Origin: a virus | Virus record (IMG/VR): IMGVR_UViG_3300042301_003334 | Location: 1 to 30,014 of that record | DNA length: 30,014 bases | Direction: 5' to 3' (one strand) | Shown: positions 1 to 30,014 of the stretch, one piece after another | How positions within the stretch are numbered: the stretch's first letter is position 1 | Layout of the letters: the number at the start of each line of letters is the position of its first letter | Position numbers and translations under genes: made by a program | Notes under the pieces: generated by a model | The model's input: only the letters and a program-made list of their open reading frames with translations | Database searches by the model: none | Told to the model about the DNA's origin: nothing

Positions 1-317
1 TCAAGAATTGAATGTGATACTCTATCTAAATCGATAAGAGAAGAAGATGGGTGATTTAACTCATTAAGAGCACCACCTTTTTTAATAAGAGTTTGGTATT
101 TGTCGTTTTCTCTTTTAAGAAGAGCTTCGGGATAGATTCTCCCGTTTTTGTTTGGAGTGTCGTATTTCTGTAAAACAGCATAAAGGATAAGGTCTTGTGA
201 AAAGTCCATATCCTTCATTTCCGATATAATTTTTTTGTTGTCATCAGGAGACACGTGACCTGCGTCGTATTCAATAAGAATACCTTTTCCTGTTTCATTC
301 GGACCTAATATCTTCAT
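1..317 (-). CDS. Prohead core protease, gp21-like (N-terminal 105 residues; runs off the window)
   Basis: The reading frame opens at an ATG (317-315) and continues past base 1, so only about 105 residues are visible. They contain NGRIYP (residues 58-63) followed by a helix LLKRENDKYQ and the motif ELNHPSSS with His89. That is the N-terminal half of the T4 gp21-type (S80, herpes-assemblin-like) prohead protease; this His is the first catalytic residue, and the catalytic Ser would lie outside the window. In T4-type phages this enzyme degrades the scaffold and trims head proteins after LxE/IxE. It is the last gene of the visible head block. A TATTTATA motif lies 13 nt before the ATG. Similarity is judged by eye, but the two motifs are distinctive. 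Confidence 0.85.
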   Translation of the reverse strand, partial: MKILGPNETGKGILIEYDAGHVSPDDNKKIISEMKDMDFSQDLILYAVLQKYDTPNKNGRIYPEALLKRENDKYQTLIKKGGALNELNHPSSSLIDLDRVSHSIL

Positions 318-330
318 TTATAGTTTTTAC

Positions 331-338
331 TATAAATA
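331..338 (-). promoter_or_regulatory. TATTTATA motif upstream of the prohead protease
   Basis: On the minus strand this reads GTATTTATAGTAAAA, ending 13 nt before the start codon. The same octamer with the same 13-nt spacing precedes three other genes in the window. I infer a phage-specific promoter element; its function is untested. Confidence 0.5.
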
Positions 339-352
339 CATCGATAATTAAG

Positions 353-778
353 TTATTTCTTCGATTTGTTAAAATTGTATAAATTTTTGTTAGTTAGACC
401 ATCGTCAACAATTCCCTCAATAATAGATTTAATTGAATTTTTAATATCTTTAGATTTAATATCAAATTGATTCTCAACAAATAGAGTCACCTCTAAATTC
501 ATAAAGGACCGTTTTTCTAATTTTATTCCTTTAGTTCTAATATCTAAATCGACAATTGATTGAGGTTTAAAGTTAGTGTTTCTTAAACCGTAAATGAAGT
601 CTTTTATTTTTCTTCTGGATTTTAAAATGGACGAATCGAAATCGTCGCTATCGTTATTGGGTTGTACCCACGAATTTAATTTTAAATAAATTGTTTTTAA
701 ATTTTTGTAATCAACGGTACCATAACCGATTTTTACATTATTGTATTCCCCTAATGGGATATACTTTCCTATTTTCAT
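353..778 (-). CDS. Hypothetical protein, 141 aa, in head-gene block
   Basis: An ATG-started frame of 141 codons, rich in Lys, Asn and Ile, ending NFNKSKK. There is no signal peptide or membrane segment and no motif I recognise. It lies between the bS21 gene and the protease gene, on the same strand as the head genes, which hints at a role in head assembly, but position is the only argument. The start has no Shine-Dalgarno sequence. The middle part (about 85-125) reads as alternating strand and helix, so it is probably a small globular protein. Confidence 0.7.
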   Translation of the reverse strand: MKIGKYIPLGEYNNVKIGYGTVDYKNLKTIYLKLNSWVQPNNDSDDFDSSILKSRRKIKDFIYGLRNTNFKPQSIVDLDIRTKGIKLEKRSFMNLEVTLFVENQFDIKSKDIKNSIKSIIEGIVDDGLTNKNLYNFNKSKK

Positions 779-852
779 TAATTAATCATATTATATAATT
801 TTTATGGTGTATTCAAAATATAAAATAAAAAAGTTAAAAAACCAAAAAAATA

Positions 853-864
853 TATTTATATTTG
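853..864 (+). promoter_or_regulatory. Candidate promoter of the bS21 gene
   Basis: TATTTATA (853-860) overlaps TATATTTG (857-864), the Bacteroidota -7 form TAnnTTTG. No TTG is visible at the usual distance upstream, so this may be read by a phage-modified polymerase or be weak. It lies about 20 nt before the ATG. Confidence 0.4.
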
Positions 865-883
865 TAATATAAATTTAATTAAG

Positions 884-1075
884 ATGATAATAGTTGATTT
901 AAGTAAAGAAAAAAGTATTGAGAGTGCTTTAAGGACTTACAAGAGTAAAGTTTTAAAAGTAAAACAGGTTCAAAAATTAAGGGAGAGACAAGAATTCACG
1001 AAACCTTCGGTTACCAAGAGAAAAGAGAAATTAAAAGCAGTCTACATACAAAACAAAAAAAATGGTCTTGATTAA
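884..1075 (+). CDS. rpsU: Phage-encoded ribosomal protein bS21
   Basis: 63 residues that align along their whole length with bacterial bS21: the start MIIVDLSKEKSIESALRTYK, then QKLRERQEF, KPSVTKRKEK and AVYIQ (Tyr54). bS21 is a small-subunit protein near the 3' end of 16S rRNA, where anti-Shine-Dalgarno pairing occurs. In flavobacteria, bS21 is reported to help hide the anti-Shine-Dalgarno sequence. The phage copy could replace the host protein on ribosomes and change which mRNAs are preferred; that is inference. It is the only plus-strand gene within a minus-strand block, has no Shine-Dalgarno sequence (ttaattaag before ATG), and ends inside a two-way terminator shared with the convergent gene. 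Confidence 0.92.
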   Translation: MIIVDLSKEKSIESALRTYKSKVLKVKQVQKLRERQEFTKPSVTKRKEKLKAVYIQNKKNGLD

Positions 1076-1090
1076 ACAAGACCATTTTTT
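1058..1090. terminator. Bidirectional terminator holding two stop codons
   Basis: AAAAATGGTCTTG (1058-1070) and CAAGACCATTTTT (1077-1089) form a perfect 13-bp stem with a 6-nt loop ATTAAA. T runs follow the stem on both strands. The loop holds TTAA (1072-1075), which provides TAA to both convergent genes. Confidence 0.9.
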
Positions 1091-1812
1091 AATTGCACCA
1101 ATCGGTAATAGTTAAATTTGGATGGCTTCATTTCGTTAACTTCATCCTTTACCTTTGTTAACTTATTAGATAAATCAACATCTTTAGATTCGCTTAGGAT
1201 TGTTCCTACTTGACCTAATATGGATTCTTTTAAATCCCCCACCTTTATTTCAAGGTCTTCATCCGTTAATGATAAAATACCTTGTAATTCTTTCTTTTGT
1301 GATTCGTTTAATGAGTTATTATATAATACGTTAAAATTATTTGCTAAAACTGCATATAGAAGATTTTCGTTTTCTACTAATTGTGTGTCTTCTTTTTTTA
1401 CTTCTTGTTGTTTTTTAGTTGTTAAATGTTCTACTAATTTTTTCTTTGCTATAATTTTCTTGTCTACGTTGCTTAAATTTTCTTCTTGTACTAATAAATC
1501 TAAATAAGAATACAATTCATTTTCGTTAATTTCTACGTCTTTTAATTTTGTATTTAAATTTTTACTGAAACTTGCGATTTTATCTGACTTGTCTTTTAAG
1601 ACTGATTTGATTTCTTCTACATACAGTTTAGCAATTTCTTTATCATCGAAGTATTTGTTTTCGATTTCCTCATAAAACAAGTACATCTCTTTGAAGTCTT
1701 TGTTTTCTTTTATTGTGTTTAAAATATCTTTAACTTCCTCCTTATTCTTATTGGAATAAGATTCTGTTAATTTTTTTAATATCTTAGTTTTTAAAACCCC
1801 GAATTTGTTCAT
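1072..1812 (-). CDS. Charged coiled-coil protein, 246 aa, possible prohead core component
   Basis: Very rich in Lys, Glu, Leu and Asn, and mostly helical by appearance. It starts 2 nt after the portal stop codon, so it is translated with the portal. It carries three sites of the form LxE followed by Ser: LTES (residues 15-18), LNES and LSES. These match the T4 gp21 cleavage rule ([L/I]xE before A/G/S), suggesting that the prohead protease processes it. Scaffold or internal head protein is a reasonable guess from composition, sites and position; I see no domain signature. It ends in the shared terminator with bS21. Confidence 0.75.
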   Translation of the reverse strand: MNKFGVLKTKILKKLTESYSNKNKEEVKDILNTIKENKDFKEMYLFYEEIENKYFDDKEIAKLYVEEIKSVLKDKSDKIASFSKNLNTKLKDVEINENELYSYLDLLVQEENLSNVDKKIIAKKKLVEHLTTKKQQEVKKEDTQLVENENLLYAVLANNFNVLYNNSLNESQKKELQGILSLTDEDLEIKVGDLKESILGQVGTILSESKDVDLSNKLTKVKDEVNEMKPSKFNYYRLVQLKNGLV

Positions 1813-1814
1813 TT

Positions 1815-3656
1815 TTAATCGTTTAGTATATCTGTTATTTTTGTTTCTATTTCATAAATATTACGTTGTGCTTTCTCCATATCAAATAAGATATTAAAAT
1901 CTTCTTTTTCTTCACCTAACATACCTAATATTTTTGATTTTCTTGATGTTGATTCACTTAACGGTCCTTCACCTCCGGCAGGTGCTTCAGGCATTGCAGG
2001 TGCGCCTCCGCCTCCACCCATGTCCATACCACCACCTAAGGCTCCTTCAGCACCGGCTTCACCACCCGCAGCGGCAGCTTCAGCTTTCTCTCTCTCTTCT
2101 TCAGGAATACCATACTTAGCATCCACACCATCAAATACGCCTGAACGTCTAATTATCAATTGGGTATTCTGTAGCTCAAAGCCCATTGCTCTTTCAAGAC
2201 GTTGTTGTTGTAAATCAAGAACAACCTCAGCATCACTTAAACCAAGAATGTTTTTCTTAGCCCAAGTGTGGGACACTGGTAAGATACCCATTTGAGACTG
2301 GTCAGATGTCGCATCTTTATAAAGAGTAATTTTTTCTTTCCACTGTTCGATTTTTAATAAATCAGATTGCGCTGATGGATTTGTTAACGATAAGGAGAAA
2401 TTATTTAACTCATCCTCTAAACCTAACAAGTATAGGTGGATTAATGCTATCTTATTTAACTCTTGGATAACGGATTTTTGTATTCTATTAATTGTGCGAG
2501 CAAAACGAATATCCATTAACGCTAAACTTTTACCTTCACCCACAACTTCCTCAAAGCCTAAGAACGCTTTTGGTATACGTAAAGCCGCAAGTAATTTCTT
2601 TTGGATATACTCAATATCTGCAATCTCACCTAAGTTCTGAGCTCCTGGTAATGTTTCAATAGGACTACTTTGTGCCGGGTCACGTACAGGGATAAAATAA
2701 TCTTGGTCAACTGACATTTGATTATATCTCATATCCACCTGACCGTTACGTGGGTCTGATACTTGGTCTCTTTTAAATTTGTTTGCAACACGTTGTACGT
2801 ATGGTTCAATATCCTTATCGTCCATATTACCAACAAACACCTTAAACACACGTCTTTCAGGTGCTCTTGATGTTCTGTAAATTAACATTGCATCTTCAGC
2901 AAGTAATAATTGTTTCCAAATACGTCTAATTTTGTCTAACATAGAAGTACCGTATGGTAATTTTCTATCGTCACCCAATATTCTAAAGTGAGCAACTTCC
3001 CATGCTTGGAATTCCATGTCTTTATTTTTCCAATGAAATCTTAATTCACGAGATGGTAATTTCGTATCTCTATTTTGACCGTTACCCTTTTGTGGTGCAC
3101 CCTCAAGTCTCTCAATTTCAATATTTGGTAATTGTTGACAACCAATAACGCCCCTTTCTGGGTCAATCTTCATATACACAAAATTGTCCCCATATTTACA
3201 GAGACCTCTTGTCCACATTTGAAGATTTGTGTTAACATCTAAAACATTATTAAATAAATCTTCAAGAATACTTTTTACTCTATTTGATTCTGAAAAAATT
3301 GTAAGTATTTCACCCTTTTCAGACATTGTTGTCGATTCCTCAGCATATATATCTAAGGCTGCCGAAATTTCAGGAGTGTATTCCATTGATTCATAATCAT
3401 AATATGCCGCCAATCTATTTGGTTCATAATATACTGATTGATTATAAAGTGATTGGTCTAATTTGGTCCATTTGTCGGAAATATACGAACTTTGTTGTGC
3501 TTGAAGTAACGCCTTTTCATATTCTTCTTTACTGTCCGTTTTTAATAATTCGTCTTTTGAGAAATTAAATGACGGTGTTTGTTCGGGTCTCACTTGTCCC
3601 GGATACCCAAACACTTTTGTTAATCTCTGAAAAACTGTTAGATTTTGCTCTGCCAT
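1815..3656 (-). CDS. Portal protein, T4 gp20-like
   Basis: 613 residues. The portal dodecamer forms the head-tail vertex and the DNA channel. Family resemblance: YDYESMEYTPEISAALDIYA near residue 70, where portals have a conserved early helix; a central region of strands; and an EVVGEGKSLALMDIRFA segment followed by a long helix (stem or crown). T4 gp20 is about 524 residues; the excess is mainly a Gly/Ala/Met/Pro-rich tail (about 520-565), then a charged helix. LSES (566-569) in the tail matches a prohead-protease site, so the last 45 residues could be trimmed. It lies directly downstream of the terminase (53 nt), with TATTTATA 3 nt before the ATG. Confidence 0.88.
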   Translation of the reverse strand: MAEQNLTVFQRLTKVFGYPGQVRPEQTPSFNFSKDELLKTDSKEEYEKALLQAQQSSYISDKWTKLDQSLYNQSVYYEPNRLAAYYDYESMEYTPEISAALDIYAEESTTMSEKGEILTIFSESNRVKSILEDLFNNVLDVNTNLQMWTRGLCKYGDNFVYMKIDPERGVIGCQQLPNIEIERLEGAPQKGNGQNRDTKLPSRELRFHWKNKDMEFQAWEVAHFRILGDDRKLPYGTSMLDKIRRIWKQLLLAEDAMLIYRTSRAPERRVFKVFVGNMDDKDIEPYVQRVANKFKRDQVSDPRNGQVDMRYNQMSVDQDYFIPVRDPAQSSPIETLPGAQNLGEIADIEYIQKKLLAALRIPKAFLGFEEVVGEGKSLALMDIRFARTINRIQKSVIQELNKIALIHLYLLGLEDELNNFSLSLTNPSAQSDLLKIEQWKEKITLYKDATSDQSQMGILPVSHTWAKKNILGLSDAEVVLDLQQQRLERAMGFELQNTQLIIRRSGVFDGVDAKYGIPEEEREKAEAAAAGGEAGAEGALGGGMDMGGGGGAPAMPEAPAGGEGPLSESTSRKSKILGMLGEEKEDFNILFDMEKAQRNIYEIETKITDILND

Positions 3657-3659
3657 GTA

Positions 3660-3667
3660 TATAAATA
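3660..3667 (-). promoter_or_regulatory. TATTTATA motif before the portal
   Basis: Minus strand AGTATTTATATACATG: the octamer ends only 3 nt before the portal ATG, which is too close for an ordinary -10 box serving that start unless the transcript is leaderless or starts elsewhere. It belongs to the short-spacing group, with the terminase. Confidence 0.4.
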
Positions 3668-3709
3668 CTTTTCTTTCTAATATAAACTAAAATATTAATA
3701 ATTGGAATA

Positions 3710-5491
3710 TTATTTTCTTCCACCACCAAATAACCAAGAATACTCTTGATAAGCCTCTCTTGGAACGTTTTGGTTATTGATACCAACTTGTCTGTTATTA
3801 TTGTCCATTCCCATCGTCCCTATTTGGTCAAAAACCGTACCATACGAATAAAAACTTTTACTTGTTTCGTACGTTCTATCAGAAACGGTCCACGATTCTA
3901 ACATTGCTTTATTAACCGCACCTGTTTTTTCTAATTGACTAAAACAAATATCGCCGGCGTATAATGCAATTGACATACTCATAATTGCATCATCATGTGC
4001 ACCTTTCATGTGGTCAGGTCGTCCATTCATATAAACAAACGTATTAAGTTCATTTAATAACCTACTTGACCTAACAGCAAAACCTTTTCTTAATTGCTCC
4101 TCAAATGCTGCAACGATTTGTGTTCTTTTATTGTTAAAATTTATACCGGGTATCTTCTCCATCGCCTTAGCATTGTATTCCCAAATGTTTTGAGTGTTAA
4201 CACCGTCGATGTATAAATTCTTATAACTTAGTTCTTGTAATTTTCTTGATGTTGCAACACCCATACCTCCCGTTATATCGGTAACAATAAACGCATTACC
4301 ATATATTACACCCCATTTGTATGCGATTTGTGCTAAATCGTCCGGCGGTATCTTACCGATATATTCAAGAACTTGTTCCCTATCGTCAAAATCAACAATA
4401 TTAATTGCTGAGAAGTCTTCACTATCACCTCTACTAACATCAACACCCATTATATAACGATGACCCTCAATTGGTTCCTTCCATTGCCATAATGTTGCTT
4501 GCATATATTTTTCAATAGGGGTGCGTATCATATTCTTAGAAATGTTCTCTTGAACAAATCCCGGTATTACACCATCACCCGACCCCAAGAAGTCACACTC
4601 TAATTCTTGTGATATTTTACGTCTATCGTATTTAAACTTTTTAGACATAGATTCAAACCAAGATGAGTATGGTTTATATCCTTGCTCTTCTAATTCTTGA
4701 TAATTGGACATGTCAAACTCATAAAGAACAACTTCATTATCGTCGTATTGTTCTCTGTTTAACATGTAATGACATATATCCTGACATTTAACCCATCGTA
4801 AATCTTTTGTATAACGAGGGTCTTTAAACCATCTTAAATCGGTTATATGGAAATCATTGATTCCACGAATGGCTTGGTCATAAACACCGTAATAAATTGG
4901 GTCATAACCATTTGGTGTTGAAATAAGAATAATCTTACCACCGGTAGATAGGGATGCCATAGATGCTGCCCAAAAGTCTTCACCGGCTTCGATATAAGCA
5001 GCTTCGTCAAATACAAGTACTGTAGGTGTAAAACCACGAAGTGCATCCGCAGATGTTGCAACGGCTTTTACTTCGGAACCATTATTTAACCTAAATCTAC
5101 TTTCAGAGTTTTTATCGGGTGAGAACCCAACATTTAACCATTCCGGCCATTGGTCTAAGAAATTTCTAATCTTATTAGCCATCTCCACCGCGGTGTCCTT
5201 TTTATTAGCAATAATCAAAACCCTCTCAGGATTCTCTGGTTTAGCTAATTGTAATTTCTTAGATAACCAAGCGGCAGTTACGGTTGTTACACCGGCCTGA
5301 CGATATTTCTTTGTGATGTTTTCGTTGTAGTCTTCGTAATCCTGAATTAGTTGTAATTGGTCAGGAAATAGGTTCATTGGAACGTATTTCTTTTGCGTAT
5401 TATCGTATGTTTGTAGATACGTTCTTAACGCATATGGCGTATCTTTTATGATACGAGCATATTCTTTTAGTTGTTCTAATTTACTATTCAT
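3710..5491 (-). CDS. Terminase large subunit, T4 gp17-like
   Basis: 593 residues from the ATG at 5491; an in-frame TTG 15 nt upstream is less likely. This is the DNA-packaging motor and headful nuclease. ATPase part: a Walker-A-like loop RQAGVTT (64-70) in which the usual Gly-Lys-Thr is replaced (no Lys at that position); Walker B VLVFDE (158-163); coupling motif STPNG (191-195). Nuclease part: GVDVSRGDSEDFS with Asp351, VTDITGG with Asp405, and HDDA (499-502), the RNase-H-fold acidic triad. Length is close to T4 gp17 (610). It starts right after a terminator and is followed by the portal. Confidence 0.93.
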   Translation of the reverse strand: MNSKLEQLKEYARIIKDTPYALRTYLQTYDNTQKKYVPMNLFPDQLQLIQDYEDYNENITKKYRQAGVTTVTAAWLSKKLQLAKPENPERVLIIANKKDTAVEMANKIRNFLDQWPEWLNVGFSPDKNSESRFRLNNGSEVKAVATSADALRGFTPTVLVFDEAAYIEAGEDFWAASMASLSTGGKIILISTPNGYDPIYYGVYDQAIRGINDFHITDLRWFKDPRYTKDLRWVKCQDICHYMLNREQYDDNEVVLYEFDMSNYQELEEQGYKPYSSWFESMSKKFKYDRRKISQELECDFLGSGDGVIPGFVQENISKNMIRTPIEKYMQATLWQWKEPIEGHRYIMGVDVSRGDSEDFSAINIVDFDDREQVLEYIGKIPPDDLAQIAYKWGVIYGNAFIVTDITGGMGVATSRKLQELSYKNLYIDGVNTQNIWEYNAKAMEKIPGINFNNKRTQIVAAFEEQLRKGFAVRSSRLLNELNTFVYMNGRPDHMKGAHDDAIMSMSIALYAGDICFSQLEKTGAVNKAMLESWTVSDRTYETSKSFYSYGTVFDQIGTMGMDNNNRQVGINNQNVPREAYQEYSWLFGGGRK

Positions 5492-5495
5492 ATAG

Positions 5496-5503
5496 TATAA
5501 ATA
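5496..5503 (-). promoter_or_regulatory. TATTTATA motif before the terminase
   Basis: Minus strand TTTTTTGTATTTATACTATATG. It comes immediately after the T run of a terminator and 4 nt before the ATG. The order terminator, TATTTATA, ATG argues for a transcription start here. Confidence 0.5.
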
Positions 5504-5504
5504 C

Positions 5505-5529
5505 AAAAAAGGGAGGTTAAAAACCTCCC
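5505..5529 (-). terminator. Terminator after the 479-aa gene
   Basis: GGGAGGTT/AACCTCCC, an 8-bp stem with a 3-nt loop, followed on the minus strand by six T (5510-5505). It closes the transcript from the 479-aa gene. Confidence 0.85.
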
Positions 5530-5554
5530 CTTATAATTCTGTGGTATTTTGTGA

Positions 5555-6994
5555 CTATCTAAACTGATTTAAAAAATCCTCATCACTTTCCTCATTGTCA
5601 TCGTTTGATGGTAAATTAAAACCTAACGACCTTAACTCATCCATTAACGCATCTTCATTTGTTTTTAATGAAAGTTCTTCGATGTCATTGTTAAATTGAC
5701 CCATAGCATCTTCATACTCTTCATCGTTTAACATTTTCTTAATACCTTCTAACATGTTTGACAATAAACCCTTACCTGTTTCTGAGTTAGAAATCACTTC
5801 TCTCATTAACACTAAAAATTCTTTAGCGGGTAATTGGAAGACATTCATGAAAAGGTAATTTTGTAACTCTTTACCATTTTCCATTAAAACTTCTTCAGGA
5901 AATGCGGTTCTTACTCTGTCCCAAATTGCAGGTCCTAATCTTAAATCCCACATTTCTTTTTCCAATGTATCCTCAAGCTCCATGACCTTATTAGTCATTG
6001 CTCTATCTTGTGGATTTTGATACTCTCCAGTTTGTCCCCAACCACCTAAAACTTCTAAAACACCTTTAATTAGTTCGTGAACTAATACAGGGAAATTGAT
6101 ACCTTGTGCGTAAACTTTTGGTTTTCCACTATCTTCTTGACCCTCACCCTCATTATCATCATCATCATCGTTACCCGCAAATTTAGCATTTTCTTTACCC
6201 GCAACGCTATCACCTGAACTTCTAATGAAATCGTCACTCAATTGCCAATAATTGGCGTCATTAACTGACATCATAATACCGTATAAATTTACTAAAGTAT
6301 CTGAACCGGTAATATCTCTAATTTTGTCGGGTATTAATTGATACATATAGTGACCCTTTTTAGATGCACCTTGTATGATACTATTAATTAACCTTCTTTT
6401 TGCCCGTTCTAAATTTAATTGAGATAAATCAAGGTATAATTCCTCCTCAATCTCCATCATTTCAGGGTCAATATTTTCTTCAGCGTCAACATCCACTTCT
6501 TGTGGGTTTGGTGGCGGTGTTCCACGTTCTCTATTAAAATCACTAGTATCAAATTCGTTTTGACCAATAATCTCAGCTTTAAAATCGATATCATCATCAC
6601 CAAGACCCATTTCTTCTTTTACAATTGCAATTGCTAAATCTTGTAATTGCCCTCTGTAATTGCGTTCAAGTCGAATAATTTCGTTGTGTGCTTGACCCAT
6701 CATTTGCACAAGCGGTAACATATTCTCAAGACCACCACTAAGGGTACCTTGAAAATTTGTATAATTTCTAACATTCTGAACTACTTGTTGATAACGCTCA
6801 GACGCTAATAATTCTTGAAAGTTTTGATGTGCAACATCTGTTTTAGGCAATGGTACTTTACTTAACGGCGTATCATTAGCTTGTAGTTTTTGTTGAATAT
6901 CGCCTGACGGTCTATCAGGACTGTAAAATTCCATTGACATTTCGTTTACATTTTGTTTCACCAAAGATAGTACCTTTTCTTTTGTAAATTTCAT
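5555..6994 (-). CDS. Hypothetical head-block protein, 479 aa, acidic
   Basis: No recognised domain. The N-terminus (MKFTKEKVLSLVKQNVNEMS) is helical. About 150-200 holds a Pro-rich stretch and an acidic one (EENIDPEMMEIEEELYLDLS). About 275-290 is a run of Asp/Glu (NDDDDDNEGEGQ), and the C-terminus is acidic. Total length, strand and place between terminase and other head-block genes suggest a virion or assembly protein. It has its own terminators on both sides, so it is probably transcribed alone; no TATTTATA lies upstream, only an AT-rich stretch. Confidence 0.75.
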   Translation of the reverse strand: MKFTKEKVLSLVKQNVNEMSMEFYSPDRPSGDIQQKLQANDTPLSKVPLPKTDVAHQNFQELLASERYQQVVQNVRNYTNFQGTLSGGLENMLPLVQMMGQAHNEIIRLERNYRGQLQDLAIAIVKEEMGLGDDDIDFKAEIIGQNEFDTSDFNRERGTPPPNPQEVDVDAEENIDPEMMEIEEELYLDLSQLNLERAKRRLINSIIQGASKKGHYMYQLIPDKIRDITGSDTLVNLYGIMMSVNDANYWQLSDDFIRSSGDSVAGKENAKFAGNDDDDDNEGEGQEDSGKPKVYAQGINFPVLVHELIKGVLEVLGGWGQTGEYQNPQDRAMTNKVMELEDTLEKEMWDLRLGPAIWDRVRTAFPEEVLMENGKELQNYLFMNVFQLPAKEFLVLMREVISNSETGKGLLSNMLEGIKKMLNDEEYEDAMGQFNNDIEELSLKTNEDALMDELRSLGFNLPSNDDNEESDEDFLNQFR

Positions 6995-7012
6995 AGTTGT
7001 AGATATTTTTTT

Positions 7013-7036
7013 AAAAAACCCTCATAAGAGGGTTTT
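7013..7036 (-). terminator. Terminator after the 281-aa gene
   Basis: AAAACCCTC (7015-7023) pairs with GAGGGTTTT (7028-7036) around ATAA; a T run follows on the minus strand. It lies 4 nt past the stop codon. Confidence 0.85.
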
Positions 7037-7039
7037 AAT

Positions 7040-7885
7040 TTATTCGTCTTCCTTTAACGCCTTAGGTTTTGGATTAACTCTTGGGCCCGGTCTAAATGGA
7101 GTTTTCTTTGGTGTTGTACCCGGTTTTATTTTTGGAGGTGCAATTGTTGGTGCTGTTTGATTTTCACCAATCTCCTGTTCAACACCCATACCCGCTTTAG
7201 CAGGTGGGTTAACTTTTGGACCCGGTCTAAATGGATTTCTCTTTGGAGTAGTCCCCGGTTTAGTCTTTGGCGGTGCAATCGTTGGTGCAGGTTGTGCCGC
7301 AGATGTAATGGCATCATATGTCATAAACTCAGGCAAACCATTGTGACCTGTTTTAACGTTTGGACCAAATTCGTGAACTTCTGATTCATTTAATTTCATT
7401 GAGATTAATTCCATGATTTCATTCTTAGATGTGAAACTGTGATATTTTGTTTCTGCTAAGTTACTAACCCATTCATTAATTTCCAACTGAGATTCATTCA
7501 AACATTTTTCTTTTAAAGAATCTAATGTACAATCGTGTTTCTTCATATACTTGAAGATGTCTAATTTCATTTCTTTTCTTGATGGTTCTTCACCACCTTT
7601 AATATGATTCCATATTTTAGAAATTTCATCAGATTTTAAAGTATCCACCGCGTTTAATCCACCCTCTTCTTTTTCTCTTAATTCAACATTCATACCAGTA
7701 TCGGTAACTCTTTTGATATCTGTTGGGTTTGTGCCCTTTTTCATAATAACAGCACCTTTACCTGATGATTGCTCACTTAACATTCTTGATGATAAGTCAT
7801 TTAGTTGTTTATCTGTAAAGTTAACCAAGGTTTTTGCTGAAAATCCCTCGTTTATTAATTTCTGAATTATTTCGTTTCTTTTCAT
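7040..7885 (-). CDS. Hypothetical protein, 281 aa, with duplicated Pro-rich tail
   Basis: The N-terminal 190 residues are helical and charged. The last about 85 residues contain a direct repeat of about 30 residues, APTIAPPKTKPGTTPKRNPF...VNP and APTIAPPKIKPGTTPKKTPF...VNP, rich in Pro, Lys and Arg, so probably extended and basic. Candidate prohead-protease sites: INEG (11-14), LNESQ and LNESE, plus LSEQ. The ATG overlaps the stop codon of the upstream 132-aa gene (TAATG), so the two are translationally coupled. A head-internal or DNA-binding role would fit a basic tail but is a guess. Confidence 0.72.
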   Translation of the reverse strand: MKRNEIIQKLINEGFSAKTLVNFTDKQLNDLSSRMLSEQSSGKGAVIMKKGTNPTDIKRVTDTGMNVELREKEEGGLNAVDTLKSDEISKIWNHIKGGEEPSRKEMKLDIFKYMKKHDCTLDSLKEKCLNESQLEINEWVSNLAETKYHSFTSKNEIMELISMKLNESEVHEFGPNVKTGHNGLPEFMTYDAITSAAQPAPTIAPPKTKPGTTPKRNPFRPGPKVNPPAKAGMGVEQEIGENQTAPTIAPPKIKPGTTPKKTPFRPGPRVNPKPKALKEDE

Positions 7886-8283
7886 TAGTCCTTGTATTTT
7901 ATTTCTTCCTTTATTAGAAGGTAACTTCTAAATTTTAATTTTTTTGTGACACTTTCCATTGATTCACCGAATTTGAATGTTAAACGTTCTTCTTCTGAAT
8001 CGACATCAAATTTTTCCCAAGCCAAAGCAACGACACCGTCAACAGCGTCAATGACTCCGAAATAATCGGAGTCTTGAACTAATTCTAACTGTAAGTCTGT
8101 GTCTTTTAATAACCCAACCGTGTCAACATATTCAACATCGGGGGATTTGGAGGATACCTCTAAAGAGGCGGGGATTGTAAACCACTCATCCATGTCAATC
8201 TCAGTACTTGTACTAAAGATGAACTCATACTGTTTTTGACCCTTATAATCGGAACCAATTTCGTTGACATAGATGAGGTGCAT
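7885..8283 (-). CDS. Hypothetical protein, 132 aa
   Basis: A compact acidic protein with alternating strands (MHLIYVNEIGSDYKGQKQYE, then WFTIPASLEV). There is no signal peptide and no motif that I recognise. It sits between the acidic 416-aa gene (3 nt upstream) and the 281-aa gene (1-nt overlap), making a three-gene operon. It looks like an ordinary globular beta-rich phage protein; a virion role is possible from context only. Confidence 0.72.
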   Translation of the reverse strand: MHLIYVNEIGSDYKGQKQYEFIFSTSTEIDMDEWFTIPASLEVSSKSPDVEYVDTVGLLKDTDLQLELVQDSDYFGVIDAVDGVVALAWEKFDVDSEEERLTFKFGESMESVTKKLKFRSYLLIKEEIKYKD

Positions 8284-8286
8284 CGT

Positions 8287-9537
8287 TTACTTAAAATATT
8301 TTGCTAACGTTGTGTGAATATTATTGTTAATTTCTTTTTTCATTTCTTCCAAGTCAATTTCAACCTCATCCATTTCTTCTTCTGCTTCACCACCATCTTC
8401 GTCACCGGTAAAATCGTCAAGACCAATTTCCTCACCTGTATAATCGGTATTGTCTTCCATTCCTGCAGCATCACCAACTTCGTCAAAATCACCGCTTAAA
8501 TTATCATTTAAATCGGGTGATGTATAATCGGGCTTATAATCAGGCATTCCATATTCCTCATCTAAATCTGAATAGTCTTCAATGTTAATTTCGTCTAAAC
8601 CTGAATAATCTTCTTCATCTAAATCAGAATACATTTCCTCATCGATTGAAGAATTGATAAAGTTTTCTAAAGCATCCATTGGATTCTCTTCTTCACCTAA
8701 TTCTTTGTCAGCTGAGATTGGCTCCTCTTCAGGAGTTTCCTCACCGCTTGGTTCCTCACTGCTAAAATCGTCTTCTGCACCCGCATAATCTCCTTCTTCT
8801 TCATCTCTGTCGAATTTGTCTGCAATGTCTTCAATATCGTCATCGTCTAATTTGTCTAAATCAACTGCGGAAATAATCATATTAAGAACGTACTTAATAT
8901 CATCACTTTCCATTTTATTATGTAAATCTCTCAATTCTTGCCCTAATTTGCCTGCGTATTTTTGAACTTCCGCCATATAATCAGAACGTTTTGGTTCAGA
9001 TGATTCTTCATCACCACCCATATCTTCACCATCCATTGCAGGTTCTTCAGCCGCAGGTTCTTCTGCAGCGGGTTCTTCCATACCGGGTTCCGCAAGAGAA
9101 GGAGTCACAGATGCATCCGAAGGTGGCATGTCATCAATTGCAGGTTCCTCAGGCATTGCCGGTACTGGTGCGGGTGCTTCTTCTTGTGGTTTGTTTTGTT
9201 TTAAAACATATTTTGTAGCTTCATTAATTAATTCCTCTTGACCTTTAATTAACTCAAGACGTTTTAAAGCTTCAGCATATGATGAAAACTTGTTTTTATT
9301 TTTCATGAACATTCCACCAATGTAGTCAAGTGAACTTTCGTTCAACCCTCTCTTAACATAGTATCCGTCTCTTTCTTTAACAATTCCATAAACACCGCCT
9401 GATTTAGATTCTTTTACTATTTCAGCTTTGTTAGCGCTTTTATTATTGTCATTTTTGTAGTATGTTAACTCAAGGATTCTTCTTAATTTGTCATCCCCGT
9501 TAAGTTTTTCACTACCAAGTGGTTTTAAATCTGCCAT
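8287..9537 (-). CDS. Very acidic low-complexity protein, 416 aa
   Basis: The first about 110 residues are a normal basic/helical segment including LNES (cleavage-like) and INEA. From about 115 on, the protein is dominated by Glu, Asp, Pro and Ala, with short repeats (EEPAAEEPA; YSDLDEE, YSGLDE, YSDLDEE), ending in a helix EIDLEEMKKEINNNIHTTL. Strong negative charge, [L/I]NE|[S/A] sites and position in the head block fit a prohead-core (scaffold-like) protein that is removed on maturation, but other roles are possible. It is the first gene of the 416-132-281 operon. TATTTATA lies 35 nt before the ATG. Confidence 0.75.
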   Translation of the reverse strand: MADLKPLGSEKLNGDDKLRRILELTYYKNDNNKSANKAEIVKESKSGGVYGIVKERDGYYVKRGLNESSLDYIGGMFMKNKNKFSSYAEALKRLELIKGQEELINEATKYVLKQNKPQEEAPAPVPAMPEEPAIDDMPPSDASVTPSLAEPGMEEPAAEEPAAEEPAMDGEDMGGDEESSEPKRSDYMAEVQKYAGKLGQELRDLHNKMESDDIKYVLNMIISAVDLDKLDDDDIEDIADKFDRDEEEGDYAGAEDDFSSEEPSGEETPEEEPISADKELGEEENPMDALENFINSSIDEEMYSDLDEEDYSGLDEINIEDYSDLDEEYGMPDYKPDYTSPDLNDNLSGDFDEVGDAAGMEDNTDYTGEEIGLDDFTGDEDGGEAEEEMDEVEIDLEEMKKEINNNIHTTLAKYFK

Positions 9538-9572
9538 TTTTGTATATAAATTAGATAAACTTATTCTTAAAC

Positions 9573-9580
9573 TATAAATA
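9573..9580 (-). promoter_or_regulatory. TATTTATA motif upstream of the 416-aa operon
   Basis: Minus strand ATATATTTATAGTTTAAG, 35 nt before the ATG; a second, imperfect copy (9545-9552) is closer. Likely promoter element of the three-gene operon. Confidence 0.42.
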
Positions 9581-9609
9581 TATTGTAATACGTAAAAAAA
9601 TAAGGTTCT

Positions 9610-10368
9610 TTATTGTGTTATAGATAATTTATTATCTTTAAGTTTGTTTTTTAGGTCAATCAATTTTTCAATGTAACCATTTCTGCGAAGTAATTTGAAT
9701 GTTAGATTTTCGTAAGAATACTCCCCACCGACGTCTAAACCACTTTGTCTAAATTTTTTTATCTTTACTCTTAATTCATCAATTTCATTATCCACATCTT
9801 CACCCTCTTTATTTTTAGAGATTAATTCATCAATTTGTTTTGCGTATTCCTCACCTTTTTCGATAATTTTCCTATCGTCAATCTTAGGATTTGATTTTTC
9901 GGGGGTTACCAACCATTTATCATGTAGCACCGAATAGACACCGGAAGATAAATGTTTTTCATCAACGTCTTGAACATAAAGCTCAACATCATATTTTCTT
10001 ATTTTGATATTGTGGTTCTTATTCCAAAGATTTTTTTTGGTGTCGAAGAATTCTTTTAATATGTCTAACTTATAATCAGTTTCCTTGAAATCTATTAGTA
10101 TATGTAAATCAACATCGGAATACTTTGACCAATTATAATTAGCCAATGAGCCGGTAAGAATAATATCGTGTATAAAAAATTCAATACCTAAGAATTCAAT
10201 AAAATCGTCAGCTATCTCCAATAAACGTTTCTTAATTTCATCACGCATAAAAAATTCACTACCTGATGACTCAAATATGTCACCGGATAGTGAATCCTTT
10301 GTTTTGAAAGATTTAACTATTCTTTTATCAGTAGATTTAACTTCAATCAGTTCTTCAAATAAACTCAT
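9610..10368 (-). CDS. Nucleotidyltransferase-fold protein (Pol-beta superfamily)
   Basis: 252 residues. TGSLANYNWSKYSDVDLHI (72-90) is the GS...DxD signature with Gly73-Ser74 and Asp85/Asp87; a third acidic residue could be in KYDVELYV (Asp127 or Glu129). Members transfer NMP groups to proteins, RNA or small molecules; the substrate here cannot be read from sequence. The C-terminal half is helical and charged. Its ATG overlaps the TGA of the upstream KTSC gene (ATGA), so they form an operon. It could be a minimal nucleotidyltransferase of an antitoxin-like system, but no partner toxin is visible. Confidence 0.8.
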   Translation of the reverse strand: MSLFEELIEVKSTDKRIVKSFKTKDSLSGDIFESSGSEFFMRDEIKKRLLEIADDFIEFLGIEFFIHDIILTGSLANYNWSKYSDVDLHILIDFKETDYKLDILKEFFDTKKNLWNKNHNIKIRKYDVELYVQDVDEKHLSSGVYSVLHDKWLVTPEKSNPKIDDRKIIEKGEEYAKQIDELISKNKEGEDVDNEIDELRVKIKKFRQSGLDVGGEYSYENLTFKLLRRNGYIEKLIDLKNKLKDNKLSITQ

Positions 10369-10610
10369 CCAACTTTTTTGTAGGTATGTCCTTTAGCGAT
10401 ATGCTCGTTAAAGTATTTCCCTTGAGATTCTGCTAACCGTAATTTAGTAAACTTATTCCAAGGGACTTTATTATATTCATAAATAGCGCCGTTTTTAAAA
10501 GTTACGAGTAAATCTTCATTTTCGGTGTTGTAACTTGCTTTAATTAGATTTGTTGAGTTGATTTCAACCTCAATCATGCCACCATTAATTTTTTCAGATA
10601 AAATAGCCAT
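10365..10610 (-). CDS. KTSC-domain protein, 81 aa
   Basis: The sequence follows the KTSC pattern: residues around NSTNLIKASYNTENEDLLV, then FKNGAIYEYNKVP, then ESQGKYFNEHI and a final YKKVG. KTSC domains (about 60 residues) are found in phage and bacterial proteins and fused to lysyl-tRNA-synthetase-like or RNA-related proteins; the function is not well defined. It is the first gene of a pair with the nucleotidyltransferase (4-nt overlap). Confidence 0.85.
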   Translation of the reverse strand: MAILSEKINGGMIEVEINSTNLIKASYNTENEDLLVTFKNGAIYEYNKVPWNKFTKLRLAESQGKYFNEHIAKGHTYKKVG

Positions 10611-10655
10611 ATGTTTTTTGTTTAAGTACGGTGCAAATATAACAAAAAAATTATA

Positions 10656-10826
10656 TTATTTACCCTTTAATTGATTAAATAGTTTATCTTTTAATATGTC
10701 TTTTCTTTGGTTACCTCTTTCGACATTATTTGAAAACGACGGTTCGGATGATTTATTACTTAATCTGTTTTGTAGGATAAGGTTAGACTCCTCCATGTGT
10801 TTTCTTTTTAATACTGATTTGTTCAT
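10656..10826 (-). CDS. Small hypothetical protein, 56 aa
   Basis: A complete frame from ATG (10826) to TAA (10656), short and basic (MNKSVLKRKHMEESNLILQN ... RKDILKDKLFNQLKGK). No known motif. Evidence that it is real: it is placed between a terminator and its own TATTTATA motif at the 13-nt spacing seen for the protease and other genes, with codon use like its neighbours. Probably helical; function unknown. Confidence 0.6.
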   Translation of the reverse strand: MNKSVLKRKHMEESNLILQNRLSNKSSEPSFSNNVERGNQRKDILKDKLFNQLKGK

Positions 10827-10839
10827 GATATGATTTTAT

Positions 10840-10847
10840 TATAAATA
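10840..10847 (-). promoter_or_regulatory. TATTTATA motif of the 56-aa gene
   Basis: Minus strand TTTGTATTTATAATAAAATC, ending 13 nt before the ATG and about 6 nt after the T run of the Hsp20 terminator. Confidence 0.5.
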
Positions 10848-10853
10848 CAAATG

Positions 10854-10877
10854 AAAAACCCCGATTTCTCGGGGTTT
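10854..10877 (-). terminator. Terminator of the Hsp20 gene
   Basis: AAACCCCGA (10856-10864) pairs with TCGGGGTTT (10869-10877) around TTTC; five T follow on the minus strand. Confidence 0.88.
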
Positions 10878-10881
10878 CATA

Positions 10882-11247
10882 TTAACTAAGCGAAATCATC
10901 CTTTCTAATGATTTCTTTTTACTTTTTGGGAGGATTATTTCCAACACACCATTTTCTACACTTCCGGCAATGTGCTTCTCATCTACATCATCCGGTATGT
11001 GGTATGTTTTCTTAAATGAACTTGTAAATGAATAAATTTTATCATCGGTTTCTTCTTTAACATATGAAATGTTTAAATAACCTTCTTTTGTTGAAATTGT
11101 AAGGTCATCTTTAGTTAAACCGGGTACCGCAATGTGTACCTGATAATCCTCATCAGTTCTTGTTATTTTTGGTTGATTAATTTGTTTTGGTGTTTCAAAT
11201 ACACTATCCAGTGCTTGAAACAATGGGTCTTTAAATAATGTTATCAT
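10882..11247 (-). CDS. Small heat-shock protein, Hsp20/alpha-crystallin family
   Basis: 121 residues from the ATG at 11247; an in-frame GTG at 11268 would add seven residues but is less likely. The alpha-crystallin domain spans about 30-110: DEDYQVHIAVPGLTKDDLTI, then YHIPDDVDEKHIAGSVENGVLEIILPK, which holds the family's A-x-x-x-NGVLxIxLPK motif. Such proteins hold unfolded proteins in soluble form, ATP-independently. Divergent from the ClpC-like unfoldase, with a shared control region: a holdase-unfoldase pair. The final SLERMISLS lacks a clear IxI tail. Confidence 0.92.
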   Translation of the reverse strand: MITLFKDPLFQALDSVFETPKQINQPKITRTDEDYQVHIAVPGLTKDDLTISTKEGYLNISYVKEETDDKIYSFTSSFKKTYHIPDDVDEKHIAGSVENGVLEIILPKSKKKSLERMISLS

Positions 11248-11303
11248 AGTTTTAATTGTTTTATACACCGTATTTTACAAATTATAAGCCAAATGGTTAA
11301 AAC

Positions 11304-11360
11304 TGACATTTAGACATTCGTTAGACATTATTTAGACATTTTTTTAGACATTTTGACATT
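11304..11360. repeat. Six GACATT copies between divergent chaperone genes
   Basis: GACATT begins at 11305, 11313, 11324, 11335, 11347 and 11355, mostly in the context TTTAGACATT. Spacings are 8, 11, 11, 12 and 8, close to one helical turn in the centre and symmetric overall. This looks like a multi-site operator for a regulator of both genes; inference from spacing and place. Confidence 0.65.
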
Positions 11361-11362
11361 TA

Positions 11363-11394
11363 TTTGGAACTTAGTACGGAATGTGTTATGTTTG
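11363..11394 (+). promoter_or_regulatory. Bacteroidota-type promoter of the ClpC-like gene
   Basis: TTTG (11363-11366), a 20-nt spacer, then TATGTTTG (11387-11394) matches the TTTG/TAnnTTTG consensus of the primary Bacteroidota sigma factor, 20 nt before the ATG. This is the clearest host-type promoter in the window and starts next to the GACATT array. Confidence 0.82.
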
Positions 11395-11414
11395 CGGAAT
11401 AAAATAATATAACT

Positions 11415-13436
11415 ATGTCTGTAGAATTCTTCGAAGATGGCCCGACCATCAATCCAAAGAGAACCAAAAAGGGTTCAAACACACCAATTTTAGATAATTT
11501 CTCCCGAGATTTAATTAAACTCGCTGAGGAAGGTAAGATTGACCCTATTATTGGTAGGGACAAAGAAGTGAAACGAATTGCACAAATTCTATCACGTAAA
11601 AAGAAAAACAATGCGGTTATTGTGGGTGATGCCGGTGTTGGTAAAACAGCAATTGTTGAGAAACTTGCTTTAATGATTCAAAAGGGTGAATGTCCCACAG
11701 TATTGTTAGATAAACGTATTATGTCGTTAGATTTAACATCTTTAGTTGCCGGTACAAAGTATCGTGGTCAATTTGAGGAGAGAATCAAGGCGATTTTGGC
11801 TGAATTACAAGAAGCACCTAACGTTATTGTATTTATCGACGAATTACACACTATGGTGGGTGCCGGTAATGCAAGCGGTGCTATGGATGCTGCAAATATC
11901 ATGAAACCCGCACTTGCTCGTGGTGAGATGCAGTGTATTGGTGCCACAACATTTGATGAATATAAAAAACACATCGAAAAAGATGGGGCATTATCTCGTA
12001 GATTCCAAAAAGTCATTCTTAAGGAACCAACAATCGAGGAAACAATTGCAATTCTTAAAAATCTACAAAATTCTTACCAAGATTTCCATAAAGTTGTTTT
12101 TGAAGAAAATGTAATAGAAACCGCAGTTAAATTAGCAGGTCGTTACATTACTGATAGACAATTTCCCGATAAAGCTATCGATGTTTTGGATGAATTAGGT
12201 TCGGAAAAAAGAGTTTCAAGCACTATTCCCGAATCTATTGAAAAATTAAAAAAAGAAGCTGATGAGGTGAAAGAAAGAAAACTTCAAGTAGTAAAAAATC
12301 AAGATTACGAAAATGCGGCTAAACTTCGTGATGAAGAAAAGAAGATTTTAACCAAATTAGATTCTGAAAAGAAGAAATGGATGGAAAATCAGAAAGATAA
12401 TAAGGTTCCTGTAACCATTGACGATGTTTATTCTATCGTTTCTGAGATGACAGGCGTACCAATCACTAAGATGGACCAAAAAGAGACTCAAAACCTCTTA
12501 AACATGGAAAAAACGCTATCAGCAAAGGTAATTGGACAAGACGAAGCTATCACATCCATCTCAAAAGCTATTCGTCGTAACCGTGTCGGTATTAAAGATG
12601 CAAATAAACCTATCGGTTCATTCATTTTCTTAGGCTCTACAGGGGTTGGAAAGACGTTCCTTGCTAAATCCTTAGCTGAGAACCTTTTCGGTGACCCAGA
12701 GAAGATTATTCGCGTTGATATGAGTGAATTTATGGAACGTCACAACGTTTCTCGTTTAATTGGGTCGCCTCCGGGTTATGTTGGACACGAAGAAGGTGGT
12801 CAATTGACTGAAAAAGTGAAAAATAACCCATTTTCGGTGATTTTATTTGATGAGATAGAAAAAGCTCATAAAGATGTGTTTAATATCTTACTGCAAATCT
12901 TAGATGATGGTCATTTAACCGATTCTTTTGGTAGAAAAGTGAATTTTACCAATTGTTTAATTATCATGACGTCAAATGTCGGTGCTAAAAAGGTATCTGA
13001 ATTTGGTGGCGGCGTTGGATTTACCACTTCATCATCAGAAACTCAAAAATATGAGGTTAGAAAGTCAATGATTCAAAAATCTTTGAAGCAACAGTTTAAT
13101 CCTGAGTTTTTAAACCGTATTGATGACATTGTGTTATTCAATTCATTAGGTTCTGACGTTCTTAGAAAAATTATCAATGTAGAAATTGGTAAATTAAACG
13201 CAAGATTGGTAGAAAAAGGTTATAAAGTTACGTTCGATACGTCCGTTACTAATCAAATTTATGACCTCAACACCCAAGAAGAATACGGTGCTCGTCCATT
13301 GAAACGTATTATTCAAAATCTTTGTGAAGATTTCCTTAGCGAAGAGATTCTTAAAGGAAATATTGTAGAAAACAAAGAAGTTTCGTTGATTTTTGAAAAT
13401 AATGAACTAAAACTTTCTAAAAAAAGTATCATTTAG
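11415..13436 (+). CDS. ClpC-like AAA+ protein unfoldase without the N domain
   Basis: 673 residues, two AAA+ modules. First: Walker A GDAGVGKT (71-78), Walker B VIVFIDE (137-143). Middle: a UVR-like helix [11 protein letters not shown] (298-308), typical of ClpC. Second: Walker A GSTGVGKT (407-414), Walker B VILFDE (475-480). Bacterial ClpC proteins are about 810-850 residues; the missing part is the N-terminal Clp_N adaptor domain. VGF (534-536) lies where ClpP-binding loops (IGF/VGF) occur, so it may dock on host ClpP; otherwise it could work as a disaggregase. Host-type promoter and operator-like repeats upstream suggest early expression. Divergent from Hsp20. Confidence 0.92.
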
Positions 13437-13459
13437 TGAACTTTTTGTGAATTTATATA

Positions 13460-13571
13460 TATTTATATTTTCACAGGTTCTCTTTGTCGATTACCTTTTC
13501 GTTTTTTAAAGTAAGTGGAGTTGAATCCACCGAAAGACCTTAAAACCCCAGCAACTCGTTGGGGTTTTTTT
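13460..13571 (+). ncRNA. Candidate small RNA or 3' UTR with terminator
   Basis: TATTTATA (13460-13467) is followed by about 100 nt with no ATG, a GTGGA-GTTGAA-TCCAC hairpin (13515-13530) and a strong terminator (13544-13571: AACCCCA/TGGGGTT then T7). It may be an independent short transcript or just the Clp gene's 3' end. The TATTTATA favours the first. Confidence 0.42.
13544..13571 (+). terminator. Terminator after the ClpC-like gene
   Basis: AACCCCA (13544-13550) pairs with TGGGGTT (13560-13566) over a 9-nt loop, followed by a run of T. Confidence 0.88.
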
Positions 13572-13618
13572 ATTGGACATTTTGTAGTCTCAGATTTTTT
13601 ACGTATATTTAAAAATAT

Positions 13619-13786
13619 ATGAAAAAAATAATTTTAGTTTTTGCAGTTGGTGTAATGTTTACATTAACCGCATGTGGTTCTAAGTCTACCACAGACGAAA
13701 CAAACGACTCAACTACAGTTGATACTACAGCAGTATCTGCAACAGATTCAACTACAGCTCTTGCTGATAGTTCTGCGACAAAATAA
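13619..13786 (+). CDS. Small lipoprotein, 55 aa
   Basis: The frame begins MKKIILVFAVGVMFTLTACG: a signal peptide with lipobox LTAC (acylated Cys at 19). The mature part (about 36 residues) is made of Ser, Thr, Asp and Ala (DSTTVDTTAVSATDSTT), typical of short surface lipoproteins of Bacteroidota. Likely anchored in a membrane; role unknown (superinfection exclusion is one possibility). A terminator follows 3 nt after the stop. Confidence 0.75.
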   Translation: MKKIILVFAVGVMFTLTACGSKSTTDETNDSTTVDTTAVSATDSTTALADSSATK

Positions 13787-13788
13787 AA

Positions 13789-13820
13789 ATGGGCCGGTTC
13801 ATAGCCGGCCATATTTTTTT
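13789..13820 (+). terminator. Terminator of the 55-aa lipoprotein gene
   Basis: GGCCGG (13792-13797) pairs with CCGGCC (13805-13810), loop TTCATAG, then ATATTTTTTT. Confidence 0.88.
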
Positions 13821-13828
13821 ATATCATT

Positions 13829-14410
13829 ATGAAATCACTATTAATATCACTTTTTTTATTACTATTTGTCCCATCTAAAAAAGACGTTAGAATCTTGTAC
13901 ATTGGGGATAGTTTAACATGTTACGCAAACGGTTGGCAACACACGGTCGCCAAAGGTATGGGTATGGGTTATGTGAATATGGCCAAAGGAGGTAAAAGAA
14001 CTGATTGGATGTTAAAAACTTTACGTAATTATTTGGAAAATGGACCCCACCATAATACCCTCATAATATACGGTGGTATAAACGATTCGTTTGCAAGTAC
14101 AAAAGAATCAACAACAATCAGTAATTTACAATCAATGGTGGATTTGGGTAACTTACATGATATGGAAGTTATTGTCATTGTTGGTTATGACCCGAGTAGG
14201 GTAATAAAGAAAACCGTATACGATAATAACACCACAAAGGTATGTCGCGATAGATACATCAAATTACAAAAGAAAATGCAAGAAAGACTTTTAGGATGTA
14301 GAATTATTCCAATGGACACTACGGTTACATATGAAGACTCGGGTGATGGTATACATCTTAAATCGTCAGGACACAGAAAATTTGCCAATTGGGTGTTAAA
14401 AAATTTATAA
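13829..14410 (+). CDS. Exported SGNH/GDSL-family hydrolase
   Basis: 193 residues. N-terminal hydrophobic signal (MKSLLISLFLLLFVPS). Catalytic blocks of the SGNH fold: IGDSLT with Ser28, Gly at AKGGKRT (52-58), GGIND with Asn85, and DGIHLKSSGH with Asp173 and His176. Such enzymes are esterases or deacetylases acting on lipids, polysaccharide acetyl groups or peptidoglycan; the substrate cannot be told. Export suggests the target is in the periplasm or on the cell surface. Followed 15 nt later by the 119-aa gene, so probably one transcript. Confidence 0.87.
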   Translation: MKSLLISLFLLLFVPSKKDVRILYIGDSLTCYANGWQHTVAKGMGMGYVNMAKGGKRTDWMLKTLRNYLENGPHHNTLIIYGGINDSFASTKESTTISNLQSMVDLGNLHDMEVIVIVGYDPSRVIKKTVYDNNTTKVCRDRYIKLQKKMQERLLGCRIIPMDTTVTYEDSGDGIHLKSSGHRKFANWVLKNL

Positions 14411-14425
14411 GATGTTAAAATAAAC

Positions 14426-14785
14426 ATGGATGCAAAAAAAGATATAATGGCATACGGTAATAAAACAAGAACACCATATAAAAAAATGTACATAAAAGGT
14501 CATTATGATGACTTTACCGATTTCTATAGTATTAATAAAGAATCGATTTATAGGAACATTATAGAGGTATTTAAGGGGTTTACCGCAGATAATAAAAAAA
14601 GGGTATTAACCCTTTACATCCAAGCAATCGTACAAGGTTTAGAATGGGATACTGAGTTTAAATTTAATAAATCAGACACCGTAGTTTTAACTCGCGATGT
14701 GATACCTTATTTTGAAGAGATTGAAGACTACGAAACCTGTCAAGAAGTGAGAAATCTTTTTATAGAGTTGACTTCTAAAAAATAA
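14426..14785 (+). CDS. Hypothetical protein, 119 aa
   Basis: Soluble, mostly helical by composition (YRNIIEVFKGFTADNKKRVLTLYIQAIVQGLEWDTEF). No motif recognised. Lies directly downstream of the SGNH hydrolase; a terminator follows about 55 nt after its stop, so both genes likely share one mRNA. ATG has no Shine-Dalgarno sequence. The pattern EEIEDYETCQEVRNLF near the end suggests a helical hairpin. Confidence 0.72.
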   Translation: MDAKKDIMAYGNKTRTPYKKMYIKGHYDDFTDFYSINKESIYRNIIEVFKGFTADNKKRVLTLYIQAIVQGLEWDTEFKFNKSDTVVLTRDVIPYFEEIEDYETCQEVRNLFIELTSKK

Positions 14786-14838
14786 ATGTTTATATTTTAA
14801 ATAGTATCAAGAGAGAGGTACTTTTATCATTTAGTACA

Positions 14839-14872
14839 GAATCCCCATAGTTTTTAACCGTGGGGATTTTTC
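14839..14872 (+). terminator. Terminator of the SGNH/119-aa operon
   Basis: AATCCCCA pairs with TGGGGATT around a T-rich loop, then T run. The stretch 14786-14838 before it holds a small GTACT/AGTAC hairpin and no gene; the stretch 14873-15011 after it is AT-rich, with nothing else recognised. Confidence 0.82.
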
Positions 14873-15011
14873 ATTATATAAGTATCGCATTAATTAAAAT
14901 TGTATTATATAAAGAACCTTTTTTAAGTTATTAATAAAATGCAATTTTTCTTCGTTTTTTAATATATTTTTTGTACTTTTACAATAGTTATATAAAAAAA
15001 ACACAATTATT

Positions 15012-15152
15012 ATGATACAATTAGTATTAATCTTATTTCTTATGTGTGGTTCATTAGGTGCCACAATTTCTAAAATGACAACTGAGTATGGTCCTAAAAG
15101 ACAAAGACAACATACTGAACCCTTAAAAGTTGATAAAGAAGTGATGTCTTAA
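15012..15152 (+). CDS. Small single-span membrane protein, 46 aa
   Basis: MIQLVLILFLMCGSLGATIS is a membrane helix, then a basic/hydrophilic tail of 26 residues. The start is supported by its separate upstream AT-rich region; the stop codon shares TTAA (15149-15152) with the convergent 500-aa gene, repeating the arrangement at bS21. Function unknown; a size typical of phage membrane toxins or inhibitors. Confidence 0.6.
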   Translation: MIQLVLILFLMCGSLGATISKMTTEYGPKRQRQHTEPLKVDKEVMS

Positions 15153-16651
15153 AGCATCATTCTTGAACCTATCAAGAAATTACTTAATATCGGAGCTCCC
15201 GGTGCTGTTGACGTATTAATTTTATAGTTAAAACTTAGACCAAATCTTTTACTTAGTTTATAATCAACTGAACTACCGGCTAAGATACCAACAGTGTTAC
15301 CATAAGTAATTAAACCTGTCACAGTGTTCATACTTGTCCCTGGTGGCATCACAAATATTTGAGGGGAAAGTGTGAGTTTTTTGTTAACGGGGTATGGCTT
15401 AGTCCAAAACGCAACAGCAGAATTACTTACTGTTAAATCAAAACCACCGCTTTGATTTTGTAACATTAGTGAGACAATACCCAAGTTATAACCATATACA
15501 CCATATTTTGAATTTGGAACAATTTTGGTAAATCCACCCAATAACATATAATTCCCTGTTAGATATGCGGATGTTAATGAATAAGAATTGATTGATGTTA
15601 ATTTTCCTTTACTATCTAAATTCATTTTTGTTATACCGCCACTAACCGCGAATTGTTGTAAATTACTCCAAATCATAGTATTCAATGAATAACTTTTATC
15701 ACCCATTAATGAAGATTTACTTAAACCCAAAGACAAAATTGCGGCCCATTCTGTCTGACTTGTCTCTACGACTGATAAATCGGAAGCTATTAGTAATGGA
15801 TTTATTGGCGCTGGTTTTGACTCTTTCTTCTTCTCTTCTTTCTTTTCTTCCTTTTTTTCTTCTTTTTTAGATTCCTCTTTCTTTTCTTCTTTTTTTGATT
15901 CGGATTTTGACTCTTCTTTCTTTTCTTCGGATTTACTTTCCGATTTAGATTCAGACTTTGATTCGGATTTAGTTTCACTCTTAGTTTCTGACTTACTTTC
16001 AGATGAAGATGATGTACTACTTTTACTTTCAGATGAACTGGATGATGAAGAACCACCACCGTTAGATGACGAACTACTCGCTGCAGGTGCGGATGAACCG
16101 CTACTTGGTGCGGGTGGAGGTGTTGCCGCTGTTGCTGCTGCTGAACTTGCAGAGCCACTTGCTGCGGATGATGCTGACGAACTTGCGGCGGATGATGCCG
16201 CACCACTAGCTGCCGTCGATGCGGCCGATGAAGCTGCATTACTTGCCGCGCTACTTGCAGCTTGGGATGCTGCACTACTTGCTGCTTGTGAAGCCGCCGC
16301 ACTTGCCGCCTGTGTGGCTGCTTGTTGTGCCGCCTGTTGTACTGCCTGATTAACCGTTTGTTGGACTGTTTGTTGAACAACAATATTGGTTGGACAACCG
16401 ACTGTTGAATAGGCCAAATATACAGATTGCAACCAAAGCTGCATAGCCCCGCTTTGAACTTCAGCAGGGGTAAAAGACCTCATTTGATTATAAAATGAAA
16501 CAAAGGCGTTCCCATTCACATAAGTGGTAGTAGCAACTTTAACCTCACCTGAACATTTATCGATAAATGTTTGGGTAAATGTTTGTCCACTAACTTTGGA
16601 AGTTAGAAATAAGATAAATAATACACTTAATAACCCTTTTAACTTTTTCAA
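15149..16651 (-). CDS. Exported low-complexity protein, 500 aa, with beta-rich C-terminal domain
   Basis: Start is TTG (16651): the codon before it is TGA, so no other start is possible, and the signal peptide (MKKLKGLLSVLFILFLTSKVSGQ) fits exactly. Parts: 23-90 globular with two Cys (about 32 and 85, possible disulfide); about 91-175 Gln then Ala/Ser repeats (AAS AAS QAASSAAS), probably a long helix; about 177-215 Pro/Ser linker; about 215-290 Ser/Glu/Lys repeats (KKEEKKEE), a charged helix; about 300-500 strand-rich, resembling a small outer-membrane barrel. A stalked surface protein is my reading. No family recognised. Third gene after the 240- and 48-aa genes. Confidence 0.8.
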   Translation of the reverse strand: MKKLKGLLSVLFILFLTSKVSGQTFTQTFIDKCSGEVKVATTTYVNGNAFVSFYNQMRSFTPAEVQSGAMQLWLQSVYLAYSTVGCPTNIVVQQTVQQTVNQAVQQAAQQAATQAASAAASQAASSAASQAASSAASNAASSAASTAASGAASSAASSSASSAASGSASSAAATAATPPPAPSSGSSAPAASSSSSNGGGSSSSSSSESKSSTSSSSESKSETKSETKSESKSESKSESKSEEKKEESKSESKKEEKKEESKKEEKKEEKKEEKKKESKPAPINPLLIASDLSVVETSQTEWAAILSLGLSKSSLMGDKSYSLNTMIWSNLQQFAVSGGITKMNLDSKGKLTSINSYSLTSAYLTGNYMLLGGFTKIVPNSKYGVYGYNLGIVSLMLQNQSGGFDLTVSNSAVAFWTKPYPVNKKLTLSPQIFVMPPGTSMNTVTGLITYGNTVGILAGSSVDYKLSKRFGLSFNYKINTSTAPGAPILSNFLIGSRMML

Positions 16652-16654
16652 TCA

Positions 16655-16801
16655 TTAATAGATTACGTTATCGATTTTATTGATAATTGTGTTCTCCAAT
16701 TCTTCATTAAAGAAATGAGAATAAACCATTACGCCGTCAAAGATTAACGCACAGAATATAAAAGTGGCCACGATACCTGCGACAATATTATAAGTTTTCA
16801 T
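16655..16801 (-). CDS. Small membrane protein, 48 aa
   Basis: ATG at 16801, TAA at 16655; MKTYNIVAGIVATFIFCALIFDG is a membrane helix, then a soluble tail YSHFFNEELENTIINKIDNV. It begins 3 nt after the 240-aa gene's stop and ends 3 nt before the 500-aa gene's TTG start, so all three are likely translated together. Function unknown. Confidence 0.6.
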   Translation of the reverse strand: MKTYNIVAGIVATFIFCALIFDGVMVYSHFFNEELENTIINKIDNVIY

Positions 16802-16804
16802 ATT

Positions 16805-17527
16805 TTATTTTTCAAATATTTTTTTCTTTATCATTCTATCTAAGATTCTTGCACATGCAATATCAAGTGCTTTCTTAGTTGAAATTGAAATTGTTGATTG
16901 ATTAAATTTAACGGGGTCGGCAGTTGCGTCAGATAATAACGTCAATTCTCTTACCGTTTTTGCTTCACCCAATCCCGATGCTCCAAATACTACACCCGTT
17001 TCTGCGTCTGTAAATCTTACTTGTAAACCTAAACGAGTAACCATCATATTTTTAACACCATCTTTTAAATTGATAGTTTCATCTTCACTTACCGAATAAT
17101 CATAACACTCAATTGTAACGAAATACTTAGCCAAGTTTATTTTACCACGTCCATCTAATTTATTTTCAGATATACCCGCTTGTGACGCTTGGAATTGTTT
17201 TACCATACGATTCTTAATTTCTGTCTTATCTTCTGTGAATTTAAAACGATTAAGATTCTCAAGATATTCCATAGAGATATTGGCAACACCAAGTCCGACT
17301 CTTTTTTCTTTAAGTTCAGGATACATTTCATACATCTCATCCGATATTCCGCACTTTAAAATTTGAATTGGTATTTGCGGTCCCTCGTAATCCATGAATT
17401 GGGAAATATCAATTGCGGTTTCAAATGATGCTTTATATTGTTCAGTTTTAGTTGAACCAATAGTTTGAGAAAATCCCAAAAACGGTAGTAATACTACCAA
17501 AATGAGAATAAAAATAAACTTCTTCAT
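16805..17527 (-). CDS. Exported protein, possibly CsgG-like, 240 aa
   Basis: Signal peptide MKKFIFILILVVLLPFLGFSQ, no lipobox. The mature part has the sequence of strands and helices seen in CsgG/LpoB-like proteins: RVGLGVANIS, a stretch with ENRMVKQFQ-type helix, LDGRGKINLAKYFVTIECYDYSV, TRLGLQVRFTDAETGVVFGASG, and a final Ala-rich helix. CsgG forms an outer-membrane secretion pore; here only the fold similarity is argued, and the Cys of the lipoprotein form is absent. It opens its own transcript: terminator, TATTTATA, 13 nt, ATG. Confidence 0.75.
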   Translation of the reverse strand: MKKFIFILILVVLLPFLGFSQTIGSTKTEQYKASFETAIDISQFMDYEGPQIPIQILKCGISDEMYEMYPELKEKRVGLGVANISMEYLENLNRFKFTEDKTEIKNRMVKQFQASQAGISENKLDGRGKINLAKYFVTIECYDYSVSEDETINLKDGVKNMMVTRLGLQVRFTDAETGVVFGASGLGEAKTVRELTLLSDATADPVKFNQSTISISTKKALDIACARILDRMIKKKIFEK

Positions 17528-17540
17528 AATTAATTTTTAT

Positions 17541-17548
17541 TATAAATA
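17541..17548 (-). promoter_or_regulatory. TATTTATA motif of the 240-aa gene
   Basis: Minus strand AGATATTTATAATAAAAA, ending 13 nt before the ATG and just after the T run of the preceding terminator. Confidence 0.52.
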
Positions 17549-17557
17549 TCTTAAAAT

Positions 17558-17581
17558 AAAAAAGGGAGAATTAATCTCCCC
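17558..17581 (-). terminator. Terminator after the 82-aa membrane-protein gene
   Basis: GGGAGA (17564-17569) pairs with TCTCCC (17575-17580) around ATTAA; six T follow on the minus strand. Confidence 0.85.
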
Positions 17582-17586
17582 TTCTT

Positions 17587-17835
17587 TTAACCCTCAGTTT
17601 CGTCCTTCTTTTTACTTGAGAACTTATCTAAGGTGTCGGCACCCATCCCAATGCCTGTTATCAACATAACTGCGTTCACCAAATCGGGTGATGGTGCAAA
17701 ATCTGCGTGAGAAAATGAATTTAATATCATTGTTACGCATAAAAATGTTGCACCTAAAAATGCAATTACCGGTTTTACTGAAATTGAACCTCTTTCATCC
17801 TTAAAGATTTCAATTACCCATTCTTTAAATGTCAT
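17587..17835 (-). CDS. Small two-span membrane protein, 82 aa (holin-like)
   Basis: MTFKEWVIEIFKDERGSISV leads into a membrane helix (about 22-45, PVIAFLGATFLCVTMILNSF), a short polar turn, a second helix (about 52-68) and a charged tail KKKDETEG. Size and topology fit a class II holin, as does its place beside another membrane protein. I cannot separate holin from a generic membrane protein by sequence. Last gene of the operon before its terminator. Confidence 0.65.
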   Translation of the reverse strand: MTFKEWVIEIFKDERGSISVKPVIAFLGATFLCVTMILNSFSHADFAPSPDLVNAVMLITGIGMGADTLDKFSSKKKDETEG

Positions 17836-17865
17836 ATTATTTGTGTTTATATTTGTGTTTGTTTA

Positions 17866-18498
17866 TTACCCTTCCATATCTGTGGTGTCGATATCTTTTA
17901 TCTTACCACAAATTAGGCACTCTTCATCACCATCACCATCAGCATCGCCCCAAACGTGTTGACAATTACGGTGGTCAAAATACTCATCAATTACACCATC
18001 TCCGTCAAAATCTAAACCATCCATTTTACCGTCACCATCTTCATCGATTTCAACACCTACTTTGGTTTGTTTTTCTTCTGATTTTGATACTGTAGGTATA
18101 ACTTCTGTCTCGTTTTTAAACCCACTATTAGATATTGCTTGTGTAAATGATTCAGGTACTATTGGACTATAAGTTTTTTTTTCACCGTCACCACTACCCG
18201 TGTCTGAAAGTGATACACCATCTTCTTCGTCCATTTTCTGAACTAACATTTTATCTTTATCCGTATCTGAGAACCAATAGTCTACAATTTTACCATATGA
18301 ACCAATGAACGCTCCAAGTAATAATAATAGTAATTCTTTCCAAGCTTCATTAATTTCTGCTTTAAATACAATCGCTCCACCGATACCAAATACCGTACCC
18401 ATGAACGTCAATAACACAATAAGTGTCATTTTCCATCTACGTGTCATCATCTGGTTTAGAAGGTCTCTAAATCCCGTGTTTTCTTGTTGTTGTGCCAT
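17866..18498 (-). CDS. Holin-like membrane protein with EF-hand-like acidic repeats, 210 aa
   Basis: N-terminal part: two hydrophobic spans (24-46 and 54-70) followed by GSYGKIVDYWFSDTDKDK (66-83), similar to phage holins whose second span ends in a YWFGSS-type motif. C-terminal part is soluble and has calcium-loop-like motifs DEDGDGKMDG (152-161), DFDGDGVIDE (163-172) and DADGDGDEEC (185-194), plus Cys179-x-His181 and Cys194-x-x-Cys197, a possible zinc site. Holins rarely carry such a tail, so a calcium-sensitive pore is an interesting possibility. Operon partner of the 107-aa and 82-aa genes. Confidence 0.68.
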   Translation of the reverse strand: MAQQQENTGFRDLLNQMMTRRWKMTLIVLLTFMGTVFGIGGAIVFKAEINEAWKELLLLLLGAFIGSYGKIVDYWFSDTDKDKMLVQKMDEEDGVSLSDTGSGDGEKKTYSPIVPESFTQAISNSGFKNETEVIPTVSKSEEKQTKVGVEIDEDGDGKMDGLDFDGDGVIDEYFDHRNCQHVWGDADGDGDEECLICGKIKDIDTTDMEG

Positions 18499-18515
18499 AT
18501 TATGTATTTGTTAAA

Positions 18516-18839
18516 TTACCAAGCTGCTGGTTTTTCGGTAAACTCATCACTTTCCTTCTTTTTAGGCTTTGGTGCGGGTGCCGGTGCAGGTGCGGTTTGT
18601 GCCGTTCCGTTTCCACCACCTTTGTTGATGATTACGGTTTTGCCTGCAGCTTGTTGTTGAGTTTGGTTTTGAGTAATGTTTATTACAGGTGCCGCTGCAG
18701 GTGCTGCTGCCGGTTGTTCTCCACCACCGAACATTTGTGAACCTAACCAGGCTCCTCCTGCAGTAACAATCGTTCCTACCGTCCCGATTAGTGTTTTTAC
18801 TAATCCTGACATTGTTCCATCATTTGATTCTTCTGACAT
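18516..18839 (-). CDS. Membrane protein with Ala/Pro tail, 107 aa
   Basis: After a short polar start there is one hydrophobic span (about 12-36, LVKTLIGTVGTIVTAGGAWLGSQMFGG). Then come two Ala/Pro-rich linkers (PAAAPAAAP and PAPAPAPKPKKK) around a middle part INITQNQTQQQ. This design fits a small envelope-spanning protein such as a spanin-like element, or one carrying a flexible arm; it has no lipobox. It lies in the putative lysis cluster with the two holin-like genes. Confidence 0.62.
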   Translation of the reverse strand: MSEESNDGTMSGLVKTLIGTVGTIVTAGGAWLGSQMFGGGEQPAAAPAAAPVINITQNQTQQQAAGKTVIINKGGGNGTAQTAPAPAPAPKPKKKESDEFTEKPAAW

Positions 18840-18855
18840 TTTTTTTTAATTTAAT

Positions 18856-19230
18856 TTAGTTTATTTTATTGAAATCCGTAATTCCTAATTGAACACCTTT
18901 TACATCAAATAAGGCGATTCTATAAGCTGAAGATGGTAAAGCGGTTGTGTAAATTTTTAAAATGTTATCACCTACATTTACTTCTACTTCTTCTTTAGAA
19001 ACTACTCTATTTGCGATGTCTGTAATTTTAATTACCGCTTTACCGGCAAAATCACTTTTAACGTTCATAGAAACCTCATTTGTCACAAAAGGATTGGATA
19101 CTTTAATACCTACCTTATTTGTGATTTGTAATTCAGGTGTTACTTGTTGTGTACTTGGAAGAATTTCATTATCCATGTTACATCCTGCAAGTGTTAGTAC
19201 TCCGAATACTATTATAAATACCTTTTTCAT
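18856..19230 (-). CDS. Lipoprotein resembling a T9SS sorting domain, 124 aa
   Basis: Signal peptide with lipobox LAGC (Cys at 17). The mature part resembles Por-secretion tail domains: SNPFVTNEVSMNV (PNP-like start), AVIKITDIANRVVSKEE, a turn GDNILKIYTTALPSSAYRIALFDVKG. In Bacteroidota these domains sit at the C-terminus of proteins exported by the type IX system; here the domain is nearly the whole protein and is lipid-anchored. It may be a decoy or surface adaptor; that is inference. The neighbour 113-aa lipoprotein is a paralogue. Confidence 0.75.
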   Translation of the reverse strand: MKKVFIIVFGVLTLAGCNMDNEILPSTQQVTPELQITNKVGIKVSNPFVTNEVSMNVKSDFAGKAVIKITDIANRVVSKEEVEVNVGDNILKIYTTALPSSAYRIALFDVKGVQLGITDFNKIN

Positions 19231-19245
19231 TTGTTTTGTGTTTGT

Positions 19246-19587
19246 TTAGTTAATTATTATTTTTGTTTTATTAATTTCAGTTTTGTTTACGTCACTTAAA
19301 ACCAACGTTAAACGTCCCTTTGGTAATGTGTTTGTATATATTTTTTTTACGTTTTCACCGCTCTGACCTTTAAATCTTTCCCTACTTATCACTTGTCCAC
19401 TGGTGTCACTTATTAATGACAATGTGTATGTGCCTGCCGATGGTAAGTCAAAATGTATTGATTGTGCATTTACTGCCACACTTTCAGTTACACTAAAAAT
19501 ATCATCTTTAGCCAACACTTCAGGTAGTGGTAATTCTGGTGTGGAACAACCCATTAAAATAAACGATAAAAATATTATTTTTTTCAT
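19246..19587 (-). CDS. Lipoprotein paralogue with beta-sandwich domain, 113 aa
   Basis: Lipobox MGCS (Cys at 14). The mature domain parallels the 124-aa protein: IHFDLPSAGTYTLSLISDTSGQVISRERF, then NVKKIYTNTLPKGRLTLVLSDVNKTE (compare NILKIYTTALPSSAYRIALFDV). Likely also a T9SS-tail-like sandwich, without the PNP start. ATG overlaps the stop of the 759-aa gene (TAATG), so translation is coupled. It probably binds the same partner as its neighbour. Confidence 0.72.
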   Translation of the reverse strand: MKKIIFLSFILMGCSTPELPLPEVLAKDDIFSVTESVAVNAQSIHFDLPSAGTYTLSLISDTSGQVISRERFKGQSGENVKKIYTNTLPKGRLTLVLSDVNKTEINKTKIIIN

Positions 19588-21866
19588 TAGTCTATTTTTA
19601 TTTTTAATTGTGTACCATTTCTATTTACCGCATCGGTCATTGATAAAGACGTTAAACCTAACGTGTCAAACGTCCCTATTAACGGTAAAAATGTTATTTT
19701 ATATTCTGTGGTCTTATCCAATGTGGTAGAACCATCTGAGATGAATGAGCCTATTTTTACAAAATTACCCATATCTTTTCCAAAATTAGTTGGGGTTCCT
19801 TTTGTTGTGAATTCTGCTTTTTCATATTTTAATACGGTATTATCATAAGTTAAATGGAATTCAGTCCCAACCACTTCTTGTTGTAATGGGTCCATCGATA
19901 TTGTAACGACTAATTTACCACCTATTAATTCACCCACAATGTCTGCGTTAATTTGATTAGTAACTACGGAATTCATAGTTCTAATTGAATTAGTTGCAAG
20001 ACCACTAACAGATTGTTGCGCTGAGTGCGATAAGTTAACATCACCAACCCAAGTCACATTTACATTGTATGTATTGTTTAATCCACTCATCGTGAATGGA
20101 ATTAAGTTACGAGTACTGTTAAATTGGGTTGCCCAATTTGATTTAGTTATCGCATCGTAATCCGATTTATTATATAACTTCATCAAATATGTTAATGCTG
20201 AATATTGTGTTAATGGTTGAACACCTGTCAAATGTTGTAATAATCTGTATGTGTCATTCTCATTAAATATACCATTACCATCCACGTCAGCATTCATATA
20301 TTGTAATCCTGATGTAAATTCGTTACCACTCTCATTACCAAATAATCCACCATTTGATAATTCCTTAAATGCAATGAACACATCCGATACGGTTACAATA
20401 CTATTATATAAACTATTTAACTCTGTTTGTGAATTTGCGGTTATTTCAATCCCATGCGGTTTATATATTGTTGCAGGAGAAAATGTATATTCGGCACCAA
20501 TACCATACCACCCATCTTGTAATCTAAAAGAACTTTGAAACGAACTTGTTGCAACCTTATTTGTAAGATTAATATTCCCCGGTATAACCCATTGTTTCCA
20601 CCATCCATTAAAATCCATAGGTGTAATCGGTCCCTCATACACATCAAACAACTTTATGTATTTTATGTCATTTAGATTTATACCCGTACCTTGAAATTCC
20701 CTTTCATCAATTTGTAATCTATGTCCATTTCTTGATGTTTCATAAGGATTAATGATTGACCATTCTACTTGTCCGGGTGTTACAAACGCTTTTAACCCAT
20801 CACCCACCTTTACAGTATCCAACAAACTTGTCAAATCAACTTTACCCAAACCACTTAGTTGTCTGGCAGTTCCGTTTACCACATCCCAATTATTATTTGT
20901 ATATGTGTATCCTTTTGCTGAAAATTTGGTTTCATCTACGTTAGTACCGAAATCAACATTGAATGATGCTCTTAATACTTGTCCGTTTGAGTGAGTAACA
21001 CTATTAGTATAGAATTCTGTAAATGTCGCATCATCAGGATTAGTCCAAGTTCCATATTCAATTACATAAGGGTTATTCCAATTGTTTGATAAATCATTCC
21101 ATTGGTTACCATTCCATTTTGTTACTGCATAGTTCTCACTACCATTACTACCATTTGGTTCACCCTGTGCCCAGTTATTATACACACCAGGAATATTACC
21201 CGCCAATTGTCCATTTTGAGTTTTCATTACAGTTCCCTTTTCAGGTCCCGCATCGATTACCCATCTTCCATCAACAACTTCATCCGTTGCTGCAAACCAT
21301 ATATTAGTTTGTGGTACGTTAGCCGCAATAAATGCATCTTCCGATGCCGATGTTATTGTCACCAAATATCCCGTCTGTCCTTTGAATGTTGTTAATAACG
21401 ATGCAGCTCTTGCTCCTGTGTATGTTGTACCTGTTGATATTGGTCTATAAAAGTGTCCGTTTACACCATTGTAAAAATACCCAACAGGATTGACAGTTGC
21501 CGCTACTGATAATTGAACATTACCTACTACCGAACCTGTGTTTATTTTTAGAGATGCTAATGCGTTATTAATATTAACCATTGTACCTGTTACCACTAAA
21601 CGAGTTTTATTACCGCTCAATGTAAATCCACTTGCTGCGGTTAAACCTGTTGTGGTGGTTAAATAGAATGTAGTATTTGTTGATGGGTTTATTAAACTGA
21701 TTGATGCTAACAAAGTGGATGTTGCATTAAATCCACTTAATTGAAATCCACTTCCGTCTTGTGCAGTTGTGGATGGAATAAACGATTTAGAGTCCGGAGC
21801 AGATACACTCTGTCCGAACCCTAAAAATGAAATTAGTAAAAAAAATATTACTAATAATTTCTTCAT
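19587..21866 (-). CDS. Exported C-type lectin/dockerin/cohesin-like protein, 759 aa
   Basis: Signal peptide (about 1-19, ending GFGQ). 20-125: cadherin/Ig-like sandwich with the repeat phrase VTGTMVNINNALASLKI. 135-275: C-type lectin fold (GHFYRPISTGTTYTGARAAS, TITSASEDAFI) with calcium/sugar motifs EPN (236-238) and WND (256-258), and no visible Cys pair. 524-548: dockerin/EF-hand-like NADVDGNGIFNENDTYRLLQ. 603-615: WVGDVNLSHS. 640-759: cohesin-like sandwich (GGKLVVTISM, TEFHLTYDNTVLKYEKAEF). Sugar binding on the cell surface is likely; EPN favours mannose-type ligands in known lectins. Paralogue upstream shares the C-terminal half. Confidence 0.82.
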   Translation of the reverse strand: MKKLLVIFFLLISFLGFGQSVSAPDSKSFIPSTTAQDGSGFQLSGFNATSTLLASISLINPSTNTTFYLTTTTGLTAASGFTLSGNKTRLVVTGTMVNINNALASLKINTGSVVGNVQLSVAATVNPVGYFYNGVNGHFYRPISTGTTYTGARAASLLTTFKGQTGYLVTITSASEDAFIAANVPQTNIWFAATDEVVDGRWVIDAGPEKGTVMKTQNGQLAGNIPGVYNNWAQGEPNGSNGSENYAVTKWNGNQWNDLSNNWNNPYVIEYGTWTNPDDATFTEFYTNSVTHSNGQVLRASFNVDFGTNVDETKFSAKGYTYTNNNWDVVNGTARQLSGLGKVDLTSLLDTVKVGDGLKAFVTPGQVEWSIINPYETSRNGHRLQIDEREFQGTGINLNDIKYIKLFDVYEGPITPMDFNGWWKQWVIPGNINLTNKVATSSFQSSFRLQDGWYGIGAEYTFSPATIYKPHGIEITANSQTELNSLYNSIVTVSDVFIAFKELSNGGLFGNESGNEFTSGLQYMNADVDGNGIFNENDTYRLLQHLTGVQPLTQYSALTYLMKLYNKSDYDAITKSNWATQFNSTRNLIPFTMSGLNNTYNVNVTWVGDVNLSHSAQQSVSGLATNSIRTMNSVVTNQINADIVGELIGGKLVVTISMDPLQQEVVGTEFHLTYDNTVLKYEKAEFTTKGTPTNFGKDMGNFVKIGSFISDGSTTLDKTTEYKITFLPLIGTFDTLGLTSLSMTDAVNRNGTQLKIKID

Positions 21867-21867
21867 A

Positions 21868-23493
21868 TTATTCCACTATTAAATTTACCTTGTTTCCTTT
21901 AGCATCTACCGCATCTGATAACACAAAGAAGAATAAACCCGCAGTATTTGTTAAAGGAGTCTTTGGTGTAAATACTAATTTGTAAGGTGTACCAACTTTA
22001 ATTCTTGATGTCTTTAATTGGTCAATTGAACCAAAAGTTAATCTATTGTCTTTATGTGTTGAGAAGTTAGTAATAGTGGCGCCCGCATCAAATATTACAT
22101 TATCTAATGTTAATTTTGATTCGTCATAATTCATGATTACCTGTAAACCCGCCAAACCTTCTTTAGTAAGATTTGTCGTTAAAACAACTTTACCACCTTC
22201 AATTTTAGATACAACATTTAATGTTGCCGTTTCCAATGTTTTACTTTGATATGATAAAGGTGCAATTGTTCTGTTTGCAAATCCAACTGAATTTGTGAAT
22301 TGTCCCGCGGTTATTCTACTTGCAATTTGAGTTGGGTCTGACGAGTGTGACCAGTTTAAGTCGCCACCCCACGCAAATACGGCATGAACCTCTTGAATGG
22401 GTTGTGTGATTAAAACTCTATTCTTAACAACACCATCTAACCAACTTTGATTTAATAAACCACTATACCATCTTACCGATGTTGAAGTTGATGTGGGGAT
22501 AGAAGCGACGGTACCCATGTTTTGTCCCATTACATGTGCAAATAAAGCGTATGAATCTCCTTCACCAAATGCGTTTGCGTTAGTGGTTACTTTACCAACT
22601 TTCTTTTCTAATGTAGGTAATGTAAAGAAATTTGCAGTTCCGCTGATATCTGTTTGTGAGTGACCTAAGAATGCCTTATATGCGTCTGATACAGTTACAA
22701 TGTTATTCATCCACGCTTTGGTCATTGCCGGTCCAACAAATACGCCGACCGAATCACCAACCTTTACTTGTGTTGTAAATAATGCTTCACCACTTGCATC
22801 CAATGGTAATTGTGCAACAGGAGGTAATGCCCAATCAATAGTACCGTCCGTTTTCAATTTCATTAACTGAACATTATGGTCAGTAATATCATATCCTTGT
22901 GGATAAAGTACTTTTACCTTAAATTGTGACGTGTTACCAACAACATTACTTAATGATGACCATCCACCACCGTAGATTGTACCAACATTAGCACCTGTTG
23001 TGTCAGTACCTGTAGCCAAATCCACTTTAAAAATGTTGTTATATGCATTTTGGTCTTTTAAGATGTACTTCTGTGTTGCAATAACACCACTTATCGAAGC
23101 GTCAGCTCTTTGAACCGTTAATTGACCAATGTTCCAATCAGGACTTACCGTATAGTTCCACGGAGTTAGACCATATTGAACATTTAAATCATTATCACTT
23201 GCACCACCGTTGAAGATGAACTTATAGTTACTCCAACCTGTATAGAATGTCTGAGCCGAAGAACCTTGATTAAATACGGTAGAAACATAACCCAACGCCT
23301 TGTTATTGAATTGGTATCTAAACCAAAGATAACGAGGATTCTTAATTACCTGACCTTTTGATAAGGTATACTTTACTGTTATTGTATCACCAACCTTTAA
23401 TCCCGTTGATGGTGTTAAAGATTGTGAAATTGTTAATTGTCCAAAACTTACAAAGGACATTAACATTAGAGAGAGGATTAATAATTTTTTCAT
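21868..23493 (-). CDS. Exported protein with cohesin-like C-terminus, 541 aa
   Basis: Signal peptide (MKKLLILSLMLMSFVSFGQ). 20-250: strand-rich regions, with Trp and Gly (WNYTVSPDWNIGQLTV). The rest aligns with the 759-aa protein: NNIVTVSDAYKAFLGHS, a degraded dockerin-like NANAFGEGDSYALFAHVMGQ, WGGDLNWSHSSD and a C-terminal cohesin-like module (GGKVVLTTNL, IMNYDESKLTLDNVIF). It lacks the lectin part. Operon: ATGA overlap with the 169-aa gene upstream, 1-nt gap to the 759-aa gene downstream. Probably a surface partner of the lectin protein. Confidence 0.8.
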   Translation of the reverse strand: MKKLLILSLMLMSFVSFGQLTISQSLTPSTGLKVGDTITVKYTLSKGQVIKNPRYLWFRYQFNNKALGYVSTVFNQGSSAQTFYTGWSNYKFIFNGGASDNDLNVQYGLTPWNYTVSPDWNIGQLTVQRADASISGVIATQKYILKDQNAYNNIFKVDLATGTDTTGANVGTIYGGGWSSLSNVVGNTSQFKVKVLYPQGYDITDHNVQLMKLKTDGTIDWALPPVAQLPLDASGEALFTTQVKVGDSVGVFVGPAMTKAWMNNIVTVSDAYKAFLGHSQTDISGTANFFTLPTLEKKVGKVTTNANAFGEGDSYALFAHVMGQNMGTVASIPTSTSTSVRWYSGLLNQSWLDGVVKNRVLITQPIQEVHAVFAWGGDLNWSHSSDPTQIASRITAGQFTNSVGFANRTIAPLSYQSKTLETATLNVVSKIEGGKVVLTTNLTKEGLAGLQVIMNYDESKLTLDNVIFDAGATITNFSTHKDNRLTFGSIDQLKTSRIKVGTPYKLVFTPKTPLTNTAGLFFFVLSDAVDAKGNKVNLIVE

Positions 23494-23999
23494 AGTTTTT
23501 CTGTTAATTTGTTAATTAAAGTTTGACATGTTTTTTTAATTGAGGATGACAGTGCCTGTTGATTTACAGTTTCACTTGCTTCTCCGGTTATTATTGTTGA
23601 TGTTGAGATTTCCGAACTCGATTCCTCAGCCACATATTCCTTTATTTTTTTTCCTTCTTTGTTTTTGATTATACCCTTAATGACCACTAAGGTTTCTTCC
23701 ACATCGGAATGGAAAACTGATACGTTACGTTTTGTTCTATTAACGTCAAAATAGAGAATCTCAGCACTGATTACGTAATCAGCGGATTCTTGTGTTTCTA
23801 CAATGTCTAAATTTTTATCTTGTAAAATTTCTTGGAAGATATTTTTGACCCCGAAAGCAAAGTCTCGGTTACCTGTAAATTTTCCAATTTTAATTTTATT
23901 TTCGACACCGGAAACAAATACGGTTTGTGCATCTGCGCTATATGATATAGACGCAAAGAAATAGCTTATAAATAAGAGAGAGGTTTTTAAATTTATCAT
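23490..23999 (-). CDS. Exported protein, possible CsgG/LpoB-like fold, 169 aa
   Basis: Signal peptide MINLKTSLLFISYFFASISYSADAQ. Mature region starts with strand KIKIGKFTGNRDFAFGVKNIFQEIL, then DIVETQESADYVISAEILYFDV, a strand-turn-strand RNVSVFHSDVEETLVVIKGIIKN and a C-terminal helix QALSSSIKKTCQTLINKL. The order resembles LpoB/CsgG-like domains that act at the outer membrane. First gene of the 8-kb minus-strand exported-protein operon; TATTTATT lies 5 nt before the ATG. Confidence 0.72.
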   Translation of the reverse strand: MINLKTSLLFISYFFASISYSADAQTVFVSGVENKIKIGKFTGNRDFAFGVKNIFQEILQDKNLDIVETQESADYVISAEILYFDVNRTKRNVSVFHSDVEETLVVIKGIIKNKEGKKIKEYVAEESSSEISTSTIITGEASETVNQQALSSSIKKTCQTLINKLTEKL

Positions 24000-24004
24000 A
24001 TAGT

Positions 24005-24012
24005 AATAAATA
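24005..24012 (-). promoter_or_regulatory. TATTTATT motif before the exported-protein operon
   Basis: Minus strand GATATTTATTACTATATG: one base off TATTTATA, 5 nt before the ATG, nearly identical to the sequence before the terminase (TATTTATACTATATG). Confidence 0.4.
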
Positions 24013-24097
24013 TCACAGTGGTAACATTTATACTATTATTATTTTTAAATATTAGGTTATAACATTTGCTGTTCAAAAAAAATATTTTTGGACTTTC

Positions 24098-24128
24098 TTG
24101 ATTTTGTCAATACTTATATATACATTTG
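24098..24128 (+). promoter_or_regulatory. Host-type promoter at the left end of the tRNA region
   Basis: TTG (24098-24100), 20-nt spacer, TACATTTG (24121-24128). Matches TTTG/TAnnTTTG. Drives the short transcript 24135-24312. Confidence 0.7.
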
Positions 24129-24150
24129 TAAAAATTAAATAAAACATTCA

Positions 24151-24252
24151 ATGAAACGCTTTACACATATTACGTTTACTACATTCGCAGCCAAGTGGTG
24201 TGCGATGGGTGAGATTAGTATGTCTCGAGGTTTCAGCAATTGTATAGGATAG
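24151..24252 (+). CDS. Candidate leader peptide, 33 aa, in a short transcript
   Basis: ATG to TAG (ends ATA GGA TAG); hydrophobic/basic with two Cys (MKRFTHITFTTFAAKWCAMG). Sits between a clear host promoter and a terminator, and closely parallels the 34-aa frame at 27521. May be a leader peptide, or the transcript may act as RNA. Low coding evidence by itself. Confidence 0.4.
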   Translation: MKRFTHITFTTFAAKWCAMGEISMSRGFSNCIG

Positions 24253-24281
24253 TTAAAAAGTTAACAATAATATATTATAAG

Positions 24282-24312
24282 AACCTCGGGACAAAATCTC
24301 GGGGTTTTTTTT
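24282..24312 (+). terminator. Terminator of the short transcript
   Basis: AACCTCGGGA pairs with TCTCGGGGTT (two G-U pairs), loop CAAAA, then T8. Confidence 0.85.
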
Positions 24313-24318
24313 GTTTTT

Positions 24319-24388
24319 GGGCCGGATGTCAATGGCAGACCACCTGATTTGCAATCAGAGTGAAAGGGTTCGATTCCCTACGTGTCCA
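24319..24388 (+). tRNA. tRNA-Ala(TGC), degenerate acceptor and D stem
   Basis: Anticodon arm CCTGA-TTTGCAA-TCAGA gives anticodon TGC (24350-24352). The acceptor GGGCCGG/CGTGTCC has two mismatches (5-68, 6-67) but keeps G3-U70, the alanine identity pair. T arm AGGG/CCCT with TTCGATT. D arm is only GTC/GAC. Function is uncertain. Confidence 0.6.
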
Positions 24389-24394
24389 CCGAAT

Positions 24395-24413
24395 TAGTTC
24401 TTTGAAATCGTGG
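24395..24413 (+). promoter_or_regulatory. boxA-like antitermination site 1
   Basis: TAGTTCTTTGAAATCGTGGG resembles the rRNA-leader boxA (E. coli TGCTCTTTAACA) and lies between tRNA-Ala and tRNA-Ile. Confidence 0.5.
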
Positions 24414-24421
24414 GTAAAATT

Positions 24422-24494
24422 GTCTATGTGGCGCAACGGTTAGCGCTCCGACCTGATACGTCGGAGGTTGGTGGTTCGAATCCATCCATAGACA
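24422..24494 (+). tRNA. tRNA-Ile(GAT)
   Basis: Acceptor GTCTATG/CATAGAC perfect; anticodon loop CTGATAC in stem CCGAC/GTCGG; T arm with TTCGAAT. A73. Confidence 0.92.
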
Positions 24495-24499
24495 CATTT

Positions 24500-24572
24500 G
24501 GAGACGTAGCTCAGTTGGTAGAGCACCGGCCTGAAGAGCCGGGTGTCGGTGGTTCGAATCCACCTGTCTCCA
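24500..24572 (+). tRNA. tRNA-Phe(GAA)
   Basis: Acceptor GGAGACG/TGTCTCC (one G-U); anticodon loop CTGAAGA in stem CCGGC/GCCGG; standard D and T arms. Confidence 0.94.
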
Positions 24573-24578
24573 CATATC

Positions 24579-24652
24579 GACCTCTTAGCTCAGTTGGTTA
24601 GAGCACCTCACTTTTAATGAGGGAGTCCCGCGTTCGAGTCGCGGAGGGGTCA
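24579..24652 (+). tRNA. tRNA-Lys(TTT)
   Basis: Acceptor GACCTCT/AGGGGTC; anticodon loop CTTTTAA in stem CCTCA/TGAGG; T loop TTCGAGT. Confidence 0.93.
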
Positions 24653-24653
24653 C

Positions 24654-24726
24654 AATACGAATTATCCCCCGTTCCAGACGTGAAAACAATGTGGTTAGAA
24701 TCCGCTACGGGGGCAATGTTCGTATT
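24654..24726 (+). ncRNA. Truncated tRNA-like minihelix inside a longer stem
   Basis: CCCCCGT (24666-24672) and ACGGGGG (24707-24713) form a 7-bp acceptor-like stem; inside is a T-arm-like GTGG-TTAGAAT-CCGC. There is no room for D and anticodon arms. An 8-bp stem AATACGAA/TTCGTATT (24654-24661, 24719-24726) closes the whole. May be a tRNA remnant or an active small RNA. Confidence 0.6.
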
Positions 24727-24729
24727 ATT

Positions 24730-24802
24730 CACTTCCTTGGTGCAATGGTAGCATACCGGATTCCAAACCCGTTGATTGCAGTTCGAGTCTGTAAGGAAGT
24801 GC
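24730..24802 (+). tRNA. tRNA-Trp(CCA)
   Basis: Acceptor CACTTCC/GGAAGTG perfect; anticodon loop TTCCAAA (anticodon CCA), with imperfect outer stem pairs; T arm TGCAG-TTCGAGT-CTGTA. Confidence 0.85.
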
Positions 24803-24859
24803 TAAACTATAATATTATGAAAAAACAATTCGACATGCATTAGTTAACCCTAATGTAAA

Positions 24860-25057
24860 ATGAAAAACAAAGAAGAACGAGTAAAACAAATGCAACGAAT
24901 CTATGACTATTGTCTGATTTGTAATAAAAGAAATGGAAGTTGGTATTATGATTGCCATCCATCATCATTTGGAGCAAAGAGACACGGAAGTGGAAAGATT
25001 GTAAGAGTAAGAGAGTGTAGAAGTTGGAAACACAACAGAAAGACTCAATGGAAGTAA
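24860..25057 (+). CDS. Small Cys-containing basic protein, 65 aa
   Basis: ATG-started frame between tRNA-Trp and tRNA-Arg. YCLICNKRNGSWYYDC has a CxxC knuckle (Cys18, Cys21) and two further Cys (32, 53), then a basic tail ending KHNRKTQWK. It could be a small zinc-binding, nucleic-acid-associated protein. The frame is compact and lies in the only free space between two tRNAs, which supports it. Function unknown. Confidence 0.6.
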   Translation: MKNKEERVKQMQRIYDYCLICNKRNGSWYYDCHPSSFGAKRHGSGKIVRVRECRSWKHNRKTQWK

Positions 25058-25062
25058 AAGTT

Positions 25063-25134
25063 GGTCTCTTGGTGTAACGGATAACACGGAACACTACGGA
25101 TGTTTTAATAAAGGTTCGAATCCTTTAGAGACCT
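25063..25134 (+). tRNA. tRNA-Arg(ACG)
   Basis: Acceptor GGTCTCT/AGAGACC perfect; anticodon loop CTACGGA in stem GAACA/TGTTT; T loop TTCGAAT. Confidence 0.9.
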
Positions 25135-25137
25135 CAG

Positions 25138-25189
25138 TGTTCACAAAATCTGATTGTTCACGGACCGTGAACAGACAAAAAAAGTGAAC
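25138..25189. repeat. Nested GTTCAC/GTGAAC inverted repeats between tRNAs
   Basis: TGTTCACGG-A-CCGTGAACA (25155-25173) is a perfect 19-nt palindrome. An outer GTTCAC (25139-25144) and GTGAAC (25184-25189) add a second pair around it. It could be an operator or a processing hairpin. Confidence 0.7.
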
Positions 25190-25194
25190 AAAAA

Positions 25195-25268
25195 GTCAGG
25201 TTGTCCGAGATGGTTAGGAGCTGGTCTGCAAAATCAGTTGTACGTTGGTTCGAGTCCAACACTTGACT
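25195..25268 (+). tRNA. tRNA-Cys(GCA)
   Basis: Acceptor GTCAGGT/ACTTGAC (one G-U); anticodon loop CTGCAAA in stem CTGGT/ATCAG; T arm GTTGG/CCAAC. Confidence 0.9.
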
Positions 25269-25270
25269 CG

Positions 25271-25344
25271 GTGGTTGTGGTCTAATGGTAAGACTGGGGT
25301 TTGTGGTACCTCCAATAAGAGTTCGATTCTCTTCAATCACACCA
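25271..25344 (+). tRNA. tRNA-His(GTG), CCA encoded
   Basis: Acceptor GTGGTTG/CAATCAC; anticodon loop TTGTGGT in stem GGGGT/ACCTC; a G precedes position 1 (possible G-1). A73 and CCA (25342-25344) are in the DNA. Confidence 0.88.
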
Positions 25345-25349
25345 CATAT

Positions 25350-25418
25350 TGCGGGGAGGAAGGTTTCCCGACCGGTCTCATAAGCCGTGTCTCCCGAGTT
25401 CGATTCTCGGCCCCGCAA
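25350..25418 (+). tRNA. tRNA-Met(CAT)
   Basis: Acceptor TGCGGGG/CCCCGCA; anticodon loop CTCATAA; T arm CCGAG-TTCGATT-CTCGG. D arm is short. The acceptor resembles initiator tRNA, but position 1-72 is T-A, not a mismatch, so initiator or elongator is undecided. Confidence 0.82.
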
Positions 25419-25461
25419 CAAAATATTTTTAAAGGTATTTTTTTATTAAAAAAACTTTATC

Positions 25462-25612
25462 TATATTTGTCTCAAGATAATGGTTTTCACCGCTAAACGG
25501 ATGTCGACAATCCATAGTGGAGTCTGAAATCATAACCCTCTGCCGAGCGCTCGTAAAACTACGATTAAGCAGTCAAGAATGGAACGAAACGGGTATTCCA
25601 TCATTATCTTAA
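25462..25612 (+). ncRNA. Structured RNA A (about 137 nt) with its own -7 element
   Basis: TATATTTG (25462-25469) is followed 5 nt later by a 9-bp closing stem AAGATAATG/CATTATCTT (25474-25482, 25602-25610). Inside: CCG-CTAAA-CGG or GGAT/ATCC (alternatives), CTGC/GCAG around a TCGTA-AAAC-TACGA hairpin, and ATGGAA/TTCCAT (25579-25601). No ORF of note. Abuts tRNA-Thr. Family not recognised. Confidence 0.62.
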
Positions 25613-25613
25613 A

Positions 25614-25689
25614 GGCTCCCTTAACTCAGTTGGCCAGAGTAGCTGATTTGTAATCAGCCTGTCGGCGGTTCGAATCCGTCAGGGAGCTC
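25614..25689 (+). tRNA. tRNA-Thr(TGT)
   Basis: Acceptor GGCTCCC/GGGAGCT (G1-U72); anticodon loop TTTGTAA in stem GCTGA/TCAGC; T arm GGCGG-TTCGAAT-CCGTC. Confidence 0.9.
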
Positions 25690-25880
25690 AACAAGTGACG
25701 ACTGTGGTGTAACCCCACGGTATATAAAACCCAAAATGGTCCTGTTGAAGCCGGAATAGTCATACAGGTCAGGGGAGAGTTACTATAAGCGGGGAGTAAT
25801 TAACCCATTTGCGAAAATGTAACCACCAAGTGTAGAGATATATTTGGTTATGATGTACGGAAGGGTACAAAAAACTTGTT
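25690..25880 (+). ncRNA. Structured RNA B (about 190 nt), GNRA tetraloop
   Basis: Closed by AACAAGT/ACTTGTT (25690-25696, 25874-25880). Six further helices: GTGG/CCAC (25704-25718), CCTGT/ACAGG (25741-25768), TTACT/AGTAA (25780-25799), CATTT-GCGA-AAATG (25806-25819), TAACCA/TGGTTA (25820-25850), TGTAC/GTACA (25854-25869). No ORF. A multi-branched RNA inside the tRNA array; not recognised as tmRNA, RNase P or a known riboswitch. Confidence 0.65.
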
Positions 25881-26000
25881 AATTTATTAATTTATATTCT
25901 GATGTTTTTTTAAATAATTTTGTTTTACTTAAACAAATTTAGTTATAAAAGAAGTTGAAGAAATGTAAACATCGATATAGAATGTAAATTAATAGAGTTT

Positions 26001-26087
26001 GATTACGTGAGGTGTGTCGCATAACTAATGCAATCCCCTAATAGGGACTAATGTAAGATTAAGATTCTTACTACACCAAACGTGATT
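26001..26087 (+). ncRNA. Cloverleaf-like RNA C upstream of tRNA-Glu
   Basis: Outer stem GATTACGT/ACGTGATT (two G-U), then GGTGT/ACACC; three arms: GCAT-AACTA-ATGC, CCCT-AAT-AGGG, and TAAGA-TTAAGAT-TCTTA (5 bp + 7-nt loop like a T arm). It resembles a tRNA without the usual T-loop, D-loop GG or anticodon loop. The stretch 25881-26000 before it is AT-rich; nothing recognised. Confidence 0.55.
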
Positions 26088-26096
26088 GAATTATTT

Positions 26097-26168
26097 GCCC
26101 CTATCGACAAGCGGTTAAGTCACGTCCCTTTCACGGATGAGTCACGGGTTCGATTCCCGTTGGGGGTA
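26097..26168 (+). tRNA. tRNA-Glu(TTC)
   Basis: Acceptor GCCCCTA/TGGGGGT with wobble pairs; anticodon loop CTTTCAC in stem CGTCC/GGATG; T arm ACGGG-TTCGATT-CCCGT. Confidence 0.88.
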
Positions 26169-26184
26169 CACTAAATAATATATT

Positions 26185-26439
26185 ATGTTAGAACAACTAT
26201 TAGAGTACTTTCAGGATGAAGAATTCCTAAAAGCTGACGGATTCGATGAAGCCGTTATCGGTGTTGATGAACGTTCAATGCGATTAATTTATTCGGTAAC
26301 AAGATGTATCGAGTTATTGATGGTTAATCATGATATGCCGATGGAAGAAGCCATTGAGTACTTCGACTTTAATGTTAGAGGTGCTTACATGGGTGATAAA
26401 ACACCAATTTGGTGTGACGATGCTTTTATGATGTATTGA
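26185..26439 (+). CDS. Conserved phage protein, 84 aa
   Basis: Acidic and helical: FLKADGFDEAVIGVDERSMRLIYS, MEEAIEYFDFNVRGAYMGDKTPIW. The final phrase EAIEYFxFNVxGAYxGxKTPI is one I associate with small proteins widespread in large marine phages; the function is not known. Starts 16 nt after tRNA-Glu and is followed 1 nt later by a lipoprotein gene. Confidence 0.78.
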   Translation: MLEQLLEYFQDEEFLKADGFDEAVIGVDERSMRLIYSVTRCIELLMVNHDMPMEEAIEYFDFNVRGAYMGDKTPIWCDDAFMMY

Positions 26440-26440
26440 T

Positions 26441-26629
26441 ATGAAAAAAACAATATTCTTATTATTGGTAATTGTAACACTAACAAGTTGTTTTACCTAT
26501 GTACCATTAACCCATCGTTTTTACCCACGTCAATATAATAAGAGACCTTATCACCACTTAGGTATCAACGGTTATAGAATACCACAACAAAGATTTAAAA
26601 GAGCATTACCTCAAAGAAGAGGTAGATAA
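26441..26629 (+). CDS. Small basic lipoprotein, 62 aa
   Basis: Signal peptide with lipobox LTSC (Cys at 17). The mature 45 residues are strongly basic and aromatic (FYPRQYNKRPYHH, RFKRALPQRRGR), so the protein could bind anionic surface polymers or nucleic acid at a membrane. Starts 1 nt after the 84-aa stop; terminator follows. Confidence 0.72.
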   Translation: MKKTIFLLLVIVTLTSCFTYVPLTHRFYPRQYNKRPYHHLGINGYRIPQQRFKRALPQRRGR

Positions 26630-26631
26630 AG

Positions 26632-26657
26632 ACTTGACTAATACTCAAGTTTTTTTT
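26632..26657 (+). terminator. Terminator after the lipoprotein gene
   Basis: ACTTGA (26632-26637) pairs with TCAAGT (26645-26650), then T8. Confidence 0.82.
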
Positions 26658-26670
26658 ATATTACGGAATT

Positions 26671-27018
26671 ATGTTAGATTTAAAAGAATTGTTAATTGTT
26701 CTCGGTCTTGCGGTTGGTGGTTCGGCACCAAATCAAGAAATTATATTTTATCGACAAAAATTAGGTGAAGAACTCATGATGGAGCAAAAACTTAAAAGTG
26801 AGATAAAATCGTTAGAATATAAGAAGATGTGGGAAGATGTAAATGCCGATAGTAAAACGGATTTCGCTTCCAAATGGTTAAAAGATAAAAAATCTGAAGA
26901 CAAACTAACAAAGTCAAAAACAGATTTGGCATTGACTAAAAAGAAAATTAAAGTGTTAAAACAAATCATTGAAAAGGACTCCTTAGATAAGTTACCTCCT
27001 GTGATTCAGACACTTTAA
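26671..27018 (+). CDS. Hypothetical protein with N-terminal hydrophobic segment and coiled coil, 115 aa
   Basis: MLDLKELLIVLGLAVGGSAP could be a short membrane anchor; the remaining 95 residues are a Lys/Glu/Leu coiled coil (EQKLKSEIKSLEYKKM, LTKSKTDLALTKKKIKVLKQ). Resembles small spanin-like or envelope-tethered helical proteins, but no lipobox. No family recognised. It lies 13 nt after a terminator. Confidence 0.68.
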   Translation: MLDLKELLIVLGLAVGGSAPNQEIIFYRQKLGEELMMEQKLKSEIKSLEYKKMWEDVNADSKTDFASKWLKDKKSEDKLTKSKTDLALTKKKIKVLKQIIEKDSLDKLPPVIQTL

Positions 27019-27028
27019 AAAAATAAGA

Positions 27029-27036
27029 TATTTATA
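27029..27036 (+). promoter_or_regulatory. TATTTATA motif of the 139-aa outer-membrane protein gene
   Basis: GATATTTATAAATAAAAAAAA: the octamer ends 13 nt before the ATG, on the plus strand here, so the orientation follows the gene. Confidence 0.52.
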
Positions 27037-27049
27037 AATAAAAAAAATT

Positions 27050-27469
27050 ATGAAAAAAATGTTATTTGTAGTTGCAATGCTCGGAATAAGCTTTGCTTCT
27101 AACGCACAGGAATTGTTTGGTTCCGCAACTAATAAAGGTATGGATGGTTATCTTACCGGTGGTTACATCAAAAAAGGATGGGGAGCCTATGTAGGTTTCA
27201 AATATGATGCCGACCCAATGGTTAGTACCAAAACTGGTAGCTTTGATAAAACCATGAAATTCGGTGTCATTCGTATGTTCGCAAGTGAAAGAATGATGAT
27301 GGGTGTAGGTATTCAACCTGTTGACAATGTAAACAAACCTAACGTGTGGGTTGGTTATGCACCGTTGAAATCGGAAGGACTAAAAATATGGGTTATTGGT
27401 AATCTAGTAGGTTCTAATTTTACTCCGGGTCTTGGTTTAACTTATAAACTATCCCAAATTAATTTTTAA
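27050..27469 (+). CDS. Small exported beta-barrel-like protein, 139 aa
   Basis: Signal peptide MKKMLFVVAMLGISFASNAQ. The mature 119 residues alternate hydrophobic and polar with many Gly and aromatics (GGYIKKGWGAYVGFKY, VWVGYAPL, GLGLTYKLSQINF) and end in Phe, as outer-membrane barrel proteins do. With about 8 strands it could be a small barrel blocking receptors or a pore. No homologue recognised. Confidence 0.72.
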   Translation: MKKMLFVVAMLGISFASNAQELFGSATNKGMDGYLTGGYIKKGWGAYVGFKYDADPMVSTKTGSFDKTMKFGVIRMFASERMMMGVGIQPVDNVNKPNVWVGYAPLKSEGLKIWVIGNLVGSNFTPGLGLTYKLSQINF

Positions 27470-27472
27470 AAA

Positions 27473-27503
27473 TTGACTATCAAATAAAACTTTTGTATAT
27501 TTG
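27473..27503 (+). promoter_or_regulatory. Host-type promoter of the 34-aa transcript
   Basis: TTG (27473-27475), 20-nt spacer, TATATTTG (27496-27503). Confidence 0.75.
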
Positions 27504-27520
27504 TATATACTTATTAGAAA

Positions 27521-27625
27521 ATGAAGAATTTATTAACAATACCGTCGCTTAGTTTAAACCCGTCATATAATGATAATGGGAGAGGCGTGCAAACGTTAAA
27601 AAGTTCGGATATAATATTAGGATAG
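27521..27625 (+). CDS. Candidate leader peptide, 34 aa
   Basis: ATG to TAG; ends TTA GGA TAG, like the 33-aa frame at 24151 (ATA GGA TAG). Lies between a strong host-type promoter and a terminator, in a transcript of about 170 nt. Could be a short peptide or RNA; coding is unproven. Confidence 0.42.
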   Translation: MKNLLTIPSLSLNPSYNDNGRGVQTLKSSDIILG

Positions 27626-27646
27626 TAAACAAAACTAAAAATAAAG

Positions 27647-27682
27647 AAACCCGAACGACTTAAAAAATTGTTCGGGTTTTTT
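27647..27682 (+). terminator. Terminator of the 34-aa transcript
   Basis: AAACCCGAAC (27647-27656) pairs with GTTCGGGTTT (27670-27679), then T run; perfect 10-bp stem. Confidence 0.9.
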
Positions 27683-27708
27683 GTTTTAAAAAATTTTACA
27701 TATATTTG
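27681..27708 (+). promoter_or_regulatory. Host-type promoter of the boxB/boxA leader
   Basis: TTG (27681-27683), 17-nt spacer, TATATTTG (27701-27708); the TTG sits just after the T run of the preceding terminator. Confidence 0.62.
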
Positions 27709-27716
27709 TAAAACAG

Positions 27717-27756
27717 TTCACCATAGAGATGGTGAAAAATGTTCTTTGACATTGTG
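27717..27756 (+). promoter_or_regulatory. boxB-like hairpin plus boxA (antitermination leader)
   Basis: Hairpin TTCACCAT-AGAG-ATGGTGAA (27717-27736, 8 bp) begins about 9 nt after the -7 element. It is followed by TGTTCTTTGACATTGTG (27740-27756), like rRNA-leader boxA. The order hairpin then boxA matches rrn/nut leaders. Confidence 0.6.
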
Positions 27757-27768
27757 AGAAAAAATGGG

Positions 27769-27807
27769 TAAACATGAATTAATATTTTTCATCGTGTTTA
27801 CTTTTTT
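27769..27807 (+). terminator. Candidate terminator after the boxA leader
   Basis: GTAAACA and TGTTTAC pair at the ends of a longer imperfect hairpin; six T follow. It may be what boxA allows polymerase to pass. Confidence 0.5.
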
Positions 27808-27831
27808 AAAAAATTGTTTATATTTATTAAT

Positions 27832-28302
27832 ATGAGATATAAACACACAAAAGAAAAATTAGAAATCGCCATAAAAAAATCACTATCAATAGCAGGTGTT
27901 TGCCGAGAATTGGAAATGAGACCATGTGGTGGTAATTATAAAACACTCCATTCAAAAATTACAGAATGGAACATTGACACATCGCATTTTACCGGTGCCG
28001 CTTGGAACCAAGGAAGTAAATTTAAACCATTTGGAAAAAAATACGACCTATGCGATGTGTTAATAAAAAATTCACCATATAAAACGACTAATTCATTAAA
28101 AAAACGTTTATTTGATGAAAAAATAAAAACAAAAGAGTGTGAAGAATGTGGAATAAATGAATGGAACGGTAAACCAATAACATTAGAACTTGACCACATA
28201 AATGGTGACAATACCGATAATAGAATTGAAAATCTTAAAATTTTATGTCCAAACTGTCATAGTCAAACGCACACCTTTAGAAACAAAAAAAGATTCCAAT
28301 AG
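27832..28302 (+). CDS. HNH endonuclease, 156 aa
   Basis: Start at ATG 27832; an in-frame TTG 18 nt upstream is less likely. N-terminal 50 residues form a helix-turn-helix-like region (SIAGVCRELEMR). C-terminal HNH: Cys103/Cys106 and Cys139/Cys142 zinc knuckles, LELDHINGDNTDNRIENL with His122, and NCHSQTH. Likely a free-standing homing endonuclease cutting DNA in a tRNA region of related phages. Its last 10 nt overlap the acceptor stem of the next tRNA. A TATTTATT lies 3 nt before the ATG. Confidence 0.9.
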   Translation: MRYKHTKEKLEIAIKKSLSIAGVCRELEMRPCGGNYKTLHSKITEWNIDTSHFTGAAWNQGSKFKPFGKKYDLCDVLIKNSPYKTTNSLKKRLFDEKIKTKECEECGINEWNGKPITLELDHINGDNTDNRIENLKILCPNCHSQTHTFRNKKRFQ

Positions 28303-28365
28303 ACCAACGGAAGAGTCATCAGTCTTAAACACTGTACAGTTCAGGTTCGAATCCTGATTGGAATA
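28293..28365 (+). tRNA. tRNA with anticodon TAA (Leu), short variable arm
   Basis: Acceptor ATTCCAA/TTGGAAT perfect; anticodon loop CTTAAAC in stem (T)CAGT/ACTG(T); T arm TCAGG/CCTGA. The variable region is 5 nt, unlike the long arm of bacterial tRNA-Leu. The 5' end lies inside the HNH gene. Confidence 0.82.
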
Positions 28366-28495
28366 CAATGTAACGATTCGTAAGAATGACGGAACAGACG
28401 CTAAGTATGAAATGGAAACTTTTGAAACTCGTATAAAGGAGTTGATAAGACACAAACCGTACAGCCGTTACATTAACAACACTATCGTTCTTTGA
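28358..28495 (+). CDS. Possible 45-aa protein with TTG start
   Basis: From TTG 28358 (inside the tRNA acceptor) to TGA 28495 runs NVTIRKNDGTDAKYEMETFE and RIKELIRHKPYSRYINNTIV: codon use and composition like a real protein. No ATG start exists near its beginning. It may be a remnant of a larger gene cut by tRNA/HNH insertion. The same stretch is bounded by TGTAACG/CGTTACA, so an RNA structure is an alternative. Confidence 0.35.
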   Translation: MEYNVTIRKNDGTDAKYEMETFETRIKELIRHKPYSRYINNTIVL

Positions 28496-28790
28496 TATTA
28501 TATAAATTATGGATATACTATCTTTTATTTTAGGAATGTCTATGGTTGTGGTTATTGCGGTTGCAATAGTTTCGGTCATAGCCTTTGTTAGGGTGAATAA
28601 ACTAAACAAAGAAATGGAGTCACTTCATACCATTTTAGGTATGGAAGTCGGTAATCAAAACAGAGAACGTGAAGATGCGATTAACAATGTTTACAGAACA
28701 TTGGATTCACGTTTAGATAAACTTGAGAGTAAAATTACAATTAGCCGTAAGGCATAACGATTAAATAAAACTTTCAAAGACGATAGTGTT
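28478..28790. repeat. 17/18-bp inverted repeat around the 82-aa gene
   Basis: AACACTATCGTTCTTTGA (28478-28495) and TCAAAGACGATAGTGTT (28774-28790) are inverted copies differing by one T. The left copy also contains the third boxA-like GTTCTTTGA. They would form a long-range stem around the gene, or mark a mobile unit. Confidence 0.75.
28509..28757 (+). CDS. Membrane-anchored coiled-coil protein, 82 aa
   Basis: One membrane span (about 3-27: ILSFILGMSMVVVIAVAIVSVIAFV), then a charged coiled coil (LNKEMESLHTIL, REREDAINNVYRTLDSRLDKLESKI). Small envelope protein; no family recognised. It sits alone between tRNAs, enclosed by an inverted repeat. Confidence 0.68.
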   Translation: MDILSFILGMSMVVVIAVAIVSVIAFVRVNKLNKEMESLHTILGMEVGNQNREREDAINNVYRTLDSRLDKLESKITISRKA

Positions 28791-28795
28791 AAATT

Positions 28796-28867
28796 GGGCC
28801 CATAGGTAAACGGATATACCGTCGCTCTTCTAAAGCGAATTTCCAAGTTCGATTCTTGGTGGGCCTA
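28796..28867 (+). tRNA. tRNA-Arg(TCT)
   Basis: Acceptor GGGCCCA/TGGGCCT (one G-U); anticodon loop CTTCTAA in stem TCGCT/AGCGA; T arm CCAAG-TTCGATT-CTTGG. Confidence 0.92.
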
Positions 28868-28873
28868 CAATAT

Positions 28874-28946
28874 AGAGTAGTATATCAATGGCTAGATTAC
28901 TTGCTTTGGGAGCAAGAGGCTGCAGGTTCGAGTCCTGCCTATTCTA
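28874..28946 (+). tRNA. tRNA-Pro(TGG)
   Basis: Acceptor AGAGTAG/CTATTCT; anticodon loop TTTGGGA in stem CTTGC/GCAAG; T arm GCAGG-TTCGAGT-CCTGC. Confidence 0.92.
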
Positions 28947-28951
28947 CACAC

Positions 28952-29023
28952 GCAGATGTAGCTCAACGGCAGAGCAATTGACTGTTAATCAATAGGTTGA
29001 GATATCGTAATTCTCCATCTGCG
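28952..29023 (+). tRNA. tRNA-Asn(GTT), unusual T arm
   Basis: Acceptor GCAGATG/CATCTGC perfect; anticodon loop CTGTTAA in stem ATTGA/TCAAT. The T arm has no TTCGA loop (GAGA-TATCGTAAT-TCTC), unusual for a bacterial tRNA. Confidence 0.85.
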
Positions 29024-29028
29024 CAACC

Positions 29029-29101
29029 ACCCTTATGGACAAACGGCAAAGTCACTGGTTTTAGGCACCAGGTTTTATAGGTTCGAATCCTATTAGGGGT
29101 A
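29029..29101 (+). tRNA. tRNA with anticodon TAG (Leu), short variable arm
   Basis: Acceptor ACCCTTA/TAGGGGT; anticodon loop TTTAGGC in stem CTGGT/ACCAG; T arm ATAGG/CCTAT. Variable region 5 nt, again lacking the Leu long arm. Confidence 0.85.
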
Positions 29102-29104
29102 CAT

Positions 29105-29155
29105 TGGGAGTGTTGAGCAACGGTTACTTAGTAGCCCGAATCCCACACCAACACA
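29105..29155 (+). tRNA. Truncated tRNA-like element (pseudo-tRNA)
   Basis: GTGTTG (29110-29115) pairs with CAACAC (29149-29154), acceptor-like; CCCGAATCCCACAC resembles the 3' half of a T arm, while the anticodon arm is missing. About 46 nt. Second such element in the array. Confidence 0.5.
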
Positions 29156-29172
29156 TATAAAAAATATTTAGG

Positions 29173-29739
29173 ATGATAGTTTCTTTAATTTCAGAGCCAA
29201 GAAGTGGTTCAAACACATTAATGGAATGGTTTAAGCGGCAAGAAGAATTTGATGTTTTTTTATTTCCATCTTATGAAAAATCAAAAGACTATCAAAATGG
29301 AATAGCCCCAAAAAATTATACGTATAAAAAAAATCACCTTTTTATAAAGGAAGAGTTTCATGATAGCACGAATCAATATACTGATTTAAATGACCAATCA
29401 AACTTTGTTATTTATTTATATCGTGAAAATTTAATTGAGCAGGTGGAATCTTGGCTACACTCAAAAAAAACTAATAATTGGAATAAATCTTGGATTCATG
29501 AAAAAAATAATTCGATAATAACAGAATACGATATTAATGAATTTAAAATATTAAAGAATGATTTTAAAAATATGTTTCTTAATAATGAAAAAAATTTCAC
29601 AATTTCATATGAAGAATTATATTATAAAAATGGTATTAAAAAAATCATCGATTATTTAAAACCAATAGAATTAAAAAACATTAATTTCCCAATTGGAAAT
29701 CGTTATAGGATAGATAGTCTTGGAAAAAAATTAATATAA
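29173..29739 (+). CDS. Sulfotransferase-like protein, 188 aa
   Basis: SEPRSGSNTLMEWF (7-20) is the PAPS 5'-phosphosulfate loop (PRSGS at 9-13). YRENLIEQVESWLHSKKTNNW (83-103) matches the 3'-phosphate-binding segment RENLxxQxxSxxxAxKTxxW of prokaryotic sulfotransferases. These transfer sulfate from PAPS to sugars, lipids or small molecules. Shorter than usual (250-300), so substrate-binding parts are reduced. Placed among tRNAs; AT-rich, with high Asn/Lys content, which hints at a separate origin. Target unknown: host surface glycan or a phage component. Confidence 0.78.
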   Translation: MIVSLISEPRSGSNTLMEWFKRQEEFDVFLFPSYEKSKDYQNGIAPKNYTYKKNHLFIKEEFHDSTNQYTDLNDQSNFVIYLYRENLIEQVESWLHSKKTNNWNKSWIHEKNNSIITEYDINEFKILKNDFKNMFLNNEKNFTISYEELYYKNGIKKIIDYLKPIELKNINFPIGNRYRIDSLGKKLI

Positions 29740-29751
29740 ATAGACTTAAAT

Positions 29752-29832
29752 GGGAGTATCGCATAGTGGCAATTGCGGGTGACTGTAAATCACTTCTCTA
29801 CGAGTTCGGAGGTTCGAGTCCTTCTACTCCCA
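29752..29832 (+). tRNA. tRNA-Tyr(GTA), long variable arm
   Basis: Acceptor GGGAGTA/TACTCCC perfect; anticodon loop CTGTAAA in stem (G)TGA/TCA(C); long variable arm, as expected for bacterial Tyr. Confidence 0.92.
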
Positions 29833-29836
29833 CACC

Positions 29837-29883
29837 ATCGTTTAAATAAACGATAAAACAAATTATCGTCTAAATAGGCGATA
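29837..29883 (+). repeat. Two tandem hairpins between tRNAs
   Basis: ATCGTTT-AAAT-AAACGAT (29837-29854) and TATCGTCT-AAAT-AGGCGATA (29864-29883): same loop, similar stems. Possible processing signals. Confidence 0.7.
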
Positions 29884-29884
29884 T

Positions 29885-29961
29885 GGACTTGTAGCTCACT
29901 CGGTTAGAGCAACTGACTCATAATCAGTAGGTACTTGGTTCGATTCCAAGCTGGTCCACCA
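29885..29961 (+). tRNA. tRNA-Met or tRNA-Ile2 (CAT), CCA encoded
   Basis: Acceptor GGACTTG/CTGGTCC (one mismatch); anticodon loop CTCATAA in stem ACTGA/TCAGT; T arm CTTGG-TTCGATT-CCAAG; CCA (29959-29961). A CAT anticodon could be elongator Met or lysidine-modified Ile. Confidence 0.88.
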
Positions 29962-29962
29962 C

Positions 29963-30014
29963 AGAAGATTAGCTCAGTTGGTTAGAGCATTTGGTTTACA
30001 TCCAAAGGGTCATA
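29963..30014 (+). tRNA. tRNA-Val(TAC), cut by window end
   Basis: Acceptor AGAAGAT, D arm GCTC...GAGC, anticodon loop TTTACAT in stem TTTGG/CCAAA. The 3' part lies outside. Confidence 0.82.

Follow-up and report, generated by a model that had tools for sequence, protein, structure and literature searches.

A phage-encoded bS21 gene without the Shine-Dalgarno sequence of host rpsU and with a predicted terminator shared with its neighbor

Introduction

Why would a phage carry a gene for ribosomal protein bS21, and why would that gene stand alone on the strand opposite the head genes that surround it? The question is raised by a 30,014-nucleotide stretch of viral DNA (IMG/VR record IMGVR_UViG_3300042301_003334; hereafter the window). 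Part of the setting was described by Chen et al. (2022; PMC9723584) for Bacteroidetes jumbo phages with bS21 and genomes of 293-331 kb: bS21 is surrounded by TerL, portal, protease, and MCP genes that run on the other strand, Tyr54 stacks on A1534, the N-terminal helix is divergent, and metatranscriptomes show bS21 highly expressed along with late structural genes. The authors hypothesized that ribosomes carrying phage bS21 prefer phage mRNA, and proposed that the conserved C-terminus serves substitution of the bacterial protein. The window, a 30 kb fragment with a relative (L005) on a 269 kb record, agrees with their description in the strand arrangement, the two hypothetical flanking genes, Tyr54, tRNA arrays, Clp, and the divergent N-terminal helix. 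It joins that group, for which the locus arrangement, the Tyr54 argument, and the retuning hypothesis were already published in 2022. Pelagibacter phage HTVC008M, whose host belongs to another phylum, also encodes a bS21, and this protein is reported to have been incorporated into E. coli 70S ribosomes (Mizuno et al. 2019, cited in PMC9723584 and PMC9976891). New here are the lack of an rpsU-type Shine-Dalgarno (SD) sequence on the phage bS21 gene as compared with host rpsU, a shared terminator that appears to shape the KNGL tails of two proteins, and distinct promoter motifs; none of these was found in main-text parts of Chen et al., with which the comparison was made by description.

The bS21 gene and its neighborhood

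The gene and the head genes nearest to it are as follows.

3-317, minus strand: prohead protease (Peptidase_S77), truncated at the window edge; Pfam/PHROG, full-length L002 relative E 3e-22
353-778, minus strand: orf141, divergent neighbor with no assigned function, from the ORF list and the layout in relatives
884-1075, plus strand: bS21 gene, 63 aa, Tyr54, tail KKNGLD; PF01165, E 8.5e-10
1072-1812, minus strand: orf246, convergent neighbor with no assigned function, overlapping bS21 by 4 nt; tail LKNGLV
1815-3656, minus strand: portal protein (gp20-like); PF07230, E 5.3e-79
3710-5491, minus strand: terminase large subunit; PF03237, E 3.5e-9, with an ATG start as in L002

The bS21 reading frame starts with ATG and matched both PF01165 (Ribosomal_S21; 38.6 bits against a curated cut-off of 27) and PHROG 21469, 'ribosomal protein S21'. 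Flavobacterium johnsoniae bS21 (McNutt et al. 2023, PMC9976891; PDB 7jil chain z), a protein of the same family with 64 aa and Tyr54, was among the nearest relatives of solved structure and was 44% identical; the gap-free alignment, for which 62 residues of the 7jil chain were used, placed the tyrosine of the window protein at residue 54. The initial annotation had called the product a full-length bS21 with Tyr54, and the two family matches and the alignment with the host protein agree on this. All 70 distinct phage bS21 sequences have Tyr54, as does the window protein. A structural model (pLDDT 89.7) predicted two helices, 12-36 and 41-59; a Foldseek search with this open two-helix protein gave no informative PDB match, and no additional domain was found within the 63 aa. 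A mixed phage and host bS21 alignment was too variable for the collection scan, and F. johnsoniae bS21 was taken as the query instead.

Among the distinct related IMG/VR loci that cover the interval, 108 of 111 carry a bS21 gene there that runs the same way, and the median pairwise dN/dS among relatives was 0.15; because of this retention and this ratio, bS21 is not a chance reading frame but a gene under purifying selection. A single bS21 was found per phage record (records of 49 to 269 kb), and a copy of bS18 was sought in the same records and not found. Three related loci (L155, L305, and L374) have no bS21 between otherwise conserved neighbors.

From position 1 to 11268, every credible gene other than bS21 lies on the minus strand, which bears out the earlier description of bS21 as the sole plus-strand gene of a minus-strand head block. 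The block is T4-like, with a gp20 portal, TerL, and an S77 prohead protease within the window; the Gp23 capsid gene lies just outside it and was seen in the near-identical L002. For terL, the mechanically called reading frame uses a TTG start (5492-5506, minus strand), probably in error: the conserved start is the ATG at 5491.

Several features farther from bS21 were also observed. A Clp-type AAA+ ATPase gene with a host-type promoter element (11415-13436, plus strand) adjoins an Hsp20 gene (10882-11268, minus strand); McNutt et al. raised, as speculation, the removal of host bS21 by a phage protease (PMC9976891). About ten genes in a row at 15149-23999 (minus strand), many with signal-peptide or lipoprotein-like starts, include one for a 759-aa protein with a C-type lectin domain, and dockerin/cohesin-like stretches were judged by eye in the same run. 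An array of 16 tRNAs (ARAGORN) occupies 24319-30014 (plus strand), to which Rfam adds two tRNA matches, one at 24319-24388 and one, truncated where the window ends, at 29963-30014; spacers at about 25350-26090 in this region are unannotated and structured-looking.

Promoter elements and timing of expression

Two kinds of motif distinguish bS21 from the head units around it.

331-339, minus strand: GTATTTATA, the late-type motif of the phage, before the protease gene
857-864, plus strand: TAnnTTTG as TATATTTG, host-type and -7-like, in the bS21 promoter; it shares bases with TATTTAT at 853-859
3660-3668, minus strand: GTATTTATA, late-type motif, before the portal gene
5496-5504, minus strand: GTATTTATA, late-type motif, before terL
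9573-9580, minus strand: GTATTTATA/TATTTATA motif at a head unit start

Among relatives, TATTTATA lies close upstream of the first genes of head transcription units. Once near-identical leaders had been removed, TA[TC]TTAT was counted upstream of portal (39/39), terL (45/47), protease (25/25), scaffold (30/30), and orf416 (17/18), where 1 to 4 were expected. The leaders of MCP and orf246, genes internal to units, and those of orf479, orf281, orf132, and orf141 in the same loci were without TATTTATA, which rules out a mere effect of AT-rich leaders. GTATTTATA was strand-biased in most long records (in that of 269 kb, for example, 18 against 3, where the control gave 2 to 2), and a sigma-70 region 2 protein is encoded in eight of nine records. 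The GTATTTATA/TATTTATA motif is probably the phage late promoter. At the head units it stands 4 to 38 nt before the ATG and resembles the T4 late box in reverse complement; at terL it sits inside the TTG-started extension mentioned above, and its positions predict very short leaders, or none, for portal and terL.

The element TAnnTTTG, which we take to be the Bacteroidetes -7 element, occurred ahead of bS21 in 24 of 42 dissimilar regions, where 1.3 were expected, and in 18 of 21 regions upstream of clp, the only other place where it was enriched; each head gene set had it in 0 to 1 regions. The phage motif TA[TC]TTAT was found as well in 29 of the 42 bS21 leaders, most often 5 to 6 nt ahead of the start codon. 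On these grounds bS21 forms a separate transcription unit whose promoter elements are of mixed type. A scan for sigma-70 TTGACA/TATAAT promoters gave no excess (46 matches, 51 in shuffles). It had been suggested that bS21 is timed differently from the head genes: the host-type promoter element of its own speaks for this, and the published metatranscriptomes, with their late co-expression, speak against it (PMC9723584). Based on the motifs, the timing of bS21 may differ from that of the head units, and early plus late expression is possible.

Shine-Dalgarno sequences and host rpsU control

The phage gene differs from its host counterpart in the leader.

862-883, plus strand: SD-free bS21 leader, pairing energy +0.9 kcal/mol against a Flavobacterium rpsU median of -17.2

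The initial annotation had reasoned that a phage bS21 could retune ribosomes to phage mRNAs, which lack SD sequences. Its premises stand: the protein is a bS21, Tyr54 is present, and the genes of the window are SD-less, with a median pairing energy to the 16S tail of 0.15 kcal/mol against -0.1 in shuffled leaders. They do not imply retuning. The mRNAs of Bacteroidia hosts are themselves SD-less and are translated by ribosomes that disregard SDs (PMC9976891), so phage mRNAs of this kind can do without a retuned ribosome; Tyr54 is kept, so hiding of the anti-SD is predicted to be preserved, not altered. What sets the phage apart from its host is not the SD-lessness of its mRNAs but the leader of bS21 itself.

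Initiation on SD-less mRNA is impaired when the bS21 C-terminus is lost, strong-SD mRNA is favored upon bS21 depletion, and the extended SD of F. johnsoniae rpsU serves autoregulation by bS21-lacking ribosomes (PMC9976891). In Flavobacterium rpsU this extended SD is GAGGAGGTG; the median SD pairing over 80 loci of the Flavobacterium type was -17.2 kcal/mol, and a core SD was recognized by pattern in 66 of the 80. By contrast, no SD was found by pairing energy in 75 phage bS21 leaders (median +0.9, shuffled +0.8), and the extended SD of the autoregulated Flavobacteriales rpsU type is absent from the window gene. With no SD on its mRNA, phage bS21 would stand outside the host feedback, and it should likely escape rpsU autoregulation, the host gene having a strong SD and the phage gene none. 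Escape would not be relevant in every host: when 28 further loci of the order around G002 were sampled, most had no strong rpsU SD (median -2.05). SD-less starts, TAnnTTTG promoters, and the bS21 type are compatible with a Bacteroidetes host; feedback escape would depend on the host.

A proposed replacement supply and the N-terminal helix

The gene, its Tyr54, its position, its lack of an SD, its promoter elements, and its terminator are seen in the sequence; from them we infer incorporation, replacement, and host rpsU shutoff. We judge the chances evenly balanced that phage bS21 is a replacement supply in the host 30S subunit, free of host rpsU feedback. The proposed role is as follows: phage bS21 would be made from its own SD-free transcript, separately promoted and terminated, which ordinary bS21-replete ribosomes would translate. 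The protein would take the place of host bS21 in host 30S subunits, where Tyr54 and the conserved C-terminal half would keep the 16S tail hidden. Ribosomes would thus stay able to start on SD-less phage mRNAs even when host bS21 was short, and the phage copy would not be throttled by the loop in which bS21-lacking ribosomes prefer the strong-SD rpsU mRNA. In addition, bS21-free ribosomes would be filled by the phage protein and host rpsU would thereby be kept off. Against replacement supply, the phage-specific N-terminal helix is left unexplained, and the three related loci noted above live without bS21.

When 70 phage sequences were compared with 79 Tyr54-type host sequences, the C-terminal half (KPSV..R..KA.Y; KPSV, R46, K51, A52, and Y54) was common to both. 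The N-terminal helix differed at near-fixed positions: F23 was replaced by V in 69 of the 70 phage sequences, G27 by K in 67, T/V28 by Q in 67, and D24 by Q in 62. Retuning is possible, and would rest on these phage-specific residues, not on Tyr54. In the hypothesis of the initial annotation and of Chen et al., phage bS21 would make a specialized ribosome; on this view it would replace the host protein, and its altered helix would shift mRNA selection toward phage late transcripts, a reading that also draws on the co-expression of bS21 with late genes (PMC9723584). We consider it unlikely, though not negligible: phage and host mRNAs are both SD-less (PMC9976891), with no selectable feature evident; the divergence of the helix could stem from long separate evolution alone; and the phage bS21s of L301, L302, and L304 are nearer to host sequences in this helix. 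Distinctly improbable, in our judgment, is a scheme in which SD-free bS21 floods bS21-free 30S subunits, the host loop silences rpsU, and the N-terminal helix then biases the resulting distinct ribosomes toward phage late leaders.

A terminator shared by two genes

The end of the bS21 gene carries a second kind of information.

1057-1090, both strands: predicted bidirectional intrinsic terminator that covers the stops of both genes; its inverted repeat has 14 bp and A/T tails

Folding of the repeat is seen for either strand (z -6.9 and -5.8), and T runs follow it in both directions. The stop codons of bS21 and orf246 overlap, by 4 nt in the window and 8 nt in most relatives; because they overlap inside the shared inverted repeat, both proteins end in KNGL, with one tail per hairpin arm (KNGLD in bS21, KNGLV in orf246). 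The conserved C-terminus could instead be a protein feature for ribosome binding to which the hairpin is secondary, in line with the substitution role suggested by Chen et al. (PMC9723584), and the tail of Flavobacterium bS21, (K/R)D(S/G/N)LES (KDSLES in F. johnsoniae), gives that reading some ground. Because these host tails are related, the KNGL tail appears to be remodeled from the ancestral one.

The codons point the other way. The tail Leu is CTN in 68 of 68 bS21 genes, whereas CTN accounts for 22% in the rest of bS21. The same holds for 77 of 77 orf246 genes that have the hairpin, against 18% elsewhere in orf246; where orf246 ends in KNGL without a hairpin partner, the codon is TTA in 10 of 12. 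In the 8-nt class, two pairs changed on both sides (T-A to C-G and T-A to A-T; 8 cells), none of 500 shuffles was as high for cells and covariation score, and the paired changes are synonymous in both bS21 and orf246. Template-switch repair could be an alternative source of such paired changes. The NGL tail and a repeat of at least 9 bp co-occur in 71 of 80 cases, and the 28 loci that have bS21 without the NGL tail all lack the hairpin. Many independent origins of tail and hairpin were ruled out by the portal tree, on which about two changes were seen; for that reason the codon and covariation data weigh more than these counts. A separate terminator follows orf246 in two of the three loci without bS21 (L155 and L305). 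The reading of the C-terminus as a protein feature, already weakened, is now improbable, and the conservation of the C-terminus reflects, at least in part, a terminator constraint at the level of DNA.

Implications for phage and host

That bS21 acts off the ribosome, packaged in the virion or in another RNA-protein complex, is very improbable: the gene sits among head genes, packaging was raised by Chen et al. (PMC9723584), and an extraribosomal role was proposed in the OLE complex of Halalkalibacterium (PMC12054373), but the ribosome-binding half and Tyr54 are conserved and the 63 aa contain no extra domain.

The shared terminator offers a DNA-level explanation for a protein tail whose conservation had been read as ribosome function. 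Replacement supply, in turn, gives a concrete reason for a phage to carry bS21 where host rpsU is under feedback control: an SD-free copy would not be held back by that loop and should turn the host gene off.

Follow-up and report, generated by a model that had tools for sequence, protein, structure and literature searches.

Cohesin-like, dockerin-like and C-type lectin modules in a conserved operon of Bacteroidota phages: a candidate surface display system

The described systems that come closest to the locus reported here are the cellulosome, the type A cargo of the T9SS and the curli operons of phages. A partial curli operon is carried by pelagimyophages and by Melnitz, and the role suggested for it is 'sibling capture' or lysis timing (PMC7029224, PMC9004378). 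In the open-access literature we found no description of phage cohesin–dockerin systems or of phage-encoded T9SS cargo. The locus that we analyzed lies in a 30,014-base IMG/VR virus record, the whole of which is called the window here, and in which portal and large terminase genes are present. The operon is located about 5 kb from the packaging genes, and its features are as follows.

15149–23999, minus strand: the operon, with the transcription order p169, p541, p759, p113, p124, p107, p210, p82, p240, p500
23490..23999, minus strand: p169, first operon gene; exported protein by hydropathy/lipobox scan
21868..23493, minus strand: p541, scaffoldin-like; signal peptide, cohesin fold, middle, degenerate dockerin, GDLNWSHS, cohesin fold
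22936..23442, minus strand: p541 N-terminal cohesin fold (aa ~18-186; AF2 fold)
22519..22707, minus strand: p541 degenerate dockerin-like segment (aa ~263-325; canonical Ca loop in 0/73 homologues)
22342..22365, minus strand: p541 GDLNWSHS motif (aa 377-384; pattern in 73/73 homologues)
21871..22236, minus strand: p541 C-terminal cohesin-like domain (aa 420-541; homology to p759, Foldseek)
19587..21866, minus strand: p759; signal peptide, C-type lectin head, beta region, dockerin-like segment, GDVNLSHS, cohesin fold
21021..21497, minus strand: p759 C-type lectin domain (aa 124-282; Pfam, AF2 fold, GEPN and WND)
20217..20414, minus strand: p759 dockerin-like segment (aa ~485-550; sub-threshold Dockerin_1)
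20253..20288, minus strand: p759 Ca loop DVDGNGIFNEND, of canonical type (aa 527-538; 70/70 homologues have a canonical loop)
20022..20045, minus strand: p759 GDVNLSHS motif (aa 608-615; G608 and D609 invariant in A1)
19590..19958, minus strand: p759 C-terminal cohesin fold (aa 637-759; AF2 fold; Pfam in relatives)
19246..19587, minus strand: p113, lipoprotein and p124 paralogue; only weakly similar to Por_Secre_tail; covariation with the p759 C-terminus
18856..19230, minus strand: p124, lipoprotein; weakly T9SS-CTD/DUF3244-like domain; covaries with p541
17587..18839, minus strand: p82, p210 and p107, small membrane or hydrophobic proteins
16805..17527, minus strand: p240, exported; the operon marker with the widest conservation; possibly CsgG-like
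15149..16651, minus strand: p500, exported; stalk of low complexity, and an end that is a putative outer-membrane beta-barrel (by eye)

Some features of the surroundings and of the smaller genes are recorded here in their own right. Sixteen tRNA genes adjoin the operon within 5.5 kb (24422-29961). The stalk of p500 (15149-16651) is a long Ala/Ser-rich and then Lys/Glu-rich stretch before the putative outer-membrane beta-barrel end. In p210 (17866-18498), DxDGDG repeats and a C-x-H...C-x2-C motif (EIDEDGDGKMDGLDFDGDGVIDEYFDHRNCQHVWGDADGDGDEECLICGKI), which are conserved in the related contig L234, come after a membrane segment; p210 may be a second operon protein that binds Ca or a metal.

A first-pass annotation had placed the 759-aa and 541-aa proteins in 19587-23493, and both open reading frames were found there, p759 at 19587-21866 and p541 at 21868-23493 on the minus strand. 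It had also suggested a C-type lectin head, and this was borne out for p759. Pfam Lectin_C matched p759 at 5.4e-6, above the cut-off, and residues 124–282 of the AF2 model resembled C-type lectins with a Z of 14.5; the model was built with 37 homologues and has a mean pLDDT of 80.8, much of the lectin domain being at about 53–79 per 10-residue block. That is, p759 has the CTLD fold together with the EPN and WND motifs by which a C-type lectin is recognized. The GEPN and WND sugar/Ca motifs were kept in 68 of the 70 p759 homologues. In C-type lectins these motifs go with mannose-type Ca-dependent binding.

The C-terminal end of p759, which had been called cohesin-like, indeed has a cohesin fold: residues 637-759 of the AF2 model matched cohesin with a Z of 14.3 and an rmsd of 2.2 over 125 residues. 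At the level of sequence the window proteins stay below the curated cut-off of Pfam Cohesin (PF00963), p541 having 12.3 bits vs 24.1, and the cut-off was exceeded in relatives (gp015, L147 and L145). Matches at E<0.1 occurred in 14/37 members of the p759 family and 18/48 of the p541 family, with E values of 3.6e-5 and 4.3e-5 in the best relatives of the two families. The heads of the p759 family vary on this base. Lectin_C was found in most members and LCCL, PA14 or GLEYA matches in some, with PA14-type heads in two p759 homologues; the head can thus be exchanged while the dockerin–cohesin base stays constant. A search of the region 15.0–24.5 kb for a lectin diversity-generating template repeat gave no clear template/variable repeat pair. 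In one lectin-dockerin relative (L145:9220-10965), a Laminin_G_3 domain is apparently inserted within the C-type lectin domain.

The last ~285 residues of p541 and p759 are paralogous (BLASTP 2e-16, profile-profile 1.8e-24), and within this part the modules follow the same order, as the first-pass annotation had stated. What it had overlooked is a further cohesin fold at the N-terminus of p541: in the AF2 model, which was built with 48 homologues and has a mean pLDDT of 87.6, residues 17-186 matched cohesins with a Z of 13.6 and an rmsd of 2.1-2.2 over 131 residues. By Foldseek, the p541 model matched many solved cohesins. The C-terminal cohesin-like domain of p541 is the slowest-changing module of the two proteins. 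For both models, lectins and/or N- or C-terminal cohesins took up the VIA-align lists; the lack of dockerin chains in these lists carries no meaning.

The dockerin-like motif of p759 was confirmed. The loop DVDGNGIFNEND is followed by a helix as in dockerins, a canonical loop is present in all 70 homologues counted, and the strict EF pattern was obtained in 0/2000 shuffles of p759. Dockerin_1 (PF00404) remained sub-threshold, with 15.2 bits in p759 and 19.3 in L147 against a cut-off of 22.9, and it appeared at E<0.1 in 12 of 37 p759 members. Dockerins of type I have two canonical Ca-binding loop-helix repeats; p759 has one such loop, its first loop being non-canonical, and p541 has none. The decay of the p541 loop, which the first-pass annotation had read as one partner losing its dockerin, is real, and because none of the 73 p541 homologues has a canonical loop, the loss is old and fixed.

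Both proteins also contain an invariant Asp in a V-x-V-S-D context upstream (D495 of p759 and D270 of p541), and the GDxNxSHS segment, likewise pointed out before, ~110 residues downstream; the latter is found in a looser form in 70/70 p759 homologues, and in 73/73 p541 homologues. D495 and D270 would correspond to position 12 in a first loop that locally lacks its Asp-rich half, and GDxN may complete a split Ca site by providing its first half. The lectin proteins of the type found in the phage immuto, described below, have a contiguous loop (e.g. DVNNDSRFTVSD) without GDVN. The fused scaffolds of other relatives have both the loop and GDxN, and thus the complementarity is not clean.

We then consider how widely the operon is distributed. 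The genes p541, p759, p113 and p124 lay together on one strand in 47/47 distinct contigs with enough downstream sequence, the median gap between p541 and p759 being 0 nt; p240 was present in 98% of these contigs and p169 lay upstream in 89%. Homologue loci in IMG/VR numbered 46 for p759 and 71 for p541, on contigs of up to 288 kb, and the p240 family had at least 584 confirmed loci in IMG/VR contigs. A tblastn search of INPHARED with p541 and p759 at E 1e-3 gave no match, PHROGs gave no informative match for the operon, and the sole operon matches in NCBIfam were below the cut-off. When 84,980 species genomes were scanned for the p240 family, 2 loci were obtained, on MAG contigs of Flavobacterium (12.6 kb) and Bacteroidetes (254 kb), and both had the same operon. 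These two contigs look like phage contigs binned with bacteria, which is consistent with a phage-specific operon. The operon is carried by a large, mostly uncultured group of viruses infecting Bacteroidota.

One relative is in culture. Flavobacterium phage vB_FspM_immuto (NC_055915), which was found via the portal and p240 only, has in gp013-gp018 the same modules and gene neighbours as the window operon; the products are annotated only as lectin or cohesin domain proteins. The lectin and a dockerin loop are on a protein of their own, gp013, and the scaffold is split into the following gp014 and gp015. The latter has matches above the cut-off to Cohesin (5.9e-9) and Por_Secre_tail (2.4e-8), so that it ends in a T9SS sorting domain; gp016, gp017 and gp018 are the counterparts of p107, p240 (54%) and p500, respectively. 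Among viral structures, the best match to the p541 model was a protein of the fused kind described next, from an uncultured phage and with the name 'Secretion system C-terminal sorting domain'; the second and third best had the lengths of gp014 and gp015.

In L122, L123, L144–L150 and L235, gp014 and gp015 are fused into one protein with the order cohesin, dockerin, GDxN, cohesin, T9SS sorting domain (in L149 the protein runs off the contig within the last domain). In the dockerin–cohesin part, the profile of the fused protein matched p759 with a probability of 96% (E 3.3e-9) and p541 more weakly (60%, E 8.9e-5). L234, whose domains were assigned by eye from BLAST alignments, is an intermediate: its single cohesin–dockerin–cohesin protein lacks a sorting domain, and a single lipoprotein comes after it; the clade of the window has two scaffold-like proteins and two lipoproteins. 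It is likely that the arrangement of the relatives, that is, cohesin–dockerin–cohesin with a T9SS sorting domain and a separate lectin, is the original form. A gene for a peptidoglycan-binding/GH19-like endolysin (named by eye) adjoins the operon at L146:296-1114, L234:9133-9966 and L123:12013-12609.

The Pfam scan found no C-terminal T9SS sorting domain in p541 or p759, and the matches of the window's p113 and p124 to Por_Secre_tail were below the cut-off only. The two lipoproteins are paralogues (profile comparison, E 4.5e-21). In the p124 family weak similarity to DUF3244 was found in 34/36 members and to Por_Secre_tail in 24/36, and in the p113 family such weak domain similarity was rarer (4/37). 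Direct profile comparison of p113 and p124 with the sorting domain of the fused proteins was not convincing. We suspect from these weak similarities that p113 and p124 may represent a detached sorting-domain-like anchor.

In Capnocytophaga, C-X-K-(D/E)2-X is the optimal signal for the export of lipoproteins to the surface, and the signals of Flavobacterium and Bacteroides are related to it (PMC5080379). After the lipid-carrying Cys, C-x-K-(D/E)2 was present in 29/59 homologues of p124 and 5/60 of p113, and the looser C-x-K in 50/59 and 50/60, respectively. The p124 of the window reads CNMDNE, and the strict signal thus belongs to the family and not to the window copy.

In order to compare the modules across contigs, we calculated the correlation of their distances over 51 contigs, a measure that partly reflects linkage. 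The cohesin end of p759 covaried with p113 (r 0.75), and that of p541 with p124 (r 0.43), although p759 and p113 lie in between. The end of p541 showed almost no correlation with the adjacent p759 lectin (r 0.08) or with the p759 cohesin (r 0.10). In a taxon bootstrap, the value for the p541 end and p124 was equal to or below that for the p541 end and the p759 cohesin in 0.2% of samples, and the value for the p759 end and p113 was equal to or below that for p113 and p124 in 1%; the comparison of p541 end–p124 with p759 end–p124 was not clear (9.8%). The covariation suggests the scaffold–lipoprotein pairs p759-p113 and p541-p124. It does not suggest a heterodimer of p541 and p759, the assembly that the first-pass annotation had put forward as one possibility: over the 51 contigs, the p759 dockerin showed low and no specific covariation with the p541 cohesins (r 0.17-0.32).

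The first-pass annotation had proposed, as one possibility, self-assembly into a fibre carrying the lectin. In a virion, p541 and p759 would form a tail or head fibre with the lectin as its host-binding tip. Such a fibre would agree with the modular swapping of heads (mostly Lectin_C, in some members LCCL, PA14 or GLEYA) and with the distance of ~5 kb to the packaging genes. However, a scan for hydropathy and lipobox motifs, used here in place of a trained predictor such as SignalP, found a signal peptide, a lipobox or a hydrophobic/TM segment in each of the ten operon ORFs, the lipoproteins included, whereas the same scan found no such features in the ten packaging/head-side ORFs (0.4–10.6 kb) or in the protease. 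Two small ORFs lie between the protease and the operon, and one of them (13829-14410) has a signal-peptide-like start; its product looks exported and begins in a GDSL-like manner (YIGDSLT). Tailed phages assemble in the cytoplasm, and exported proteins are therefore unlikely to be parts of the virion. The T9SS sorting domain on the scaffold of a relative also speaks against a fibre, and we consider the fibre very improbable.

A self-assembling polymer at the cell surface, in which proteins with their own dockerin-like and cohesin ends would polymerize head-to-tail as a counterpart of curli, with p240 as a CsgG-type pore, is in our opinion unlikely. It would explain why the dockerin and cohesin of p759 show the strongest covariation of all (r 0.76), but linkage alone predicts this within one gene. 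The cohesin folds at both ends of p541 would suit a polymer, and the partial curli operon of pelagimyophages and Melnitz offers a precedent (PMC7029224, PMC9004378). The hhalign alignment of p240 with CsgG was full-length and colinear, with a score of 24.8 vs 22.6 for the best decoy in 60 shuffles, but its probability was ~4%, and Pfam CsgG (PF03783) did not match p240, giving in these phages one chance-like match inside p541. p240 is possibly a homologue of CsgG. The candidate p169 was ruled out as CsgE/F by profile comparison. A coat that serves solely to mask receptors, that is, to block the adsorption of other phages, would fit the export, the lectin and the conservation of the operon, and avoidance of coinfection has been proposed for genes of the host-recognition island in pelagimyophages (PMC7029224). 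Adhesion fits these data equally well, however, and we regard masking as the sole function as doubtful.

Taken together, we think that the best explanation is probably a phage-encoded, Ca-dependent, surface-anchored cohesin–dockerin display of lectin on infected Bacteroidota cells. The operon would be expressed in the infected cell and its products exported to the envelope. There, p541 would serve as a scaffoldin-like protein (cohesin, dead dockerin, cohesin) and p759 would present the lectin on a dockerin-plus-cohesin base, the partners being held together by Ca-dependent cohesin–dockerin contacts. The tie to the outer membrane would most likely be made by p113 and p124, two small lipoproteins among whose relatives the surface-export signal of Bacteroidota is partly present. 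Related phages would do the same job by the T9SS sorting domain at the scaffold C-terminus, and their lectin belongs to a dockerin protein of its own. As a result, the infected cell would be coated with a mannose-type C-type lectin. The likely benefit would be that the infected cell adheres to siblings or particles, or that its receptors are hidden from other phages.

We further speculate, with somewhat less assurance than for the display itself and on about even terms at most, that a cellulosome-like machine is built by tailed Bacteroidota phages outside the infected cell. In such a machine, interchangeable lectin or other adhesive heads would be docked by Ca-dependent dockerins onto a scaffold anchored by the T9SS of the host or by phage lipoproteins; in some of the dockerins, two distant chain regions would together make up the Asp-rich Ca loop. 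If the display reading is right, phages use a modular display to reshape the surface of the cells that they infect. The idea can be tested directly with the cultured phage immuto.

Compared with the cellulosome, the operon shares the cohesin fold (Z 13-14 against solved cohesins), a canonical dockerin Ca loop, a multi-cohesin scaffold and, in its relatives, a domain for anchoring at the cell surface. It differs in that it is borne by a phage, has one canonical Ca loop only, contains a dead dockerin in p541 and carries a lectin as cargo. No match to a glycoside hydrolase, and so no dockerin-bearing polysaccharide-degrading enzyme, was found among the operon proteins. In function the operon would resemble the scaffold of a small cellulosome, but because of this lack of an enzyme, of two canonical dockerin loops and of a Dockerin_1 score above the cut-off, we do not class it as a cellulosome. 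Compared with type A cargo of the T9SS, the scaffold of the relatives has the Por_Secre_tail domain (PF18962) above the cut-off, whereas this domain is absent from p541 and p759 and has a weak likeness in the p113 and p124 families. With the phage curli operons (HTVC008M and Melnitz) it has in common that a phage encodes an exported operon of adhesive type, with small membrane proteins and large exported repeat proteins. The curli operons have curlin-repeat subunits and clear CsgF/CsgG, whereas the window operon has cohesin and dockerin modules and a putative CsgG; if the proposed display is true, it would be a non-curli counterpart to the unexplained curli operons of pelagiphages.

Follow-up and report, generated by a model that had tools for sequence, protein, structure and literature searches.

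The window analyzed here, a 30,014-base IMG/VR virus record, carries at positions 25690-25880 (+ strand) a standalone structured RNA of ~185-191 nt, hereafter RNA B, which is almost certainly a real, conserved, noncoding element; 34 distinct homologs share a covarying fold, and model R1 scores it at 186 bits. It belongs with the structured phage RNAs of tRNA arrays; GOLLD and ROOL are both far larger, and model search shows no relationship to either. RNA B is best read as a new, small phage RNA of the ornate type that is probably a homodimer, and we put at roughly 0.55 the probability that it is a trans-acting structural RNA that probably dimerizes through its P3 arm and acts during infection.

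RNA B is present in about 48 IMG/VR contigs by our own count, and its carriers form one clade of uncultured large phages whose hosts are probably Bacteroidota. Three diverged homologs (78-83% identity) were recovered from relatives found via neighboring proteins, and further members were identified by scanning viral contigs for patterns of conserved blocks. An exact pattern, CATTTGCGAAAATG, was rejected as a family search, as it gave at least 120 matches in viral contigs, mostly unrelated. A much looser gapped pattern matched 40 contigs and added just one new member; the family therefore appears nearly saturated in IMG/VR. Covariance-model scores of the members tested were 111-199 bits where the sequence was long enough, and 25 of ~100 records searched gave matches of 150-199 bits, one per genome. 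All complete members span 173-212 nt with P1 closed. Searches of isolate phages, plasmids, and GTDB (bacterial) genomes yielded no homolog, and four genome-contig matches to a short pattern failed the covariance model.

Querying Rfam 15 (cmscan, 4227 families, E up to 10) returned no match to RNA B in the window, and no covariance-model match was obtained to ROOL, OLE, raiA, or other Rfam classes. The copy at locus L334 gave only chance-level snoRNA and lncRNA matches, and neither ARAGORN nor Rfam identifies RNA B as a tRNA or tmRNA. No reading frame is conserved; the longest closed ORF of a given member has 4-34 codons. Rfam 15 lacks the family, and none of the papers searched was found to describe it. 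The first-pass annotation had suggested a new, smaller class of RNA as one possibility, and that suggestion is supported by a covariance search for known classes (Rfam, including GOLLD and ROOL) that gave no match to E 10, a viral alignment in which the helices covary, a distribution over about 48 contigs, and the presence of a separate, true GOLLD gene.

Folding energy by itself is weak evidence for structure; the 191-nt stretch has a minimum free energy of −50.3 kcal/mol (z −2.0, with 5 of 200 shuffles equally good), and the mean z over the 34 homologs is −1.96. The covariation evidence is strong. When a model of helices P1-P7 is laid over an alignment (A4) of the 34 distinct sequences, standard pairs fill 97.6% of its helix cells, and 17 of 35 pairs carry two-sided changes, a level reached by none of 500 shuffles (118 two-sided-change cells, against a shuffle mean of 32); controls with slid partners pair in only 32-46% of cells.

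All helices lie on the + strand. P1 begins directly 3′ of a tRNA-Thr; its strands AACAAGT (25690-25696) and ACTTGTT (25874-25880) close the RNA, as first annotated. It shows two-sided changes at five of its seven pairs and occurs as AACAAGT/ACTTGTT, AACAGGT/ACCTGTT, and AACAAAC/GTTTGTT. The P2 hairpin (ACTGTGG/CCACGGT, 25701-25721; three pairs with two-sided changes) bears a 7-nt loop, UGUAACC (U-GNRA-YC), that is GNRA-like or T-loop-like. P4 (GTTAC/GTAAC, 25779-25783/25819-25823) is 100% paired, with one pair changed from C-G to G-C in L083, and encloses P5 (GGG/CCC, 25792-25794/25804-25806), a nearly invariant helix (93.9% paired) with a conserved AGTAATTAA loop. The P6 hairpin (25825-25848; variants CCAA/TTGG, CAGA/TCTG, and CCGG/CCGG) has two-sided changes at four of five basal pairs, and the P7 hairpin (TGTAC/GTACA, 25854-25869), 100% paired, at two of five, with variants GTAC/GTAC, GTTC/GAAC, and GTGT/ACAC. 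The seven helices initially described are thus about right in number, comprising P1 and six inner helices (P2, P3a/P3b, P4, P5, P6, and P7) that are supported. The hairpin CATTT-GCGA-AAATG named among them is not retained; its middle pair is kept in 3 of 34 sequences and two other pairs in 16-18 of 34, and it competes with P4 and P5. With it falls the GCGA tetraloop, though a conserved GNRA-type loop does exist, as GAGA at 25835-25838 on P6. An H-type pseudoknot (GUUACU/AGUAAU with GGG/CCC) was also set aside; it fits 96% of cells but is invariant and carries no covariation, so that the alignment speaks neither for nor against it, and L083 fits P4 (GUUAG/CUAAU), not the pseudoknot.

The P3 arm (25730-25774, +), represented in the window by a CCGG-type exchangeable cassette, consists of P3a (25730-25732/25772-25774) and P3b (25741-25748/25760-25768), and is supported by covariation and by cassette swapping on a tree of the remaining RNA. 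Variants of P3b, checked by eye and by folding each cassette, include CCGTCT/GGGCGG, CCGTTT/GAACGG, CCGTCC/GGATGG, and, in L282, GTGTTT/GAACAC. Eight cassette types are exchanged among otherwise similar RNA Bs: L300 and L311 are nearly identical outside P3 and have different arms, and a tree of RNA B minus the P3 arm calls for at least eight loop-type changes. The core of the apical loop is palindromic in every cassette, with cores such as CCGG, CGCG, and CTAG and palindromes of up to 8 nt (by cassette, CCGG, CGCG, TCTAGA, ATCTAGAT, ATCGCGAT, CTCGCGAG, and GCGCGC). The window's own loop holds a palindrome of 4 nt only, CCGG at 25751-25754 (+), a candidate symmetric kissing-loop (homodimer) site.

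Changes in the loop run from GC to TA in two backgrounds, and from A-T to C-G at the outer pair. Two neighbors in a single chain are unable to pair with one another, so that changes of this kind point to a contact between two RNA B molecules, for which our own tests are suggestive only. For OLE L9.3 and GOLLD L21a, pairing between molecules was likewise argued from covariation of adjacent nucleotides (PMC12286853). For palindromes of at least 4 nt, multiplying the per-loop shuffle chances gives 0.002, a modest figure that takes no account of kinship. A column-based test of the loop in a MAFFT alignment gave a mixed result, partly because MAFFT misaligns the CCGG type: 58% of cells were paired versus 46% in shuffles, and the covariation score was reached by 25 of 500 shuffles, with slid controls as high and the CCGG type misregistered.

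The opening of a DHH-type phage phosphoesterase gene in L092 and L124 resembles the window-type P3 at 30/36 nt (E 0.009). A link between the two was rejected; the DHH gene was not found in the B-bearing genomes searched, and the similarity is probably chance or an old exchange. The gene itself, which lies outside the window, contains an in-frame TGA within its HQDL-DGVT motif (CAY CAR GAC CTN TGA CTN GAY GGN) in 30 contigs representing 15 distinct sequences (L393-L421, L124, and L092/L403; e.g., L403:1240-1400). The protein is conserved on both sides of the TGA, and orthologs in L370-L372 have no stop (HQDLDGV in L370). A covarying inverted repeat, GTCCTG(G/A)TTGAAAGT/ACTTTCA(C/T)CAGGAC, lies upstream, and the gene is a candidate for a programmed 6-nt ribosome bypass or other recoding.

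The window encodes a T4-type large terminase, a portal protein, and an ATP-dependent protease. Its close relatives reach 130-335 kb in length, and the window is therefore a piece of a large phage genome. A tRNA array of at least 16 genes (ARAGORN, Rfam) extends from 24.3 kb to the window end, and within it RNA B is flanked by tRNA-Thr(UGU) (25615-25689, +; ARAGORN and Rfam) and tRNA-Glu (26097-26169). A single ~407-nt RNA reaching from tRNA-Thr to tRNA-Glu, and so joining RNA B to the linker and RNA C described below, was considered and rejected; the spacer is conserved in four lineages, and RNA B stands without linker and RNA C in most other genomes and is therefore its own unit.

Sequences upstream of RNA B suggest how it would be expressed. 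A promoter of the form TTG-N19/20-TAnnTTTG ends 3 nt before AACAGG at six loci (L309, L313, L323, L291, L334, and L298), and at L087 and L090 only the −7 box is present, ending 4 nt upstream of AACAAG. In flavobacteria this box lies between −12 and −5 relative to the transcription start (PMC9723704), and transcription of RNA B should therefore start at base 1 or 2 of P1. At most other loci, P1 starts 0-5 nt 3′ of a tRNA, and in L309 and L334 a T-run directly follows P1. From these placements of promoter, tRNA, and T-run, we infer an independent RNA with its ends at P1. In the window genome, the 5′ end would be set by 3′ processing of tRNA-Thr, and a Bacteroidota-type −7 box, TATATTTG (25462-25469, +), in the same block that lies directly before RNA B in L087 and L090, is the probable promoter of a unit comprising RNA A, tRNA-Thr, and RNA B.

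Several other elements were observed in the same array. RNA A is a structured element of ~140 nt (25474-25614) closed by AAGATAATG/CATTATCTT, adjoining the 5′ side of tRNA-Thr and having its own −7 box at 25462; homologs occur in L083 (91%) and L257 (72%). The linker and RNA C (25881-26096) are 82-91% conserved across four lineages and contain, besides a long AT-rich hairpin, a second closed structure (GTTTGATTACGTGAGGTGTG.../...ACACCAAACGTGATTGAA) whose 3′ limit is tRNA-Glu. Another conserved element, RNA D, lies immediately 3′ of RNA B at L284:11761-11840 and ~20 other loci, with the sequence blocks CTAACTCAACGAGGACTTTGTCAACCAGAGC...GGATGGTGCAACTTAAG...GAGTTAGAATC. At the head of the array (24230-24315) is a strong hairpin resembling an intrinsic terminator, CGAGGTTTC...GAACCTCGGGACAAAATCTCGGGGTTTTTTTTG, whose conservation is 91% in L083 and partial in other relatives, and the gap between tRNA-Arg and tRNA-Cys (25140-25195) holds nested inverted repeats, TGTTCAC...TTGTTCACGGACCGTGAACA...GTGAACA, that recur in L313 and L323. 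With RNA B, the tRNA arrays of these phages carry a set of structured RNAs besides GOLLD.

The fold and its conservation also bear on explanations other than dimerization. It is rather unlikely that RNA B is a monomeric small RNA that binds a protein or the ribosome as a decoy or regulator, as 6S RNA does for RNA polymerase, with the P3 palindrome incidental or part of a short, CNNG-capped intramolecular extension. Its size and self-contained fold suit protein binding, the strongly conserved unpaired GACGAC, ATAAG, CGAAAA, and GATG could be protein contacts, and the outer pairs of the P3 loop can be drawn as extensions within one molecule; however, a CNNG loop leaves unexplained why the central dinucleotide is GC, TA, or CG, always self-complementary and never otherwise. 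6S-flavo (RF01685) is a Bacteroidota noncoding RNA of the same general size class, yet RNA B gave no covariance-model match to it, nor to any Rfam family. A catalytic role, self-cleaving or other, was the second possibility raised in the first-pass annotation and is scarcely credible. The compact multi-helix fold, highly conserved internal loops, and possible pseudoknot would suit a ribozyme, but there is no match to an Rfam ribozyme family at E 10, the pseudoknot helix is the invariant one described above, which carries no covariation, and a promoter, tRNA processing, or a T-run accounts for both ends, the 5′ end in particular being explained by a promoter or adjacent tRNA and not by cleavage.

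Genomic placement invites two further readings. Were RNA B to act in cis on the tRNA transcript, as a spacer guiding the processing or stability of neighboring tRNAs, its frequent position directly 3′ of a tRNA, often tRNA-Thr, would follow; this is very improbable in view of its own promoter, with no tRNA directly upstream, in L291, L298, L309, L313, L323, L334, L087, and L090, the T-run after it in L309 and L334, and the variability of its tRNA neighbors. It is improbable that a GOLLD particle from the same genome has RNA B as a partner or accessory subunit, although GOLLD scores above the Rfam cut-off (a gathering score of 150 bits for its covariance model) in 20 of 22 larger B-bearing records versus 1 of 11 B-free relatives, always on the strand of RNA B and about 2.4-13 kb away. 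The palindrome type of RNA B shows no agreement with palindromes in or around the GOLLD of the same genome, and pairing of the P3 loop with GOLLD was rejected; G022 has GOLLD without RNA B, the 100-kb contig G096 has RNA B without GOLLD, and the co-occurrence may reflect only a shared clade, both belonging to its tRNA array. The two are separate genes, and the GOLLD model gave no match at RNA B in the window or its homologs. In the two closest relatives, the GOLLD RNA genes (L082:16178-16561 and L083:17911-18293) follow RNA B at a distance of 6.5-8.2 kb on its downstream side, and L082 carries a tmRNA as well (18427-18828).

Under the preferred reading, of a trans-acting RNA that dimerizes, a host-type promoter would yield a primary transcript beginning at P1, or, by an alternative route, tRNA end-processing would excise RNA B from a tRNA-bearing transcript. 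The RNA has a compact, multi-arm fold that P1 closes; two copies would most likely pair via the palindromic P3 loop, and the product would serve as an RNA-only homodimer scaffold in infection, a small counterpart of GOLLD, ROOL, and OLE. A more specific version, which we advance tentatively and at less than even odds, is that RNA B represents an unusually small new ornate class, forming an RNA-only homodimer or higher oligomer by means of an evolving palindromic kissing loop on an exchangeable arm; if so, related co-infecting phages could differ in which RNA Bs pair with one another. The loop types predict pairing partners, in that RNAs of the same type should dimerize and mixed types should not. 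A ~185-nt family with clear secondary structure, defined ends, and many natural variants offers a far simpler target for synthesis, probing, and structure determination than the large RNAs GOLLD, ROOL, and OLE, recently shown to form RNA-only assemblies.

RNA B shares with ornate phage RNAs an extensive covarying structure, a noncoding nature, and a location in tRNA arrays. GOLLD (RF02032), which like RNA B is a noncoding RNA of phages located within or close to tRNA arrays and which is present in most B-carrying genomes, is a homo-oligomer with symmetric palindromic kissing loops (PMC12286853), but measures >400-800 nt as compared with ~185 nt, and RNA B falls short of the length above 400 nt, with a conserved 3′ half, by which GOLLD is recognized. 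ROOL, an ornate RNA that sits close to tRNA islands of phages and assembles into RNA-only multimers (PMC12286853), resembles RNA B in this placement and is much larger; RNA B has no Rfam match of any kind. OLE differs in being a large bacterial RNA outside phage tRNA arrays, with no sequence or model match to RNA B; nevertheless, it is an RNA dimer whose L9.3 tetranucleotide palindrome switches between palindromes, like the P3 loop of RNA B.
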